In this document: piece by piece, positions 1-64,000 of the stretch
Position numbering within the stretch: the stretch's first letter is position 1
How the letters are laid out: every line of letters begins with the position of its first letter
From: Candidatus Poribacteria bacterium
GTDB taxonomy: Bacteria; Poribacteria; WGA-4E; WGA-3G
DNA length: 64,000 bases
Direction of reading: 5' to 3'
Assembly: GCA_003635185.1 (NCBI GenBank)
Contig: PYJA01000054.1
Span: 1-64,000 of the forward strand
The notes under the pieces: model-generated
What the model saw: the letters and a program-made list of their open reading frames with translations, nothing else
Told to the model about the DNA's origin: nothing
Database searches by the model: none
Position numbers and translations under genes: made by a program

Positions 1-3000
1 CCGAGTTCAACTGTATATGTGAATAGCGGTGATGTCACTATCGTTGCTATGTTCACAGAACCGACTGGGGTTGGTTTAGCCTTAGGGGATGACGGGTCAA
101 CTATCGTTGTTACTAACGCTGCTGGTGTTACGGTGCAGGGAGTTACGCAATCTAATGGGACAAATCAGTTGACTTGGACAGCCACACCCCTTCCGACTGA
201 TGGGAGTGCGGATGGGGTCTACACTGCCACTATCACACCGATAGATAAGTCTGGGCGTTCAGGGAAAGTTGTCAATCGGCAATTTATTTACGATACCCAA
301 GTGCCGCGGATAAGTGCTGCAACACCGATAACGCTTCATCAACCGACTTCTTATCTGAGGAGTTTAACACAATTCCAGTTGACTGTTGAAGACGTTGGCC
401 CTGCATTGCTTGATTTGGCAGTTCAAACAATCACTTTTACAAAGAAAGATGGTGATGCGGTTTTAGGACAGATAACACATGATGGGGTAAATCAACTCTT
501 TTTCACGCTCTCTACACCTTTACCGACTGATGGGAGTGCGGATGGAGAATACATTCTGACGGTCGACCTTGTTGATAAAGCAGGCAACGCATATCAGACA
601 ACTCACAATATCTTTTACGATTCGCAAGCACCGAGTCTATCTTCCGTCTCTTTAGGGACAGAGACACCGTTAGTCCTAACGCCTTATCAGATTACGGATA
701 TCTCTGAATCTATCAACAGTCTCACGCTTACCTTTGTAGAGGCAACACAGGTTGACTTTGCAAATACGACAATTGACTTAATAGGTCCAAATAATTCCCC
801 TATTCCACTCACCTTAGAAAATAATGGTGTTGACCAAATCACCACGAGTTTTGTCTCCTTGACACAAGACGGTTTGTATAGACTGTCAGTGACACCGCAA
901 GATAAAGTAGGCAATACGGCACAAGGCGCAGTTCCTTATCCGTTCCGTCTTCGATTTGAAGTTCCTGGATTATCATCTGTAAAAGCGAACACAACTAATA
1001 CTTCTGTAGAGCTTACACCTTACGAGATTATGGAGATACCTGAATCTGTTAGCAGTCTCACACTTGAGTTTACAGATACTACACAAGTTGACCTTATGAA
1101 TACGAGGGTGACGCTGAGGGGACCAGATGGACAAGAGATATCTGTCACCATTGAAGACGACGAGTCTCAGTTAGTAGTTCGTTTTGTCTCTTTAACACAA
1201 AACGGTGTATATACATTCGCCGTGACACCGCAAGATAAGGCGGGAAATGTCGCTCAGAGTGCGACTCAATACCAATTTAGACTCGACACTGCACTCCCGA
1301 CAGTCAGTTCAGTGCTTATTGATGGAAAATCAGGATCGGTTGTTTACGTGCGCAATGCTATTCCGAGAATAGTTGCTACAATTACTGATCCTATCGGTGT
1401 AGGTGTGTCGTTAAGAGACGGTGGCTCCACTATTACGGTCACCAATTCCGAAGACCTTCCAGTATCCGGCACAATCTCTTCCAACGGAACAAATCAGTTG
1501 GTTTGGACATCTATACCACTTCCAACGGACGGTACTGCCGATGGACGATACACAGTCGCTATAACACCGGTGGATAAATCTGGTCGCTCCGGGACAGTTG
1601 TCAATCGCCAGTTTATTTATGATACACAGGTGCCGCGAATTACTGCTGCATCTCCAATAACGTTACATGCGCCAGTATCCTATATCCGGAGCGGGATAGA
1701 TGCTTTCGTTCTCACCCTTGAAGATGTGGGACCCGCTGGTCTCGATTTAGCTTCTCAAGTTGTAGCCTTAATGGATGCTGAAAGAAAACCTGTTTCCGCC
1801 ACGCTGACGCGCGATGAACTCTCAAATCAATTATATCTTACACTTTCCAAACCGTTCGCCAGTGACGGAAGCGTAGATGGTGCTTATTCACTAAATGTTC
1901 GTTTAATAGACAAGGCAGGTAATACCTCGATCTCTGAATTTTCACTCGTTTACGATTCCAAAGCACCACAAATATCGTTAGTTGAGGTAAATACTGCCGG
2001 CACTCCTATGAAACTTGTGTCAAATGAAATTACTGAACTTGCTGAATCTATTAGTACTATCATGATCGAGTTTGCTGAAGCAACGCGTGTTGACTTTGAG
2101 AACACGCAAGTATCATTGCTTGATCCAAACGACCAAACAATTCCACTTACCAGAGAAGATGATGGTGTTTCTCAAATGACACTGAGTTTTGCTGATTTGA
2201 CGCAGAGTGGTCAGTATACTTTATCCGTGGCTCCACAAGACATCGCGGGAAATGCTACACAAAGTCCAATGCAATTCGCGTTTAATCTTGAGTTTATTCT
2301 TCCAGGAGTGGAATCTGTCATTATAGGTAATACTGTCACATTGGGAAGTGGAGATATTGCTTATGTCAACGCAAACAATTTGCAGATTGTAGCTAACTTG
2401 CTTGACCCAGCAGGTACAGGATTATCTTTTGATACTACTGGGTCAGCCTTACAGGTAGCAACTCTTGATAACACAATTGTCCCAGGACGGACTGCTACAA
2501 ATGGAACGGACGTAATTGTTTGGGAACCGGTAACACTATCCAATGATGGAAGTTCTGATGGGCGATACGCTGTATATGTCACACCCGTTGATAAAAAAGG
2601 ACGTGAGGGCAATACTGTCTATCGTGAGTTCGTTTTTGATACGCAAGAACCAGAGATAACGGCGGCTGAACCGATCAATTTAAGTCAACCCGTTTCCTAT
2701 ATAAGTGAAAGTTTGACGCAATTCCGATTCACACTCCAAGATGTTGGACCAGCAGACTTAACGCTTGATGACCAGAAAGTTAGCCTCCGCAATCAAAATG
2801 GGACTATTATTCCGACAAAACTAACGAATGATACAAACAATCAACTTTATCTTACACTTGACGAGCCATTACCGCTTGATGGTAGCAGGGATGGAGAATA
2901 CACCGTCGTAATTGCGTTTTCTGATAAAGCTGGGAATGTCCTCTCCGTTGAACACCCTATAGTCTACGATACACAAGCACCAACCCTTGTCAGCACAGTG

Positions 3001-5007
3001 CCTGCTGATAATGCACAGCTCACTGAAGATATAACGCAAATACAGGTAAATCTGAATGATCAAGGCGGAAGCGGTATAGATTGGGATGTAACAACAGTAA
3101 TACTGGTTGACCCGAATGGAACAGAAATCTCTGGCGAACTTACCAGTAATGGAAAAACGCAGTTGATACTTAATACGAATCAACTTGTGGCAGATGGACG
3201 TTATACTATTCGTGTTCAAGCCATAGACAGAGCAGGAAACGGAAGTCAATCTGTTTTTGAAACGGATTTCTTACTCTCCAGACTCTTACCAGCTGTCATT
3301 TCTACATCACCAAGTACTGCTCCAAAAGATGAAGCGTATACAAATGAGAAAATTGAAGAAATTGAGGTGATGCTTGAAACAGCAGATGAAAATCACCTTT
3401 CGACGCTTCGCTTACTGAATTCTGAAAATCAAGAGATCGCAGGACAACAGCATCGGGAATCTGATCGGTTAATCTATTCGCTTGTCCGTCCGCTTGCCAC
3501 AGATGGGTCAGAAGACGGTGTTTACACCATTGAGTTCACACCAATTAGTGCGTCTGGACGTAGTGGTGAAGTCCAGAGATTGACCTTCACCTACGATACA
3601 CAAGTGCCTGAAGTTGAACCGGAGGCGATACGTCTCATTGTTGCGGAACCCGAAGTCAACAATTCCTTGATAGAAATTCGCGTTACGCTCACGGATAATC
3701 AAGCCGGAATTGATTGGGAAAACCTCAATGAAGAATGGTTGGCATTTGAACGACTTTCACCGAACGCGGCTGAAATCGCTGGGCATCTATCTTATGAAAC
3801 AGGGGAACAAGAGACTCTTATTTTCCGACTCACCGTTCCGCTTGCAGATGACGGTTCTGCCGATGGGGAATACCAAATTACCATTACCCCTAAAGACCAA
3901 GCGGGAAATGGGGATGAAACTTACGAAGAGGTATTTGTCTACGATACAAGCCCACCCATTATTGATCCTAACTCGCTACTTATCAATGATGCCCCATTGC
4001 TCACCGACATTGATGCGGAGGATTACCCAAGCGCAATTTCCACAACCGGCGGTGTTGTCATCCAAGCGAGTGTCTCTGATACGGGGTTAGGTGTTGACCT
4101 ATCACGTTCGCAAATCGTTGTAAGAAATCCTAACGGTCAAGAAATTTCCGGCACTACCCGACAAAACGGTGTGGATACCATTAGTTTCAAATCGGATGGA
4201 TTGAATGTTGAAGGCGTATATCAAGTTACGATTACAGGTATTGGGAATGACTCTGAACTGCTCGGATTTGTGCCTAAAGGTTCAATCACAACGGAATTCC
4301 TTTATGAAACTACAGCACCGACTGCTGTTTTAACCAACGATGGCGGAAAAACTGAGTTTACCGATGAAGCAGTGCCTTTTGAAGGAACGGCTTCTGATCC
4401 GCGGGGTTCGCGACCACGTCCACAAGGTGAAGGTGAGATCCCCATCCCAGCATCCGGTGTATGGCTTGTGGAAATCATTGGAACCGGTCCCGATGGACAA
4501 CCTATTGAACCTATTCCCGCTGAGGATGAAAGCAACGCACAAGAGCAACCGTGGAGCCGTTGGTCAGCAGACTTCCTCCCCGCCCGGTCAGGTGAATACG
4601 ACTTAGATCTCCGTGTTACTGACAAAGCGGGTAACTACGCTGTTTACGATGTTGGTGAGGTTACGATGTCGGTTTCCTTCTCTTTCCGTGGAAAAACCTT
4701 CGGATGGCCAAACCCGCTACGGCATTCCAAAAACGATGTCGCCTTCTTTTCTTTTGACCTGAATACTTCAGCGGATGAAACAGTCGAATTGGCGCTTTAC
4801 ATCTATGACTGGGGTGGTGACATGGTTTATTCCAAAAAATACACCGGAATAACACTGGGACAGCGAAATGATACACAGATTAAATGGAATTTAGAAAACC
4901 AAGCTGGAATGCCAGTAGCGCGAGGCCTTTACGTGTTCCGTTTAGAAGCAGTTAATGGAGCAGGAAATCGCGCCAACGCCGTAGGCAAGGTCCTTGTCGT
5001 TGACTAA
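1..5007 (+). CDS. Giant secreted Ig-like repeat protein with FlgD-type C-terminal domain (5' end outside window)
   Basis: The frame is open through base 1, so the gene starts upstream. At least 1668 residues are present. The body is a string of roughly 100-residue beta-sandwich repeats, many carrying PLPTDGSADGxYT, DKAGN and FxYDTQxP signatures. These look like bacterial Ig-like or cadherin-like adhesive repeats, and no catalytic motif is visible. The last ~100 residues (from FGWPNPLRHSKNDVAFFSF, with LYIYDWGGDMVY and GLYVFRLEAVNGAG) match the FlgD Ig-like fold, which often sits at the C-terminus of exported proteins and resembles type IX secretion C-terminal domains. A PorV/PorQ-like barrel follows after 38 bp, probably in the same operon. 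Likely a surface or extracellular structural protein; ligand unknown. Confidence 0.85.
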   Translation, partial: PSSTVYVNSGDVTIVAMFTEPTGVGLALGDDGSTIVVTNAAGVTVQGVTQSNGTNQLTWTATPLPTDGSADGVYTATITPIDKSGRSGKVVNRQFIYDTQVPRISAATPITLHQPTSYLRSLTQFQLTVEDVGPALLDLAVQTITFTKKDGDAVLGQITHDGVNQLFFTLSTPLPTDGSADGEYILTVDLVDKAGNAYQTTHNIFYDSQAPSLSSVSLGTETPLVLTPYQITDISESINSLTLTFVEATQVDFANTTIDLIGPNNSPIPLTLENNGVDQITTSFVSLTQDGLYRLSVTPQDKVGNTAQGAVPYPFRLRFEVPGLSSVKANTTNTSVELTPYEIMEIPESVSSLTLEFTDTTQVDLMNTRVTLRGPDGQEISVTIEDDESQLVVRFVSLTQNGVYTFAVTPQDKAGNVAQSATQYQFRLDTALPTVSSVLIDGKSGSVVYVRNAIPRIVATITDPIGVGVSLRDGGSTITVTNSEDLPVSGTISSNGTNQLVWTSIPLPTDGTADGRYTVAITPVDKSGRSGTVVNRQFIYDTQVPRITAASPITLHAPVSYIRSGIDAFVLTLEDVGPAGLDLASQVVALMDAERKPVSATLTRDELSNQLYLTLSKPFASDGSVDGAYSLNVRLIDKAGNTSISEFSLVYDSKAPQISLVEVNTAGTPMKLVSNEITELAESISTIMIEFAEATRVDFENTQVSLLDPNDQTIPLTREDDGVSQMTLSFADLTQSGQYTLSVAPQDIAGNATQSPMQFAFNLEFILPGVESVIIGNTVTLGSGDIAYVNANNLQIVANLLDPAGTGLSFDTTGSALQVATLDNTIVPGRTATNGTDVIVWEPVTLSNDGSSDGRYAVYVTPVDKKGREGNTVYREFVFDTQEPEITAAEPINLSQPVSYISESLTQFRFTLQDVGPADLTLDDQKVSLRNQNGTIIPTKLTNDTNNQLYLTLDEPLPLDGSRDGEYTVVIAFSDKAGNVLSVEHPIVYDTQAPTLVSTVPADNAQLTEDITQIQVNLNDQGGSGIDWDVTTVILVDPNGTEISGELTSNGKTQLILNTNQLVADGRYTIRVQAIDRAGNGSQSVFETDFLLSRLLPAVISTSPSTAPKDEAYTNEKIEEIEVMLETADENHLSTLRLLNSENQEIAGQQHRESDRLIYSLVRPLATDGSEDGVYTIEFTPISASGRSGEVQRLTFTYDTQVPEVEPEAIRLIVAEPEVNNSLIEIRVTLTDNQAGIDWENLNEEWLAFERLSPNAAEIAGHLSYETGEQETLIFRLTVPLADDGSADGEYQITITPKDQAGNGDETYEEVFVYDTSPPIIDPNSLLINDAPLLTDIDAEDYPSAISTTGGVVIQASVSDTGLGVDLSRSQIVVRNPNGQEISGTTRQNGVDTISFKSDGLNVEGVYQVTITGIGNDSELLGFVPKGSITTEFLYETTAPTAVLTNDGGKTEFTDEAVPFEGTASDPRGSRPRPQGEGEIPIPASGVWLVEIIGTGPDGQPIEPIPAEDESNAQEQPWSRWSADFLPARSGEYDLDLRVTDKAGNYAVYDVGEVTMSVSFSFRGKTFGWPNPLRHSKNDVAFFSFDLNTSADETVELALYIYDWGGDMVYSKKYTGITLGQRNDTQIKWNLENQAGMPVARGLYVFRLEAVNGAGNRANAVGKVLVVD

Positions 5008-5045
5008 GACTAAAAAAATGGAGAAAACCGAAAAGGAGACAGATA

Positions 5046-6017
5046 ATGCACAAAAGTGTAGTTGTAGCAATTTTAATCTTAACTCTATCGTTAACCGTAC
5101 CCCAAAGTTTCGCAGCTGATATCCATGATAGTGCCGGCACCGCTGGTGCTGCATTTCTCAAAATTGAACCGGGAAGCAGACCCGTAGGCATGGGGGGAGC
5201 ATTTGCGGGATTGGCAAATGACATTAACACTATCTTTTGGAATCCTGCAGGTCTAACTTCTGTACACACACGAGAACTTACCGCTATGCAACACTTCTCG
5301 TATGTTGACATCAACAACCAATCAATTGGATACGCGCAGCGTGCGAAACAATTCGTGTGGGGGGCAAGCTTTCTCGGGAGTTTCACTGAAATTGAGCGGC
5401 GCATCGGTCCAACCGAAACCCCGGATAGCACAGTAACGGTAGGTGGGTTTGCTACAGGTTTATCTCTCGCGTATCCACTGGGCACATCCGCTTCCATCGG
5501 CGGTACAGCGAAGTTTATTTCACAGCAATTGGATATTCAGAACATCTACGGTGCCGCAGCAGATATCGGCTTGATCTTGCGGTTATTAGACAATCATCTC
5601 GGCATTGGGATTACCGTCCAAAATGCTGGTGTGTTAGGTGGTGAAGAAAATCCTCCGATGGCACTCCGTGCTGGGCTCGCTTACAGAACTTGGAAACAAC
5701 CCGAAGCGGATTCTGAAGAAGCGATGCCACCGCGAGAGGTATGGGCTTTCGTGGCAGATGCACATCTTCCACTCATTGACGCTAATCCCAGTTTCCACCT
5801 CGGCGTTGAAAGGTGGTTTTACGATATCGTTGCCGCACGGGTCGGCTATCGTATCGGTCTAAATCAAAACCCAAGTGATGGATTATCGATCGGCATCGGT
5901 GTTCGGAAGGATGGGCTGGACTCATTAGCGAACATAGACTTCCAATTCGATTACGCTTTTGTCCCCGATGCTTATGTCGGCAATTCGCATCGAATTTCTG
6001 TCATCACAAGATTTTAG
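5046..6017 (+). CDS. PorV/PorQ family outer-membrane beta-barrel protein
   Basis: The 323-residue protein has an N-terminal signal peptide ending near SFAADIH. The opening of the mature part, AAFLKIEPGSRPVGMGGAF followed by NDINTIFWNPAGL, is the hallmark of the PorV/PorQ (UPF0164) family of outer-membrane barrels. The rest alternates in a beta-strand pattern and ends in F after ISVITRF, as expected for a barrel. PorV in Bacteroidetes shuttles proteins carrying a C-terminal domain through the type IX system; whether this homologue does so is unknown. The ATG has a good AGGAG site. The gene follows an Ig-repeat protein with an FlgD-type C-terminal domain, a plausible client. Confidence 0.85.
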   Translation: MHKSVVVAILILTLSLTVPQSFAADIHDSAGTAGAAFLKIEPGSRPVGMGGAFAGLANDINTIFWNPAGLTSVHTRELTAMQHFSYVDINNQSIGYAQRAKQFVWGASFLGSFTEIERRIGPTETPDSTVTVGGFATGLSLAYPLGTSASIGGTAKFISQQLDIQNIYGAAADIGLILRLLDNHLGIGITVQNAGVLGGEENPPMALRAGLAYRTWKQPEADSEEAMPPREVWAFVADAHLPLIDANPSFHLGVERWFYDIVAARVGYRIGLNQNPSDGLSIGIGVRKDGLDSLANIDFQFDYAFVPDAYVGNSHRISVITRF

Positions 6018-6026
6018 GACATAATT

Positions 6027-6092
6027 TTAATGTGATTCTTTTCGGTAGATGCGGTTTCCTAACCGCACACTCAGCAAGACGAATCACGTTAA
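6027..6092. repeat. Nested inverted repeat in the convergent 3' region
   Basis: An outer inverted repeat (TTAATGTGATTC at 6027-6038, GAATCACGTTAA at 6081-6092) encloses a perfect hairpin TGCGGTT/AACCGCA at 6050-6067. The inner hairpin shares the GGTTTCCTAACC core with the REP-like palindromes found elsewhere in the window. Confidence 0.6.
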
Positions 6093-6111
6093 TTTGGTAT
6101 TATCTCCTTGA

Positions 6112-6141
6112 AAAAGTAGGCGCGGTTTGAAACCGCGCCTA
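6112..6141 (-). terminator. Rho-independent terminator downstream of nadA
   Basis: A perfect 12-bp palindrome around one central base spans 6117-6141 (TAGGCGCGGTTT, g, AAACCGCGCCTA). Read on the minus strand it is followed by ACTTTTTC. It lies about 27 bases past the nadA stop and between two convergent genes, so it probably ends nadA transcription. Confidence 0.7.
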
Positions 6142-6167
6142 TCAATTTTACTATAACGATTTTATTT

Positions 6168-7286
6168 CTATACGCTTGCTTCCAGCATACGTTCAATTGG
6201 CAAGCGAGCTTTATCAATCACTTCAGGATCCAACGTAACCTCGTATTCGGCAAGGTCTTCACCGCTGTCAATTGCTTCTAAAATGTTTGCAATCTTATCC
6301 AATCGGACTTTTGCCATGTGTGAACATCGCACGGAACACGCTGTCCAAAATTGAACTTTTGGAAATTCTTGTGCCAAATTGGAGGTTAATTCACATTCTG
6401 ACGCAACAAACGCCCGTTCTAACTGATCGTCTGCTACACGTGCTGCTATATCCTTCATAATTTGACTGGTGCTACCGTAGAAATCGGCTTCTTTCAGAAC
6501 GTTTGGCCGACATTCCCAGTGGGCGTATAATTTTCGCTTGGGGTGTCCTTTCGGAATTACAAAAGATTCACGTATTGCAAGTAGATCTGAGAGTGTAAAT
6601 CTTTCGTGAACTTCACAAACAGCACCGCGTGCCGTATTGTCTTTGCCAGGATAAACAACATTTTTTTCCCCCTTTAACTCTTCTTCCAAATTTTGTGCAA
6701 AGAAGATGTCAGGCACAAAAATTAACGTGTCTCCGGGCATGGACTTCGCAATATGTGCAGCATTTGCAGACGTACAACAGATATCAGATTCCGCTTTCGC
6801 GTCCGCATAACTATTGACATAAATCATTACGGGGGCACCGGGGTAAAGTTCTTTCAATTTCCGGACATCTTCCGCACCGAAGTTATCGGCAAGTGAACAC
6901 CCCGCTGTTTTATCTGCTACTAAAACAGTTTTGTTCGGACTCAGAATTTTAGCTGTTTCTGCCATGAACGGCACACCGTTAAAGATGAGGTAAGGCGCTT
7001 CCGTTTTTGCGGCGAACATACTCAGTCCAAGGGAGTCGCCCTGTTCCTCTTTTTCGGATAATCCGAAAACTAACGGCTCCATGTAGTTGTGACCTAACAT
7101 CACAACATCATGCTTTTGTTTCAATGTTCTTATCTTATGGACTGTTTTGGCATGTGCCTCTATATCAAGTGACGTTAAACTGGGGTGGTGTCGGTTATAT
7201 AATTCGTTTTTAACGTCCTCAAGTGTTAGTTCTTTATCGCCATTCTTTGCACTTTCCAGTTGGGGAGTTTTTCCCGTAGGATGCAT
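6168..7286 (-). CDS. nadA: Quinolinate synthase NadA
   Basis: NadA condenses iminoaspartate (from L-aspartate oxidase) with dihydroxyacetone phosphate to make quinolinate in de novo NAD synthesis, using a 4Fe-4S cluster. The 372-residue sequence carries the family motifs MLGHNYM, GDSLGLS, NGVPFMAETAKIL, the cluster cysteines in DKTAGCSLAD, AHWECRPNV and TACSVRCSHM, and the SDICCTSANA segment. The start was placed at the ATG at 7286, which has GGAG ten bases upstream; a GTG three codons earlier sits almost on that GGAG. No nadB or nadC is adjacent. The N-terminal ~35 residues before VHKIRTLK are a non-conserved extension. Confidence 0.95.
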   Translation of the reverse strand: MHPTGKTPQLESAKNGDKELTLEDVKNELYNRHHPSLTSLDIEAHAKTVHKIRTLKQKHDVVMLGHNYMEPLVFGLSEKEEQGDSLGLSMFAAKTEAPYLIFNGVPFMAETAKILSPNKTVLVADKTAGCSLADNFGAEDVRKLKELYPGAPVMIYVNSYADAKAESDICCTSANAAHIAKSMPGDTLIFVPDIFFAQNLEEELKGEKNVVYPGKDNTARGAVCEVHERFTLSDLLAIRESFVIPKGHPKRKLYAHWECRPNVLKEADFYGSTSQIMKDIAARVADDQLERAFVASECELTSNLAQEFPKVQFWTACSVRCSHMAKVRLDKIANILEAIDSGEDLAEYEVTLDPEVIDKARLPIERMLEASV

Positions 7287-7437
7287 GCTAATCACGCTCC
7301 AAGTTATTCGCTAATAAATGGGAGAATGTTTACAGACCCATTTTAGCAAGTCTTTTTTATTCTTATTAGGATACCCACAAATTCTATTTTTGTCAAGGGT
7401 AATACACAAAAACGCTAAAATTTTGCCAAATTTTAAT

Positions 7438-7938
7438 ATGAATATAAAAAAATTGTTTTGTTTTATCCTAATTACGTGTTTAATTTGGAATTTGAGTTTA
7501 TCTGCGGAGGGTTTTTCTGTTAAACTTAGAGGAAAACTCGCGTTAGCTGGTATTCTCTCAGGAGTTGCATATTTAACGCACTCGCTTGTCAAGCGTGATA
7601 AGCAGGCAGCGGAAAATATACGGATGCAACTTGGTACCCCCGATCGAATTATCCAATTTGAACGCGGATTCGACCAGTGGGATGTCTATCGTTACCGTGA
7701 ACATTCCTATTTTTTCCTAAACAACCGCTTTATAAGGAAAAAGACTCATAAAGCCTTTTTCCTCAATTCAGATAGTCCATTTTCTCTTACTTATAAGCCT
7801 GTTTCAGTGAACCCCAGGTGGTCGTCACTTTACCCTTTGCATCGACCACTAATCCTTCGTCCTGCAACTTCCTATCTGCATCTGTTGGAAGGCGGGCGTT
7901 GGCTTGTGCCGCGTTCGCTGCTTTCGTGTTTGAAGTAA
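7438..7938 (+). CDS. Small exported hypothetical protein with a suspect 3' end
   Basis: Translation from the ATG at 7438 gives a clear signal peptide (MNIKKLFCFILITCLIWNLS) and then about 80 plausible residues, including QLGTPDRIIQFERGFDQWDVYRY and FFLNNRF. The upstream part of the open frame is AT-rich and probably untranslated. From about residue 100 the composition changes, and from 7787 the frame runs antisense through the last 50 codons of a well-supported minus-strand gene. The genuine protein probably ended near 7735-7745, where a 9-bp inverted repeat lies. The segment with GTPD and W-x-VYRY loosely recalls small outer-membrane assembly lipoproteins, but I do not recognise the family. 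Confidence 0.5.
   Translation: MNIKKLFCFILITCLIWNLSLSAEGFSVKLRGKLALAGILSGVAYLTHSLVKRDKQAAENIRMQLGTPDRIIQFERGFDQWDVYRYREHSYFFLNNRFIRKKTHKAFFLNSDSPFSLTYKPVSVNPRWSSLYPLHRPLILRPATSYLHLLEGGRWLVPRSLLSCLK
7735..7763. terminator. Inverted repeat between converging genes
   Basis: AGGAAAAAG (7735-7743) and CTTTTTCCT (7755-7763) form a perfect 9-bp stem with an 11-base loop. It lies 24 bases beyond the stop of the minus-strand gene at 7787. It could be a weak terminator for that gene or the breakpoint of an insertion. Confidence 0.4.
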
Positions 7939-8467
7939 CAAAAATGGCATCCAATTTCGTAGCATCTTCACGCACACCAATACGTAAAACTGTTTCACCA
8001 GGTTTATCAAAATCCCATTCTCTGTCCAGTCTATCATTGTTATCTAACCAGTGATTGATACGATCCCAATGCCAAGCATTTCCACCAGCAACCGACCACC
8101 GGAATTGATTGTTGTTAGTTGCTTGCGGATTTTCGTTTGGATCGGCAGGTTGCCACGTCACCCAAAATGAATCACTGTTCCCATCCCAAGCGATTACATG
8201 ACCCCATAACGCATATTTGCCAGCTTCGGGAATGTTGATGATGAATTCTGCCCATCCTGTCCCTCCACCCCCTGTTGCCGGTTCTCCTGGTGCCCAGATG
8301 TATTTCCCATCTGATGCCAAGTTCTCATCGTCTGCAATCACCATCGGTGCTTGAATTGTATTTGCTAACTCCGCTTCAAGTGCAATTTCAACATCAGCTT
8401 GAAGTCCTACAGTTATTAATAGTCCTATTGTAAGGACAAGCATAGAAACGATAATATTAGATTCCAT
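7787..8467 (-). CDS. Secreted carbohydrate-binding-like protein with C-terminal TTWG tag
   Basis: The 226-residue protein starts at the ATG at 8467, which has AAAGGAG seven bases upstream. A signal peptide (MESNIIVSMLVLTIGLLITV) is followed by a beta-rich domain beginning IALEAELANTIQAPMVIADD, then GGGGTGWAEFIINIPEAGKYALWG and HWDRINHW. The pattern recalls the CBM6/35-like folds that open with an E-A-E motif and bind sugars or calcium. No catalytic residues are evident. It ends KVTTTWGSLKQAYK, a tag shared with five other proteins here. A tandem paralogue lies 112 bp upstream at 8579-9232. Binding target unknown. Confidence 0.8.
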   Translation of the reverse strand: MESNIIVSMLVLTIGLLITVGLQADVEIALEAELANTIQAPMVIADDENLASDGKYIWAPGEPATGGGGTGWAEFIINIPEAGKYALWGHVIAWDGNSDSFWVTWQPADPNENPQATNNNQFRWSVAGGNAWHWDRINHWLDNNDRLDREWDFDKPGETVLRIGVREDATKLDAIFVTSNTKAANAAQANARLPTDADRKLQDEGLVVDAKGKVTTTWGSLKQAYK

Positions 8468-8578
8468 GAAAAACTCCTTTCTATTTAAGATATAAGGTTC
8501 AGGTAGAGGCATCTAATAGATTACCTCTACCTGAACAGAGAAGGATATTCCTTCTTAGTATCTGTTGTGCAATTATCA

Positions 8579-9232
8579 CTATCTTTGCGCTTTGAGTTTC
8601 CCCCACGTTGTTGTGAGTTTTTCTCTCGGTTCAACAGGGGTTGCATCTTCGGGACCAGGGTCCCGAAGACTAACTTCCGCCTCATCAGCAGAAAGATTGT
8701 CTGTAATAAAGATAACATCCAACATTGCTGCATCTTCACGCACACCAATACGTAAAACTGTTTCACCAGCTTTATTAAAATCCCATTCTCTGTCCAGTCT
8801 ATCATTGTTATCTAACCAATGATTGATGCGATCCCAATGCCAGGCTTCTCCGCCAGCAACTGCCCACCGGAAGTGATTATTATTGGTATCCTGCGGGTTT
8901 TCATCAGGATCAGCAGGTTGCCAGGTTACCCAGAACGAGTCACTGTTACCATCCCATGCAATGACTTTGCCCCACAGTGCATAAGTGCCTGCTGCCGGAA
9001 TATCAATTACAAATTCTGCCCAACCTTCACCTCCACCTCCTGTTGCAGGTTCTCCTGGCATCCAAATGAATTTACCTCCTGATGCTTCACCATCTTCGGC
9101 GATTACCATCGGGGCTTCAATTGTGTCTGCCATTTCAGCCTCAATCGCACGATCATAGCTGTAACTGATACCATTTGCCAGCAATAATCCGACTGCAAAA
9201 AGCATACTAAAAACTAACATATTGTAACGCAT
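8579..9232 (-). CDS. Secreted carbohydrate-binding-like protein with C-terminal TTWG tag (paralogue)
   Basis: The 217-residue protein starts at the ATG at 9232, with AAAGGAG nine bases upstream on the minus strand. It has a signal peptide (MRYNMLVFSMLFAVGLLLAN) and the same domain as its neighbour at 7787-8467: IEAEMADTIEAPMVIAED, GGGGEGWAEFVIDIPAAGTYALWG and DSFWVTWQPADPDENPQ. It ends EKLTTTWGKLKAQR. A block of about 110 bp (8731-8843) is nearly identical to 7963-8073 in the paralogue while the rest has diverged, suggesting gene conversion. A foldback element lies 182 bp upstream in the same orientation. Function beyond probable glycan binding is not known. Confidence 0.8.
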   Translation of the reverse strand: MRYNMLVFSMLFAVGLLLANGISYSYDRAIEAEMADTIEAPMVIAEDGEASGGKFIWMPGEPATGGGGEGWAEFVIDIPAAGTYALWGKVIAWDGNSDSFWVTWQPADPDENPQDTNNNHFRWAVAGGEAWHWDRINHWLDNNDRLDREWDFNKAGETVLRIGVREDAAMLDVIFITDNLSADEAEVSLRDPGPEDATPVEPREKLTTTWGKLKAQR

Positions 9233-9413
9233 AAAAATATCTCCTTTATATTGAATTAGCACAAGATATGTGCCACTTGTTTGCTGTCATTTTCATATAG
9301 ACGTTAAGTTGCCTCATTGTTGATATTGTAAAAGTAACAGTCTTGCTGATAACGTAGTAGGACCACGCTGCCATTTTAGTTGTGCTGCACAAGCATCGTT
9401 GTCAATTACTATC
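9233..9413. other. Intergenic leader between foldback element and secreted-protein gene
   Basis: No gene is supported in these 181 bases. They separate the foldback element at 9414-9795 from the start codon at 9232 and probably form the 5' leader of the minus-strand gene pair. Confidence 0.4.
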
Positions 9414-9795
9414 TTAACGTGAGTTTGATAATAGACATTATGACGATTCACACACATTAGAGTCCCTTTCAATATAACAACAAAAACCCGCGACGAGCCA
9501 AAATGCACGTGCGGGCGCGAAAGCGGCAGAACGCTAGGACTTTCACAGTTATTTTTTCGCAATGTGTTATATTTAATGTAACGTGGGGGGGGGGGGATTC
9601 AAAACCGGATGTTAAAACGAAACCAGCAAGCAGGATGCCTGCCCTATCTCCGCGCAGACAATAGATATCTGAAGCGTTTATCTCTAAATGATGATTCGTT
9701 TCTCGGTTTTTCATTGTCCAAGTCCCAAGTCTGAACACTAACATCTGATTAAATCATAAAATGTCTAATAATTCTCTTTATCAAACTCACGTTAA
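9414..9795 (-). mobile_element. MITE-like foldback element carrying a G12 tract (copy 1)
   Basis: The 382-bp element is bounded by a perfect 18-bp terminal inverted repeat (TTAACGTGAGTTTGATAA at 9414-9431 and its complement at 9778-9795). The outermost TTAA on each side could be a TTAA or TA target duplication. It contains twelve consecutive G at 9585-9596. A second copy, in inverted orientation, lies at 19588-20133. Read on the minus strand this copy points toward the secreted-protein gene at 8579-9232. It encodes no transposase, so mobilisation would have to be in trans. Confidence 0.75.
9585..9596. repeat. G12 homopolymer tract
   Basis: Twelve G in a row inside the foldback element. The other copy has thirteen at the equivalent place (19944-19956, C on the plus strand). 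Such tracts slip readily during replication. Confidence 0.85.
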
Positions 9796-9877
9796 ATATA
9801 GACTTTGATTGATTTTATCACGAAAGCGAATTAAATGCAACAAAATTGTGTTAAAGGATGCCAATATTTACATAAGG

Positions 9878-10759
9878 TTATATGGATCTATGTTTAGCGA
9901 TGCCGCGTGGGTTTTCAAATGCGTCTACCCACAGATGACACCATTCTGCATGGTCTGTCAGAACAGATTCAGGATTTTTCCGACTGCGGACAATAAAATC
10001 TGGATGCGCTGTTCTACCTGTGTGGTGTCCTGTGGTCTGAAAACGCAAATCTAATGACCAACGGCACCGGTCTGATTTGTTCGGTTGTGAGCGGTGCGGC
10101 GTAAAACGACTTAGCAAGATGATGTCACCGCGATAACATTCCAACATCATCGGTTCAACATCCGGCATCAAATCTGGGACAATCATAGTTCCGCCCTCTT
10201 TTTGATGCGTGAGGTATCCAATATCTTCAGTAATACCGGGTAACGCTTCCAGACATCCCATTTCAATTGTGCTATCGCCTAATGGTAACCAACAGGTAAC
10301 GATATTTGAACCTTCTGCCTCTTCCATCATAACGCCAGCATCTTGATGCCACGGCACGCCACCTGCCCAACTGGCATTTCCGTCAACCACTGGTGGTTTC
10401 GCGCGCACATGCTGAATCGGGTTGCATGTTATCTCGGACCCGACAATTCCTTCAATAACATCAAGCAGATTGTCGTTTCTCATGAAATCAAAGATGGCTT
10501 TGCCTCGATAATGCATAATATCCATTCCACTTCCAATTTCACCGGACTGGGCAAGGAGTTTTCCGAACCTTCTATCAAACGGTTCATCTTCAAATAGGGT
10601 TTCAATCTTCCCTGCCTGATGTAATGCGTTCGCGCGTTCCGAAATCCAATCCTCAATTTCGTCTATAACCGGTTGGGTATCTTCATCTGTCAAAGCATTT
10701 TTGACTATCAAGACTCCCTTTGTACGATAAGTCTCTTTCTGTTCTTGTGTTAGTCTCAT
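9878..10759 (-). CDS. Phytanoyl-CoA dioxygenase (PhyH) family protein
   Basis: The 293-residue protein belongs to the Fe(II)/2-oxoglutarate-dependent PhyH family, which hydroxylates small organic substrates in the cytoplasm. The N-terminus (LTQEQKETYRTKGVLIVKNAL) is typical. The iron-binding triad can be read as PWHQDAG (His-x-Asp) and the distal His in FTPHRSQPN. The Arg-rich CRWSLDLRFQ segment supplies the 2-oxoglutarate-binding Arg. Position and substrate specificity cannot be read from the sequence, and the family includes enzymes of lipid, osmolyte and secondary metabolism. It stands alone, 82 bp from the foldback element. A second, distantly related PhyH gene lies at 11605-12393. Confidence 0.88.
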   Translation of the reverse strand: MRLTQEQKETYRTKGVLIVKNALTDEDTQPVIDEIEDWISERANALHQAGKIETLFEDEPFDRRFGKLLAQSGEIGSGMDIMHYRGKAIFDFMRNDNLLDVIEGIVGSEITCNPIQHVRAKPPVVDGNASWAGGVPWHQDAGVMMEEAEGSNIVTCWLPLGDSTIEMGCLEALPGITEDIGYLTHQKEGGTMIVPDLMPDVEPMMLECYRGDIILLSRFTPHRSQPNKSDRCRWSLDLRFQTTGHHTGRTAHPDFIVRSRKNPESVLTDHAEWCHLWVDAFENPRGIAKHRSI

Positions 10760-10868
10760 AAGCGTTCTCCCAAAATATTTTTAGCGATTATAATAGCATT
10801 AATGCAAGTCGTAAACAATAAGAAAAAATTTTATAGGGTTATTTAGTTTTCGGTTTTTGGGTGTCCTT

Positions 10869-10908
10869 TATAGGTTTTTCTATACAGGTATAGGTTTTTC
10901 TATACAGG
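10869..10908. repeat. Perfect tandem repeat of a 20-bp unit
   Basis: TATAGGTTTTTCTATACAGG occurs twice head to tail (10869-10888, 10889-10908). Each unit contains a TATAG...CTATA inverted pair. It resembles the edge of a foldback element that has been duplicated. Confidence 0.8.
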
Positions 10909-11110
10909 ACAGACGCATTCCCCTCACAAAGATGGCATACGCCAAATCAACGGAACCAATGCCATTTAGGCATTCCCCGTGTGGCATGCCAATTGGGGGG
11001 ATAAAGGGGGGCCATTCTTGAAAAGGGCAAAAAATTAGGGTTAAAATCCTTGAAAGAACAAAATTCTGAACAGGGCACCCAAATTTGCGTAAGTCCTGCT
11101 ATATATATAT

Positions 11111-11271
11111 AGGACTTACGCATTCCCCCTTGATAAGGGGGGCAGGGGGGTTAAATAGTCCGGTATTTCACTGCTTTTCGTCTTTTTATCTCCCCACACG
11201 CTATCGCTATGGGGGCCCGCCCCCTAAATCCCCCTTATCAGTGGGACTTTAAGAGAAAATGCGTAAGTCCT
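11111..11271. mobile_element. AGGACTTACGCATT foldback element, copy A
   Basis: The ends AGGACTTACGCATT (11111-11124) and AATGCGTAAGTCCT (11258-11271) are perfect inverted repeats. The inside has CCCCCTTGATAAGGGGG near the left end and its near-complement near the right, plus CGCTATCGCTATGGGGG in the middle. Three other copies occur at 15840-15969, 26285-26445 and 53985-54126. It has no coding capacity, so it is a MITE-like element. Confidence 0.8.
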
Positions 11272-11272
11272 G

Positions 11273-11428
11273 TATAGTAAAACGGACAATTAATGGGACA
11301 CTTCTGTACCGCAATCTGCCAGATTGCGGTTTGTAGCACAAACTGGCAGTTTATGCTACCACTTCTATTGTCCATTATGTTCTATAATAGGTTATCAAAG
11401 TGCCCCAATAATTTCAAAGTTCACTATA
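11273..11428. mobile_element. TATAGT foldback element (156 bp)
   Basis: The left end TATAGTAAAACGGACAATTA and the complement of the right end TATAGTGAACTTTGAAATTA form imperfect terminal inverted repeats of about 29 bp ending in TGGGRCAC. A near-identical copy lies at 63091-63247. The interior includes the hairpin CCGCAATCTGCCAGATTGCGG. Confidence 0.75.
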
Positions 11429-11604
11429 GTAGTTGTTTAGGAATATCCACCTACACCTAACAACATCCGCTCCTCCATATCTGCTTCTTTGAGGAAGGTT
11501 TGAGTTAGCCCGTCTGCAGGTGGTTCGCCTCCGTGTAGCGACTAACATAAGAATACTGATAGCTTTGGAACACCCTCTAACGCAACATGACGCTTCATAT
11601 AGCA

Positions 11605-12393
11605 CTACCATTTCAAAAAATCTCCTGGAAGCCGCGAACCGGGGTAGTTTCCACTTTCGTCCCGATTCGCAATGACTTCAGGAATTTCGTCATCCCAATA
11701 ATCAGGAATGGTATTTGGTCGACTATGCCATGCCAGAATCAAGGTGCGGCGTTTGTCAGTCCGATTTTTGTGAGCAGCGTGTAAAAGCCTTGCATCTGCT
11801 ATCACTAATGAGCCTGCTTTGGCACACACATCCACCTGATCTGGGTGGTCACTGAACATGATAGGATGGTCTTCAGCAATAAATCGTGCTCCTTGTTCAT
11901 GTGCTGGCACAAGCTGGTCATGCAAATCAATACGTTTAAGATGTGTGCCGGGTATTACCTTTAAACATCCATTTTCAAGAGTAGTATCCGTTAGATAGTA
12001 ATTGAGAAAAATGGTCTGGGGCCACGGAGAACAGCTGAACGGGTCATTCCAACGCATCCAATCTTGGTGCCAATAAAGTGGTGGACCACCGGCTTCTTTG
12101 GTTAAGATAATAATCCCGCCTGATGCGGCGAAATCTCCGAAACCGAGCTGCTCCAGCGCATCCCGTGACAGCTGCCACTCCAACAGTTTCTTAATATATG
12201 GATTATCTTCTCCGCGCACATTCACGTGTTGTCCCTGATAGATCATTTCATCTGGCTCCACGTGGCCTGCAATGAGGCGTTCCGATTCATCATGCAGTTC
12301 CTGCAAGAATTCCGGTGTCAATACATCGTCAACAATACAGAAACCATCGCGCAGCATCTGATTCCGTTTTTCTAAGGCGACTTCAGGTGTCAT
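11605..12393 (-). CDS. Phytanoyl-CoA dioxygenase (PhyH) family protein
   Basis: The 262-residue protein is a second Fe(II)/2-oxoglutarate oxygenase of the PhyH family, clearly different from the one at 9878. The iron ligands appear as YWHQDWMRW (His-x-Asp) and the distal His in RLLHAAHKN, followed by RRTLILAWHSR with the 2-oxoglutarate-binding Arg. The spacing and NGCLKVIPGTHLKR loop are typical of the family. The ATG at 12393 has GGAG nine bases upstream. It ends close to a TATAGT foldback element. Substrate unknown; these genes are often numerous in this type of genome. Confidence 0.88.
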   Translation of the reverse strand: MTPEVALEKRNQMLRDGFCIVDDVLTPEFLQELHDESERLIAGHVEPDEMIYQGQHVNVRGEDNPYIKKLLEWQLSRDALEQLGFGDFAASGGIIILTKEAGGPPLYWHQDWMRWNDPFSCSPWPQTIFLNYYLTDTTLENGCLKVIPGTHLKRIDLHDQLVPAHEQGARFIAEDHPIMFSDHPDQVDVCAKAGSLVIADARLLHAAHKNRTDKRRTLILAWHSRPNTIPDYWDDEIPEVIANRDESGNYPGSRLPGDFLKW

Positions 12394-12600
12394 CCAATTT
12401 GCTCCTAAAAGTTTTGAAATTTAACCAATTTTACACAAAATTACATAAGAACACAACATTTTTTTGTGATTGCTAAGTTTTCAAAATGGCTTGATGTAAA
12501 TTTTAGGTGAAATTATTTGTTTAATGTGGTAATATATACTAAAGTATTGACGTGAATATTTTTTACGACACAAATAACATAAAAATATGGAGGAAGAAAT

Positions 12601-12807
12601 ATGGGTCCCCCTGGCGCGTTAGAATTGATACTTATATTGGTAATCGTGCTACTCCTGTTTGGATCAAAGAAGTTACCCGAGTTAGCGCGCGGACTTGGCA
12701 AAAGTATTACGAACTTTAAGTCCGGCCTCAACGAAGAGCAGACGGACGAAACCGAAACGACTGCACAACAGGAAAAAGAAACACCACAAAAAGAGGAAGT
12801 TAGTTAA
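12601..12807 (+). CDS. tatA: Twin-arginine translocase subunit TatA/TatE family
   Basis: The 68-residue protein has one short membrane helix (LELILILVIVLLLFG) followed by the hallmark FGSKKLPELARGLGKSI amphipathic helix and an acidic, Gln-rich tail. TatA oligomers form the pore that exports folded, cofactor-bearing proteins carrying an RR signal. The ATG has GGAGG AAGAA directly before it. No tatC is adjacent. A solitary tnpB element lies immediately downstream and separates it from the next genes. Confidence 0.93.
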   Translation: MGPPGALELILILVIVLLLFGSKKLPELARGLGKSITNFKSGLNEEQTDETETTAQQEKETPQKEEVS

Positions 12808-12875
12808 ATTTTTACCGATCTTTCGCCACAATGCCCCGCTGCTTTAGCGCGGGGGATGTAGCGGCGGCAAAAAAC

Positions 12876-12904
12876 TTGACATTTAGCAAAAATTGTGATA
12901 TACT
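12876..12904 (+). promoter_or_regulatory. Consensus sigma-70 promoter of tnpB
   Basis: TTGACA (12876-12881) and TATACT (12899-12904) are 17 bp apart. The predicted transcription start falls at about 12911, the first base of a structured leader. Confidence 0.8.
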
Positions 12905-12910
12905 ATTTAG

Positions 12911-12982
12911 ACATAGTGGGCGGTGGATTCTACCTTCCGCTTGGAAGTGCCACCGCACCGTTTAGAAGCGGCATCACTATGT
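12911..12982 (+). ncRNA. Structured 5' leader of tnpB
   Basis: ACATAGTG (12911-12918) pairs with CACTATGT (12975-12982). Inside, GCGGTGG (12920-12926) pairs with CCACCGC (12950-12956) and contains CTTCC/GGAAG (12934-12938, 12943-12947). A small CCG/CGG hairpin (12958-12960, 12969-12971) completes a three-way junction. The fold begins at the predicted transcription start and ends just before the AAGGA ribosome-binding site of tnpB. It may be a cis-regulatory RNA or part of the element's terminal structure. Confidence 0.5.
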
Positions 12983-12995
12983 GAAGGAAAACACT

Positions 12996-14183
12996 ATGTA
13001 TATCACCAAACGAAAAGTTAAGCATAAAAGGACTCAACAATTAGACGCTCTTGCACGTGAATCTGGACGCTGTTATTCTAAAGTCGTATCGCTTGTTAGA
13101 AAAACTTTCAAAAAGAAAGGTTTCTGGCTTTCCAAAGGTGTTATTCAAAAATATATGCGTCACAAGAAGTATACGTTGCATTCTCAATCTGTCCAAGCAT
13201 GTGCGGATTCATATTTTGATTGTCTCAAAAGTTTCTTTCAAGTGAGAAAGTCTGATCCTGAAGCGAAACCACCGAAACGGACACGGAAGTATTTCAAGGT
13301 GCGTTGGAAATCAGGTGCAATCCGTCTCAAGAATGGTCAACTCATACTCTCCAATGGTAAAGGGCAAGACCCAGTGATACTTGAGAATATATCGGAAAAA
13401 CCGAAGTATGTTGAGATGCATTTCAAAAAAGGACACTACTACTTTGCACTTGTCTATAAAGTTGATGTTCCTCTAAAACAAGAAACAGGTCCCACTGTTT
13501 CTGTGGATATGGGTGAAATCCACCCGATTGTAAGTTTTAATGGTGAACGAACTACCCTCTATAATGGTCGTTTTGTGCGGTCTATCAAACGATATAGGGA
13601 GAAAATCAAAACAAATTTTCAAGCCAAAATGGATAGATGTGAGAAACGATCAAGAAAGTGGTTTAGACTTCTGAAAGCGAAACGCAGGACTTTAGAAAAA
13701 CTTGACGCACAACTCCAAGATGCTGAACATAAAATCACGTCACGCTTTATATCTGACTGCCAAAGAGCGAAGGCAGATACGATTGTGATTGGCGATCTAA
13801 ACGGCATCCGAAAAAACATCAAGTATGGAAAAAAAGTCAATCAGAAACTGCACCAATGGGCTTTTTCAAGAATAGCAGATAAAGTCCGGTATAAGGCGGA
13901 ACTCGCTGGCATCAAAGTTGTTTCTGAATCTGAGGCATACACCTCACAAACGTGTCCAAAATGTGGACATAGAAAGAAACCAAGCAACCGAAACTATCAC
14001 TGCAAACATTGTGATTTCAAATATCACAGAGACGGTGTCGGTGCGATAAACCTACACAGAAAAGTATCTGGGGTGATAAATACCCCTGTTAGTCGGGACC
14101 CTGGCAGTCCCCTCGGTGTCAGATTCAACTGGCATCTCAGTCGCCTTGGCTTAAACCCAAGGAAGCCTGCTATAAGCAAGTAA
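12996..14183 (+). CDS. tnpB: TnpB RNA-guided nuclease-like protein (IS200/IS605 OrfB family)
   Basis: The 395-residue protein begins MYITKRKV at an ATG with AAGGA upstream; a GTG five codons earlier lies inside the leader stem. It has a basic N-terminus, a RuvC fold and a four-cysteine zinc ribbon (CPKCG...CKHC). RuvC acidic residues are visible at about D171 (VSVDMGEIHP) and D346 (HRDGVGAINLH). At the middle RuvC motif the usual IxxEDL reads IVIGDLNG, so the glutamate is replaced by Gly. A nearby Glu in SESEAYTSQTC may substitute, as in reported TnpB variants with a rearranged active site. TnpB proteins are transposon-encoded RNA-guided DNA nucleases. No tnpA is nearby. Confidence 0.9.
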   Translation: MYITKRKVKHKRTQQLDALARESGRCYSKVVSLVRKTFKKKGFWLSKGVIQKYMRHKKYTLHSQSVQACADSYFDCLKSFFQVRKSDPEAKPPKRTRKYFKVRWKSGAIRLKNGQLILSNGKGQDPVILENISEKPKYVEMHFKKGHYYFALVYKVDVPLKQETGPTVSVDMGEIHPIVSFNGERTTLYNGRFVRSIKRYREKIKTNFQAKMDRCEKRSRKWFRLLKAKRRTLEKLDAQLQDAEHKITSRFISDCQRAKADTIVIGDLNGIRKNIKYGKKVNQKLHQWAFSRIADKVRYKAELAGIKVVSESEAYTSQTCPKCGHRKKPSNRNYHCKHCDFKYHRDGVGAINLHRKVSGVINTPVSRDPGSPLGVRFNWHLSRLGLNPRKPAISK

Positions 14184-14190
14184 AGAAACC

Positions 14191-14209
14191 CCCACGCTTT
14201 AGCGATGGG
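14191..14209 (+). other. Right-end hairpin of the tnpB element / candidate guide-RNA 3' end
   Basis: CCCA and CGC (14191-14197) pair with GCG and TGGG (14202-14209) around a TTTA loop with one bulged A. In TnpB systems the guide RNA overlaps the 3' end of tnpB and the right end, and its guide is the sequence just outside the element. Here that would be around ATTAACAATGAAAGAT. Confidence 0.5.
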
Positions 14210-14222
14210 AGTGTCATTAACA

Positions 14223-14552
14223 ATGAAAGATAAATTACCAGATTTTCTTCAGGATGTCATAGAAGAATATCCCGAAGTTTGGAAAGCATATCAAGCATTA
14301 GGCGAAGCGTGTGGTACTGCCGGACCGCTTGATTCTAAAACCGTGCGACTTGTTAAGCTTGCGTTGGCTATCGGAGCAAAGTCTGAAGGCGCAGTGCATT
14401 CACATACTCGGCGCGCACTTCGCGAAGGCATTACGCGAGAGGAGGTCCAACAAGTCGCGCTGCTCGCGGTAACTTCTATCGGTTGGTCCTCAAGTATGGC
14501 AGCCTTGTCCTGGATTCAGGATGTCGTAGATAAACAGTCACAATCTGATTGA
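14223..14552 (+). CDS. Carboxymuconolactone decarboxylase / AhpD-like protein
   Basis: The 109-residue protein from the ATG at 14223 shows the CMD fold: KTVRLVKLALAIGAKSEGAVHSHTRRALREGITREEVQQVALLAV. In AhpD-type members a CxxC plus His forms the redox site. Here the position reads EGAVHSH, so the first Cys is absent and a thiol peroxidase role is uncertain. The longer frame beginning at 14205 would start inside the right end of the tnpB element, so the element probably displaced the original upstream region. A GGAG 12 bases upstream may serve as the ribosome-binding site. It is 9 bp upstream of a TPR gene, probably co-transcribed. Confidence 0.8.
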   Translation: MKDKLPDFLQDVIEEYPEVWKAYQALGEACGTAGPLDSKTVRLVKLALAIGAKSEGAVHSHTRRALREGITREEVQQVALLAVTSIGWSSSMAALSWIQDVVDKQSQSD

Positions 14553-14561
14553 GAAATTAAC

Positions 14562-15833
14562 ATGGAAGTTGATCAAATACGCCAATACTTCATGTTTACA
14601 AAACTTGTCTGTAGAGTCTTAATCCTAACTATTACTTTGTTGCTTGCTCCGTCTGTTAGTAGAACTGAAACAACAGTATCGGAAATGCAGCAAGGCGTGG
14701 AATACGTCAAGTTAAGGCTCTACCCGAAGGCAGCTGATATTTTTAAATCAATTTTATCACGCAATCCGACAGATATTAACGCACTCTTTCAATTGGCGAA
14801 TGTTTATAAATTGCAAGATGAATTAGAATTAGCGATAGAGACATTCAACAAAATTTTCTCAATCGCTGAGTCTAAAAACATATCTACAAACGAGCGAATA
14901 TACGGATTTACGCATCTTGCACTTTCGGAAATATACTGCAAACAGAGCAAATTGGATATTGCTGAGCAGCATGCGATGACAGCGGTGCAGATATGTTCTA
15001 CGGATGCGGATACGTATTACCGCCTCGGTTATATCTACACACACCAAGCGAAATTTGACAAGGCACTTGCAGCGTTTAAACAGACACTTACACTCAAACG
15101 CGATTTTGCCGAAGTTTATGAATGGCTCGGTTTGATTGCGCTGATGCAGAACGAACCGAAGCAAGCGATAGCATACTATAAGATTGCAATTCAGAAAAAG
15201 CCATACATCCAGAGTGCTTACTATAATCTCGCCAAGGCATACCGTCTTATCGGAGATATGGAATCAGCAACGGAACAACTGAAGTTATTCCAGCAGATGA
15301 AAACGTATTACGACAAGACTTACGCAATTGAAGGCACTTTGGCAGAAGACCCTTTCAACGCGGCACTTCGACTGAAATTGGCGGAAATCCATGTTGCACA
15401 TAGGCATATCTCAGCCGCAATTGCCACATACCAAGCAGTGATTCAGTTGAATCCAGAGTTTGTGGCAGGGTATGACAAGTTAGGAAGATTGTATATGGAG
15501 ATTAACATGCCGCAACGCGCTATACCGCTTTTCCATAAAGTGCTTGCCTTGAATCCTGATGCTGTAGAGGCACATGTTCGGTTAGGATGGCTCTATACCA
15601 CTCAAAAAACTTATGACAAAGCAGAAGCACATCTGCAAAAGGCAATAGAAAAAATGCCTAAGCTTGCTTTAGCATATCACGGACTGGCTGAGATTTATAT
15701 ACAACAAGGACACATTGAAAAAGCAATTAACACCTATCAACATATCACACAAATTGAACCTGATGATAAAGAGGCTTGGTCAGCATTGCACAAATTAGAA
15801 CGTCTGAAAAAGGAGGGGCGAACGAAGCGGTAA
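14562..15833 (+). CDS. Exported tetratricopeptide repeat protein
   Basis: The 423-residue protein has a hydrophobic signal or anchor (VCRVLILTITLLLAPSVS) and then about ten TPR units of 34 residues. Typical unit signatures are ADTYYRLGYIYTHQAKFDKALAAFKQTLTL and AEVYEWLGLIALMQNEPKQAIAYYKIAI. An alternative start at 14592 would remove ten residues before the signal peptide. TPR arrays scaffold protein complexes; no enzyme domain is present. The gene is followed, after a foldback element, by an FG-GAP/UnbV protein, a pairing common for exported TPR and CRTAC1-like proteins. Confidence 0.85.
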   Translation: MEVDQIRQYFMFTKLVCRVLILTITLLLAPSVSRTETTVSEMQQGVEYVKLRLYPKAADIFKSILSRNPTDINALFQLANVYKLQDELELAIETFNKIFSIAESKNISTNERIYGFTHLALSEIYCKQSKLDIAEQHAMTAVQICSTDADTYYRLGYIYTHQAKFDKALAAFKQTLTLKRDFAEVYEWLGLIALMQNEPKQAIAYYKIAIQKKPYIQSAYYNLAKAYRLIGDMESATEQLKLFQQMKTYYDKTYAIEGTLAEDPFNAALRLKLAEIHVAHRHISAAIATYQAVIQLNPEFVAGYDKLGRLYMEINMPQRAIPLFHKVLALNPDAVEAHVRLGWLYTTQKTYDKAEAHLQKAIEKMPKLALAYHGLAEIYIQQGHIEKAINTYQHITQIEPDDKEAWSALHKLERLKKEGRTKR

Positions 15834-15839
15834 ATTCTC

Positions 15840-15969
15840 AGGACTTACGCATTCCCCCTTGATAAGGGGGCAGGGGGGTTAAATTGTCCAATATTTCAGT
15901 GTTTTTCGTTTTTTTAACCCCCTAAATCCCCCTTATCAAGGGGACTTTAAGAGAAAATGCGTAAGTCCT
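15840..15969. mobile_element. AGGACTTACGCATT foldback element, copy B
   Basis: The 130-bp element has the same terminal inverted repeat as copy A but lacks the central CGCTATCGCTATGGGGG segment. It begins 6 bases after the stop of the TPR gene and lies 26 bp before the next start. Confidence 0.8.
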
Positions 15970-15995
15970 GATTCTATAGGTTATCGGTTATTTTT

Positions 15996-17696
15996 ATGCT
16001 AAAGATTAACCATTTTCGCACTCTGTCCTTTTATCTCCTATTTATATCAGCAATCATCACTAATCTCGTAGGTTTTCAATACTGTGTCCTCGCTTCAGCA
16101 GAATCAATTTTTGCTGATGTTACCGGGTCTGCAGGTATCGTCTTTGAACATACCGATGGTAGAAGCGGTTTAAGGCTTTTCAATGAATTTCTCGGTTCTG
16201 GCGGTGGTTTTTTTGATTATGATGCTGACGGTGACTTGGATATCTACCTTGTCAACGGTGCAGTCCAAATAGATAAAGCACACGACAAAACGCCACATAA
16301 CGTCCTCTATCGTAACAATGGCGATGGCACTTTCACCGATGTAACCAAAAATGCTGGCGTGGGTAGCACCGCCTACGGCACCGGGGCAACTGTCGGTGAT
16401 TATGATAACGATGGCGATCTTGATCTTTACGTTACTAACTTTGGCGAAGATCAACTTTATCGCAACAATGGTGACGGCACCTTTACAGATGTAACAAAAC
16501 AAGCGAAAGTCGGAAACCTAAACTGGGGAACGAGTTGTGCTTTTGCCGATATTGATAACGATGGGGATTTAGACCTTTATGTAGCGAATTACGCTGTGTA
16601 TGACCCGAAGAATGATAATCGTTGTGAGGAGCGAGGTGTTCACGTTTATTGTGGGCCTCACGCTTATCCCGCAGTTCACGATACTTTTTACAAAAATAAC
16701 GGAGATGGCACGTTCACCGATATTTCAACCTTATATCGCCCTTTAGCTCTGATCCCACAGCACGGATTGGGTGTGACATTCGGTGATTACGACGGTGATG
16801 GTGATATTGACTTATACGTGGCAAACGATCAGGATCCAAACTTCCTATTTCAAAATGATGGAAAAGGTAAATTTTTAGAGGTTGCATTAATTTCTGGTGT
16901 TTGCTACAATGATATGGGTAAAGAAGAAGCTGGCATGGGAACCGATTTCGGTGACTATGACAACGATGGGAAACTTGACATTACTGTCAGCAACTACCAA
17001 ACAGAAACAAATACCCTTTACCATAACTATGATGCGAATTTTTTTGTTGACAATACGATTACGTCAGGCATAGCCGAAGTAACACACGGTTACCTCGGAT
17101 GGGGAATAAAGTTTTTTGATTATGACAATGACGGGTACCAAGACATCTTTGTGGCGAATGGGCATCTGATGGATAATATCTCTGTGCTTGAAAAGCACGT
17201 GACCTATCCGCAAAGGAATCTGTTGTTTAGGAATTTGGGTGATGGCACATTTGCTAATGTCATGCCACAGACAGGTGGGTTAGCCTTAAAAAAGGTCAGT
17301 CGTGGTGCCGCTATCGGTGATTACGATAATGATGGTGACCTTGATATCCTTGTTACCAACTGCAATCAACGTCCAGACTTACTTCAAAACGTTATCGGTA
17401 ATCAAAACAATTGGGTACAAATTCAGGTTGTCGGGCAGAAAAGCAACCGTTCAGGGATTGGCGCAAAAATAAAAGTTGTGACAGGAACACACGTTCAATA
17501 CCGAGAGGTGCAGAGCAGCGGGAGTTATCTCTCTTTTCATGACTTACGTGCCCATTTTGGTGTTGGAAAAGCGGAACAGATTAATCTGCTTGAGATTCAA
17601 TGGCCCTCCGGCCAAATTGATAGAGGTACACACCTACCTGTCAACCAAAGGTTTTTAGTTGTTGAGGGAGAGAAAATCGTTCCAATCGTTGATTGA
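15996..17696 (+). CDS. FG-GAP/VCBS repeat protein with C-terminal UnbV/ASPIC domain (CRTAC1-like)
   Basis: The 566-residue protein has a signal peptide (to about residue 34) followed by at least seven repeats carrying calcium-binding loops such as FFDYDADGDLDIYL, GDYDNDGDLDLYVTNFG and FGDYDGDGDIDLYVANDQ. These form a beta-propeller like integrin-alpha or VCBS proteins. The C-terminal ~100 residues (NWVQIQVVGQKSNRSGIGAKIKV through LLEIQWPSGQIDR) are the UnbV/ASPIC domain. Members are extracellular and thought to bind glycans or proteins. It lies 26 bp before the first LamG gene and may share its transcript. Four cysteines near residues 209-223 could form disulfides. Confidence 0.92.
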   Translation: MLKINHFRTLSFYLLFISAIITNLVGFQYCVLASAESIFADVTGSAGIVFEHTDGRSGLRLFNEFLGSGGGFFDYDADGDLDIYLVNGAVQIDKAHDKTPHNVLYRNNGDGTFTDVTKNAGVGSTAYGTGATVGDYDNDGDLDLYVTNFGEDQLYRNNGDGTFTDVTKQAKVGNLNWGTSCAFADIDNDGDLDLYVANYAVYDPKNDNRCEERGVHVYCGPHAYPAVHDTFYKNNGDGTFTDISTLYRPLALIPQHGLGVTFGDYDGDGDIDLYVANDQDPNFLFQNDGKGKFLEVALISGVCYNDMGKEEAGMGTDFGDYDNDGKLDITVSNYQTETNTLYHNYDANFFVDNTITSGIAEVTHGYLGWGIKFFDYDNDGYQDIFVANGHLMDNISVLEKHVTYPQRNLLFRNLGDGTFANVMPQTGGLALKKVSRGAAIGDYDNDGDLDILVTNCNQRPDLLQNVIGNQNNWVQIQVVGQKSNRSGIGAKIKVVTGTHVQYREVQSSGSYLSFHDLRAHFGVGKAEQINLLEIQWPSGQIDRGTHLPVNQRFLVVEGEKIVPIVD

Positions 17697-17722
17697 TTCT
17701 AACTCTATAGGAACTGTTATTC

Positions 17723-18511
17723 ATGAAAATAAGATTTTTATTTATAATATTCATCTCTATATTGTTTGTTGTGTCTTTCACGCATGCAGCAAATGAACCA
17801 GAGGAGTCGCTCATCCTATACATGTCTTTTGATACAGTTGATGGCAAAAGCACAATTGACCATTCACTGTATGAAAACCACGGTGAAATGATGGGCGATC
17901 CGAAACATGTTACTGGCAAATTTGGAAAAGCGCTCAAATTTAACGGAGTATCCGAATTTGTCGAAATTCCACACCATGAATCGCTTACTGTGGATCAGGA
18001 TGTCACAGTCATGGCTTGGATTCATACTGAGAGACATACAGGACCAGATGAAGCACGATGGCAAGGTATCATGGCAAAAAGTAACAACCCACGTTCATAT
18101 AGTTTATGGACTGATTCAAACAATAAGTGTTTACACTTCAGTGTAGGCCCACCGCAAGGTGGTGGTAGTGTTTGTCAAGGTGAAGTCAAGTTAAATGCAT
18201 GGCAACATATTGTGGCTCAATTTAATAATGGAACACACCGTTATTGGATTAATGGGCAAAAAGTTGGAGAAACCGGTAACAAGCCGAATCCTCCTGGTTT
18301 AGAAGATACATCACCTGTCGTCATTGGAACTGCGGGTGGAGGGAATCAGCGATATTTTCTCGGTATGATTGACGAAGTACGCATCTGGAACCGTGCCCTC
18401 ACTGAAGAAGAGATTAATAAACAGATGGGTAAAGGTCATTTTGAACTTTTTCCTGTTGTTCCTCAAAACAAATTGACAACTACTTGGGGCAACCTGAAGG
18501 TTCAATATTGA
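17723..18511 (+). CDS. Secreted LamG-fold protein with C-terminal TTWG tag (1 of 4)
   Basis: The 262-residue protein has a signal peptide (MKIRFLFIIFISILFVVSF, cleavage near THAAN) and a single LamG/concanavalin-like jelly-roll domain: LILYMSFDTVDGKSTIDHSLY, GKFGKALKFNGVSEFVEIPHH, DVTVMAWIH, HRYWINGQKVG and IDEVRIWNRALTEEEI. LamG domains bind sugars or proteins, often with calcium. The last residues are NKLTTTWGNLKVQY, the tag shared by six proteins here. A 76-bp block near codon 32 is almost identical to the paralogue at 20153, with one difference. Ligand unknown. Confidence 0.9.
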   Translation: MKIRFLFIIFISILFVVSFTHAANEPEESLILYMSFDTVDGKSTIDHSLYENHGEMMGDPKHVTGKFGKALKFNGVSEFVEIPHHESLTVDQDVTVMAWIHTERHTGPDEARWQGIMAKSNNPRSYSLWTDSNNKCLHFSVGPPQGGGSVCQGEVKLNAWQHIVAQFNNGTHRYWINGQKVGETGNKPNPPGLEDTSPVVIGTAGGGNQRYFLGMIDEVRIWNRALTEEEINKQMGKGHFELFPVVPQNKLTTTWGNLKVQY

Positions 18512-18592
18512 TAAGATGGACGAGTATTTTGGTTTCAACTGTGTTAGCAAAAGATACTTACGAACCCATATAATCTATATGAGGCAGAGAAT

Positions 18593-19366
18593 ATGAAATC
18601 ACTTTGGGTTATACCAACACTTTTAACATTTATTGTTACCTTCGCGTACGCGTTAAATGAACCGGAGGATTCACTCATTCTCTATTTCTCTTTTGATGAA
18701 GTCGACGGTAATAACACCATTGATCATTCACTGTATGAGAACCATGGCGAACTGAAAGGTGCGCCAAAACTGGTTGATGGTAAGTTCGGTAAAGCACTTG
18801 CACTGAACGGTACAAGCGACTGGGTTGAAGTCCCACATCATGAAACGCTCACCGTTGACAAAGATGTTACTGTCATGGCTTGGATTCATACGGAACGTCA
18901 TGAGGGCCCCAACAACCAAAGGTGGCAAGGAATTATTGCAAAGAGCAACAACCCGCGTTCTTACAGTCTTTATACCGAAATTCCAAGTAAATGTATGGCT
19001 TTCAGTGTCAACAGTGGCACAAGTGTTTGTACCGGGGAAGTCCAGTTAAATACGTGGCAACATGTCGTTGCACAGGTTGATGGTACTACCCACCGGTATT
19101 GGCTAAACGGCAAAAAAGCAGGCGAATTTGAGAATAAAAAACCTCCGCCCGGCAAGGCCGATACGCAAAATGTTCGTATTGGTAGGACACACGAAGCACA
19201 ACGCGAGTTTTTAGGAATGATAGATGAAGTTCGGGTTTGGAATCGCGCACTTAGTGAACAAGAGATTATTGAACATAAGGATAAAGGTTATTTCAGGTTT
19301 TTCGCTGTTGACCCGAAACTGAAATTAGCTACCACTTGGGGTAACTTGAAGGGACAACGGCGATAA
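18593..19366 (+). CDS. Secreted LamG-fold protein with C-terminal TTWG tag (2 of 4)
   Basis: The 257-residue paralogue starts at the ATG at 18593, with GAGG upstream. It has a signal peptide (MKSLWVIPTLLTFIVTFAYA) and the same LamG domain: SLILYFSFDEVDGNNTIDHSLY, GTSDWVEVPHHETLTVDKDV, QHVVAQVDGTTHRYWLNGKKAG and MIDEVRVWNRALSEQEI. It ends LKLATTWGNLKGQRR. The gap of 81 bp from the previous LamG gene shows no terminator. Downstream lies a repeat-rich stretch and then a foldback element before the third LamG gene. Confidence 0.9.
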   Translation: MKSLWVIPTLLTFIVTFAYALNEPEDSLILYFSFDEVDGNNTIDHSLYENHGELKGAPKLVDGKFGKALALNGTSDWVEVPHHETLTVDKDVTVMAWIHTERHEGPNNQRWQGIIAKSNNPRSYSLYTEIPSKCMAFSVNSGTSVCTGEVQLNTWQHVVAQVDGTTHRYWLNGKKAGEFENKKPPPGKADTQNVRIGRTHEAQREFLGMIDEVRVWNRALSEQEIIEHKDKGYFRFFAVDPKLKLATTWGNLKGQRR

Positions 19367-19587
19367 AATGGACGGTCAGCTTTGATTCGTCCGCAAAGGG
19401 TTTCCGCTGCATTATGAAACAATGCTGGCTTGTAGCATAAACTTCCAGTTTGTGCTATAGGATATGGTTTCTGCTGCATTATGAAACAATGTTGGCACTA
19501 CACAGATGCACAAACTGGAAGTATGTGCTACAAGTTCCTACTGTATTATGAAACAATGCTTACGGAGACTCTTTAATATCTATAAAA
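19367..19587. repeat. Intergenic stretch with three copies of a GCATTATGAAACAATG motif
   Basis: The motif (C/T)TGCATTATGAAACAATG recurs near 19408, 19468 and 19538, the last with a slight change. It alternates with segments related to the CAAACTGGMAGT...TGTGCTAC sequence seen in the TATAGT foldback elements. No gene is supported; it looks like layered remnants of short repeats. Confidence 0.55.
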
Positions 19588-19719
19588 TAACGTGAATTTG
19601 ATAAATGAATTATTAGACATTTTTATGATTTAATCAGAGTGGGTGCTTTGTCTATTCGCTATTAAAAAAATGACAAGAATTCTATAAGGCCCCAAATGTT
19701 GTGTGTTTTTAGAAAAAAT

Positions 19720-19749
19720 TTGACATTTTTTGCGTTTAGTAGGTATAAT
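19720..19749 (+). promoter_or_regulatory. Consensus sigma-70 promoter inside the foldback element
   Basis: TTGACA (19720-19725) and TATAAT (19744-19749) are 18 bp apart. It reads toward the LamG gene at 20153 and lies only in this copy of the element, in the segment missing from copy 1. Confidence 0.75.
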
Positions 19750-19943
19750 AACGCTGTGAATAGGTAAGACGAACAAAAAATTGCGTTCCCATGCATTTTA
19801 GTGTTCAGACTTAGGACTTTGGACAATGAAAAACCGACAAACGAATCACCATTTAGAGATAAACGTTTCAGATATTTATCGTCTGCGCGGAGATTGGGCA
19901 GGTGTCCTGCTTGCGGGTTTCGTTTTAACATCCGGTTTTGAAT

Positions 19944-19956
19944 CCCCCCCCCCCCC
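19944..19956. repeat. C13 homopolymer tract
   Basis: Thirteen C between the element's promoter and the LamG start at 20153. The equivalent tract in copy 1 is twelve long. Confidence 0.85.
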
Positions 19957-20152
19957 ACGTTACATTAAGTATAACACATTGCAAAAAAATAACTGTGAAA
20001 GTATTAGCGGTTCTGCCGCTTTGCGCCCGCACGTGCATTTTGGCTCGTGGCGGGTTTTTGTTGTTATATTGAAAGGGATTCTAATGTGTGTGAATCGTTA
20101 TAGTTATAATATCTATTATCAAACTCACGTTTATTTAAATTAAGGAGGAAAA

Positions 20153-20923
20153 ATGAAAACCCTATTTGTAATGTTAACAATTATAGCGTTTGTGGCTTCT
20201 TTTGCCCACGCGTTAAATGAACCAGAAGATTCGCTTATTCTTTACATGTCTTTTGATACAGTTGATGGCAAAAGCACAATTGACCATTCACTATATGAAA
20301 ACCACGGTGAAATGATGGGCAATCCGAAACATGTTGAGGGTAAATTCGGCAAAGCGCTCGAACTCAACGGTTCAAGTGATTGGGTTGTTGTACCACATGA
20401 TGATATTCTCACCGTTGATAAGGATTTTACCGTTATGGCTTGGATTAATACAGAAAGACATACGGGGCCTAATGACCAGCGGTGGCAAGGAATTGTAGCA
20501 AAGGGCAATGCGCCTCGTTCTTATAGTTTCTATACTGAATCTCCAAGTGAATGTTTACACCTCAGTGTGGGAGGTACAGGAAGCGTTTGTAATGGGAAAG
20601 TCGCATTAAATGAATGGGTACATGTGGTTGGACAGATGGAAAACGGAACTCACAGGTATTGGATTAATGGAGAGAAAGCCGGGGAATTTGCAGGCAAAAA
20701 TCCACCACCCGGTAAAGCCGATACAGCAAATGTTCTCATTGGAAGAACACACGAAGGAAATCGAGAGCTCCTCGGTTTGATTGACGAAGTCCGCATCTGG
20801 AACCGTGCCCTTACTGAAGATGAGGTGACTGAACAGATGGAGAAAGGGCATTTTGAGCTCTTTCCTGTCGAACCACGTCAAAAATTAACAACGACGTGGG
20901 GAACTCTAAAAACTCAAAGATAA
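20153..20923 (+). CDS. Secreted LamG-fold protein with C-terminal TTWG tag (3 of 4)
   Basis: The 256-residue paralogue starts at the ATG at 20153 with a strong AAGGAGG. It has a signal peptide (MKTLFVMLTIIAFVASFAHA), one LamG domain (SLILYMSFDTVDGKSTIDHSLY, SSDWVVVPHDD, HRYWINGEKAGEF, LIDEVRIWNRALTEDEV) and ends QKLTTTWGTLKTQR. Its 5' side is the right end of foldback element copy 2. The putative promoter and C13 tract of that element lie within 435 bp of the start, so the element may drive the gene. The fourth LamG gene follows after 26 bp and is probably co-transcribed. Confidence 0.9.
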   Translation: MKTLFVMLTIIAFVASFAHALNEPEDSLILYMSFDTVDGKSTIDHSLYENHGEMMGNPKHVEGKFGKALELNGSSDWVVVPHDDILTVDKDFTVMAWINTERHTGPNDQRWQGIVAKGNAPRSYSFYTESPSECLHLSVGGTGSVCNGKVALNEWVHVVGQMENGTHRYWINGEKAGEFAGKNPPPGKADTANVLIGRTHEGNRELLGLIDEVRIWNRALTEDEVTEQMEKGHFELFPVEPRQKLTTTWGTLKTQR

Positions 20924-20949
20924 TAATTAATTAGGAGGAAATAATAACT

Positions 20950-21723
20950 ATGAGGTTTATGTTTGTTATATTAATTCTTACCGCGTTTGTTGCGTCTTTC
21001 GCTAACGCAGCAGACGAATCGGACGATTCGCTTATTCTCTATTTCTCTTTTGATGAATTAGATGGTGATATGACAATTGACCATTCGCAATATGAGAATA
21101 ATGGGGCTATAATTGGTGCTCCTGAATTGGTAGATGGTAAGTTTGGAAAGGCACTTAAATTTAATGGCACAAGTGATTGGATTGAAGTGCCACATGATCC
21201 CATTCTTACCGTTGAAACGAGTGTAACTGTGATGGCATGGATAAATGCTGAAAGACACATGGGACCGAATAACCAACGTTGGCAAGGTGTCCTCTCAAAG
21301 GGTAATAGTCCACGTTCTTATAGTTTCTACACTGAATCACCAAGTGAATGTTTGCACCTGAGTGCTGGTGGTAGTGGTAGTGTTTGTACCGGAAAGATTG
21401 CACTCAACGAATGGCAGCATGTGGTTGGACAAGTAGATGATGGCACACATCGGTATTGGCTAAACGGCGAAATGGTCGGTGAATTTGGTGGCAAAAATGC
21501 TTTGCCCGGCGCTGCTGATACTTCAAGTGTTTTCGTAGGCAGAACGCCAGAAGGGAATCGTCAGTTCCTCGGATTGATTGACGAAGTTCGTATCTGGAAT
21601 CGCGCGCTCACTGAAGAAGAAGTTATCGCGGAGATGGAATCCGGCTATCAATCGGGAACTGCTGTCGATCCGCGTGCCAAATTAGCCACAACGTGGGGAT
21701 ATCTGAAAACATCACAACGATAA
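20950..21723 (+). CDS. Secreted LamG-fold protein with C-terminal TTWG tag (4 of 4)
   Basis: The 257-residue paralogue starts at the ATG at 20950 with TAGGAGG upstream. It has a signal peptide (MRFMFVILILTAFVASFANA), a LamG domain (SLILYFSFDELDGDMTIDHSQY, GTSDWIEVPHDPILTV, HRYWLNGEMVGEF, LIDEVRIWNRALTEEEV) and ends AKLATTWGYLKTSQR. It is closest in wording to the third paralogue (RSYSFYTESPSECLHLS is shared). A strong terminator 30 bp downstream closes the cluster. Confidence 0.9.
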   Translation: MRFMFVILILTAFVASFANAADESDDSLILYFSFDELDGDMTIDHSQYENNGAIIGAPELVDGKFGKALKFNGTSDWIEVPHDPILTVETSVTVMAWINAERHMGPNNQRWQGVLSKGNSPRSYSFYTESPSECLHLSAGGSGSVCTGKIALNEWQHVVGQVDDGTHRYWLNGEMVGEFGGKNALPGAADTSSVFVGRTPEGNRQFLGLIDEVRIWNRALTEEEVIAEMESGYQSGTAVDPRAKLATTWGYLKTSQR

Positions 21724-21752
21724 AATCCGTTAATCAGTCCAATTTTGGGCCC

Positions 21753-21784
21753 AAAAAACCTCTAATTTCTATTAGAGGTTTTTT
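21753..21784 (+). terminator. Strong rho-independent terminator of the LamG cluster
   Basis: AAAAAACCTCTAAT (21753-21766), loop TTCT and ATTAGAGGTTTTTT (21771-21784) form a perfect 14-bp stem. The AT-rich foot supplies both the U tract and its complement, so it may work in both directions. Confidence 0.9.
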
Positions 21785-21835
21785 GTTGCATTTTATTTTA
21801 TTTTCATGGTAGACTTGTAGAAAGGAAGGTATATC

Positions 21836-22006
21836 ATGGCAAGTTTAGCAGGTTGTACTAAAGCACTTGAAGAAAACAGGTCAACTACGCAAATAATCGA
21901 ATCACAAGAACCTCAGGTCTCTGAACACCCCGCAGAAAATACGCCGGTGCCTTCATTAGATAAAGGGATAGACAGTAATCATAATTCAAGTCCTTCTTAT
22001 AGGTGA
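21836..22006 (+). CDS. Small hypothetical protein (56 aa)
   Basis: A frame from the ATG at 21836 to TGA at 22004-22006 gives MASLAGCTKALEENRS followed by a Pro/Ser/Asn-rich, acidic stretch ending SPSYR. AGGAAGG lies six bases before the start. The LAGC at residues 4-7 resembles a lipobox, but there is no basic or hydrophobic segment long enough for a lipoprotein signal. No family recognised. It lies between the LamG terminator and a cupin gene. Confidence 0.35.
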   Translation: MASLAGCTKALEENRSTTQIIESQEPQVSEHPAENTPVPSLDKGIDSNHNSSPSYR

Positions 22007-22095
22007 GTTCAATAGGCTCACCTACACACTTTCAAAAGAAACAGAAATTGAGGTTGGAAAAATCCTCTAATAAGATAAAGGAGAATACGGATAAC

Positions 22096-22497
22096 GTGAA
22101 TGGAAAATTTATAGCATCTTCAGAAGTAGAAAGGGATAATTTAGATTGGGGAACAGTCGGGTGGCTTAGCCGTCCGGAAACGACAGGCGCGAAAGATATA
22201 GTCGCAATGGAAGTTAGTCTCTCCCCTGGATATGGGCATGATTTTCATAAACACCCCGAGCAGGAAGAGGTTATCTATGTTATAGAAGGGAGCGTAGAAC
22301 AGTGGCTTGAAGATAAGAAGCAAACGTTAAATGCAGGGGACTCTGTGTTCATCGCAGCGGATATTGTTCATGCATCTTTTAATGTTTCAAATCAGCCTGC
22401 AAAGTTGTTTGTTACGTTGAGTCCAAGCAAAGGCGAAGAAGGATACCAACTCATTGATGTTTTTGATGAGGCACCGTGGAATACCTTACGCTCATAA
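22096..22497 (+). CDS. Cupin-domain protein
   Basis: The 133-residue protein has one small-barrel cupin domain: PGYGHDFHKHPEQEEVIYVIEG (motif 1, with three His and a Glu as metal ligands) and NAGDSVFIAADIVHASFNVS (motif 2 with the final His). The start was put at the GTG at 22096, beginning MNGKFIASSEVERDNLDWG, because the upstream 31 codons of the open frame are low-complexity and Lys-rich. AAGGAG lies 12 bases before it. Such stand-alone cupins bind a metal and act as small isomerases, dioxygenases or ligand sensors; the substrate cannot be named. Confidence 0.82.
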   Translation: MNGKFIASSEVERDNLDWGTVGWLSRPETTGAKDIVAMEVSLSPGYGHDFHKHPEQEEVIYVIEGSVEQWLEDKKQTLNAGDSVFIAADIVHASFNVSNQPAKLFVTLSPSKGEEGYQLIDVFDEAPWNTLRS

Positions 22498-22599
22498 GTA
22501 TGTGTACACGGCATCATTCTACGGACAAGTAAGGTTTAGAAATGCTTGGTGTCCTTGCAATAGGTAAGATTCCTGATTCCACGCAGATGGAGCAACATC

Positions 22600-23013
22600 A
22601 TGAAACATACAACCCAGATAGAACTCGCGAATCGCGCAGATCAGTTTCTGGCAGAAGCTGGTTACATCAAACCTGAAGAGGTTAGACAAGTGACTATTGA
22701 AGATGCTGTTGTTGATACAGGTGCAACTCGATTAGCATTACCGAAACCGATCATTGAAAGACTTGGCTTGACACCTATTCACAGCACGCCTGTCCGAACC
22801 ACAAATGGCATCGTAAACCGGACTGTTTATTCAGAAGTTCGATTTACAGTCTTGGAGCGAGAGGGAACGCTGGATGTAACGGAATTACCAGCGGATTTGC
22901 CGGTTCTTGTGGGACACGTAGTTTTGGAACTACTTGATCTTTGTGTTGACATCAAAAAAGGGTTAATCTATAATCCAGAACACGATGGGGAATGGATTAT
23001 AGACGAACTCTGA
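22600..23013 (+). CDS. Retropepsin-like (clan AA) aspartic protease
   Basis: The 137-residue protein contains AVVDTGATRLALP, the D-T-G active-site loop of single-domain retropepsins, followed by RTTNGIVNRTVYSEVRFTV and the LVGHVVLELLDLCVD segment that forms the C-terminal part of the fold. Active enzymes of this type are homodimers with one Asp from each chain. There is no signal peptide. GGAG lies six bases before the ATG. Substrate unknown; similar short proteins occur widely in bacterial genomes without an assigned role. Confidence 0.82.
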   Translation: MKHTTQIELANRADQFLAEAGYIKPEEVRQVTIEDAVVDTGATRLALPKPIIERLGLTPIHSTPVRTTNGIVNRTVYSEVRFTVLEREGTLDVTELPADLPVLVGHVVLELLDLCVDIKKGLIYNPEHDGEWIIDEL

Positions 23014-23066
23014 CACTTTAAATTATCTTATTGGACTGCAAACAAACGTATGTAGTATCTCTTAAT

Positions 23067-23897
23067 ATGATGGAAACGTCAGTATCTGAAACACCATTGC
23101 AACTCCGTCAGCGGATGCGCGAGTTCTACGAAACATCAGAAACCTACAAGGAGCTTTTGGCAGCCCATGACGAGGTTTATCTGCGGCACTACGTAACGTT
23201 AGTAATTCGTTATGCGCCATCTAACGCTAAAATCCTCGATCTCGGATGTGGAAACGGCATCTCCGCACGCCTGCTAAATCAAGCAAACTACGATGTCGTT
23301 GGAACCGACATTTCTCCGCTTTTCTTACAAGAAGCGCGGAACTGGGAAAATCCGAGACTACGTTATCAAGTATGTGACGTTTTAGAGCTACCTTTTGATA
23401 ATGAGTCTTTTGATGTTATCTGTTCAAACGAGTTAATAGAACATCTGCCTGACGTGGAGACAGCATTAAAAGAGATGATTCGGGTCGTCCGCAAAGGTGG
23501 CAAAGTTGTGCTTTCCGGTCCAAATCTCTGTTCGCCTCTAACGCCTGCTTTCGATTGGGTTCGTCTGATGTGTGGTAAATCCGGTAGACCCGTTTGGGGA
23601 GAAACAAAACGGCAAGCATTGCAACAGTTTAAGCGAAACTGCGGACTCTACATAAAAAAGCGTTTCTTTACAAAAACACCACACTTTATTTATCGTGACC
23701 CGGATTTACAAGCAGATGCTATCGGTGGCGATGCGGACAGTGCGTATTACGCAAACCCGATTGATCTTGCACAATTTTTCAAACTGAACGGGTTCAGCAT
23801 AGTTAAAAAAGCTGTTGGTTTTGGCATAAAAAGTAGAATTGTTGCAAACCTGTTTCCATATATAAGCCCTTATATCACTATGGTTGTCCAGAAATGA
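23067..23897 (+). CDS. Class I SAM-dependent methyltransferase
   Basis: The 276-residue protein starts best at the ATG pair at 23067; the open frame reaches back to a TTG at 23031. The SAM-binding core is clear: KILDLGCGNGISARLL (motif I), VVGTDISPLFLQEAR (motif II), FDVICSNELIEHLPD (motif IV) and RVVRKGGKVVLSGPN. A C-terminal extension of about 110 residues rich in aromatic residues is of unknown use. The stop overlaps the start of the next methyltransferase gene (ATGA), so the two are translationally coupled and may act on the same substrate. Confidence 0.88.
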   Translation: MMETSVSETPLQLRQRMREFYETSETYKELLAAHDEVYLRHYVTLVIRYAPSNAKILDLGCGNGISARLLNQANYDVVGTDISPLFLQEARNWENPRLRYQVCDVLELPFDNESFDVICSNELIEHLPDVETALKEMIRVVRKGGKVVLSGPNLCSPLTPAFDWVRLMCGKSGRPVWGETKRQALQQFKRNCGLYIKKRFFTKTPHFIYRDPDLQADAIGGDADSAYYANPIDLAQFFKLNGFSIVKKAVGFGIKSRIVANLFPYISPYITMVVQK

Positions 23898-24736
23898 ACA
23901 TTGGTGCAGACGATTTTGTTTTAGAAATTGGAAGCGGTCATAACCCAAATATACGCTCGGATGTTTTATGTGATAAATTCATAGACGATGACGAACAACG
24001 TGGGGGGACGATTGTCGCGGATCGACCAATGGTGGAAGCGGATGGGCAGTTTCTCCCTTTTGCAGATGGCGCGTTTGACTACGTCATCTGTTCACATGTT
24101 TTGGAACATGTTGAGGATCCAAATTTACTTATCTCTGAATTAATGCGGGTAGCACCTCGCGGTTATATTGAAACCCCCTCTGAGATTGGAGAACGTATCT
24201 ACGGATGGTATTATCACAACTGGGTAATTAACCTGATCGATGGTCGTTTGGTGCTACAAAAGAACGATAAACGATCCGAATTTGGACAACTTTTTCACAC
24301 ATTAGCAGCAGAAAACAAATATTGGAGACGGTTCCATATCATGCACCACCGCCTCTTCCTTGTCCAGTATGAATGGGAAGGTAAAATTGATTATGAGATA
24401 TTGGTTGAGAAAGAGTCACCTTTGAATTTGCAATCTCCGCAGGCTATTGAAGAACTTCTGACATCTACGTTTTCAAATCAAACACACAACGGTTTTTGGT
24501 TAATGCTTAAAAGTGCGGTGCCGCGCGGTATTGTGTCTCGTGCAAAATCACTTTTAGCAAAAAATAGAAACCGCCAAACGAAAACTCTACAGGAGATTCT
24601 CGTTTGTCCACAGTGTAAGGGCGAAATTAAATGGAAAGAGGAAAACCTTCTCTGTCCAAAATGTGAGCGGTGTTACCCGATTATTAACGGAATTCCCCGG
24701 TTGTGCCTAACGAATCTTGACAATCAAAATCAGTAA
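23894..24736 (+). CDS. SAM-dependent methyltransferase with C-terminal Trm112-like zinc domain
   Basis: The 280-residue protein has an abridged Rossmann methyltransferase at the N-terminus (FVLEIGSGHNPN, VEADGQFLPFADGAFDYVICSHVLEHVED, SELMRVAPRGYIETPSE). The C-terminus is a Trm112-like zinc ribbon (LVCPQCKGEIKWKEENLLCPKCERCYPIINGIPRL). In other organisms Trm112 proteins activate partner methyltransferases; here the domain is fused. It overlaps the upstream methyltransferase by four bases. The pair resembles lipopolysaccharide or small-molecule methylation genes, but the substrate is not identifiable. Confidence 0.85.
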   Translation: MNIGADDFVLEIGSGHNPNIRSDVLCDKFIDDDEQRGGTIVADRPMVEADGQFLPFADGAFDYVICSHVLEHVEDPNLLISELMRVAPRGYIETPSEIGERIYGWYYHNWVINLIDGRLVLQKNDKRSEFGQLFHTLAAENKYWRRFHIMHHRLFLVQYEWEGKIDYEILVEKESPLNLQSPQAIEELLTSTFSNQTHNGFWLMLKSAVPRGIVSRAKSLLAKNRNRQTKTLQEILVCPQCKGEIKWKEENLLCPKCERCYPIINGIPRLCLTNLDNQNQ

Positions 24737-24834
24737 TCGGGAACGTCAGTCTACCCTTTTGAAAACGTATGTTATAATCACTGTAGTACTGCAGGAAATT
24801 TTGTGAACCGTTTTTTTGATGAAGATGAATTTTT

Positions 24835-25191
24835 ATGAATAATAGTAATTTCAACGATCTTCTGTTAGAAACCTTAAAACAGATACATATCCGCTTGGAT
24901 CGCTTAGATGCAAAGATTGATGCCAAAGCCGATAAGATAGATGTTAACGCCCTTGAAGCAACTGTTAAGGAAGATATCAACACCCTTGAAGCAACTGTTA
25001 AGGAAGATATCAATACGGTTAAGGAAGATATCAATACGGTTAAGGAAGATATCAATACGGTTAAGGAAGATGTCAACACCTTAGGGAAACGCCTTGACCG
25101 GATTGAAACTGGCATTGGAACGCTTCGATGGGTAATTGGCATTGAAGTGGCTATCATCGGTGTCGTCCTTGCTTTTCTCAAATCATGTTAG
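24835..25191 (+). CDS. Coiled-coil protein with C-terminal membrane anchor
   Basis: The 118-residue protein is a long coiled coil (DRLDAKIDAKADKID, then repeated TVKEDIN heptads, then LGKRLDRIETG) ending in one transmembrane helix (WVIGIEVAIIGVVLAFLKS). The coding DNA between 24960 and 25080 holds tandem 33-bp and 21-bp repeats, so the number of heptads could change by slippage while keeping frame. No SD sequence is obvious before the ATG. An overlapping minus-strand frame is a shadow. Similar small proteins are common in this type of genome; function unknown. Confidence 0.7.
   Translation: MNNSNFNDLLLETLKQIHIRLDRLDAKIDAKADKIDVNALEATVKEDINTLEATVKEDINTVKEDINTVKEDINTVKEDVNTLGKRLDRIETGIGTLRWVIGIEVAIIGVVLAFLKSC
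24961..25078 (+). repeat. In-frame 21/33-bp tandem repeats
   Basis: GTTAAGGAAGATATCAA recurs five times with spacing of 33 or 21 bp (GTTAAGGAAGATGTCAA in the last copy), each unit encoding VKEDINT-type heptads. Unit lengths are multiples of three and of one heptad (21 bp). Confidence 0.85.
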
Positions 25192-25306
25192 CGACTCCAA
25201 CATAAAATTGCCGATGATATGTGCCTTTTTAGACACAACAGTATAAATACGGCATGGAATCTCATCCTACAATATATTTGGATAAAACGGAGGAATAAAA
25301 AACACA

Positions 25307-26269
25307 GTGGCAGCCACTACAAACAACATTGAAAATAGAAACATTGTAATAATTGGCGGTGGGACTGCTGGTTTTGCCGCAGGTGTCTACACTTCTCGTG
25401 CAATGCTGGAACCTGTGCTAATCACAGGTGATGCGCTTGGCGGGCAGCTTTCCTTAACACTTGATCTTGAGAACTATCCCGGATTTTTCGGCAACGAGGC
25501 ATCAGTCTTCATTCAAGGCATGCAGGAGCAAGCAGAACGGTTCGGCACTGAGGTCAAATTTGACACAGTAACAGCAGTTGATTTCGCGCAACACCCGTTT
25601 GTTGTGAACACTTACGAAAAAGAATATCACGTGAAATCTGTGATTATCTGCACTGGTGCTTCACCACGTACGCTCGATATTCCTGGAGAAGAGGGGTATG
25701 GGGGACGCGGTGTCTCCTACTGCGCTACGTGTGATGGGTTTTTCTTCCAAGATCAACGGCTTATTGTTGTCGGCGGTGGTGATGCGGCATTGGAAGAGGG
25801 TATTTTCTTGACCAAATATGCTTCTGAGGTTTATATTGTTCATCGGCGTGACCAACTCCGCGCAAGCCAAATTATGCAGGAACGCGCATTCAAAAACGAT
25901 AAAATCAAGTTTGTTTGGGATACCGTTGTTGAAGAAATTTGCGGAGATGACGAAAAAGTCACAAGTGCTAAACTTAAAAACGTCAAAACCAATGAAACAG
26001 TACTTTTTCCGATTGACGGTGTATTTATCTTTATAGGTCATATCCCGAACACAGAACTGTTTACAGATGTCATTAATATGGATGAACAAGGGTACATCAT
26101 CGTGGACGACATGCAACGGACAAATATTGATGGCGTTTTTGCCGCGGGTGATGTGCATGACCACGTATTTCGCCAAGCAATTACCGCTGCAGGGGCCGGT
26201 GCAGCAGCGGCGATTGCCTCTGAAAAATTTATTGCTGAATTGGAGAACCGCGCATACCCAGGGAATTGA
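25307..26269 (+). CDS. trxB: Thioredoxin reductase
   Basis: The 320-residue flavoprotein reduces thioredoxin with NADPH. It has the FAD-binding VIIGGGTAGFAAGVYTSRA, the redox-active CATCDGFF, the NADPH-binding VVGGGDAALEEG with the following HRRD, and the second FAD motif GVFAAGDVHD. Length and order match the low-molecular-weight bacterial enzyme. The start is a GTG with GGAGG thirteen bases upstream. Replacement of the usual GPAG by GTAG in the first FAD motif is minor. No thioredoxin gene is adjacent. Confidence 0.95.
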   Translation: MAATTNNIENRNIVIIGGGTAGFAAGVYTSRAMLEPVLITGDALGGQLSLTLDLENYPGFFGNEASVFIQGMQEQAERFGTEVKFDTVTAVDFAQHPFVVNTYEKEYHVKSVIICTGASPRTLDIPGEEGYGGRGVSYCATCDGFFFQDQRLIVVGGGDAALEEGIFLTKYASEVYIVHRRDQLRASQIMQERAFKNDKIKFVWDTVVEEICGDDEKVTSAKLKNVKTNETVLFPIDGVFIFIGHIPNTELFTDVINMDEQGYIIVDDMQRTNIDGVFAAGDVHDHVFRQAITAAGAGAAAAIASEKFIAELENRAYPGN

Positions 26270-26284
26270 TATGAATAAGTGAAC

Positions 26285-26445
26285 AGGACTTACGCATTCC
26301 CCCTTGATAAGGGGGTTAGGGGGGTTAAAAAATCGTTATTTCAATGATATTTCAGTGATTTATCTCCCCATACGCTATCGCTATGGGGGCCCGCCCCCTA
26401 AATCCCCCTTATCAGTGGGACTTTAAGAGAAAATGTGTAAGTCCT
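26285..26445. mobile_element. AGGACTTACGCATT foldback element, copy C
   Basis: The 161-bp element has inverted ends AGGACTTACGCATT and AATGTGTAAGTCCT (one mismatch) and the central CGCTATCGCTATGGGGG shared with copies A and D. It lies 15 bp after the trxB stop. Confidence 0.8.
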
Positions 26446-26499
26446 GAGTGAACTTAAAGAAGGTTGATATTCATCGACAGAATAAAGTAAAATATCGAT

Positions 26500-27495
26500 A
26501 TGGTTTACATAAGAGAACAACCCGATCCGGACTTTGCGTCACTGCCGCACGATAGATACGATATTGTGACCAAAGATGCCTTGCAGAAATTTCCTGAAGA
26601 CATCTTGAAAGCAGTCTTAGAACGCGCGGATTTTAGGTTTATAGAATTTGTGGAAGGTGAATTGACGACAGTTGAAATCCGCCGTACAGATAATCTCATA
26701 AAAGTACAACTTGATGATAAGATCGTTCTTGTGCATATTGAGTTTCAAGTAGGTGATAGTACTAATGTGGAAATGGTACGCCGCAACGTAGGTTATCTCG
26801 GCAGGTGTTATGAGACGTACGGCTTGCCTATATTGTCTCATGTTATCTATCTTCGGCCAAACACTGGTCGCAACGATCTCGGCGGCTATATCCAAAATAT
26901 TCCAGATTACCGTTTTATAGTTGAGTACAAGGTAATTCGGCTCATTCAACTTGATGGACAATCTGTGTTTGAAACAAAAAACATAGGACTCATGCCATTT
27001 GCGCCGTTGATGCAGCCTCCAGCTGGCATGGAGGATCTCCAATGGGCAATTCAATGTAACGAAAGGACAAAAACACTCTCGCTGCCCACAGATATTCGGA
27101 GTAATCTTCTCGTATCGCAGTGGGTTATTAGCGGTTTACTTCATCCGCATCAAGCAATTGCAGATTTTATAAAGGGGGGAATCGTGCAAGAATCTTCAGT
27201 ATATCAACACCTTGTAGAGACAACAGGTGAAGAGCGTTACCAACGCGGAATACAACAGGGAATACAACAGGGAATACAACAAGGAACTGAACAAGGGGCA
27301 CGACAAGGCACTATTAGATCCCTTTGTGATGTGCTTGAGTTTCGGTTTGATGGGCACGCTGTTCAGGCACTTAGACCCGCATTAGAAAACATCCAAAATC
27401 TCCAACTTCTTCAAGAGTTGTTCCACGAGGCTTTACGCGCAGAAACTTTTGAAGCGTTCGCCAGTACTTTGGGCATGAACGGCAACGAGCAATAG
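26500..27495 (+). CDS. Rpn/YhgA-like PD-(D/E)XK nuclease family protein
   Basis: The 331-residue protein resembles the Rpn family of recombination-promoting nucleases. The N-terminal half includes a FPEDILKAVLE stretch, KVQLDDKIVLVHIEFQVGDS (an E-x-Q catalytic variant) and RRNVGYLGRCYETYGLPILSHVIYLRP. The C-terminal half is helical and contains a Gln-Gly repeat (three 12-bp units near 27250), then a DUF4351-like helical pair. Rpn proteins cut DNA with little sequence specificity and spread by horizontal transfer. A truncated duplicate of the C-terminal half follows 16 bp downstream. A foldback element lies just upstream. Confidence 0.75.
   Translation: MVYIREQPDPDFASLPHDRYDIVTKDALQKFPEDILKAVLERADFRFIEFVEGELTTVEIRRTDNLIKVQLDDKIVLVHIEFQVGDSTNVEMVRRNVGYLGRCYETYGLPILSHVIYLRPNTGRNDLGGYIQNIPDYRFIVEYKVIRLIQLDGQSVFETKNIGLMPFAPLMQPPAGMEDLQWAIQCNERTKTLSLPTDIRSNLLVSQWVISGLLHPHQAIADFIKGGIVQESSVYQHLVETTGEERYQRGIQQGIQQGIQQGTEQGARQGTIRSLCDVLEFRFDGHAVQALRPALENIQNLQLLQELFHEALRAETFEAFASTLGMNGNEQ
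27245..27290 (+). repeat. Short tandem repeat of GGAATACAACAG
   Basis: The 12-bp unit occurs three times in a row with one final change, then a degenerate unit; it encodes GIQQ repeats in the Rpn-like gene. Confidence 0.8.
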
Positions 27496-27511
27496 ATTAT
27501 GGAAACAGTGG

Positions 27512-27832
27512 ATGCTAAGTGGTTTACTTCATCCGCATCAAGCAATTGCAGATTTTATAAAGGGGGGAATCGTGCAAGAATCTTCAGTATATCAACACCT
27601 CGTAGAGACAGCAGAAGCAAGTTATCAACGAGAAGCAAGACAAGATGCAATCAGATATCTCTTTGCAGTACTTGAGTTTCGGTTTGATGGGCTTGCAGTC
27701 CAAGTCCTTAGACCCGTATTAGAAAACATCAAGGATCTTGAGCGACTTCAAGAACTGCATAACGAAGCTTTACATGTAGAGAGCTTCGAGGCGTTCCCCC
27801 ACACTTTAGGTATGAACGGAAACGAGCAATAG
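27512..27832 (+). pseudogene. Truncated duplicate of the Rpn-like gene (C-terminal half)
   Basis: The 106-codon frame reads LSGLLHPHQAIADFIKGGIVQESSVYQHLVET, nearly identical to residues about 210-243 of the gene just upstream, and then continues with a diverged copy of its helical tail ending LGMNGNEQ. The first 95 bp after the breakpoint is almost unchanged while the rest has many substitutions. The nuclease half is missing and the Gln-Gly repeat is deleted. It is best read as the residue of a tandem duplication followed by deletion, although a translated product is possible. Confidence 0.75.
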
Positions 27833-27912
27833 ATTATGGAGACGATTGAGCTGGATAGTTGATATAGACAGCAGATATCCATATCCACCGGAATTGAGAG
27901 GTAATTGTTTCA

Positions 27913-29550
27913 GTGACTAAACATAAAAATCAACGCCTTGCCCTCGGCTTAGACTCCAGCACACAGAGTTTATCGGCAATCGTTATCAATATAGACACGG
28001 CAGAAAAGTGTTTTGAACACGCAATTGACTACCGCGCAGATGAACGCACCAACTGTTTTGGCATCGGAGAGGACTATATCTTACCACCGAAATCTGAAGG
28101 TGAAGCAGAACAACCTCCGTTGATGTTCCTTGCATCGCTCAATGCAATGTTTGCTGACATGCGCGAGGCAGGTGTCGCGTTAGAGAATATCGTTGCTATC
28201 AACACGTCAGGGCAACAGCACGGGCATGTGTATCTGAACCGAAACGCTACGATTATATTCTTCAACCTACAGAGACCAGAAAGCAGCAGATTAGATTTAA
28301 GCACGCTTTTAGCAGGTGTCTTTTCGTATGCCACTGCACCGATATGGATGACTGCTAATACCGTTGCGCAGACAAACCATGTCCGAGAAGCAGTCGGCGG
28401 AAAAGCACAGATGATTGAACGTTCTGGATCGGATGCACCACTACGGTTCACAGGAGCAGTGATCCGTCGTGTGGCAGAGCAATCATCACGCACCTACGAG
28501 GCGACAGAAAAAATCCAACTTATCAGCAGTTTTATCCCCGCTGTGCTGTCGGCAAATCCGTTAGTACCGATTGATACAGGTAACGGATGCGGCATGTCTC
28601 TTATGAATTACCGGAACAAGGTATGGGATACCGAACTGATAGCAGCAACAGCGGATGGTTTGCCCGGAGGTTCGGAAGCATTGTTAGGTAAATTGCCAGA
28701 ACTTGCTCCACCAGATTCTGTTGTAGGTAATATTGCTACGTATTTTGTAGAAAGATACGGTTTTTCAGAAGAATGTTCAATCATAGCTGGGTCAGGAGAT
28801 AATCCGCAAGCGAAAGTCCCAGTTGCGGGAGACCTTCTCAGCCTCGGCACCAGTTTTGTAAACATGGTTTCTACCGATGGAAATACGTTAGACCCAGAAG
28901 GGTTTGCGAATGCAATGTACGATGGCATTGGCCGTCCATTTATGTTCGGGTGCCGCACCAATGGGACTATGGTATGGGATGCTGTCAGAAATCAGTATGG
29001 ACTTACAAAAGAGGAATATGAACCCGCAGAAGCCGCTTTACAAGACGTTCCACCCGGACAATTCATGACATTTTGGCAACCAAAAACGGAATCTTTTCCT
29101 GTTTCTGGTGCCTTTGATTTGGTCCGCACAACTGACTCCAATACCCCGAATTTGGCTGAAGACTATACTGGCGTTATAGAAACAAGCCTTGCAGCTGTTT
29201 ATGTCTATTCCGAGGTCTTTACAAAACCGTCGCAAGACCCTTTATATGTTACAGGAGGCGCGACCGGGAGTTCGCAAATTATGCGGCGCGTCGCAGGAAT
29301 TTGGAACAGACCTGTTGTCTCTGTCCAAAAGGGAGGTGCTGCACTCGGTGCTGCGGTAGCAGGTGTGAAAGCATATTGTGATCTTATGGATGAACCGTTT
29401 GACGTGGAGGCGTTTAGTGCTGCTGTCCTAAAACGCGGTGAACTTATTCTACCTAATCCGACTGATGTTGCAGCGTATCATGGAGAAGGAAATTATCTCC
29501 AACAATTCCGTGAATTGTATGAAAGAATTATGAGAGAAAACCCTCTATAG
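27913..29550 (+). CDS. xylB: Xylulokinase-like FGGY carbohydrate kinase
   Basis: The 545-residue protein is an FGGY-family kinase that phosphorylates a sugar with ATP; the best match is XYLB-type xylulokinase, which feeds D-xylulose into the pentose phosphate pathway. Motifs are LALGLDSSTQSLSAIVI, NTSGQQHGHVYLN, RSGSDAPLRFTGAVIRR, IAGSGDNPQAKV (catalytic Asp) and LYVTGGATGSSQIMRRVAG (ATP site). Where animal XYLB has PVWMDSST the sequence reads PIWMTANT, losing the Asp thought to contact the sugar, so a different substrate is possible. The start is a GTG. No xylose isomerase or transporter is adjacent. Confidence 0.82.
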   Translation: MTKHKNQRLALGLDSSTQSLSAIVINIDTAEKCFEHAIDYRADERTNCFGIGEDYILPPKSEGEAEQPPLMFLASLNAMFADMREAGVALENIVAINTSGQQHGHVYLNRNATIIFFNLQRPESSRLDLSTLLAGVFSYATAPIWMTANTVAQTNHVREAVGGKAQMIERSGSDAPLRFTGAVIRRVAEQSSRTYEATEKIQLISSFIPAVLSANPLVPIDTGNGCGMSLMNYRNKVWDTELIAATADGLPGGSEALLGKLPELAPPDSVVGNIATYFVERYGFSEECSIIAGSGDNPQAKVPVAGDLLSLGTSFVNMVSTDGNTLDPEGFANAMYDGIGRPFMFGCRTNGTMVWDAVRNQYGLTKEEYEPAEAALQDVPPGQFMTFWQPKTESFPVSGAFDLVRTTDSNTPNLAEDYTGVIETSLAAVYVYSEVFTKPSQDPLYVTGGATGSSQIMRRVAGIWNRPVVSVQKGGAALGAAVAGVKAYCDLMDEPFDVEAFSAAVLKRGELILPNPTDVAAYHGEGNYLQQFRELYERIMRENPL

Positions 29551-29622
29551 CCAAAAACAACTAACGGCAAACTTGAGAATAGGTAAATACGTCAATACTC
29601 TTACCGACAGCGAATAGCCACT

Positions 29623-30090
29623 ATGAACAAACTAACACACTTTGACGAAAAAGGCAACACGCGGATGGTTGATGTCAGTGGAAAACCGGAAACGTTACGC
29701 GTTGCTATTGCCAAAGGGCATGTGACGGCTCAACCTGAAACGCTCCACCGCATCGCTGAACAGCAGATGAAGAAGGGCAATGTTTTGGAAGTCGCTCGAC
29801 TTGCAGGTTATATGGCAGCAAAACGGACAAGCGAACTCATACCGTTGTGTCATCCTCTTAATCTTACCTCTATCCGTGTGGATGTGGCGATTGTTGCAGA
29901 GAAAATAGAGATTGAAGCAGAAGTGCAAACCGTCGGACGGACAGGTGTAGAGATGGAAGCACTCACAGCCGTATCCATCGCAGGTTTAACCGTTTACGAT
30001 ATGTGTAAAGCCGTTGACCGAGAGATGTGTATCTCCGAAATAAGATTAGTCAAGAAAACTGGTGGTACAAGTAGTGACTACAATTTATAA
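29623..30090 (+). CDS. moaC: Cyclic pyranopterin monophosphate synthase MoaC
   Basis: The 155-residue protein catalyses the second part of the first step of molybdenum cofactor synthesis, making cyclic pyranopterin monophosphate after MoaA. Family signatures are [67 protein letters not shown] and LVKKTGGTS. Length and all active-site segments (the K-R-T-S-E loop and the C-H-P-L) are intact. It is not in an obvious moa operon. Confidence 0.95.
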
Positions 30091-30158
30091 TAACGTTAGC
30101 TCGGTAAAAGTCTTAAAATGTATTAACAACAGACATTATGCTAAAGCGGAGAAATAAA

Positions 30159-33077
30159 ATGCGTCGAATTATCATAACAATTCTTGCTGTTTTCCTATCG
30201 GTTTCCACAACAACTTTTGCAACAGATTACGTCCTAATTCTCGGTGGCGTTGGCGGTGAGAAATCCTACTATGACCAATTTTGGAGTGCAACTTCCCGAT
30301 TCCATCAGCTGCTTACACAGGAATACGGATTAGATTCGGAGCAGATTACCTTCCTTTTTGAAGATGAAGGTAATCTCCTAGGGCTTGTCACGGGTGAAGC
30401 GAAGCGAGAGCCTATTTTAGAGGCATTTGCCCAACTTGCTGAGAAGGTCCAACCGACAGATAGATTTATTCTTTTCATGGTAGGGCATGCATCGCGAACT
30501 TCGTCAGGTGTAAAATTTAATTTGCCGGGGCGAGACATCAGTCAACAAGAATACACCGATAGTATTAACAACATTCCTGCAGAACAGCAACTACTCGTCT
30601 TTGGATTCCCTTATAGTGCAAGGATAGTACAAGGCATCAGCAAATCAGGGCGAATAATCATTACATCCAGTTCTTCACGTGAAGGTTATGCTTCTCAAGC
30701 CGGTTTCGGGGACATTTTCGTTGATGTTTTCTCTGAACCTTATGCGGATACAAACGATGATGGTGCAATATCGCTTTTAGAGGCGTTCCTCTGGGTGCAA
30801 ACTCGCGTTGATGAATGGTATACAGAAGATGGTGCAATTCAAGCAGAACACCCGCATCTGGATGATAATGGTGATGGACGCGCCTCGCGTAAGGATTTAG
30901 AAGCAAATGGTGAAGGGGCACTCGCTGATAAAACGTTTTTAGGAACACGCCGGACACCTCTGCCGCCAAAAGAGCAAAGCACTATAGAAAATCCACAAGA
31001 GGCGCAAAACGAATCACCAACCCCACATGCAAACGAAAATGGCCATAACCATGGCGAGGCCCCTCCAGATAAAAAAGAACAGGGAGAAATGAAGGGGAAA
31101 TCGTCACTGCCATATAATTTTATTAGCGAAGCAGACAAACAAGCTATCCAAGAGAGCATTGAAAACGCCCCTGCCGAACCGAATAATCCGGAGGAAGGCG
31201 CAATTGTGCTGTGGGAAGCAGAGGTTTATGACGTTGACGAAGATAGCAGACATGTCTATTCCACACGACGAGTCGTCAAAATATTCAGTGAAGATGGATA
31301 TCACTTCGGTGAAATTAGAATTCCTTATACGCAAAATGCAGACGATGTTACTATCCATCACGCGCGAACGTTTAAACCTGACGGCACTCAAGTGAAATTG
31401 GATGAGCGTAAAATTGTTCGCGGGCTTACACCCGCCAGTTTTGCTGAAGCCGGATTGATCGTTGATACCCGCTTGATGTATTTTGAATTGCCGGATATAT
31501 CTGACGGTTGTATCATTGATTATGCCTATTCTACCAGAAACCCGCGAGGTGCCATGAAGGGTGAATTTTGGCGACAAGTCTATTTTCAGGTTGACGTGCC
31601 TGTTCAGTCCTATCGCCTCACGGCACATATTCCGAAGAAAACACCACTATTTTACCGAGTGGACGGACCTCCGATTGAACCAACTATCACGGAGAACAAT
31701 TATACTCGCGCCTATACATTTGAAACGAAAGATGTGCCAGCTTTGCATAGAGAACCCTTGATGCCTGCTGTTTCAGATTTTGCCTATAACATTAGCCTCT
31801 CCTCAATTGATTCATGGGATAAACTGATCACGTGGTACGCAACACTAATTCGTGAACAGGATAGAATTACAAAGGAAATTGAAGCGAAAACGAAAGAGAT
31901 ACTCACCGGGGCATTGTCACGTCAGGAAAAAATTAAGAGACTCTACGAATTTGTTGCGACAAACATCCAGTACGCTGGGGATGAACGTGGAATATGGGGT
32001 ATCAAACCGATTGCTGCCGCTAAGGTGTTAGAGGGAAAATGGGGAGATTGTAAGGGTAAATCAACGCTACTTTCAACGATGCTGCGCGTGGCAGGGATTG
32101 ATTCTTATCCAGTCCTTATCTCCGCGGGCAAGCCGAGTAGAATTGTCCCAGAAGTTCCATCTCTTGCATATTTTAACCACATGATCCTTGCAGTAGATGG
32201 CGGGAAAGGTAAAGACCTGATATGGCTTGACCCGACTGCGCAAACATGTGCTTTCGGTGATTTTCCTGTCAGTGACCAAAATCGGTGGGCATTGATTGTC
32301 AATACTGATGCCCCAACAACAGATGGCATGGATGTAAGGACTGCAGACACACCTGTCCAAGATCAGGAAAAACTGGATGGGAAAAAAGTCAAAAGTCTCC
32401 TCTACGCTTTTCAAAAGAGTCCAGCACTCCCTGCAGATTCAAATGTGAGACATACAAAAACTCATGTTATAATCAAAAAAGATTTGAGTGTAGAAGTTGC
32501 ACATGAATTACGGGTTTCTGGAGATTTCAATGCAAGATTGCGAGCACATCTTTTAGGTGCTGATCATCGTGAAGAACGAATCCAATTTCTGCGACGTACT
32601 TTGGAATTAGATGAACGTGCCAAAGTGGAACATTTTGAAATCTCGGATGTCAAGCAGTTGGGACCTGAATTAAAGATTAGCCTCACGTGGTCATGTAAGG
32701 AATACCTATACAAAATGGGTGACCAATTTATTTTGGAACTTCCTGTCGTAGAACATCCGTATGCCGAATTGTTGAGAGAAGATGAACGCAACCATCCCGC
32801 TGTTCTGGGTAAGGCACTTACTTTTGAAGACCAAATCTCTGTGGAGGTAGAGGCTCCATTTACTGTAAAGATGGTGCCTGATCCGCAAAAACTTAAGATG
32901 GATGTCGCTGAAATCCATATAGATTATACAAAATCCGGACAGAAAGCAGGAATGAAACAAACAATTCGTTTCCACGCACCGAAAGTGGAAGCATCCCAAA
33001 TCTCAAATCTCACGAATGTTATCAGAATTGCTTCAAGCCAAAGCACAAAACGATTTATCTTAATTCAAAAACCGTAG
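30159..33077 (+). CDS. Caspase-like domain fused to DUF3857 and transglutaminase-like domains
   Basis: The 972-residue protein starts best at the ATG at 30159 (GGAG seven bases upstream). After a signal peptide comes a caspase/C13-like domain (YVLILGGVGGEKSYYDQFW, FILFMVGHAS, then LLVFGFPYSARI where active members have a cysteine). Two EF-hand-like loops follow (DTNDDGAISLLEA, DDNGDGRASRKD). A His/Pro-rich linker leads to a DUF3857 domain (about residues 350-560) and a transglutaminase core with Cys in KWGDCKGKSTLLS, His in YFNHMILAV and Asp in WLDPTAQ, then a DUF3858-like tail. The nuclease-like cysteine is missing from the first domain, so it is probably non-catalytic. Exported or periplasmic; exact role unknown. 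Confidence 0.82.
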   Translation: MRRIIITILAVFLSVSTTTFATDYVLILGGVGGEKSYYDQFWSATSRFHQLLTQEYGLDSEQITFLFEDEGNLLGLVTGEAKREPILEAFAQLAEKVQPTDRFILFMVGHASRTSSGVKFNLPGRDISQQEYTDSINNIPAEQQLLVFGFPYSARIVQGISKSGRIIITSSSSREGYASQAGFGDIFVDVFSEPYADTNDDGAISLLEAFLWVQTRVDEWYTEDGAIQAEHPHLDDNGDGRASRKDLEANGEGALADKTFLGTRRTPLPPKEQSTIENPQEAQNESPTPHANENGHNHGEAPPDKKEQGEMKGKSSLPYNFISEADKQAIQESIENAPAEPNNPEEGAIVLWEAEVYDVDEDSRHVYSTRRVVKIFSEDGYHFGEIRIPYTQNADDVTIHHARTFKPDGTQVKLDERKIVRGLTPASFAEAGLIVDTRLMYFELPDISDGCIIDYAYSTRNPRGAMKGEFWRQVYFQVDVPVQSYRLTAHIPKKTPLFYRVDGPPIEPTITENNYTRAYTFETKDVPALHREPLMPAVSDFAYNISLSSIDSWDKLITWYATLIREQDRITKEIEAKTKEILTGALSRQEKIKRLYEFVATNIQYAGDERGIWGIKPIAAAKVLEGKWGDCKGKSTLLSTMLRVAGIDSYPVLISAGKPSRIVPEVPSLAYFNHMILAVDGGKGKDLIWLDPTAQTCAFGDFPVSDQNRWALIVNTDAPTTDGMDVRTADTPVQDQEKLDGKKVKSLLYAFQKSPALPADSNVRHTKTHVIIKKDLSVEVAHELRVSGDFNARLRAHLLGADHREERIQFLRRTLELDERAKVEHFEISDVKQLGPELKISLTWSCKEYLYKMGDQFILELPVVEHPYAELLREDERNHPAVLGKALTFEDQISVEVEAPFTVKMVPDPQKLKMDVAEIHIDYTKSGQKAGMKQTIRFHAPKVEASQISNLTNVIRIASSQSTKRFILIQKP

Positions 33078-33151
33078 ATAGCAGCGTATTTTCGAAAAGA
33101 AAACGTTGATACTATATTTTATAACTTTATTATCTATAAAGGAGTGAGTAG

Positions 33152-34159
33152 ATGCCAGCAACTGAAGAAGTCCAAGCTATTGAAGAGTTAATGAAAAGCC
33201 AAGAATCAATTGTGGAGCAGCTGAAAAAAGTGATTATCGGTCAGGAGGAAGTGATCAATCAGATGTTGATGGCACTCTTTGCCGGTGGGCATTGCCTTGT
33301 GGAAGGTGTGCCAGGATTAGCGAAAACGTTAATGATTAAAACGCTCGCTCAGATTCTTAATCTCAAATTTAAACGAATTCAGTTCACACCGGATTTGATG
33401 CCTGCCGACATTATCGGCACCGATGTGCTTGAAGAGGACCGCACCACAGGGCATAGAACGATCCGGTTTATTCAAGGACCTATCTTCGCGAATATCCTTC
33501 TTGCCGATGAGATTAACCGAACGCCTCCAAAAACACAAGCTGCGCTCTTGGAGGCAATGCAGGAACATAATGTTACTGCCGGCGGAGAAGAATACCAACT
33601 AACAGAACCCTTCTTTGTGCTTGCAACACAGAATCCAATTGAGCAGGAAGGCACATATCCATTGCCTGAGGCGCAACTTGACCGGTTCATGTTCAAAATC
33701 GTTATAGACTATCCAGCAGAGGAAGAGGAGGTAAATATTATCTCCGCAACTACAGGTGCAGATGAACCTGAATTAGAAACTGCACTTTCAGGTGAAGCAA
33801 TTGTTGCACTGCACCAAATTGTGCGCAGGGTCCCTGCTGCAGATAACGTTGTTCAATATGCTGTAAAACTTGCACGGGCAACCCGTCCTAAAGAAAAGGA
33901 TGCACCCGATTTCATTCAACAGTGGGTGCGATGGGGAGCAGGACCACGTGCGGGTCAGTACCTGATATTAGGTGCTAAAGCCAGAGCTATCCTCAGAGGA
34001 CGTTATAATGCTTCTTGCGAAGATGTGAAAGCAGTTACGCCGGCAGTGTTACGTCATCGCGTGCTGACAAACTTCCATGCTGAGGCTGAAGGTGTTGATA
34101 CGGATATAGTTATAGAACGTCTTCTTGAAACAGTGCAAGAACCCGCGGTCAAAATGTAA
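33152..34159 (+). CDS. MoxR-family AAA+ ATPase
   Basis: The 335-residue protein has the MoxR layout: [20 protein letters not shown] (Walker A), [46 protein letters not shown] (Walker B), [28 protein letters not shown] (sensor 1 and Arg finger) and a C-terminal helical lid. MoxR ATPases act as chaperones that assemble or activate partner proteins, often with von Willebrand factor A proteins. No VWA gene is beside it here. AAGGAG precedes the ATG. It follows the transglutaminase protein by 74 bp. Confidence 0.92.
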
Positions 34160-34216
34160 TTTCCGGTGCTAAAGATGCAATCATTATCTCCGTTTCCATC
34201 TTTGGAGCACAAAATC

Positions 34217-34891
34217 GTGAAAATTTCGGTCATTATTCCTGTTTTGAATGAAGAAGAAGCAATTGCAGATGTCATTAATGATATTCCAAAACCGTTAGCT
34301 CAAGAAATTATCGTTGTTGACAATGGATGTACTGACCGGACCGTAGAAATCGCGCTGAAACACGGGGCAAAAGTTGTAACCGAACCACAGAGAGGTTACG
34401 GAAGTGCATGTCTTGCTGGAATCGATGCTATTCAAACCACAGATATTGTCGTTTTTTTAGATGGTGATTATAGCGATGACCCAACAGAGATGCCATCGCT
34501 TGTGCAACCGATCCAAGATGGACTCGCAGAGTTTGTTATCGGTACGCGTGTGCCAAGTGAAAAGGGGGCATTGCTACCGCAGGCACAGTTCGGAAACAAA
34601 CTTGCGACCTTCTTAATGCGTATCTTTTTCGGTGTCCAGTATACGGATTTAGGACCCTTTCGGGCTATCCGTTTTGAACAACTCCAAGCATTGAACATGC
34701 AGGACAAAAACTTCGGATGGACAATAGAGATGCAACTTAAAGCTGCCAAAATGGGTATGAATGTACGTGAGGTGCCAGTCAGTTATCGAAAACGTATCGG
34801 CACATCCAAAATTAGTGGAACCTTCATCGGAAGTATCCGAGCTGGGTTCAAGATACTGATAACGCTTTTTCGCTATAGAATCCTACGATGA
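34217..34891 (+). CDS. Family 2 glycosyltransferase
   Basis: The 224-residue protein is a GT-A enzyme of family 2, like dolichyl- or polyprenyl-phosphate sugar transferases. It has ISVIIPVLNEEEAIADV, IIVVDNGCTDRT, GYGSACLAGID and IVVFLDGDYSDDP (the D-x-D metal site). The start was put at the GTG at 34217 with GGAG nine bases upstream; the longer frame reaches to 34166. A C-terminal hydrophobic stretch (FIGSIRAGFKILITLF) may be a membrane-associated helix. Sugar and acceptor cannot be read from sequence. Confidence 0.88.
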   Translation: MKISVIIPVLNEEEAIADVINDIPKPLAQEIIVVDNGCTDRTVEIALKHGAKVVTEPQRGYGSACLAGIDAIQTTDIVVFLDGDYSDDPTEMPSLVQPIQDGLAEFVIGTRVPSEKGALLPQAQFGNKLATFLMRIFFGVQYTDLGPFRAIRFEQLQALNMQDKNFGWTIEMQLKAAKMGMNVREVPVSYRKRIGTSKISGTFIGSIRAGFKILITLFRYRILR

Positions 34892-34993
34892 TTATTCGCT
34901 AAGTAACCTAAGTTGCCACCTTGTCCCACAATCTGTTAGATTGTGCCTGCAAGTGCGCAAACTGACATTTTACTCTACAAAACACCATAACGC

Positions 34994-35017
34994 TGGCGAG
35001 GTTTCCTAACCTCGCCA
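34994..35017. repeat. REP-like palindrome
   Basis: TGGCGAGGTTTCC TAACCTCGCCA is a 24-base palindrome with perfect GGCGAGGTT/AACCTCGCC arms. Related copies lie at 35966-35985, 40792-40814, 44511-44534, 44549-44572 and 47930-47953. Confidence 0.8.
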
Positions 35018-35137
35018 CATTACCGAAATATTTATTTAAACTTCATGTAAACGCGCCTAATGCTAAAAAAAAGAAGATAAATCCAATTAATGTTAGTATA
35101 ACTACCCCAAGACAAAGTGCCAGTCGATAAGTTGTTG

Positions 35138-35173
35138 CGTAAATATGTATATTAACGTAAATATGTATATTAA
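35138..35173. promoter_or_regulatory. Tandem 18-bp operator-like repeat before the DNA methyltransferase
   Basis: CGTAAATATGTATATTAA occurs twice with no gap, ending 26 bases before the ATG of the methyltransferase gene. Each unit contains an AT-rich partial palindrome. It could be a repressor site for this gene. Confidence 0.5.
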
Positions 35174-35199
35174 ACTGAATAAGAAAAGGTGTAATAAAT

Positions 35200-35904
35200 A
35201 TGTTTAATGAATTTACCGTCAAGGTGGCTGATTATCTGGAGTTTATGGATTCGCTACCCACTGGATCAGTGGATCTTATCTTAACAGACCCACCATACTG
35301 TATTAGCAAAAAAACTGGGTTTTCGGATGTTGTGAACGGGGTAAAGAGATTTGCTGTTAGCATGGATTTTGGACCCTGGGATCATGTTGAGATAAATCTC
35401 ATTGATATGGCAAAAGTATTTTACAAAGCCTTACGCCGTGGTGGAACTGCTATTGTATGGTATGACCTTTGGAAAATAGGTAAAGTGAAGGATGCAATGG
35501 AATCGGCAGGATTCAAAATGATCCGTCAGATTATATGGCAGAAAACCAATCCTGTACCATTGAATATGCGCGCAACGTATCTCTCTAACAGCCGAGAAAT
35601 GGCGGTTGTCGGTGTCAAAGGTGGAAAACCTACTTTCAATAGTGAATATGACTCAGGTATCTATGAGTATCCAATCCCTCGGCACAAAGGTAAAAGACAA
35701 CATCCGACACAAAAACCATTACTATTGTTTGAGGATTTAGTCCGTAAACATAGCAACCAAGGCGATCTTGTTGTTGACCCGTTCCTCGGGGCAGGCACTA
35801 CCGGCGTTGCCGCTTTGAGAAATCTTCGAAGTTTTATGGGGTGTGATATAGATGACAATTATGTAAAAAATTCACAAGAAAGGATGGAAAATGTACATAA
35901 ATAA
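35200..35904 (+). CDS. Orphan beta-type DNA methyltransferase (N6-adenine or N4-cytosine)
   Basis: The 234-residue protein has the catalytic motif IV as LILTDPPYCIS near the N-terminus and the SAM-binding motif I as VDPFLGAGTTGVAAL near the C-terminus. That order defines the beta class of amino methyltransferases. RHKGKRQHPTQKPLLLFEDLVRKH precedes motif I as is usual. The target-recognition region (about residues 40-130) is short. No restriction endonuclease is adjacent, so it is an orphan, perhaps a regulatory or phage-derived enzyme. AAAGGTG lies upstream of the ATG. The 18-bp tandem repeat ahead of it suggests regulated expression. Confidence 0.88.
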   Translation: MFNEFTVKVADYLEFMDSLPTGSVDLILTDPPYCISKKTGFSDVVNGVKRFAVSMDFGPWDHVEINLIDMAKVFYKALRRGGTAIVWYDLWKIGKVKDAMESAGFKMIRQIIWQKTNPVPLNMRATYLSNSREMAVVGVKGGKPTFNSEYDSGIYEYPIPRHKGKRQHPTQKPLLLFEDLVRKHSNQGDLVVDPFLGAGTTGVAALRNLRSFMGCDIDDNYVKNSQERMENVHK

Positions 35905-35965
35905 CATAAGTTGCCACATAGTAGCACAATCTGTATGAAGATTAAAAAATAAATTGGGTAATTTA

Positions 35966-35985
35966 GCGAGGTTAGGAAACCTCGC
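35966..35985. repeat. REP-like palindrome
   Basis: GCGAGGTTAGGAAACCTCGC, the complement orientation of the 34994 unit, lying between the methyltransferase and the Crp-like gene. Confidence 0.75.
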
Positions 35986-36001
35986 CAGCAGTAGGTAAGG
36001 A

Positions 36002-36967
36002 ATGAAAAATCTTGTTACAGAACAATTCTGGTGTATCAAACAAATTCATGTTTTTCGAGACCTCTCCGAAGAAGATGCGCGCACATTAGCACAGATAGTC
36101 ACATTCAAAAACCTAAAACACGAAGAACGCATCTCCGAAGAAGGCGTTTATCTAATTAAAGAGGGACGCGTAAAGATTTCTAAAAATCTCCCAGATGCTA
36201 ATACCAAGAAGATTGAAGATCGTTCTGTTAATTCAGACTCAGGTGAAGACCAAGAAACAAAAGAAGTGCTGGAACAGGGAGAGATATTTGGAATAATCTC
36301 TGAAGACGCAGAGATTTCGGATCAAAATCGAGCCACCTTCGTGGAAACTCTGACTGAAGTTTGTATCGGCATTGTGACAATTCGTGATTTTTCGTTCTTT
36401 CTCAAACGGAAACCGCATCTAACATTACCACTGCCTCGTAATAGACAGACAGATTTCTCTAACGTGTTTGGAGTATCCGCTAACTCTTTTTTAGAATATA
36501 GGAATAAGAAACAAACGGGACGGCTTAATTCACATAACATATTGAAAACATCCGTTGTTCCAAATTGTAAGCGCGCCAACCTATTCCGGAACATTATGTT
36601 CCGATGCACATCTTCTCGTCTGGCACTATTATTACAAAATCTTGCTTTGGTCCCAGATAGTAAAGGTATTGTGTTGGTGCCCCGCCTGTCAATCAAGCGC
36701 ATGTCAAAACTAATTGGAAGTTCAACGGAAACAATTGAAATACTCTTGAAAACGTTCAAACAACATAATATAATTGATACACGGCGCAGGCAGATTCAGA
36801 TTTTAAATCCGTGGCAGTTAAAGAAAATTGCGGATGCGCGAATGAAAACGTTATCGCCACTCCAAGTACCTGCTACTACTTCTGATGATGATCTTGATTT
36901 TGAAACGCTTACTGGTCTTAGGGCTGTGGACAATAATCAAACCAGTTCCACTGCATCTTCAACGTAA
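36002..36967 (+). CDS. Crp/Fnr-type transcriptional regulator with an unusual insertion
   Basis: The 321-residue protein begins with the opening of a cyclic-nucleotide-binding-like domain (IHVFRDLSEEDARTLAQIVTFKNLKHEERISEEGVYLIKEGRVKIS), interrupted by a charged insert. It continues with GEIFGII and a helical region, and ends with a winged-helix of the Crp type (VPRLSIKRMSKLIGSSTETIEILLKTFKQHNIIDTRRRQIQILNP). The pocket residues that hold cAMP in Crp (R-G-E-x-x-G-E...R-S/T-A) are not visible, so it may not bind cAMP. The tail is acidic and Ser/Thr-rich. The AAGG before the ATG is too close for a normal ribosome-binding site. Confidence 0.72.
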   Translation: MKNLVTEQFWCIKQIHVFRDLSEEDARTLAQIVTFKNLKHEERISEEGVYLIKEGRVKISKNLPDANTKKIEDRSVNSDSGEDQETKEVLEQGEIFGIISEDAEISDQNRATFVETLTEVCIGIVTIRDFSFFLKRKPHLTLPLPRNRQTDFSNVFGVSANSFLEYRNKKQTGRLNSHNILKTSVVPNCKRANLFRNIMFRCTSSRLALLLQNLALVPDSKGIVLVPRLSIKRMSKLIGSSTETIEILLKTFKQHNIIDTRRRQIQILNPWQLKKIADARMKTLSPLQVPATTSDDDLDFETLTGLRAVDNNQTSSTASST

Positions 36968-37015
36968 AGTTTGTTTATGTCACGAATACTACAATAGACA
37001 CTGAAATTTTAAATT

Positions 37016-38392
37016 ATGGAAAATAAAAACCCTTATTTGCACGTTGACCAACAAATGGTCGGTGATATTTACACAAGCAGCGAAGTCATGGACAATCTGA
37101 CCGTTTTATGTGATGATTTCGGGTCCCGTTTTGCAGGAACCCCTGAAGAATATAAGGCTGCTAATTTTATCTCTGAAACATTTACCCGTTACGGCCTCAA
37201 AAACGTTAGGTTAGAGGAATACCCCTATGCTGGTTGGACGCGCGGAGCAGCTACGCTTACAATTGTCGAACCTATCGAACGGACATTACACTGTATTTCG
37301 TTACCTTACTGTCCTGCAGATAATATTACTGGTGAACTCGTTTCTGTAGGACATGGAAGCCCGCCAGAATACAGCGAACTCGGTGAAACTGCCCGCAGTA
37401 AACTTGTAATGGCAAAGAGTTCATCACCGAGAGACCTTGGAAGATGGGTGCATCGCAAAGAAAAGTATGAACGCGCGGTGCTCGGTGGCGCAAGTGCTTT
37501 CATTTTTGTTAGTGAACATCCTGGCGTTGGACCTGAAACCGGTAGCCTCCAAAATAATAGACCCGCGCCTATCCCCGGTATCTCTGTTTGCAAGGAAGAT
37601 GGTGATTTTCTTACACGATGTATCGATCGCTACGGAAAGGTGACAATGCATCTGCAAACGACAGACATAAACGAACCTCGCACCTCATGGAATGTTGTCG
37701 CTGACCTGCCGGGGAAAGAAATTCCTGAAGAGATGATTGTTCTGGGATGCCATTACGATGGACATGACATCTCGCAAGGGGCACATGACCCCGCCTCCGG
37801 TATGGTCTCTGTTATTGAAGTGGCGCGTGTCTTAGCGACCTACACAGCGGATATGCTAAAACGCACTGTCCGATTTATCGCCTTTGGAACGGAGGAAATT
37901 GGACTGACCGGCGCATTTCGTTATGTTGAAGCGCATGCAAACGAGTTAGATAACGTCCGATTCATGTTGAATATGGATGCAGCGGGTGGCACAAGCCGAA
38001 AAGGGATTGTTTTACATCAATGGGATACGTTAGAACCGTTCTTTAATACGGTGCAACAGCAGATGCATGCAGATATGCCCGTAGGACAAAAGGTGCATTC
38101 CTACTCCGACCATTTTCCGTTTTTCCTTGAAGGTGTGCCATCATGCCACATGGGTGATCCTACTTCTGCTCCATCTGGACGCGGTTTTGGACATACAGCT
38201 TACGACACACTGGAAAAAGTTGAGTTGGAAAACCTTAGGCGTGCAAGTTCGGTTGGGGCAAGGGTAGCACTCCGATGTGCAAATGCAGAGAAATTTCCCG
38301 CAAAACGCCGCTCTCAAGAAGATGTACAGAAAATTGTTGATACAGACCCAGGATTGGAAGGGTACCGTATCTCCCTGAAATTGAAAACGTAG
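37016..38392 (+). CDS. M28-family zinc aminopeptidase
   Basis: The 458-residue protein has the M28 two-zinc core: VLGCHYDGHD (His ligand), HDPASGMVSVIEVAR (bridging Asp), AFGTEEIGLTGA (catalytic Glu and ligand Glu), LNMDAAGG (ligand Asp) and the distal His in GFGHTAYDTLEKVE. A protease-associated insert lies between about residues 130 and 235. No signal peptide is visible, so it may act in the cytoplasm, although M28 enzymes are usually exported. The ATG has no clear SD. HtrA follows after 35 bp. Confidence 0.9.
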   Translation: MENKNPYLHVDQQMVGDIYTSSEVMDNLTVLCDDFGSRFAGTPEEYKAANFISETFTRYGLKNVRLEEYPYAGWTRGAATLTIVEPIERTLHCISLPYCPADNITGELVSVGHGSPPEYSELGETARSKLVMAKSSSPRDLGRWVHRKEKYERAVLGGASAFIFVSEHPGVGPETGSLQNNRPAPIPGISVCKEDGDFLTRCIDRYGKVTMHLQTTDINEPRTSWNVVADLPGKEIPEEMIVLGCHYDGHDISQGAHDPASGMVSVIEVARVLATYTADMLKRTVRFIAFGTEEIGLTGAFRYVEAHANELDNVRFMLNMDAAGGTSRKGIVLHQWDTLEPFFNTVQQQMHADMPVGQKVHSYSDHFPFFLEGVPSCHMGDPTSAPSGRGFGHTAYDTLEKVELENLRRASSVGARVALRCANAEKFPAKRRSQEDVQKIVDTDPGLEGYRISLKLKT

Positions 38393-38427
38393 ACTAACCG
38401 AGTTAATGCAAAGGAACATTTGTAATT

Positions 38428-39909
38428 GTGTCAGAGCAAATAAGGAAAGAAATGCTAAACAACCCTTTTTCATGGACTGTCCGGATTTCAATACTGCTTT
38501 TGGTGATAGTCTCTTCACTGTTCAATTTTTCGCTTTTAGTGGATGTATTTGCTGAACAGGAATTACAACGCGCCGTTACGCAATCGAGACGGACAGCGAT
38601 CGTCACAGCAGTAGAACGTGCCAGCCCCGCAGTTGTCAATATCAGTGCTATACGAAGTGTTTCGCAGCTATCAACCTATGATGAATGGTTTTTGAGAGAA
38701 TTGTGGGGGGAAGTTCCACCTATCCCAAAACGTTCTCTGCGTGAAGTCGGTTCAGGTGTAATTATCAGTGGAGACGGTTATATCCTTACCAATCATCACG
38801 TCATTCAGGATGCCGAAAAGATCAAAGTAGCCACCGCGGACGGACGTGAATTTGATGCACATATACTCGGCTACGACTTTTTTTCAGACCTCGCGCTTTT
38901 AAAAGTGGATACGAAAGAAGATTTACCTGAAATTAAATGGGGCGACTCTGATGATTTACTGATTGGTGAATGGGCACTTGCAATCGGAAATCCTTTTGGA
39001 CTTTCAATCGGCACGGCTCAACCCACAGTGACAGCTGGTATTGTCAGCGCAACGCAACGTTCTCTGACGGTAGACAACCGTTTCTATGAAGCACTGATAC
39101 AGACAGACGCATCTGTTAACCCTGGGAATAGCGGTGGCGCTTTAGTCAATGCCCATGGAGAACTTATCGGGATAAACACCGTTATCCGTTCAACGAGCGG
39201 CGGTTCGCAAGGGGTTGGATTTGCTATTCCTGCCAATAAAGCAAAAAAGGTCATTGAGAAGATTACAGAACACGGGCACATTGCTCCGCCTTATCTTGGT
39301 GTGGAAATACAATCTGTAACAGAAAAAATGGCTGAAAAACTTTTGGGGAAAGAAGCCTCACAAAAATCTATTTTTTCTCGAGGCGTTTTAGTATCGGAAC
39401 TGGAAAAACAGAGTCCTATTGCGGCGGCGGGTGTTAAACGCGGTGATATTATCAGCTCTATCTCAGGACATCGAATAAAGGATGAAAATGATTTTAAAGC
39501 GGTTGTACGTTTGCTTCCACTTAATCAAAACATAAAGTGTGAATTTATCCGTCGCGGCAAAAAAAGGGAAGCAAACTTAAAACTAAAGACGCTGGAATGG
39601 GAATACATATCGGGAAAATTGGGACTTACACTTACACAGCCCGACAAGAATAGAGCAAAAAGATATAAACACCGGGGTGTCCTCATTGCACATATTGAAA
39701 GAGGAAATAGATTAGCGGAAGTCCTCAAGAAAGGCGACCTCATCTACCGAATAAACAATATTGAAATCCATACTCTCGAAATCTTTAAAATTGTGGACGA
39801 ACAGATTCAGGCACTCAATGGAATTCGACTTTACTTTGAGAGAAATGGTGAGTGGAAGTCCATTCTTATCGATTTTAATAGGAACAATCGTTGGGGATAC
39901 GTGTTTTAA
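38428..39909 (+). CDS. HtrA/DegP-family serine protease with two PDZ domains
   Basis: The 493-residue protein has an N-terminal membrane anchor (WTVRISILLLVIVSSLFNFSLLVDVF) and the HtrA catalytic triad: ILTNHHVIQ (His), FSDLALLKV (Asp) and NPGNSGGALVN (Ser). Two PDZ domains follow (YLGVEIQSVTEKM... and GKLGLTLTQPDKN...). HtrA proteins degrade misfolded periplasmic proteins and sense envelope stress. The start is a GTG at 38428 with AAAGGA upstream. Order, spacing and active-site motifs are intact. Confidence 0.93.
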   Translation: MSEQIRKEMLNNPFSWTVRISILLLVIVSSLFNFSLLVDVFAEQELQRAVTQSRRTAIVTAVERASPAVVNISAIRSVSQLSTYDEWFLRELWGEVPPIPKRSLREVGSGVIISGDGYILTNHHVIQDAEKIKVATADGREFDAHILGYDFFSDLALLKVDTKEDLPEIKWGDSDDLLIGEWALAIGNPFGLSIGTAQPTVTAGIVSATQRSLTVDNRFYEALIQTDASVNPGNSGGALVNAHGELIGINTVIRSTSGGSQGVGFAIPANKAKKVIEKITEHGHIAPPYLGVEIQSVTEKMAEKLLGKEASQKSIFSRGVLVSELEKQSPIAAAGVKRGDIISSISGHRIKDENDFKAVVRLLPLNQNIKCEFIRRGKKREANLKLKTLEWEYISGKLGLTLTQPDKNRAKRYKHRGVLIAHIERGNRLAEVLKKGDLIYRINNIEIHTLEIFKIVDEQIQALNGIRLYFERNGEWKSILIDFNRNNRWGYVF

Positions 39910-40031
39910 AAGTAATAAAAAAGCGGACACAGTGAGTCCGTTGTTCACAAGAAATAATAAGGCACGGAGATAGAACCTAAACATCTGAATGAGATACTAA
40001 TTCCATCAAATTACGACAATGGAGAATAAAA

Positions 40032-40748
40032 ATGAAATTGCAGCTACCCACAATCATTATCGTCTGTTTGTCCGTTGTATTGATTCTCACGATACACTTC
40101 TTGGGAGGGAACAACACGCAGTCCACTCAAGAAATCAGCGAAGAAACTGAAGAGTTTCGAACAGTGCGGTTTGATGCTGAGAATGCTTACAATGCAAAAA
40201 ATTTCAATAATGCGATCGAACTTTATGAACGTGCATTAGAGTTACGCCCTGAAAATGCTGAGATATATAACGACCTCGGATCCGTTCATTATGATCTTGG
40301 CCTGAAATATGCCGGGCCAAAATGGCCCTCATGGCGGATCTTGAAAGAATCGCTTGAAGATGCACTTGCCGACCTCGAACTTGCTATTCAAACAATAGAA
40401 TCTGGATATATTGTCTTCACAACAAGTTCTACTGAAATAGCGAAAGCAGTTGAAAAGAAGGCAAAGGCAGAAGGTGCTGCGGTTTTTCCTTACCATGGAA
40501 ACATGCAAACAACACTTAATATCCTTGTCGGTTCTACAAAATACCACCTCCTTGAGGCAAAGTGGCTGTATGAAAAGTCTATAGAATTGAAATCTACCTA
40601 TGCCGCACCTTATCGCAATATGGGTTCGTTCTATGTGAAAATCGGCATTACGGATAAGGCTCTCAATTTTTTACGAGAAGCATATAAACGTGAACCAAGT
40701 GATGAGGAACTCGCGGAATACCTGCAACAATTTCCAAGTGAATTTTAG
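40032..40748 (+). CDS. Membrane-anchored TPR protein
   Basis: The 238-residue protein has one N-terminal membrane segment (LPTIIIVCLSVVLILTIHFLG) and about three TPR units: FRTVRFDAENAYNAKNFNNAIELYERALELRPENAE, a central stretch that includes EDALADLELAIQTIESG, and TYAAPYRNMGSFYVKIGITDKALNFLREAYK. The central part has an insertion with no repeat pattern. GGAG lies before the ATG. It follows the HtrA gene by 122 bp. A scaffold function is likely; the partner is unknown. Confidence 0.8.
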   Translation: MKLQLPTIIIVCLSVVLILTIHFLGGNNTQSTQEISEETEEFRTVRFDAENAYNAKNFNNAIELYERALELRPENAEIYNDLGSVHYDLGLKYAGPKWPSWRILKESLEDALADLELAIQTIESGYIVFTTSSTEIAKAVEKKAKAEGAAVFPYHGNMQTTLNILVGSTKYHLLEAKWLYEKSIELKSTYAAPYRNMGSFYVKIGITDKALNFLREAYKREPSDEELAEYLQQFPSEF

Positions 40749-40759
40749 ATGTCGAATAT

Positions 40760-40843
40760 ATAGTAAAACCTATGCAGGTGTGCCTCCCGCTGGCGAGGTT
40801 TCCTAACCTCGCCAATGTCTAGGTAATTGTGGATTTCACTATA
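40760..40843. mobile_element. Short TATAGT foldback element with REP-like core
   Basis: The ends TATAGTAAAAC (40760-40770) and GGATTTCACTATA (40831-40843) are inverted repeats. The 84-bp element contains the GCTGGCGAGGTTTCC palindrome at 40792-40814. It shows that the REP-like palindrome travels inside this element. Confidence 0.65.
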
Positions 40844-40998
40844 ATCTTCATACAGTTTGTGCTACAGCACAAGGTTCAGATAATTCTAAAATCTACCATA
40901 ATTGACAGGTGTCATGGTGAACGAACTTCACATCTCATGAGAAGAAACACTTACAAGGCTTGACGGAGTACATATTATAGATATATAAGATATTAATT

Positions 40999-43900
40999 AT
41001 GAAAAGTCTAACGCAAAAACGTTGCTCTGACTGTGGTTTTATGAATCCAGCAGTCAAGTTTTGCGGCGAATGTGGTCGCGCACTTGATGACACAAACATA
41101 CCACTCAGTGCAACTCCTATGAGCAAGGCAGAAAGACGACAACTCACAGTTCTATTCTGCGATGTCATAGATTCAACGGCATTAACAGAACAACTGGATC
41201 CCGAGGATTTACGGCAAGTGTTAGATGCGTATCGGGCATCTGTCGCAGAAGTCGTTTTAGAATATGATGGGCACATTGCACGTTATTTTGGGGACGGTAT
41301 CTTAGTATACTTCGGATATCCAATTGCGCATGAAGACGCAACACGTCGCGCTGTACAGGCTGGATTAGGTATTGTTGCCGGATTAGAAGAGCTGAATTCG
41401 CGTTTGACAGAAGCGTTTGGTATTCAAATACAGGTACGTCTAAGTATTGATACCGGTTTGGTCGTCGTGTGGGAAGTAGGGATGCCCATTAGCAAGTCCC
41501 ACCAACATATCTCTGTTCTTGAACGTTATCACGGAGATGCAATAGACATTGTGGGAAAAACTCCGAATATAGCCGCTCGCATGCAGCAAGTTGCGCCTCC
41601 GAACGGTATCGTAATCGGTGACACTACACTCAGACTAATTGAAGGGTTTTTTACATATCAAGACCTGGGTGCCATAACACTGAAAGGCATTTCACAGCCG
41701 GTTCCGATTTATCAGATACTTGATGAACACCCAGATAGTGCCCTTCCAGCTTTCAGACGTGAGCAAACAAAACTTCCACTACAAAGTGGTATGACTCCAA
41801 TAATTGGAAGAACCCGACAAGTTGCAACGCTAAAGGCACGGTGGAAACTCGCTGCAGCGTCTTCGGGGCAAGTCGTCCTGATTGAAGGTGAAGCTGGCAT
41901 TGGCAAGTCTCGCATTGTCGCTGTTATTGCTGAACAAGTGACTGAGGTTGATGCTCAAATATTGGAATGTCGAGGTTCACCAGATTCACAAAATAGCCCA
42001 CTCTACCCGATTCTGTCGCTTTTGCGGCAACAACTCTTAAGATTCGGTGAAATGGATGACGGAAGTACACGACTGAAAAAACTGGAGCAATTTCTAAATA
42101 CCTATGAACTTTCTTTAAATTTGTTGCCTCTTTTGGCAGAACTCTTAGAGATAGAGGCAAATTACCAAACCATAGAATTAAAACCATCACAGCGGCGACG
42201 CCGCACTTTACAAGCACTCGTACAGATTTTCCTGAAAACTGCTGGACGAAAAACGCTTTTATTAATTGCTGAAGACTTACATTGGGTTGATCCATCTACA
42301 TTGGAATTTCTACATCTTTTGATTTCTGGAATAGAAACCGCACCGATCCTTGCAATTTTGACATCGCGCTCCGAAATCGCTGTCAATCAGGATAGCACAC
42401 AAGCAAAAGGGAGAGCGAAACTGAAAACGCTTACTGAGTTAGCGTGGGTAACCCAGATGTCATTGAAACGTTTAAACCGTAGACAGGTATCACAGATGAT
42501 TACGGAGGTAGCGGGTGGACAAGCAATACCTGCGGATGTCTCTAAGCAAATTGCAGCTAAAACAGAAGGGGTGCCACTGTTTGTAGAGGAATTAACACGC
42601 ATGGCACTTGAATCCGACCTGCAAAATATTGATGTTTCAACAGAGATACCTGCAACGCTGCAAGCATCGTTGACAGCAAGACTTGACAGACTCGGCTCGC
42701 GAAAAGAACTTGTTCAACTTGGTGCTACACTTGGTAGGGAGTGGACAGCGGAACTTCTGCATAAGGTGATCGTGAGTCTGGCTGAAGAACCTAAAACGGA
42801 TGAGTTTCTCACACATCTTAACCAATTCGCAGCTTTTCCTCCATTTCCACAACAGAACAACGAGCTTACATGGCTTGAAAGAGAATTACAGCAGCTTGTT
42901 GAAGCAGAAATTTTGAGGTGCCGACAAACTCATGAGAATAAACAGATTTACACTTTCAAGCATCCATTGATCAGGGAAACTGCATATCAAGCCTTACTTA
43001 AAAGCACGCGACACGCGTATCACCGGCGGATTGCGACTGTCCTACGCCAGGCATTCGGAGATGTCGTGCGGGCACAACCGGAGTTGGTCGCGTATCACTA
43101 CACGGAAGGTGAATTGCCTGAGCGAGCAGTTGAATATTGGCAACAAGCAGGACAACGTGCAGTAGAACGATCCGCAAACGTTGAAGGAGTCCGTCACTTA
43201 ACACAAGGATTGACTTTGTTAGAAACATTGCCAGAAACTCCCGCACGTGCAGCACGCGAATTGGTCATTCAAACAACTTTGGGGCCCGCGCTCATTGCAA
43301 CGATGGGATATGCAGCACTTGAAGTAGAGGAGACATATACACGCGCAAAAGCATTGTTAGAAACCATGCCCAATAACGAACGCATGCCGCTCCGATTCCC
43401 CATTTTATTTGGATTGTGGCTTTCTTATTTAGTACGGGCAAAATTACAAACGGCACGAGAACTCGGAGAACAGTGTCTTGTGATGGCACAACAACAGGAA
43501 AACGCTGTATTGGAGGTAGAAGCACATCGAGCATTAGGTGCGACACTTTACTATCTTGGTGAGTTAAAGATGGCGCACGCTCACATTGAAGCTGGAATTG
43601 CACGCTACGACCCGCACCAACATCCAGTACACGCCTTTTTCCACTATCTTGCTGACCCAGGCATGACCTTGCACGCTTACGCCGCTCCATTGGTATGGTG
43701 TTTAGGGTACCCTGAACAAGCAGTAGAACAGCTGCAAGCTTCGCAACAGATGGGGGAGGAACGACCCCATCCGTTTAGTCAGGTGGTCTCTCTACATTTT
43801 GGCGCATTAATGTATCAATTACGTCAAGATGTTGAAAAAGTAAACGCTTATGCTACCGAGATGCTTGCAATCTGCAGAGAACACGGTTTTTCTGTATGGG

Positions 43901-44454
43901 AACCAACGGGTAAAATTATGAAAGGTTGGGCACTCCAACAAGACGCTGATAATTCACACGAAGAAGGAATCGCTTTGATTCGAGAAGGAATCGCCGATTG
44001 GGAAGCCAACAGATCACGGGTTCTACGGCCTGTCTACTTAGGAATGTTAACACATGCTTATGGACAAGCAGGGAAGGTTCAAAAAGGACTTCAGACTCTG
44101 GAAATAGCATTTGAAGCTGTTGCTGAGAGTGGTGAACGTACCAATGAAGCTGAACTCTATCGCCTTAAAGGTGAGTTTTTGCTGAAATCTGTAAAAGCAG
44201 TAGAGCAAAACAACTGTTCATCGGCACTTCAAAGGGAAGCAGAAAAATGTTTTCAGAAAGCATTAACTATTGCACGTCATCAAGAGGCTAAATCGTGGGA
44301 ACTCCGAACTGCTATCAGTTTAAGCAAACTCATGATAACACAAAATCGACAGGACGCTGCGCATGCACTGCTAAAACCGATCTATGAATGGTTCACTGAA
44401 GGATTTGAAACTGTTGACTTAATAGAAGCACGCGCCCTATTGCGCAGCTTATAG
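40999..44454 (+). CDS. Class III nucleotidyl cyclase / AAA ATPase / TPR signalling protein
   Basis: The 1151-residue protein begins with a zinc ribbon (CSDCGFMNPAVKFCGECG). A class III cyclase domain follows: LTVLFCDVIDSTAL and YFGDGILVYFGYP (the two metal Asp), then GDAIDIVGKTPNIAARMQ (Asn and Arg that stabilise the transition state). Next is a STAND-like AAA ATPase (MIEGEAGIGKS-like Walker A at VVLIEGEAGIGKSRIV, LLLIAEDLHWVD Walker B) and about 600 residues of helical TPR-like repeats. Such proteins are often adenylate cyclases switched by ligand binding to the TPR part. The stop codon TAG lies inside the left end of a foldback element. No SD precedes the ATG. Confidence 0.9.
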   Translation: MKSLTQKRCSDCGFMNPAVKFCGECGRALDDTNIPLSATPMSKAERRQLTVLFCDVIDSTALTEQLDPEDLRQVLDAYRASVAEVVLEYDGHIARYFGDGILVYFGYPIAHEDATRRAVQAGLGIVAGLEELNSRLTEAFGIQIQVRLSIDTGLVVVWEVGMPISKSHQHISVLERYHGDAIDIVGKTPNIAARMQQVAPPNGIVIGDTTLRLIEGFFTYQDLGAITLKGISQPVPIYQILDEHPDSALPAFRREQTKLPLQSGMTPIIGRTRQVATLKARWKLAAASSGQVVLIEGEAGIGKSRIVAVIAEQVTEVDAQILECRGSPDSQNSPLYPILSLLRQQLLRFGEMDDGSTRLKKLEQFLNTYELSLNLLPLLAELLEIEANYQTIELKPSQRRRRTLQALVQIFLKTAGRKTLLLIAEDLHWVDPSTLEFLHLLISGIETAPILAILTSRSEIAVNQDSTQAKGRAKLKTLTELAWVTQMSLKRLNRRQVSQMITEVAGGQAIPADVSKQIAAKTEGVPLFVEELTRMALESDLQNIDVSTEIPATLQASLTARLDRLGSRKELVQLGATLGREWTAELLHKVIVSLAEEPKTDEFLTHLNQFAAFPPFPQQNNELTWLERELQQLVEAEILRCRQTHENKQIYTFKHPLIRETAYQALLKSTRHAYHRRIATVLRQAFGDVVRAQPELVAYHYTEGELPERAVEYWQQAGQRAVERSANVEGVRHLTQGLTLLETLPETPARAARELVIQTTLGPALIATMGYAALEVEETYTRAKALLETMPNNERMPLRFPILFGLWLSYLVRAKLQTARELGEQCLVMAQQQENAVLEVEAHRALGATLYYLGELKMAHAHIEAGIARYDPHQHPVHAFFHYLADPGMTLHAYAAPLVWCLGYPEQAVEQLQASQQMGEERPHPFSQVVSLHFGALMYQLRQDVEKVNAYATEMLAICREHGFSVWEPTGKIMKGWALQQDADNSHEEGIALIREGIADWEANRSRVLRPVYLGMLTHAYGQAGKVQKGLQTLEIAFEAVAESGERTNEAELYRLKGEFLLKSVKAVEQNNCSSALQREAEKCFQKALTIARHQEAKSWELRTAISLSKLMITQNRQDAAHALLKPIYEWFTEGFETVDLIEARALLRSL

Positions 44455-44601
44455 TAAAATCCGAAAATATGTTTACATTTCAATGAAAAACAATCCCCAC
44501 ACCATCACGCTGGTGAGGTTAGGAAACCTCACCAGCAGAGGGCCCCGCTGGCGAGGTTTCCTAACCTCGCCAATGTAAAAGTAATTATGAATTTCACTAT
44601 A
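44450..44601. mobile_element. TATAGT foldback element with two REP-like palindromes
   Basis: The ends TATAGTAAAATCC and GAATTTCACTATA are near-perfect inverted repeats. The 152-bp element contains palindromes at 44511-44534 (TGGTGAGG form) and 44549-44572 (TGGCGAGG form) in opposite orientation. The left end provides the stop codon of the upstream cyclase gene. Confidence 0.7.
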
Positions 44602-44618
44602 AGTGGAGACAAAACGCT

Positions 44619-45479
44619 ATGAGACTTGGTGTCGTTGGCATGTGCAGCGATTTTCGAACGCTGAATCAACAGGAGATTGAAGCGATCCAGAAATTGCAGT
44701 TCACTGGGGTCAGTTACCATTTCGCCAGTTCAAATATTCCGCTTGTTTCCCCAGATGAAATTACGCAATGTCGTTTTCTCCTTGAAAAAGCACAACTTGA
44801 TCTGGTACAATTTGGTATCACTTATGGGGAGTGTCTATTTGATCCGCGTTCCTCAGTCCGCGAAGCAGCAATTGAAGCGGTGAATTGTGGAATGCCGGTG
44901 GCGAAAGAGCTTGGAGCGTTTCACTACCTTTTCCGACCAGGCAGTTTGAATCCAGATGGTGCATGGACATCCCACCGAGATAACCACCTGCCTGAATCAA
45001 TGGAACGCTTAATTGAGACACTGAAACCTATAGCGGAAAATGCTGAACGCGAAGCCTTAACACTTGTGATGGAGACACATGCTGTTTCTATTATGGATTC
45101 GCCTGAAACATGCAGAGAGGTTGTTGAGAGAGTCGGTTCTGATAGGTTACGCATCGTGATGGATTTTGTTAACCATTTCCAATCCCTTCGTCAGGTCTAT
45201 GAAAGTGAAGCGAGACTTAATCATATCTTTGACGTGATGGGACCGGTTGCACCTATGGCACATATTAAGGACATTCGCGTTGAAAACGGATTAGTTTTAC
45301 ACCTTAATGAAGAAGTACCCGGTGAGGGAGAATTGGATATCGGAGTAGCGTTAAAACGGTTTGACGCGCTCTATCCAAATGGCTACGGATTGATAGAACA
45401 TCTACCTTTAGAGAAAATTCCGCTTGCGAACACAAATGTACGTAGAATTGCAGCTGAAAATGGAGTGAATATTTATTAA
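44619..45479 (+). CDS. Sugar phosphate isomerase/epimerase-like TIM-barrel protein
   Basis: The 286-residue protein belongs to the xylose-isomerase-like TIM-barrel superfamily. Typical elements are LGVVGMCSDFRTL at the N-terminus, GAFHYLFRPGSLN, LTLVMETHAVSIMDSPE (ligand Glu), LRIVMDFVNHF (ligand Asp) and MAHIKDIRV (ligand His), with a final Glu in GLIEHLP. These positions bind a divalent metal. Substrates range from sugars to inositols; none can be assigned here. It is 16 bp upstream of the 798-aa membrane protein gene and probably co-transcribed with it. Confidence 0.85.
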   Translation: MRLGVVGMCSDFRTLNQQEIEAIQKLQFTGVSYHFASSNIPLVSPDEITQCRFLLEKAQLDLVQFGITYGECLFDPRSSVREAAIEAVNCGMPVAKELGAFHYLFRPGSLNPDGAWTSHRDNHLPESMERLIETLKPIAENAEREALTLVMETHAVSIMDSPETCREVVERVGSDRLRIVMDFVNHFQSLRQVYESEARLNHIFDVMGPVAPMAHIKDIRVENGLVLHLNEEVPGEGELDIGVALKRFDALYPNGYGLIEHLPLEKIPLANTNVRRIAAENGVNIY

Positions 45480-45495
45480 TCGGAGGGTTTGCACC

Positions 45496-47892
45496 ATGTT
45501 AAAGAAAAGACAAATCGTATTGCTAATTCTCATTTTAGGGATGGTTGTTTTAACTTACACTGCAATGGCACAAGAAGAAAATACCGGTGGCGATACACAG
45601 AGTAGTGTTAGCAGTATTTGGGACAAAGTAAAATGGCCAATTATTGCTGCCGTTTCAATGTTTATTTTTCAGGGTGTCCTTTATATAATAGGCTTGTTTA
45701 AGAAAGACAGGCTTCTTAAGACATTGCTAAATAAATATGTGATCTTTCATATGAAGGACGGACGCCGCTATCAAGGTACCATGCGTTTAGATACCAGAGG
45801 GGCAGAAATTGTCTCCGAAGAATCCAGACAACGTGGGCAAGCCCCAAGTTATATTTTTAGCAAGGATCAATTGCAGAATGGAATCGGTTCATATATCCGT
45901 TATTTAGATACGATGAATGATCGTGAAAAACAGGAACGGAAATGGGAACTTGATCGATTGAAGAATCCTCCACTATCTCACAGAATGGTCCGAAAAATCA
46001 GAAATATGTTTATTGAACTCAATGCAGCAGCAAAAAATGCTATCAGCATGGTATGGGGTGGAATCAAACAAGCGGCAAGTCCTCTACAGACACAGTTGAA
46101 TCGGATGAGTGCGGCATCTCAAGAATATGGTGGGCAAGAGATTACATTAGACAATCAATTAAAAGGGTTTGATGAGGAATCAAAAGAATTCTTGAAAGAG
46201 GAAAGTTATGAAAGGATAATTGAACGTCTCGTTGGCACACGTGTCAAAATCCGAATAGCGGGTGTGAAGCATGCCGATGGTGAATATATGGCGCTTTTCA
46301 AAGATTATAACGGAAAGCACATGACATTCATGAATGTAAAAGATAAGGACAATAACGGTTACAGAGACCATTGGAGCTACGATCACGAATACAAACACAA
46401 TATCAACAACTTTAACCGACGCGATGACCGGGGACTTAGGTGTCGCATGGTTGAGGATAAGGAAGGTAGATACTTTTTAGTCCTTGAAAACAATACGGCT
46501 TATTCTATCCAAGTCGGTAAGATTACATTACATGATGGATCACCGACCTGGGAGAGAAACCTTGAGTTTAAGTGGCACATCGAACCACTCAGTGTAAGGA
46601 GGATTCGCCTCAACCCGGTAGCACAACATAATGTTGGTCCGTTTCAACGTGTTAGAACGCTTGAAGCTAAAACACCGAGGAACTATAAAAAAATAAGACT
46701 TGATTTTCGATCTTTTCGAGATGCGGATGTTATTTTTCCTCGCTCCGTTTGCACTATTATTGAAAGTGCTGAAAAACATCAAGAAGAATTGTTCAGTATA
46801 TCTGCCTTAACAGATGCTATTCTTGATCGGAGCGAATCTGAAGAAATTGCTATTCAGGACGCTGGAGGACGACCAATTCACGGTATGAACCTCGTTCATG
46901 GATATGTCACCAATGTGAATGAAGAACGACTTGATCTAAAATCGGTTGATTCCAGCTATAGCCGACGTTGGGAGGTCGAAAGTGCCTATACGCATTTTGA
47001 TAATTCCTTACGCCATCGAGTCCCTGTGCATCGAAAGATGATCCCGTATTTCGCGAACCGTCTTGTCACACAAAACGCACTTGTTGAACAGATACGTGAG
47101 AATCCACTTCAAAAGGAAGCATTTTCTCAATTAGCGTATCCGAAACTCACCAAAAGACAGTTACGAATTCCACTGATGAAGTTGTTGCCTTCAAAAAATG
47201 GATTGCGTCTACCCCTTAAGGTAATGGCACTCACAGGCAATGGTGCAAATGAAGAATTCCGTGTCCTTGAGCGTTTTGAATATGTTTACGAACATCACAT
47301 GCTTTATGAATCTGTTGAAAATCTGCGAAATGAACGTCTTGCCAAAATGGACATATTATGGATAGGTGCTGGCGAAATTTACAAGGGGGGCTACCGTCTT
47401 AATATAGATGCTGAGCACCGAATCAAAAATTTCGTTAGCCAAGGGGGCGTAGTCATCGTTTCGGGACAAGATGTCAAAACAAACTCCAGACAGAGGCGCG
47501 GTGCGGGATGGATCCCAGAACCACTCACCGGTGTAGAATATGACGAAACAGATGAACTTTTGCCTACCGCTCAAGGTAGAAGGAGTCGTATCTTTCATAC
47601 TCCCAATATGCTTAACACCACACCAGATACCAAAGAGATTCCGTTAGTTAAGCTTGACGATATGTGGGTGGACCCGCTCGGTAAATGGAATTCACTCGCG
47701 AAGTCTACTGAGCAGGATGCTTCAGCACTGCTCACGCTTCCGTTTCAGAAAGGGTTATATATTGTCACAAGTCTGAAGAATGATACTGAGCGGGATGTGG
47801 AAATAAATAATAAATTGATGGAGAATCTACTACATTTCTCTGTTAAGTGGATAGGTAATCAGAAGTGGAAACAACGTTTCTTGCCCCGATGA
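45496..47892 (+). CDS. Membrane-anchored protein of unknown function (798 aa)
   Basis: I do not recognise the N-terminal 600 residues. The protein has a signal sequence (QIVLLILILGMVVLTYTAMAQ), a second transmembrane helix (WPIIAAVSMFIFQGVLYIIGLF) and then a soluble region with YVIFHMKDGRRYQGTMRL, repeated Tyr/Arg-rich segments and a YNGKHMTFMNVKDKDNNGYRDHW stretch. Near residues 620-650, MDILWIGAGEIYKGGYRLNIDAEHRIKNFVSQGGVVIVSG resembles the glutamine-amidotransferase-like or DUF4159 fold often found at the end of large envelope proteins. GGAGG lies upstream of the ATG. It converges on a UPF0182 gene. Confidence 0.75.
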   Translation: MLKKRQIVLLILILGMVVLTYTAMAQEENTGGDTQSSVSSIWDKVKWPIIAAVSMFIFQGVLYIIGLFKKDRLLKTLLNKYVIFHMKDGRRYQGTMRLDTRGAEIVSEESRQRGQAPSYIFSKDQLQNGIGSYIRYLDTMNDREKQERKWELDRLKNPPLSHRMVRKIRNMFIELNAAAKNAISMVWGGIKQAASPLQTQLNRMSAASQEYGGQEITLDNQLKGFDEESKEFLKEESYERIIERLVGTRVKIRIAGVKHADGEYMALFKDYNGKHMTFMNVKDKDNNGYRDHWSYDHEYKHNINNFNRRDDRGLRCRMVEDKEGRYFLVLENNTAYSIQVGKITLHDGSPTWERNLEFKWHIEPLSVRRIRLNPVAQHNVGPFQRVRTLEAKTPRNYKKIRLDFRSFRDADVIFPRSVCTIIESAEKHQEELFSISALTDAILDRSESEEIAIQDAGGRPIHGMNLVHGYVTNVNEERLDLKSVDSSYSRRWEVESAYTHFDNSLRHRVPVHRKMIPYFANRLVTQNALVEQIRENPLQKEAFSQLAYPKLTKRQLRIPLMKLLPSKNGLRLPLKVMALTGNGANEEFRVLERFEYVYEHHMLYESVENLRNERLAKMDILWIGAGEIYKGGYRLNIDAEHRIKNFVSQGGVVIVSGQDVKTNSRQRRGAGWIPEPLTGVEYDETDELLPTAQGRRSRIFHTPNMLNTTPDTKEIPLVKLDDMWVDPLGKWNSLAKSTEQDASALLTLPFQKGLYIVTSLKNDTERDVEINNKLMENLLHFSVKWIGNQKWKQRFLPR

Positions 47893-47929
47893 TTTCAGGT
47901 AATGAATAGCAATCCCGACACGTTCACGC

Positions 47930-47953
47930 TGGCAAGGTTTCCTAACCTTGCCA
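47930..47953. repeat. REP-like palindrome (variant)
   Basis: TGGCAAGGTTTCCTAACCTTGCCA, a fully palindromic variant of the GGCGAGG unit, in the convergent gap. Flanks are a decayed TATAGT element (AATCCCGACACG...GTGGATTTTAC). Confidence 0.7.
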
Positions 47954-47997
47954 ATGTCCAAATAATTGTGGATTTTACGACAACTAATACGAAAAGT

Positions 47998-48023
47998 GTT
48001 ATTTGGTTCGTGAACCGAATAAC
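47998..48023. terminator. Inverted repeat between converging genes, possible terminator
   Basis: GTTATTTGGTTC (47998-48009) pairs with GAACCGAATAAC (48012-48023) with one G-T pair. It lies 106 bp after the 798-aa gene and 13 bp before the end of the UPF0182 gene on the other strand. The weak downstream T-run makes function uncertain. Confidence 0.4.
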
Positions 48024-48035
48024 GCCTCTCGCTTT

Positions 48036-51000
48036 TTATTTGTTATTCTGTTTCTTTTTCCCACCTACTTTTGCGTTACCCGCGGCTTTGGCAGAAGCGT
48101 TTTGACCATTCCCGTTTTCCGCTGCTGCAAGTGCTTTTCCGAAATCTTCTACGGCTTTCATAAGTACTTCAAACTGCTCTGCAAGGGTGGGTTCCTTTTC
48201 TTCATTTTCGATATCTGTTGAAGTAGTAGATGGTTGTCTCAAAAACACTTTTTGCAATGCCACATCAAACGATATATCGGCAGCAAGTTCATGATCTGCT
48301 GCTTTTACTACGATTGTTTGCAGGGTAGGTAGGTGTAAAATCGGGTCGGTTGGATCTTTATTTTCAGTTTCCTTTGAACTTATCCGTTCAAAATAAATAG
48401 GTTCAACGTAAAAAATTCCTTCCTCAATCGGAATGACGTGTAGATTTCCTCGGATGATTTTGTTAGGTCTCCAGTTACGAAACAATTCTGCCAATTCGGA
48501 ATTCTTTGGAATATCGTCTTCTACATGTTTCGGACCTTTAACGTTTATATTGTCTGGGAGGGTATAAACAATACGTTGTCCATAGTTCGGTGGATCACAG
48601 CGAGCGATTAACCACCCCTTCATGAAATTATCCTTTTGAGGTGGTGTAAACGGAATCATGTTGACAAATTCTGTTTTTTCTTCCCCAGGCAACTTTAACA
48701 TTGCATAGTACGGCACCATTTCGAGATTCGGCGTTTCTGAATAGTAGGCTTCCATTGGTATTTTCCATTGGTCACTTTTGTCAAAAAAGGTCTGTGCGTC
48801 CTCAACGTGATAGCTACCGTACATTTTGGCTTGAATGCGCGTCAGATAGTCTGGGAACCGTCGATGTGCCCTCAAACCTTCTGACATCTCATCTATATTT
48901 TTAAAGAGTTTCGGAAACGCCTTACGATAGATTTTTGTGATTGGTTCATTTTTTATGTCAGTGTAAAAATTGACATTTCCATTGTATGCGTTGACAACAA
49001 CTACACCGGAGTTACGGATATAATTGAATTTTTTGAATCTTTTAAAACGCGGTTCGGTGTATAGTTCAAGATCATTATCTTCAATAGGGGCAGTATCATC
49101 TGCATAGTATTGCGCGTTAGGAAATTGTTTGCTCGTTACGTAAAAATCTACAATCCACCACAGTTGCCCATCGTCTATAACAATGTACGGATCTGGATCG
49201 TAATCAAGGAAGGGGGCGATATGTGAAAGGCGATCAGTTACAAGTCGTTCGTTCTGTCGCGTACCAATTTTGCGCCAGAACATCAGTTTACTTTCCGGTA
49301 CCAATGCAGAATGCCGCAGAATCCGAACTGAGGCAAATCGGACAGCAAAACAAAGGCGGCGGAACCATCCACCTAACGGAACACCTCCAGTGCCTTGATA
49401 GTGATATCCTTGTGTTGTCGATTCAGTGTTAAGATCCTCCGCGGAAGCGGGTTTAGTTCCATTTGCCTTCCGTTCCACTTCTTCAATGTTATATTCGGGC
49501 TTATCCGTTTTAACAATAACATAATCGTTTGTCATTTCACCATAATAGATTCTTGGTTGTTCGACCTCTAATTCCGGATATGCTAACCCTTCTTTTTGAG
49601 AAATTGGTACGCCTTTCACCCATAAGTCTGGGGAGTTATTGCTACTAACTTCGTTGACAGGTACAACACAAACACCGTATCCATGTGTAAACTTTAGTTT
49701 GAGTTCACCCCATTCTTTGGGACCTGGATCCGGATCAATTTCTCGGGCGGCAATCATGACCTGTTTATACTGTTCAAAAGATTCAGTATTCTCAGGTTGA
49801 ACGTTTTGAACATCTACTGAGGTATTGTCAATGGATTCAACATCCGTAGATTTTTCAGATGATGTCGTGCGGGTATGTGTTCTACCAAGATGATATCTAT
49901 CTACATCAGTGTAAGGGTGAAAGTCATGATGTCGTTTAATCTCCTCATTGCGAAGAATGTTATAAAGTACGCGGCGATCCCAGAATTGAATGTTCTTTTT
50001 AACATCTTCGTTGCGATTGATTGTGTCAAGTGTAGCAAATCCTTTCTCATAAGGCTTGAGATCTATCTTGTCTAAATCAAAGGCTTTGCGCGTATCTTGA
50101 ATGTGTTTGGCAAGATACGGACTTTCTTTTTCAATTGACTCTCCCTGCGATTCAACTACCCACAAATTTACGCCCATTGGGTAAATGTGAATCAAGCAAA
50201 GATAACTGATTGCCCATACTCCGATTGCAGTGTACCAGAGGAGACGTTTTCGCCAGAAAAGGTTAAGGATTAGTGCAATACTGATGATGAGAAGAATGCC
50301 ACAGTAAAGTTGTGTCGCATTGGAGAGCGCGATATCTACATAGAACAGCCCATGCAGTTCTGATAGTCTTTTGGAGATGGGAGGTTTATATACCTTGCCC
50401 CACAGATACACATAAATTCTCCATATCCCTATTGCCAGTAACATAAGCCACAAGATAGATCCGTGGAAAACGATATTTCTCTTGACGTACCCCATAGAAC
50501 GCGCATCGCGACGATAGTAGAAATTATAGAGTAAACCTACAACGCCACAAGTCACCCATAGCAAAATCTCTATCCAAAGACTGACTGCCTGGTGTACTGG
50601 ATAAGAAAAAAGATAAAAATTCCGATCATATCTTAACAGAAACGGCACTACTCTTTCATTTGGACGTTCCAAATAGCGAATAAAAATATCCTGTAGGGAC
50701 ATCATTGGGACTGCAAAGAGAATAGCAAGGAACACTGTGCCGACAAAGAAGGTGCGATGATAGGAAACGGTGCGTTGGTGGGTCCAGCGGGAAAACTCTC
50801 GCGGTTCTGGACAGAGTCGTTTCGCTATTACTGCGTTCAAATTCATGAACGCTAACGCAACAAAGAAAAATCCGAAAAAGAGGCCCCATCGGACTTTTCG
50901 GAGTTTCCAAAAGACATCTGCGTAATTAACACTTGTAAACCAGAGGTGTTCAGTATAGAGATAGGAAAACGGAAACATACTGCTGAGCAAGGCAATACCA

Positions 51001-51149
51001 CCTATCCCCCAAAGCAGATATGCCTGGATTTTTAGCGAAAGTCTCCGATACCAAATCCCTCGCCGATACCGATAGATACTCCATATCAGCGTGATCGTAA
51101 CAAGAATTACATTGAAAATTAGCCATGCAATTGCAAGATCAGGAGTCAT
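48036..51149 (-). CDS. UPF0182 family integral membrane protein
   Basis: The 1037-residue protein starts best at the ATG at 51149 (MTPDLAIAWLIFNVILVTITLIW, with AAGAGG eight bases upstream); the longer frame begins at a TTG. Seven transmembrane helices fill the first 330 residues, followed by a large exported region with LYTEHLWFTSVNYADVFW and YDRNFYLFSYPVHQAV near the helices and many conserved Tyr-rich strands. This is UPF0182, a conserved but uncharacterised family of bacterial membrane proteins. The tail (LAAAENGNGQNASAKAAG) is low-complexity. It converges with the 798-aa gene. Confidence 0.9.
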   Translation of the reverse strand: MTPDLAIAWLIFNVILVTITLIWSIYRYRRGIWYRRLSLKIQAYLLWGIGGIALLSSMFPFSYLYTEHLWFTSVNYADVFWKLRKVRWGLFFGFFFVALAFMNLNAVIAKRLCPEPREFSRWTHQRTVSYHRTFFVGTVFLAILFAVPMMSLQDIFIRYLERPNERVVPFLLRYDRNFYLFSYPVHQAVSLWIEILLWVTCGVVGLLYNFYYRRDARSMGYVKRNIVFHGSILWLMLLAIGIWRIYVYLWGKVYKPPISKRLSELHGLFYVDIALSNATQLYCGILLIISIALILNLFWRKRLLWYTAIGVWAISYLCLIHIYPMGVNLWVVESQGESIEKESPYLAKHIQDTRKAFDLDKIDLKPYEKGFATLDTINRNEDVKKNIQFWDRRVLYNILRNEEIKRHHDFHPYTDVDRYHLGRTHTRTTSSEKSTDVESIDNTSVDVQNVQPENTESFEQYKQVMIAAREIDPDPGPKEWGELKLKFTHGYGVCVVPVNEVSSNNSPDLWVKGVPISQKEGLAYPELEVEQPRIYYGEMTNDYVIVKTDKPEYNIEEVERKANGTKPASAEDLNTESTTQGYHYQGTGGVPLGGWFRRLCFAVRFASVRILRHSALVPESKLMFWRKIGTRQNERLVTDRLSHIAPFLDYDPDPYIVIDDGQLWWIVDFYVTSKQFPNAQYYADDTAPIEDNDLELYTEPRFKRFKKFNYIRNSGVVVVNAYNGNVNFYTDIKNEPITKIYRKAFPKLFKNIDEMSEGLRAHRRFPDYLTRIQAKMYGSYHVEDAQTFFDKSDQWKIPMEAYYSETPNLEMVPYYAMLKLPGEEKTEFVNMIPFTPPQKDNFMKGWLIARCDPPNYGQRIVYTLPDNINVKGPKHVEDDIPKNSELAELFRNWRPNKIIRGNLHVIPIEEGIFYVEPIYFERISSKETENKDPTDPILHLPTLQTIVVKAADHELAADISFDVALQKVFLRQPSTTSTDIENEEKEPTLAEQFEVLMKAVEDFGKALAAAENGNGQNASAKAAGNAKVGGKKKQNNK

Positions 51150-51442
51150 AAGAAAAACCTCTTTGTCTAAATACCACAAGCCGTTTGCTCACATCACTGT
51201 ACTGCGAAACTGTACTGCGAAACGCTTAATTATAGAATACCATCATTTTTAGCCAATGTCAAGGCAATCAACAAAAGTTGCTAATCCTAATCTGAATACA
51301 CGTTTCGTTTTTCGACGCATAACAAATCCTTCTGAAAAATATTGTTTCTCATTTTTTAGATTTTTGCTATAATGAGAAAACTTGCAAGATGGACTTGTAA
51401 GTTACGACTTAAATTCACCCATAATGGGCAAGGAGGCTTGTT

Positions 51443-51898
51443 ATGTTTGGAAGAAAAAAGAAAGCGACAATGATCCCCACAATTAGTTCTGCGGTATCAG
51501 GTCCTCTCGGCGTGTTACATCTACCTCGATTTTGGTCTAAAGTCCTCATGGATGCCAAAGGGGTACTCCACGCAGATTATCCCGCATGTGGAGCGGGATA
51601 CGATCAGATGGTGTTAGACGGGCTGGGACTTGATAAAGACGCAACACTGGCGTATATCCGAGACAATTCACCTACCTATCCGCAATTTGAAGCGTGGGTT
51701 TTGGAGCAGAGCGGCGGTAGCCTTGATGCTAACGCTGTTGCTGAGTTGAACGCCGCAATTGAGGGCTACCATCACGATGACGATACCCGTAAAAGCATTC
51801 TCGGTGCAAGCGGAATCGAAGACGATGGTAGTATTTTAGATGCTGTAAATCTAAATAATCTTGACGATTGGTCCGAATTTCATGCAAGTTTAGATTAA
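51443..51898 (+). CDS. DUF5069 domain protein
   Basis: The 151-residue protein contains VLHLPRFWSKVLMDAKGVLHADYPACGAGYDQMVLDGLGL and ATLAYIRDNSPTYPQFEAWVLEQSGG, typical of DUF5069, a small helical family of unknown function. The C-terminus (ILDAVNLNNLDDWSEFHASLD) is acidic. No signal peptide or cofactor motif is visible. AGGAGG lies before the ATG and a good terminator follows. Confidence 0.8.
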   Translation: MFGRKKKATMIPTISSAVSGPLGVLHLPRFWSKVLMDAKGVLHADYPACGAGYDQMVLDGLGLDKDATLAYIRDNSPTYPQFEAWVLEQSGGSLDANAVAELNAAIEGYHHDDDTRKSILGASGIEDDGSILDAVNLNNLDDWSEFHASLD

Positions 51899-51904
51899 AT
51901 GTTT

Positions 51905-51960
51905 AGACATCTCCATGTAGGCGCGCAGAAAGCATACCTGCATGGAGATGTCTGTTTTTC
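51905..51960 (+). terminator. Rho-independent terminator after the DUF5069 gene
   Basis: AGACATCTCCATG (51905-51917) pairs with CATGGAGATGTCT (51941-51953) and is followed by GTTTTTC. The 13-bp perfect stem has a 23-base loop. It also lies 4 bp past the 3' end of the minus-strand Gfo/Idh gene. Confidence 0.8.
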
Positions 51961-51963
51961 TAA

Positions 51964-53022
51964 CTACTTGTCTGCTTCTGTCGTTAGTTCGATTGCCTCG
52001 CCCGTTTCAGAGGATTTGAGACCAGCAAGCAAGATTTCGGTAACATGCCGCGCTGTGTAGACATTGGAGAGAGGCGGTTGCGTTCCTGATCGGATATGTT
52101 CAGCGAAATGTGCATGCATTCCACTCGGAGCAACATCGCTGCAGTCAATAGATTTTGTATCAACCGGGGCATGTTCGCGGGTATAAGAGGTCGGTGTCCA
52201 TTGCGTCAGTGCAGCACCATCTTTGCCGGGCATTGTAAACTTGCCAGCGGTCCCGTGGACACTTGATTCTCCTGTTCGTGCAGGATCACACCAACTCGTC
52301 TCAGCAGTAACAATACCGCCCGATTGCATCTCAAGTACAAGCGTTGCGACATCTTCTAACGCTGTCGGTTTATCAAAGGTGGAAACGAAGCCTGTTACGC
52401 GTTTGAAAGTGCCGAGCATTGCGACAAGTCCGGAGACAGCGTAAACACCCATATCAAAAAGCGCACCAACGCTTGCTTGTTTGGCATCAAAAAACCACAA
52501 ATCGTCGCCAGATTCACCGAAAATGTCCCGAATTTCAGCATAGTATATTTCGGGACCACCATGGCTACTCCGCATTCTTGCACCTGACACGCGCCCGATG
52601 GCATTCTCAGCGATAAGTTGGCGGACTTTATAAATGGCAGCACTGAAATGGGGTAGACACATGACTGTTTTACCGCTTGATTCGGCTGCGGCAACAAATT
52701 GATTTGCTTCATCCATCTCGCCGCAGAGCGGTTTTTGCATCAACACATGCTTGCCCGCTTCCAATGCTTTAACACCCCAGGAAACATGTAACGGGTGCGG
52801 AGTGCCGACAAGAATAGCATCAAGTGTGTCGTCTGCTATAATTGCATCATAGTCCTGTGTCCAGCGTGGAATATCAAATTCTTGACACTGATGTTTAAGA
52901 CGGTGTTCGCGTCTACCACCAATAACAACGACTTCAAAATCTTCGCCCCTTGTCAAATCAGGTAGATGCATGCGGCAGACAATACCACCAGCACCAATAA
53001 CACCGAGTTTAAATTTATCCAT
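51964..53022 (-). CDS. Gfo/Idh/MocA-family NAD(P)-dependent oxidoreductase
   Basis: The 352-residue protein has the N-terminal Rossmann signature KLGVIGAGGIVCRMHLPDL, followed by the GTPHPLHVSWGVKALEAGKHVLMQKPLC strand with the EKP-like Lys (QKP here), and the C-terminal alpha/beta domain with GALFDMGVYAV. The family oxidises or reduces sugars, inositols and related polyols. The usual EKP motif reads QKP, a common variant. The start at 53022 lies only 21 bp from that of the divergent SPOUT gene, so their promoters must overlap the other coding region. Confidence 0.9.
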   Translation of the reverse strand: MDKFKLGVIGAGGIVCRMHLPDLTRGEDFEVVVIGGRREHRLKHQCQEFDIPRWTQDYDAIIADDTLDAILVGTPHPLHVSWGVKALEAGKHVLMQKPLCGEMDEANQFVAAAESSGKTVMCLPHFSAAIYKVRQLIAENAIGRVSGARMRSSHGGPEIYYAEIRDIFGESGDDLWFFDAKQASVGALFDMGVYAVSGLVAMLGTFKRVTGFVSTFDKPTALEDVATLVLEMQSGGIVTAETSWCDPARTGESSVHGTAGKFTMPGKDGAALTQWTPTSYTREHAPVDTKSIDCSDVAPSGMHAHFAEHIRSGTQPPLSNVYTARHVTEILLAGLKSSETGEAIELTTEADK

Positions 53023-53043
53023 AGTTTTAATAATTCCTTAATA

Positions 53044-53553
53044 ATGAAACAGTTACGAAATAAAGCTCTTAAACACTTTCTAAAACAGGCAGGTTCTCCA
53101 GCAGTTGAACTCGTTTTTGTTCTGCAAGACGTTGAAGACCCGGTGAATGTCGGGGCAACCTTCAGAATTGCCGATGCATGCGGCGTACATGAGATTGTGT
53201 TAGCCGGTATTAGCGCACACCCGCCGGACCCGACTATTGCAGGTATCGGGCGCGGCACACATCGCCGCGTTCCGTGGCACACAACAAAATATGCCGCTGA
53301 TGCCGTTGAAAAATACAAAGAAGAAGGTTATCTCGCGTGTGCCTTAGAAGTGGCATCAGATGCAGTGCCGTATCATACGGTTGAATATCCCGATAAAGTG
53401 TGTCTGATTGTTGGAAACGAATACCGCGGCATTTCGCGACGCACTTTTGATGTTTGCGATATGGCAATTTACCTTCCGATGTACGGTAAAGTTGGTTCGT
53501 TAAACGTACACGTCGCACTGGCAGTAGCAACATATCATATTCTGCATCAATAA
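53044..53553 (+). CDS. SPOUT-family tRNA/rRNA 2'-O-methyltransferase
   Basis: The 169-residue protein from the ATG at 53044 (MKQLRNKALKHFLKQAG) has the SPOUT knot motifs: VFVLQDVEDPVNVGATFRIADACGV (motif 1), VCLIVGNEYRGIS (motif 2) and YLPMYGKVGSLNVHVALAVATYHI (motif 3). The family (TrmH/SpoU) methylates ribose 2'-OH of a tRNA or rRNA nucleotide. A start at 52966 is possible but would overlap the first 57 bases of the divergent gene. No good SD precedes the chosen ATG. Confidence 0.88.
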   Translation: MKQLRNKALKHFLKQAGSPAVELVFVLQDVEDPVNVGATFRIADACGVHEIVLAGISAHPPDPTIAGIGRGTHRRVPWHTTKYAADAVEKYKEEGYLACALEVASDAVPYHTVEYPDKVCLIVGNEYRGISRRTFDVCDMAIYLPMYGKVGSLNVHVALAVATYHILHQ

Positions 53554-53670
53554 TAACGCATCCATCCCTCTTCTGTGTATATTAACATTTTGGAGAGACA
53601 GCGTCAACGGCTTTTGCGTAAGCCCGGAATAAAAAACAGCATAGATATTTTACTTTGACCAATTCAGAAT

Positions 53671-53943
53671 CTATTTAAGAGGATTTAGGACATCCAAAGG
53701 ACTCCAAACACCTTTTTCTTCTTCTATTTTTTTCATCAAATCTCTATATACAGTGACTGCTTCATTCTCCTCCGAGAATCTTGCTATATTTACTCTTCTA
53801 ATCTTTTCATTCTGTATTGGAACTAATGCCGCAAGTGTATAATAATCACCGTCAGGAACAATAAGTATTTGCAAACACATATCAACATTAAGTGCAGAGG
53901 CAACTGAACTATATTTTGTATCGTCTAAATCTATTATAAACAT
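53671..53943 (-). CDS. Hypothetical protein (90 aa)
   Basis: The protein starts best at the ATG at 53943 (MFIIDLDDTKYSSVASALNVDMCLQILIVPDGDYYTLAALVP), with TTAGGAGAG upstream. The upstream codons of the longer frame lie in a foldback element. No family recognised. It looks like a small alpha/beta protein; the C-terminus is charged (RDLMKKIEEEKGVW). It lies between a SPOUT gene and the AGGACTTACGC element copy D. Confidence 0.6.
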   Translation of the reverse strand: MFIIDLDDTKYSSVASALNVDMCLQILIVPDGDYYTLAALVPIQNEKIRRVNIARFSEENEAVTVYRDLMKKIEEEKGVWSPLDVLNPLK

Positions 53944-53984
53944 TTTCAATTCTCTCCTAAAAAATTTCAGTTTTTCTTTTAGAC

Positions 53985-54126
53985 AAGACTTACGCATTCC
54001 CCCTTGATAAGGGAGGTTAGGGGGTAAAAAGCCGCTATTTCTGTTATTTATCTCCCCGGACGCTATCGCTATGGGGCCCGCCCGCTAAATCCCTTATCGG
54101 GAGACTTAAAAAAATGCGTAAGTCCT
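53985..54126. mobile_element. AGGACTTACGCATT foldback element, copy D (degenerate)
   Basis: The 142-bp copy has AAGACTTACGCATT at the left end (one mismatch) and AATGCGTAAGTCCT at the right. It keeps the CGCTATCGCTATGGGG core but has lost parts of the long G and C runs. Confidence 0.75.
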
Positions 54127-54213
54127 GACGTAATATCAAAAACACGCATTTATCCTTCTGAGGATATTAGCATTTTAGGGAGGTAGTGTCAACTACTTTC
54201 GCGTAACTCTATT

Positions 54214-56646
54214 TCATTTTCCTGACTCTTTTGGATTAAAGAGTTTTGAGTCAATTTCAGGGTTGATGATGACGTTGCTAAAATGTGTTTCGTGATGTAA
54301 GTCTTCCGTTCTTGTAATAGATTGATGCGGCAGCATAATACCCTTAACGTCCTTGAACTCTCTAAAAAGTTTCACCGTCTTTTCCGTTTCATCTTCAACG
54401 ACAATCTTCACAAGATAGTTTGTTTTTTCACTGATATAAATTTTGATTGGTATTCCAGAAGGTTGTTTAACACGTAATACCGAAGCGAAGTCATCTCTCA
54501 CATTTTCTATCCCTACATATTCCACAGCGGTCTTGTTTTCCGCCAACGTTTTCAATAGCCAAACCGGTTCACGGAACGCCATATCCCTATCGCGCTTCAT
54601 TTGCATTTTGGCTTCATCACCAGCTAATTTTGCAAACGTGTTCCCATCCCTGAAATATATTATTTTACCATCAGATGACATAGTATAATTTTTACCGTCA
54701 ACAGTATGGAATTCTGAACGGTATTTTTCGGAAGTAAAATATGTTTTCCCGCTGCCATAGTGTTCCAAAGGACCATCCGCACGCCTTTGAAAGAGCTGAT
54801 AATTCCGCACCATGTTTTTTACAGAGATTAGTTTCTCACGCCCGCCGTGTGCTTCAACCATCGCTTTGATAATATCTGATGCAATTTTATCAGACTTTGC
54901 ATTGGGTAAATTCACCCCTTTATTTGCATCAGAATTTGGATCAAAGAGTCTTGGATCAATTTCAACGTTGAGACTGATTTTGTTGAGAAATGTTTCGCTA
55001 TGCCCATGGTGTTTTTCAATCCAATAATGCGACATTTTGATGCCGTCTACATCCTTATACTGCTCAAAAGATAGAACTGCGTAAATGGGACCGACTGCAA
55101 TTCCAAACTCCAACTGCAAAAGATAGTGTGTTTTTTGACTGATGAAGATTTTGAGTGGTTTCCCTGAAGGTTGCTTAACACGCAGCACAGAAGTAGGTTC
55201 ACTTTTCACATTTTTTGTGCCGAGATATTCAATAGGTATCTCGTTTTGCGCAAGTGTCGTCAATAACCATATCGGTACCATGAACAACTTATCTTTAATT
55301 ATACCTTCTGCACTCTGCTCGGCGGAATCTTCTATATTTCCGCTATCATCAATAAGGTATACTGAGGTGCCATCATAGATATAGGTGATCTGTTCACCTA
55401 TTTCGGATATTATGTGCACAAACCATTTATTGCGGTAAAAGATGGCTTTGCCGGTTTGTTCTTCACCTACAGTGCCATTTGGTCGGTGATAAAAGAGACT
55501 AAAATCTATCACAATGTTTTCCACTGCTTGTAGTTTCCCAAGTCCACCGTGTGCTTCAACCGCTTTTGCGACAATTTCTTGTGTTCTCGGATCGTCAAAT
55601 TTAGCGAGGTTTTCCTTTACCAATTCATCAACTGCTTTTTCAAGGGCCGCCCCGTTGAGATGTGTCTTTCGGATGACACCTTCACTATCAATCAGAAAAA
55701 CAGTGGGAAGCGCGCGCACATGATACATATCAACAAGTTTTGCTGCACTGACTTGAGTATAAAACCATGCGGTTTCCTCACCGTCTACAACATCTAAGCC
55801 AAAGGGGGGCGACGGATCTACATTGACATTGAAAATCTGCAATCGTTGGTTTTTATATTTTTCATGAATTTGTTTCAGAATTGGTCTGTCCGATACGCCA
55901 AAATAAAGCAACACTACCTGTCCCCAGTAGTGATGCAAGGCGTGCCATTTGCTTTTCCCATCCTCCAATACAAAAATGGGTGCCTGTTGATCTATCCATG
56001 CGTCATGAACTTTGGGGACTTCACCTATTCGTAAAACAGTATCAGTTTCAAGTATCTGCCTTGCAATCTGTGCCTGCACACCATCCACAAATTCAGGGTA
56101 GGTTATCAGTTTTTTATAGACCGCATCTGCTCTATCGTACTGATTCTGTTTATCATAAGCCAAACCTAATTCCAGTAAACCACGTTCAAGCGGACTCCAC
56201 CTTAACTCGTCCCACATTTCATCAGGATACTGCGTCACAGCGATATGATCCGGTGAAGTATTCTTTACCAGTTTTTCAAGGGTGGCGATCCCTATTTCAA
56301 CCCGACCTAACTGCACCAACGCTTTGCCGAGATAGTAGTTGACTTCACTCACCCGTTCAGATGTAGGATATTTAGCGATATAGTCGTTTGACATCATAAC
56401 CAGCTTCTCTAATGCTTCAGTATCGCTTGGGTCGGTGAGATGCACCATAAATGCGCGCATTGCTGCAGCCAAAAGATCGTTATATGCTTTCACCATGTCA
56501 GGTTTGTCGAGTTTCCTGAGATTCACCTGAGCACCCGAATCCAACTGCTGTGCGCCGGTAATGCTCACACAAGAAACTGTTAGTATCAGCAGGGCCAGAA
56601 CACAGTTCAACCGCATACCTATCCTTGATTGTTTTCGGAAAAACAT
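54214..56646 (-). CDS. TlpA-like thioredoxin-fold protein with duplicated LolA-like domains, no CxxC
   Basis: The 810-residue protein has a signal peptide (VLALLILTVSCVSITGAQ), a helical TPR-like segment, and a thioredoxin-fold domain at about residues 230-345 (VPKVHDAWIDQQAPIFVLEDG, VVLLYFGVSDRPILKQIHEKYKNQRLQIFNVNVD, RALPTVFLIDSEGVIRKTHL). Where TlpA has WCxxC the sequence reads FGVSDRP, so the redox pair is lost. Two LolA/LppX-like halves follow (VEAHGGLGKLQAVENIVID... and VEAHGGREKLISVKNMVRN..., each with VLRVKQPSG), clearly duplicated. It lies 27 bp after the DUF1080 gene with a strong AAGGAGG. Secreted or periplasmic; probably non-redox. Confidence 0.85.
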   Translation of the reverse strand: MFFRKQSRIGMRLNCVLALLILTVSCVSITGAQQLDSGAQVNLRKLDKPDMVKAYNDLLAAAMRAFMVHLTDPSDTEALEKLVMMSNDYIAKYPTSERVSEVNYYLGKALVQLGRVEIGIATLEKLVKNTSPDHIAVTQYPDEMWDELRWSPLERGLLELGLAYDKQNQYDRADAVYKKLITYPEFVDGVQAQIARQILETDTVLRIGEVPKVHDAWIDQQAPIFVLEDGKSKWHALHHYWGQVVLLYFGVSDRPILKQIHEKYKNQRLQIFNVNVDPSPPFGLDVVDGEETAWFYTQVSAAKLVDMYHVRALPTVFLIDSEGVIRKTHLNGAALEKAVDELVKENLAKFDDPRTQEIVAKAVEAHGGLGKLQAVENIVIDFSLFYHRPNGTVGEEQTGKAIFYRNKWFVHIISEIGEQITYIYDGTSVYLIDDSGNIEDSAEQSAEGIIKDKLFMVPIWLLTTLAQNEIPIEYLGTKNVKSEPTSVLRVKQPSGKPLKIFISQKTHYLLQLEFGIAVGPIYAVLSFEQYKDVDGIKMSHYWIEKHHGHSETFLNKISLNVEIDPRLFDPNSDANKGVNLPNAKSDKIASDIIKAMVEAHGGREKLISVKNMVRNYQLFQRRADGPLEHYGSGKTYFTSEKYRSEFHTVDGKNYTMSSDGKIIYFRDGNTFAKLAGDEAKMQMKRDRDMAFREPVWLLKTLAENKTAVEYVGIENVRDDFASVLRVKQPSGIPIKIYISEKTNYLVKIVVEDETEKTVKLFREFKDVKGIMLPHQSITRTEDLHHETHFSNVIINPEIDSKLFNPKESGK

Positions 56647-56673
56647 CGGTACACCTCCTTAAAAATGCACATT

Positions 56674-57339
56674 TTAGTCGTCAATCGGTGTCAAAACAAC
56701 GTTGCGATATGCCACAGGTCCGTGATCACCCTGCAACAGTAAAGGGCCTGTAGTCGCTTCATCTGCTAACATCGCGCCACGGGTGACACCTACCACTTCA
56801 ACGTCCTCATGAACTATTTGTCCGTTCCACACAACTTTGACGAAAATTGCGTTGGCAGTTTTACTGTTATTTATATCAAATTTTGGTGCGCGGAAGGTTA
56901 TATCGTACGTTTGCCATTCCCCTGGAGGTTTGCTTGCATTTACGCGTGGTGGCACGCCATCAACAGGTTTATTATCAATCCAACGACAATAAACACCGCC
57001 ACACGTGCCATAGTGGAGTTCTGTTGCCCCCCAACTATCCAATATTTGAATTTCGTATCTACCCATAACGTAAACACCTGAGTTTGAACCTTGTGGCACC
57101 ATAAATTCAACGTGCAGTTCACAATCACCGTGTTCATATTCTGTGTAGAGATCGGTTGTCCGTCCTGTGGGACCGTTGTAAAAAATGCCTTCGCCAGCAG
57201 TTGCTGTCAACAACTTATTGTCGTCTGGATTGAGCGCTACATCTCCAATAGCAGACCAAGCATGTTCAGAGGCACCGCCTCTCGCGTGCCAACCGTCCAT
57301 GTTCTTACCATTAAACAGAGATATTTGAGTATTTTCCAT
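56674..57339 (-). CDS. DUF1080 / 3-keto-disaccharide hydrolase-fold protein
   Basis: The 221-residue protein is a single DUF1080 (jelly-roll, concanavalin-like) domain: ISLFNGKNMDGWHARGG, HGDCELHVEFMVPQGSNSGVYVMGRYEIQILDSWG, and VAYRNVVLTPIDD at the end. Characterised members hydrolyse 3-keto-glycosides; the D-W and R-Y-E-I-Q motifs of the fold are present. No signal peptide is visible, though many relatives are exported. GGAGG precedes the ATG. It sits in an apparent operon with the TlpA-like gene downstream. Confidence 0.9.
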   Translation of the reverse strand: MENTQISLFNGKNMDGWHARGGASEHAWSAIGDVALNPDDNKLLTATAGEGIFYNGPTGRTTDLYTEYEHGDCELHVEFMVPQGSNSGVYVMGRYEIQILDSWGATELHYGTCGGVYCRWIDNKPVDGVPPRVNASKPPGEWQTYDITFRAPKFDINNSKTANAIFVKVVWNGQIVHEDVEVVGVTRGAMLADEATTGPLLLQGDHGPVAYRNVVLTPIDD

Positions 57340-57411
57340 GATAAAAATTCCTCCATTGTTAGTTTAGTGTCCTAAAAAAGATTGGAACCAAGGGAAAGTA
57401 ATATTCCTAAA

Positions 57412-59883
57412 TCAGAAATCCAGTGTTAATCCAAGGTAAACGATTAATGGCAGTTGTGGCAATTCACCTACCCCCTCCTCTACGACATCAAAGGCATCAG
57501 AGGTATCATTACCTGTACCTGGAATATCCTGTGGTTCTTTAACAAAAAGTTTTATCTTATTTTTTCGGTTATATACATTCAAAATATCAAGGAATCCACC
57601 AATCTGTGTTCCCCATAACTTCCATTTACGACTCACCCGCAGGTCCAACTTGTGGAACGTTTCGAGCTTAACAGTCATGTTCTCTTCAGCGGCAGCGAGC
57701 AGTGGATTCAAACCACGAGTTATCGGATCTTGAACCAACGTAATTGAATTGATAGACGCTTCTGACGTTCCGCTTAGATACTGCCACTTTGCACCTATCT
57801 CAAAATTCGGTGTGAAACTATAGTTGGCAACGATGCTAACAATGCGTGTCCTATCAAAGAGATGTGGTTTATAGTTCGCGTCAGGGTTTTTGCGACGCTC
57901 CGCATGTGTCCAGCTATATGAAACCCAACCGAAAAACTTATCTAAAACACGGTGCCGCACGAAAACCTCTGCTCCGCCAACATATCCTGCCCCTTGATTC
58001 AGATAGTTCCCAGCCTTATTCTTTGTGACCAACTTATCCGAATTTTTGTAATAGGTGGCGAGTCTGACTTCTGTTTGTGGTGAGATTTTATGGTCAATTT
58101 CCAAAATATAGTGCTGTGAAAGACTGGATTTCAACGCAGGATTCCCATCCTGCGATAGGACTTGGAACGGTTTCGGACTCTGTTCATAATGTCCATATCC
58201 GAATCGGAGATTAGAACCGATCGGCAGTTCAAAATTAACGCTGCCCCTGGGTTGAATTGAGACCTCTTCTGTCATATCCAGATAATCAAGCCTGGCACCA
58301 AGTGCCACAGACATGAAGGAGAAGAGGTTATATCGTCCTTGGAGGTATCCCTCAGCACGAAAAAAATCGTGGCCAAATTCATCGCGTGTCTCTTTTATAC
58401 CAGTGACTATAAATTTTTCTCGTTCTCTCTCCCAGTCGTAATCAGCATAGATCTCTCCATCTTCTGTAGTTTGAATAACATGAACCACAGTATTTATTCT
58501 ACCGATTGACTCGAGCTGTGGTCTTTTACTTTCTTCAAAACTAATGGCAGGACTAAAAGAAAAAAGGATACCAGGTTCTATTTGGAACCTCGGATTTAAA
58601 CGGAAAGTCACATCCTCTCGAAGTGTCCATACTGGCACATTAACTCGGACTGTGTAAGTATCAAATCTTGTAAAAAGCTCCAGTGGCTGCTCATCCCAAA
58701 TATGTACATCGCCACGTACAATGCTATGATGGTACCTCGTGTCTATAGGATTACGGAATTCAACATTAAGAAAATTGACAGAGCGGGTCAAAGAAAAATA
58801 GGAGGTAAGATTATCAGAGAAATTGGAGCGGAGATGGATGCCTTGCCCCTCAAATCCGTTTTTGAAGTACGCAGTCGGGCTCCATACCTCAACTTCTGCA
58901 ACTTCCGTTCCCGGGATCCTTCCAGGTGAAATTTTTGTTCCCTCTTCCACAGTGTTAAAATGGTCCGTTGCAGCGAACGCGTTCAACGTAAGGAAATGTT
59001 TTTTACCGAAAGCTTGAACAAATTTGAACTGAGCATCTGAAAAATAAGGGAATTCTTCGTCAACAAACGGTCCAACGATGAGGTCAAAATAACTCCGTCG
59101 TGCGGCGACATAAGCGTACCCTTTCTTGCCAATTTTGCCTTCAAGTATTCCCTCCGAATACAGAAAATTGAGGTTAAATTTCCCACGCCACCTTTTATCA
59201 AGCCGGTTGCGCGAGTGGATGTCCAGGACACTTTGCGAATCCAACCCAAATTCGGCACCGTATCCGCCTGCATAGATTTCAACATCCTCAATAATTTCCG
59301 AGCTGATAGTTGAAAGTAAACCGCCACCGTGGAAAGGATAACCTAACGGTGTTCTGTCAAAATAGTAGAGATTGGAATCCGGTTCACTTCCGCGAATATA
59401 GAGGATACCGAGTAGATCGTTCGGTATGCCGATGCCCGGTAACGTGGTAATTCCACGTAGAATATCGTTAGCGGTACCGGGGATACGGAGCAGCTCGCTG
59501 CCAAGGATCCGTTTTCGACTCACTGTTGATGGTGGACGATCCCCCTTTACAACGACCGTTTCGAGTTCAACGACCTCCCTAAGGAACATTTTTACCTTTG
59601 TGGTTTCATCTACTTGGACCTCAATTAATGTTTTCGTCTGTGTTGTATACGCCTCGTGGCTTACGGATACCGTCCAAGTTCCTGGCTCAATATCTGTGAA
59701 CACAAATTTTCCACTTGCATCAGTTGTTTGCTGTTGATCAATTTCAATAATTCGGACCTCCGCACCTGCTAAGGGCTCACCCGTACTTTCATGCAAAACT
59801 GTTCCTTCAATTGTTCCGGTTTGGGCAAGGGCAGATAACGGAAGCGCGAAAACCAATAGTCCAAAGAAAAGATGTTTGATCAT
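57412..59883 (-). CDS. TonB-dependent receptor with carboxypeptidase-like regulatory domain
   Basis: The 823-residue protein starts best at the ATG at 59883 (MIKHLFFGLLVFALPLSALAQ signal peptide, with GAGG upstream). It has an N-terminal beta-sandwich (TGTIEGTVLHESTGEPLAGAEVRI through GKFVFTDIEPGTWTVSVSHEAY), a plug domain (LRIPGTANDILRGITTLPGIGIPNDLLGILYIRGSEPDSNLYYFDRTPL and VEIYAGGYGAEFGLDSQSVLDI) and a long beta-barrel ending LIVYLGLTLDF. Such receptors import chelated metals, vitamins or glycans using TonB energy. A lipoprotein gene lies 31 bp upstream, so the two may form a receptor-lipoprotein pair. Substrate unknown. Confidence 0.92.
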   Translation of the reverse strand: MIKHLFFGLLVFALPLSALAQTGTIEGTVLHESTGEPLAGAEVRIIEIDQQQTTDASGKFVFTDIEPGTWTVSVSHEAYTTQTKTLIEVQVDETTKVKMFLREVVELETVVVKGDRPPSTVSRKRILGSELLRIPGTANDILRGITTLPGIGIPNDLLGILYIRGSEPDSNLYYFDRTPLGYPFHGGGLLSTISSEIIEDVEIYAGGYGAEFGLDSQSVLDIHSRNRLDKRWRGKFNLNFLYSEGILEGKIGKKGYAYVAARRSYFDLIVGPFVDEEFPYFSDAQFKFVQAFGKKHFLTLNAFAATDHFNTVEEGTKISPGRIPGTEVAEVEVWSPTAYFKNGFEGQGIHLRSNFSDNLTSYFSLTRSVNFLNVEFRNPIDTRYHHSIVRGDVHIWDEQPLELFTRFDTYTVRVNVPVWTLREDVTFRLNPRFQIEPGILFSFSPAISFEESKRPQLESIGRINTVVHVIQTTEDGEIYADYDWEREREKFIVTGIKETRDEFGHDFFRAEGYLQGRYNLFSFMSVALGARLDYLDMTEEVSIQPRGSVNFELPIGSNLRFGYGHYEQSPKPFQVLSQDGNPALKSSLSQHYILEIDHKISPQTEVRLATYYKNSDKLVTKNKAGNYLNQGAGYVGGAEVFVRHRVLDKFFGWVSYSWTHAERRKNPDANYKPHLFDRTRIVSIVANYSFTPNFEIGAKWQYLSGTSEASINSITLVQDPITRGLNPLLAAAEENMTVKLETFHKLDLRVSRKWKLWGTQIGGFLDILNVYNRKNKIKLFVKEPQDIPGTGNDTSDAFDVVEEGVGELPQLPLIVYLGLTLDF

Positions 59884-59914
59884 TGATAATTCCTCACAAA
59901 ATAGGATTAAGTTA

Positions 59915-60571
59915 TTACTCACCGGAGAAACTACTGTCACTACTACGAATAGTATAACCTCCACTCAGGCAATCGTACCTACTGAAAGTGATTGGGACGC
60001 TTATTATTTGACCGAGTCTAAGGTAGATAGGCTGATCTTTTAAATGCTCTTCGAAATCCTCCTCCGATACATCCTCCTCCAATTCATCCTCTGTCAGCGT
60101 ATTTGAAGTTTCCATGAAAAGTGTTTTATCGCGATTTCCTTTGTCAAAATTTCCATCGCCGTTAAACTTGATAATTAGACGGGACGAGCCAGTGTCTTCG
60201 TCGCTTTCAGATTCAAAAGCGGTGCATTTGAGCATGACAGAAAAATATCGTTCATCAGGGTCGACTAACGGAAAGACTTCAGAAGAATCTACTAACGAAA
60301 ATGTCTGACTGAAATTTTCTGTAAAAGAGTACTTCTGTTCTTTATTGTGAACGATGGATCTTTCCCCGCGAAAGTTATATTCTTCTCTGAAGTCACCGGA
60401 AACGGCAAGATCAAATGCTGCTCCTGCGGGAACCTCTACCGTCACAGTGGCACTGTCTGGTAGATCGATATCCGGGCAATGCATTTTACGGTCTTCACCA
60501 CAACCTATAAGAAAAGGTAACGCAAATAGAAAGACGAGGGCAGGCCAACTGAATAACTGATTTAATTTCAT
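59915..60571 (-). CDS. Putative lipoprotein paired with the TonB-dependent receptor
   Basis: The 218-residue protein starts at the ATG at 60571 with AAAAGG upstream. The leader MKLNQLFSWPALVFLFALPFLIGCGE ends in the lipobox LIGC, so it is probably a lipoprotein. The mature part is acidic (DSSEVFPLVDPDERYFSVMLKCTAFESES) with no recognised domain. A close paralogue lies at 63315-63941. The first ~150 residues of the two genes are about 90 percent identical; the C-termini differ. It lies 31 bp upstream of the receptor gene and may help bind the substrate. Confidence 0.8.
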   Translation of the reverse strand: MKLNQLFSWPALVFLFALPFLIGCGEDRKMHCPDIDLPDSATVTVEVPAGAAFDLAVSGDFREEYNFRGERSIVHNKEQKYSFTENFSQTFSLVDSSEVFPLVDPDERYFSVMLKCTAFESESDEDTGSSRLIIKFNGDGNFDKGNRDKTLFMETSNTLTEDELEEDVSEEDFEEHLKDQPIYLRLGQIISVPITFSRYDCLSGGYTIRSSDSSFSGE

Positions 60572-60646
60572 TGTTTTTCCTTTTAACTTGATATGCACAT
60601 GAATTGTCCAAACTTTGGCATATTATAGCACAATCTAAAAATTTTG

Positions 60647-60678
60647 ACAAGACACGCCATTAGCGTGACGTGTCTTGT
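60647..60678 (-). terminator. Hairpin overlapping the stop of the 60660 gene
   Basis: ACAAGACACG (60647-60656) pairs with CGTGTCTTGT (60669-60678). Read on the minus strand it is followed by CAAAATTTTTAG. It spans the stop codon at 60660-60662 and could end transcription before the lipoprotein gene. Confidence 0.5.
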
Positions 60679-62132
60679 TTCGCATGAGTAGGATGTTGTT
60701 GAGAAAGAAAAATACGTTCAAGATGCGCTGCAACCTCTCGATCGGTTTTTTTGATCCGTTGTAGACCTTCTTTGAATCCGTACCGCTGTAAGGTCGCGAG
60801 AGCTTTCTCAAATTGTTTGGGAAAAGCGGTTTCAATATGCTTGTCCGTTGGCAATCCTTGCGATTCGGAAGTCAATAACCTTTCAAGTTCAGCATCATTT
60901 TTTGTCAATTTTTCCAAAAATTCCATCCGTCTTTTTTCTTCCTGTGCTCTTGCCATTTGCGCTGCAGCAGTAGGCTGAGTAGGTTCAGAAAATGTTTCTG
61001 CGAAATCATCATGAGGTGCGAAATTTCCATCCGCAGGAAATCCTTCCATTGATGGGAAAGGTGTTGAAGAATTTTGCTCTACTTGAATCTTTTCCCTCTT
61101 CCCACCTATTTCTTCACGGGTTATAAGCGGGGGTGCCTCACTGAGGATAGCATCATCTCCATCAAGATAGATAATATCATACCCTTCTGGATGAATACCC
61201 TTAAACAAGAGGTCAAACTTCTGTTTTTCAGTCAGAGATTGTCCATGAAAAAATGCTCCCCTTTCAAATCTACTAACGTAGACACGTCCCGGTTTGAACG
61301 GGAGAAAGGTTTTGTGGTCAGGACCAACGAAGAAACCACCCGTCACCTCCGGATCTACTGCTGCCGCTGCTTTTAGCTGTTGATACTGCCAAATGTGTCT
61401 ATCTATAAAAGAGGCTTTAAATGTTTCCCAATCTTCGGTGGGTAAATTACCGGTTTCTCCTGACTGCCAGATAATCGGGTTGTTTTCAAAGTAAACTAAA
61501 TTCTGACGTGCCGACAAATAACCGGAGTAATCGGCAAAATCTTCAATAACGATCCCTCTGTTAAGCAGCATCTGAACCCATTCGGACTGTGGATACTTCT
61601 CATCTATTTCGGGATACACTAACATCTCTTCAAACGAATTGAGAAGAGCCTCGACGGTTTGAGGACCTTCATGTTTTTCCGGTTCAGTCTCTTCTTCGTT
61701 TTCTGGTAGATCGAGTTCAGAAAAATCATATACTCTTACCGGAGGCGGCTCATCAACACCCTTTTTGAGTTCTTCTGCTTTTTTCTCAAAAGCTTCGTAT
61801 AATTCCGCCTTTATATAATCAATTTGTGTTTTCACCGATTCAAGATAATAAGGTCTCTCCTTCTTAATTGATTCTAAAAAGGCATCCGTTTGAATTTCAA
61901 CCTATTTATCTAACCAAACACGCCAAACATCAACTGGTTGTTGCTGTCCATCAATGTTATTTGAAGCACGGTTTAAGGAATCGTTACCGGCTTCAGGCGA
62001 CGCTGCTTGTTGTGAGGTGGTACTCGGTAGTAAATGTTGCAATTGTGGACCTTGGTGAAACAGAAAAAAAGCGACAACGCTCAAAACTGCCAGGAGGCCA
62101 AATAACCGTAAAAACGTTTTTCTTATATTCAT
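60660..62132 (-). pseudogene. Membrane-anchored protein split by an in-frame amber codon
   Basis: From the ATG at 62132 (AAGGAG upstream) the frame encodes a membrane-anchored N-terminus (MNIRKTFLRLFGLLAVLSVV) and reads VWRVWLDK, then meets TAG at 61902-61904. The same frame stays open for 413 more codons (VEIQTDAFLESIKKERPYYLESVKTQIDYIKA...) down to the stop at 60660, with no other interruption. The GTG at 61835 could start the downstream part but leaves 22 coding-like codons between. The whole unit is about 490 residues. Either the gene is inactivated by one nonsense change or the amber codon is read through. No family recognised; the C-terminal part is helical and Gln/Glu-rich. Confidence 0.7.
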
Positions 62133-62175
62133 CTTGAAAATCTCCTTAAAATATTAGTATTCTGTTTATCAAAAT

Positions 62176-62265
62176 ATTGTCCGTTAGGTAGAGCAAAGCG
62201 AAACCCAACTTTCCTGATCATAAGCGTCTACATGTCGGGTTTCGTTCCTCAACCCGACGGACAAT
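62176..62265. repeat. 90-bp foldback sequence
   Basis: The left arm ATTGTCCGTTAGGTAGAGC and the complement of the right arm ATTGTCCGTCGGGTTGAGG share about 35 imperfectly matching bases, including GAAACCC. Confidence 0.6.
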
Positions 62266-62306
62266 TTGAATGTGGACAGACTATTAGTTTCAAAATTCAA
62301 TCTTGC

Positions 62307-62444
62307 TATAGTAGATTTTAGAATTACTTGCACACTTTTGAACTGTAGGAGGGAACTCCGATTCCCGACTACCATTGTGTTTAGTCGCGATTCGGAGATC
62401 GCTCCTACAAAAAACGTGTAAACTTATTTTTATATTCTACTATA
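62307..62444. mobile_element. TATAGTAGA foldback element
   Basis: Ends TATAGTAGATTTTAGAAT and (complement) TATAGTAGAATATAAAAA begin an inverted repeat that continues with interruptions through GTAGGAG into the centre, so nearly all 138 bp can fold on itself. It shares the TATAGT ends with the elements at 11273, 40760, 44450 and 63091. Confidence 0.65.
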
Positions 62445-62480
62445 AGAGCAAACAATAAAACGTTTGAGGAAAATGTCAGG

Positions 62481-62538
62481 TTTGCTGTATCCTTCAGACA
62501 TTTGGTCTGATAAAAGAGGATGTTGTCTACATCCCCCG
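62481..62538. repeat. 58-bp repeat, copy 1
   Basis: TTTGCTGTATCCTTCAGAC... to ACATCCCCCG is almost identical to 63943-64000. It includes CAGACATTTGGTCTG, a 5-bp hairpin. This copy lies 63 bp past the 3' end of the secreted-protein gene; the other lies directly upstream of the lipoprotein gene. Confidence 0.8.
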
Positions 62539-62601
62539 AACACTTGCAGGAATGTAGACAACGGTTTAATAATTTTCATAGACAATGACAATGCAGAAGC
62601 A

Positions 62602-63033
62602 TTATTCATTAGAATAACGGTCCCAATCTCGCTCTACTACTGATCCAAGAGTCCCCCGCGCGTAAGCGTAGGAACTTGAAGCATTATTCGCAAAAATAAC
62701 GGCTGAAACAGTTGGACTCGTCCGCACTTTCAGTTTACGAAATGGCCACCGTCCAGTTTTGTAGACTTTTGCCCATATACTACGACTTGTGCTGTCTATC
62801 TTCGTACCAGATTCTGTTGTCATACGAGCATAGCAATAGACAGAACCGCTGTAGAATTCTTTATTCTTTAATCGACCTTTAATACCGCATGAAACGAACG
62901 CGCCAGCATAATCGGCTGTAGCTTCTGTGTCGGTGTAAACTGCGGGTGCTCCGGCATCGGTGTGTTCAAAGAACATCATTAAAGTTAGGACCGAGATTAG
63001 CATTGCCATCGGGGTGGAAAAATAGGTTCTCAT
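62602..63033 (-). CDS. Small secreted hypothetical protein
   Basis: The 143-residue protein has a signal peptide (MRTYFSTPMAMLISVLTLMMFFEHTDA) and a Ser/Thr/Tyr-rich mature part (AVYTDTEATADYAGAFVSCGIKGRLKNKEFYSGSVYCYARM, then RTSPTVSAVIFANNASSSYAYARGTLG). Two cysteines (AFVSCGIKG and SVYCYAR) could form a disulfide. No family recognised. AAGGAGG lies before the ATG. It lies between a 22-bp direct repeat and a 58-bp repeat. Confidence 0.7.
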   Translation of the reverse strand: MRTYFSTPMAMLISVLTLMMFFEHTDAGAPAVYTDTEATADYAGAFVSCGIKGRLKNKEFYSGSVYCYARMTTESGTKIDSTSRSIWAKVYKTGRWPFRKLKVRTSPTVSAVIFANNASSSYAYARGTLGSVVERDWDRYSNE

Positions 63034-63055
63034 TGGAAACCTCCTTATATCAAAA

Positions 63056-63077
63056 TGTTACGTTTTTCAACGCAATT
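63056..63077. repeat. 22-bp direct repeat flanking a foldback element (left copy)
   Basis: TGTTACGTTTTTCAACGCAATT here recurs perfectly at 63251-63272, on the other side of the TATAGT element. Confidence 0.8.
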
Positions 63078-63090
63078 TGCTTATATTTAT

Positions 63091-63247
63091 TATAGTAAAA
63101 CTTACAATTAATGGGGCACTCCTGTACCGCAATCTGCCAGATTGCGGTTTGTGGCACAAACTGGCAGTTTATGCTACTCTTTCTATTGTCCATTATGTTC
63201 CATAATAGGTTTATCAAAGTGCCCCAATAATTTCAAAGTTCACTATA
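63091..63247. mobile_element. TATAGT foldback element (157 bp), second long copy
   Basis: It is nearly identical to 11273-11428. The ends TATAGTAAAACTTACAAT and (complement) TATAGTGAACTTTGAAAT form the inverted repeat. The core carries CCGCAATCTGCCAGATTGCGG. A 22-bp direct repeat lies on each side (63056-63077, 63251-63272). Confidence 0.75.
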
Positions 63248-63314
63248 AAGTGTTACGTTTTTCAACGCAATTCAATGGTTAGTTGTTATTACAAATGTGC
63301 TACGAAATACGAAG

Positions 63315-63941
63315 CTATTGATTATCGTTAGGGAGAGTAGTTTGTAATCCTGGCCTTATTCCGTCGTACCTACTGAAAACAGTTTGGAAGTTTATTAATG
63401 TGCCAAGTTTGAAGTACTCAGGCCAATCCTGTGGATCATTTCCGAAATCCCGCTTCAATTCATCTACTGGCGGTTTATTTCCAGGGAAATATGTTTCATC
63501 GTAATTTCCTTCCTCAGAATTTCCATCACGGTTAAACTTGATAATTAGACGGAGCGAGCCAGTATCTTCGGCGCTTTCAGATTCAAGTGCGGTGCATTTG
63601 AGCATGACAGAAAAGAACCGTTCATCAGGGTCTACTAACGGAAAGACTTCAGAAGAATCTATTAACGAAAATGTCTGGCTGAAATTTTTTGTAAAAGAGT
63701 ACTTCTGTTCTTTATTGTGAACGATGGAACCCACCCCGCGAAAGTCCACTTCTTCTCTGAAGTCACCGGAAACAGCAAGATCAAATGCTGCGCCTGCAGG
63801 AACCTCTATCGTCACAGTGACACTGTCTGGTAGATCGAGATCCGGGAAATGCATTTCGCGACCTTCACCACAACCTATAAGAAAAGGCAACGCAAATAGA
63901 AAGACGAGGGCAGTCCAACTGAATAACTGATTTAATTTCAT
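63315..63941 (-). CDS. Putative lipoprotein, paralogue of the 59915 gene
   Basis: The 208-residue protein has the same leader (MKLNQLFSWTALVFLFALPFLIGCGEG) with the lipobox LIGC and an acidic mature part. It is about 90 percent identical at the protein level to the 59915-60571 gene over the first ~150 residues, then diverges (FPGNKPPVDELKRDFGNDPQDW). AAGGA lies before the ATG. The 58-bp repeat at 63943-64000 begins directly upstream of the start. No receptor gene is adjacent to this copy within the window. Function unknown. Confidence 0.78.
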   Translation of the reverse strand: MKLNQLFSWTALVFLFALPFLIGCGEGREMHFPDLDLPDSVTVTIEVPAGAAFDLAVSGDFREEVDFRGVGSIVHNKEQKYSFTKNFSQTFSLIDSSEVFPLVDPDERFFSVMLKCTALESESAEDTGSLRLIIKFNRDGNSEEGNYDETYFPGNKPPVDELKRDFGNDPQDWPEYFKLGTLINFQTVFSRYDGIRPGLQTTLPNDNQ

Positions 63942-63942
63942 T

Positions 63943-64000
63943 TTTGCTGTATCCTTCAGACGTTTGGTCTGATAAAAGAGGGCATTGTCTACATCCCCCG
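63943..64000. repeat. 58-bp repeat, copy 2 (at window edge)
   Basis: It matches 62481-62538 with about four differences and directly precedes the lipoprotein start codon. It runs to the last base of the window and may continue. Confidence 0.8.

Follow-up and report, generated by a model that had tools for sequence, protein, structure and literature searches.

The window, a stretch of 64,000 nucleotides from a poribacterial genome, encodes four LamG proteins and two CBM-like proteins that share a C-terminal tag, as well as a member of the T9SS shuttle family (Table 1). A sequence-only reading of this DNA had claimed a common C-terminal motif on these six proteins, and all six (6/6) do end in K[LV][TA]TTWGxLK, with the Lys 13-14 residues from the stop. 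A Pfam search with the CBM6/35-like carrier at 7787..8512 returned no match, and the family of its paralogue at 8579..9262 is found only in Poribacteria. For both genes, the true start, which exposes the signal peptide, probably lies downstream of the listed one; for 7787..8512 it is likely at MESNIIVSML... or MLVLTIG....

Table 1. Tag carriers, their C-terminal tags and the PorV/PorQ-family gene in the window
Feature	Position	Strand	Basis or remark
PorV/PorQ-family protein (T9SS shuttle family), candidate recogniser family only	5046..6017	+	NF033709, 115.6 bits, cut-off 90
Carrier, CBM6/35-like beta-sandwich paralogue	7787..8512	-	Fold from 66%-identical paralogue 8582-9232
Tag VDAKGKVTTTWGSLK, then QAYK-stop	7802..7846	-	Profile match 7796-7846
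Carrier, CBM6/35-like beta-sandwich	8579..9262	-	Likely start MRYNMLVFSML at 9232
Tag VEPREKLTTTWGKLK, then AQR-stop	8591..8635	-	Profile match
Carrier, LamG_3 (PF13385)	17723..18511	+	Pfam
Tag VVPQNKLTTTWGNLK, then VQY-stop	18455..18499	+	Profile match
Carrier, LamG_3	18593..19366	+	Pfam
Tag VDPKLKLATTWGNLK, then GQRR-stop	19307..19351	+	Profile match
Carrier, LamG_3	20153..20923	+	Pfam
Tag VEPRQKLTTTWGTLK, then TQR-stop	20867..20911	+	Profile match
Carrier, LamG_3	20950..21723	+	Pfam
Tag VDPRAKLATTWGYLK, then TSQR-stop	21664..21708	+	Profile match

Distribution of the Tag

Poribacteria are an uncultured phylum, largely sponge-associated and abundant in many marine sponges. Throughout the window's own genome, the TTWG DNA pattern has 64 matches vs. 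16 for a reversed control, and 32 matches were obtained with a 30-base pattern encoding KxxTTWGxxK vs. 0 with its control. Searched with a tag profile of 26 positions (E values up to 1), this genome yields 115 matches (best E 1.4e-11), against 0, 0, 0 and 1 (the last at E 0.98) for four outgroup genomes. The recurrence of the tag is not due to chance. When the search was extended to relatives, as the sequence-only reading had suggested, the profile matched 85 of 85 Poribacteria genomes and 1 of 302 outside the phylum (a single borderline match), while the DNA pattern was present in 84/85 and 0/302, respectively. Genome G009, which has 0 DNA-pattern matches, was considered as a tag-less member and rejected as such, since the profile shows variants such as TTSWG and AATWA. 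The tag is conserved across all families of the phylum, and each Poribacteria genome examined carries it on dozens to more than 100 exported proteins, with 65, 91, 115, and 150 profile matches in four of them.

Sequence and Form of the Tag

Exported-protein tails across Poribacteria genomes follow a 17-residue consensus, V-E/D-P-x-G-K-L-T/A-T-T-W-G-x-I/L-K, or more fully [AP]-V-[ED]-P-x-G-K-L-[TAS]-T-T-W-[GA]-x-[LI]-K, in which conservation runs to the last Lys and usually 0-4 residues follow before the stop. The motif as first described, KLxTTWGxLKxQR, is real but too short, because the conserved unit (V[ED]PxGKLxTTWGx[IL]K) starts at the Val five residues before the Lys. Across 60 loci, 90 occurrences are C-terminal and none internal, and all profile matches of confident grade are likewise C-terminal. 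Synonymous codons are used almost at random at the invariant Lys (AAA 53, AAG 50) and the invariant Thr (ACA 34, ACC 31, ACG 24, ACT 14), and this scrambling indicates that selection acts on the peptide.

In AlphaFold2 models of carriers of two folds, the tail stands apart from the folded domain, with the tag modeled as a flexible stalk followed by a short helix. In the CBM6/35-like carrier at 8579..9262, residues 199-207 have pLDDT below 50 and a short helix spans 210-215 (WGKLKA), and in the LamG_3 carrier at 20153..20923 the tail has pLDDT below 50 at 235-238 and 249-256. In carrier tails, the few residues that follow the motif form no hydrophobic segment, in line with the earlier statement that the tag lacks a hydrophobic helix; the companion statement that it lacks Cys needs softening, as Cys occurs almost never rather than never. 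Searches of Pfam, NCBIfam, and PDB with the tail found no entry that covers the tag, and the few weak matches look like chance; NCBIfam gave no match on the tail in 42 carriers or with 40 tails. The suggestion that the motif belongs to no described system agrees with its absence from these family libraries. In the literature library searched, no paper mentions KLTTTWG, KLATTWG, TTWGxIK, or TTWGxLK, and nothing was found on a poribacterial C-terminal tag.

Carrier Proteins

With the tag removed, 195 carriers fall into 40 unrelated clusters, far beyond the two folds initially claimed. Their folds include LamG, CBM6/35-like, CBM4/9, CBM9, F5/8C, beta-propellers, esterase, serine beta-lactamase-fold hydrolase, and peptidases, and most carriers are small (200-430 aa) single-domain binding modules or small hydrolases. 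By a hydrophobicity heuristic (not SignalP), a signal-like N-terminus is present in 40/42 carriers of the window's genome, the other two being truncated ORFs, and more widely in 105/111 carriers vs. 249/558 background ORFs. A signal peptide, which had been attributed to every carrier, is thus found on nearly all of them rather than on each one. Restriction of the motif to LamG/CBM paralogues, or its presence in cytoplasmic proteins, had been named as grounds for abandoning a shared tag; the spread over unrelated clusters, nearly all with signal peptides, fits neither.

T9SS Apparatus and the Search for a Recogniser

The type IX secretion (T9SS) core, of which substrates of any class require SprA/Sov, PorV, and PorU, is found phylum-wide in Poribacteria. 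SprA-like proteins occur in 84 of 85 genomes, mostly below the curated cut-off (that of L313 scores 182.3 bits against 200), and a search of the genome that holds the window (82% complete) gave no SprA. The PorV family is present in 24/24 genomes with 13-25 paralogues, as are C25/PorU-like proteins (24/24; 417.7 bits, cut-off 420), and in the window's genome PorU adjoins PorV. Type A CTDs were found in 83/83 genomes. T9SS cores also occur in other phyla that lack the tag, such as Bacteroidota, and T9SS alone is therefore insufficient to explain it.

Homologous exported domains end in either the tag or a T9SS CTD: in 11 of 56 CTD proteins the N-terminal domain is a homologue of one found in a tag carrier (in one case with 46% identity across 194 aa). 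This exchange supports a sorting role for the tag, but it is evidence of shared cargo types and not of a shared machine. In a few CTD proteins, a tag-like segment also stands immediately ahead of the CTD.

The sequence-only reading had also proposed looking for a co-occurring recogniser gene, and gene neighborhood identified none: when the 806 ORFs surrounding carriers were clustered, none of the recurring neighbors other than carriers resembled a sorting factor. The PorV/PorQ-family gene in the window sits near the CBM-like carriers, and of 61 orthologous loci, about 44 keep a PorV gene next to the two CBM-like genes. A general PorV-tag linkage was rejected, as the association is real at one syntenic locus and shows no enrichment near carriers elsewhere. 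A caspase-like looking region at 30138-33074 of the window was likewise set aside as a recogniser, its protein having clustered with others only through TPR-type repeats.

Proposed Role and Alternatives

Judged from sequence, the tag is probably a C-terminal signal that targets proteins for outer-membrane translocation or surface placement, irrespective of the machine that reads it, and it seems likely that tagged proteins are delivered to the surface. That the T9SS reads the tag is suggested more tentatively. With the same reserve, the 17-residue tag, so far seen only in Poribacteria, may represent a third T9SS signal class (or a separate outer-membrane export route) with a dedicated PorV-family barrel as reader. 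Under such a scheme, Poribacteria would place the tag on mostly small Sec-exported proteins, and Sec export with removal of the signal peptide would come first. The flexible VEPxGK stalk could then offer the short Trp-containing element TTWGxIK to a periplasmic or outer-membrane receptor, which would move the folded domain, be it a lectin, carbohydrate-binding module, propeller, or enzyme, out of the cell or retain it at the surface. A T9SS-like apparatus acting via one of the PorV-family barrel paralogues would be the most likely reader, and the tag would then form a very short signal class beside the type A and type B CTDs.

Some of the same features could serve a docking tag, in which proteins exported by another route would be displayed jointly, as single-domain lectins and enzymes, through non-covalent, dockerin-like binding of the tag to a surface scaffold, S-layer, or glycan. 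The preponderance of single-domain binding modules and small hydrolases recalls scaffolded glycan-degrading systems, the predicted stalk is detached and bears a short helix, and the tag can precede a T9SS CTD (L210), as if both functions combine. However, the absence of internal copies among 90 fits an export or sorting signal better than a docking module, and docking appears unlikely. In a few CTD proteins, tag-like segments lie at the expected T9SS CTD cut position, and PorU-like proteins are phylum-wide, as would suit a processing or attachment site at which a PorU-like sortase cuts the tag and joins the new C-terminus to a surface glycan, without a large CTD. Such processing is still more doubtful, given that conservation up to the last Lys leaves little to remove after the motif and that in known T9SS a full CTD brings PorU its cargo.

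A free C-terminal position and the lack of a membrane anchor would be compatible with retention or quality control, with the tag keeping proteins periplasmic or feeding a C-terminal-specific protease or chaperone. This is very improbable, as carrier folds are of surface or extracellular types, their homologues bear T9SS CTDs instead, and a degron is hardly to be expected on so many conserved families. Least credible, to the point of being negligible, is functionless inheritance of a C-terminal segment copied between paralogues. Several carriers are indeed tandem paralogues, including the LamG and CBM-like pairs of the window, but the 40 clusters, the scrambling of synonymous codons, and the conservation of the tag in every family of the phylum argue strongly against it, as does the CBM-like family, of whose 104 members about 101 retain the tag although their linker is more variable.

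Across the phylum, the tag picks out a set of exported proteins that had carried no label before (in the four genomes searched in depth, 65-150 profile matches), such that a single profile lists the likely surface or secreted lectins and enzymes of any poribacterial genome. If the T9SS reads it, the minimal signal for this system would fall from about 43 to about 17 residues; no smaller T9SS-type signal would be known, and each genome would use it for dozens to over 100 proteins. Type IX-like export would then be present throughout Poribacteria, contrary to a report that the phylum lacks the structural genes for it (PMC3909097). If the T9SS is not the reader, a new export or display pathway awaits discovery.

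Comparison with Known C-Terminal Systems

Type I secretion substrates have no N-terminal signal peptide, whereas tag carriers do. Dockerins are calcium-binding domains of about 60-70 residues that pair with a cohesin scaffold, and none was found among the carriers' Pfam matches. Lipoprotein anchoring depends on a lipobox Cys; only 5/111 carriers match a loose pattern at the signal cleavage site, none convincingly on reading. LPXTG/sortase substrates are exported proteins with a short C-terminal motif, but the tag has neither LPXTG nor a helix. PEP-CTERM/exosortase follows the same logic of many proteins to one C-terminal tag, with variable residues before it, yet the tag has no transmembrane helix and thus lacks the succession of PEP motif, helix, and basic cluster. 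Sortase (PF04203) and exosortase (PF09721) were each found in 0/24 Poribacteria genomes, which, with the missing helix, upholds the earlier claim that this is neither a sortase nor an exosortase tag. GlyGly-CTERM/rhombosortase also relies on a short C-terminal signal, carried in Gram-negatives by secreted proteins from many families (PMC3237569), but this signal comprises a membrane helix and basic tail, and the tag has neither GG nor helix.

The T9SS type A CTD (TIGR04183; PorV shuttle, PorU sortase) likewise marks the C-terminus of Sec-exported proteins with many different folds, with the same kinds of cargo, homologous N-terminal domains, and a core machine in the same genomes; the N-terminal Sec signal peptide of its cargo is present on tag carriers by the heuristic used here. 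Type A CTDs are folded domains in which motifs B, D, and E (GxY) precede the final basic residue, the shortest described being 43-55 aa (PMC11969387). Unlike these CTDs of 43-100 residues, the tag has 17-20, short of the minimum of about 43-50 for such a folded domain, contains none of the known CTD motifs, and shows a predicted flexible stalk and short helix in place of PNPFNP, GxY, or a beta-sandwich. The type B CTD (TIGR04131; PorP/SprF shuttles) is folded, 100-235 aa long, and often linked to its shuttle gene, whereas the tag is short and unlinked. Nevertheless, type B offers a precedent for a distinct signal class with its own barrel shuttle (PMC12618676).

Tagged Proteins in the Window and Across Poribacteria

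The sequence-only reading correctly placed six proteins in the window that end in a shared tag, a short C-terminal tail of the form V[ED]PxGKLxTTWGx[IL]K. K[LV][TA]TTWGxLK is present in 6/6 of these carriers, with its K 13-14 residues from the stop, and a Pfam search of the two CBM-like carriers gave no match. In the source genome (4.57 Mb, 82% complete; contig C54 holds the window), a TTWG DNA pattern gave 64 matches vs. 16 with a reversed control, and 42 ORFs among the fetched regions have a tagged C-terminus. Two tagged ORFs of this genome (loci L034 and L042) are shorter than 100 aa, the upstream part being absent or out of frame through either a contig end or a frameshift. The window also holds an ORF resembling, by eye, an IS605-type TnpB/OrfB transposase (CPxCG zinc ribbon).

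Features in the window and at the T9SS core loci
Location	Coordinates	Strand	Feature
Window	19-5007	+	Large adhesin-like protein
Window	5046-6017		PorV-family gene
Window	7787-8512	-	CBM-like carrier
Window	8579-9262	-	CBM-like carrier
Window	12981-14183	+	TnpB/OrfB-like ORF
Window	17723-18511	+	Carrier, LamG_3 (Pfam match)
Window	18593-19366	+	Carrier, LamG_3 (Pfam match)
Window	20153-20923	+	Carrier, LamG_3 (Pfam match)
Window	20950-21723	+	Carrier, LamG_3 (Pfam match)
L313	1144-8037	+	T9SS core protein locus (SprA-like)
L312 (G000 contig C16:19500-29500)	820-8611	-	T9SS core locus

An alignment of 132 carriers, drawn from 11 genomes, gives the consensus [TLA]-[AP]-V-[ED]-P-x-[GD]-K-L-[TAS]-T-T-W-G-x-[LI]-K; a stop codon usually follows 0-4 residues past the last K. 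The W and last K are invariant by the selection pattern, and the core-initial K was built into the DNA pattern used for other genomes; the V, free to vary in selection, is kept in 122/132. Profile searches broaden the tag to W[GA] and variants of the TT pair. None of 60 loci examined has an internal tag, and the sole internal tag found is followed by a type IX secretion system (T9SS) C-terminal domain signal (CTD).

Searching the whole genome and its relatives, as had been proposed, located the tag throughout Poribacteria. A 30-base pattern, stricter than the TTWG pattern, matches 84/85 Poribacteria genomes (1-66 per genome) vs. 0/302 outside the phylum. Forty tails were used to build a 26-position profile, which gave 115, 65, 91, and 150 matches (E up to 1) in four Poribacteria genomes, among them one (G009) with no match by DNA pattern, vs. 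0, 0, 0, and 1 (E 0.98) in four outgroup genomes. Over 387 genomes it matched 85/85 Poribacteria (19-21 significant among 21 candidates scored in each) and gave a single hit in one other genome (E 9.6e-4). Homologues of the CBM-like window protein (61 loci) were found only in records named Poribacteria.

Export and Diversity of the Carriers

Signal peptides had been claimed for the carriers, and a signal-like N-terminus is indeed found in 40/42 of those in the source genome, the remaining two being truncated ORFs; a cruder test detects one in 105/111 carriers vs. 249/558 background ORFs. The tail has no hydrophobic stretch, in keeping with the earlier reading, and no carrier examined has a convincing lipobox. 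From these sequence features, the carriers are predicted to be exported and not membrane-bound. In the AlphaFold2 models, made for two folds, the stalk has low confidence in each, and a short helix lies at WGxLK or directly past it.

The tag is not confined to LamG/CBM paralogues, the distribution that would have pointed to simple inheritance. With the last 22 residues removed, 195 carriers fall into 40 clusters (BLAST E 1e-5). Their Pfam domains include LamG, CBM9, CBM4_9, NPCBM, F5/8C, PKD, esterase, serine beta-lactamase-type hydrolase, S9/abhydrolase, M12-type metallopeptidase, 3-keto-disaccharide hydrolase, PD40 propeller, and DUF4960. The CBM-like window protein is modelled as a beta-sandwich nearest CBM6/CBM35 (mean pLDDT 85.4); in its family the tag is kept in about 101/104 members, and the linker columns are more variable than the tag. 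Synonymous codon use in the tag is near-even, and conservation therefore acts on the peptide and not on the DNA. Together, the separate clusters left after tag removal, the many folds, and the even codons argue strongly against mere inheritance.

Type IX Secretion in Poribacteria

A single-cell genome study reported TIGR04183 domains in Poribacteria, with T9SS structural genes not found (Kamke et al., 2014; PMC3909097). Contrary to that report, sequence similarity indicates that a T9SS core of SprA-like and PorU-like proteins, the PorV shuttle family, and type A CTDs is phylum-wide. SprA-like proteins of about 2,150-2,300 aa occur in 84/85 genomes, mostly under the curated cut-off (one full-length protein scores 182.3 bits vs. 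200). PorV-family proteins (13-25 per genome) and C25 peptidases each occur in 24/24 genomes, and PNPFNP, an element of type A CTDs, in 83/83 (8-95 each). The source genome has a PorV-family gene adjoined by one for a PorU-like protein, which scores 417.7 bits against a cut-off of 420. The adhesin-like window protein, which has Ca_tandemer repeats, adjoins the PorV-family gene at 5046-6017, and its final 137 residues give a match to the C-terminus of the PorU model.

The tag and the CTD alternate on related proteins. An N-terminal domain homologous to a tag carrier is found in 11/56 CTD proteins; one pair has 46% identity over 194 aa, and in another case an esterase-like domain bears a CTD in one Poribacteria genome (G002) and the tag in a second (G001). 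This swap suggests a common destination, outside or at the cell surface. In several CTD proteins, the CTD is directly preceded by a tag-like segment, the best being AVEPTGKQATTWGKVKDAEVFQNYPNPFNP (profile E 4.6e-7); others (VEPKGKKLVTLGQIKRNQLLQNFPNPFNP and similar) are tag-like by eye and score poorly with the profile. Such segments, which may have given rise to the stand-alone tag or derive from it, occur in a minority of CTD proteins (L210/L012, VCBS-like; L215, L216, L221, L232, L074, and L142).

Candidate Readers and Mechanism

The proposed search for a co-occurring recogniser came up empty as far as gene neighbourhoods go, these being uninformative around carriers. PorV adjacency to carriers is conserved at one locus only; the CBM-like pair and a PorV-family gene (window 5046-9262) stand together across Poribacteria in about 44 orthologous loci among L149-L209, and in the window they lie on opposite strands with another gene between. 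In five genomes, carriers have a recurrent neighbour, a multi-pass membrane protein of about 640 aa (L086, L097, L118, L120, L136, and L139); at locus L313, a C-terminus similar to that of this protein lies ahead of SprA. By eye it looks like a transporter, and it may simply be common in the phylum. Neither sortase nor exosortase was found in 24 Poribacteria genomes. The tag has no description in the family and structure libraries or the open-licence papers searched, and may be described elsewhere.

The simplest account is that the tag would act as a C-terminal targeting signal after Sec export, probably delivering its carriers where T9SS CTD proteins go. Alternatively, it could serve as a sortase attachment site or as a non-covalent docking tag. 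As a targeting signal, the tag could plausibly be a third T9SS signal class, with one of the many PorV paralogues as its reader, because the Bacteroidota T9SS already has two signal classes, each read by different barrel shuttles (PMC12618676).
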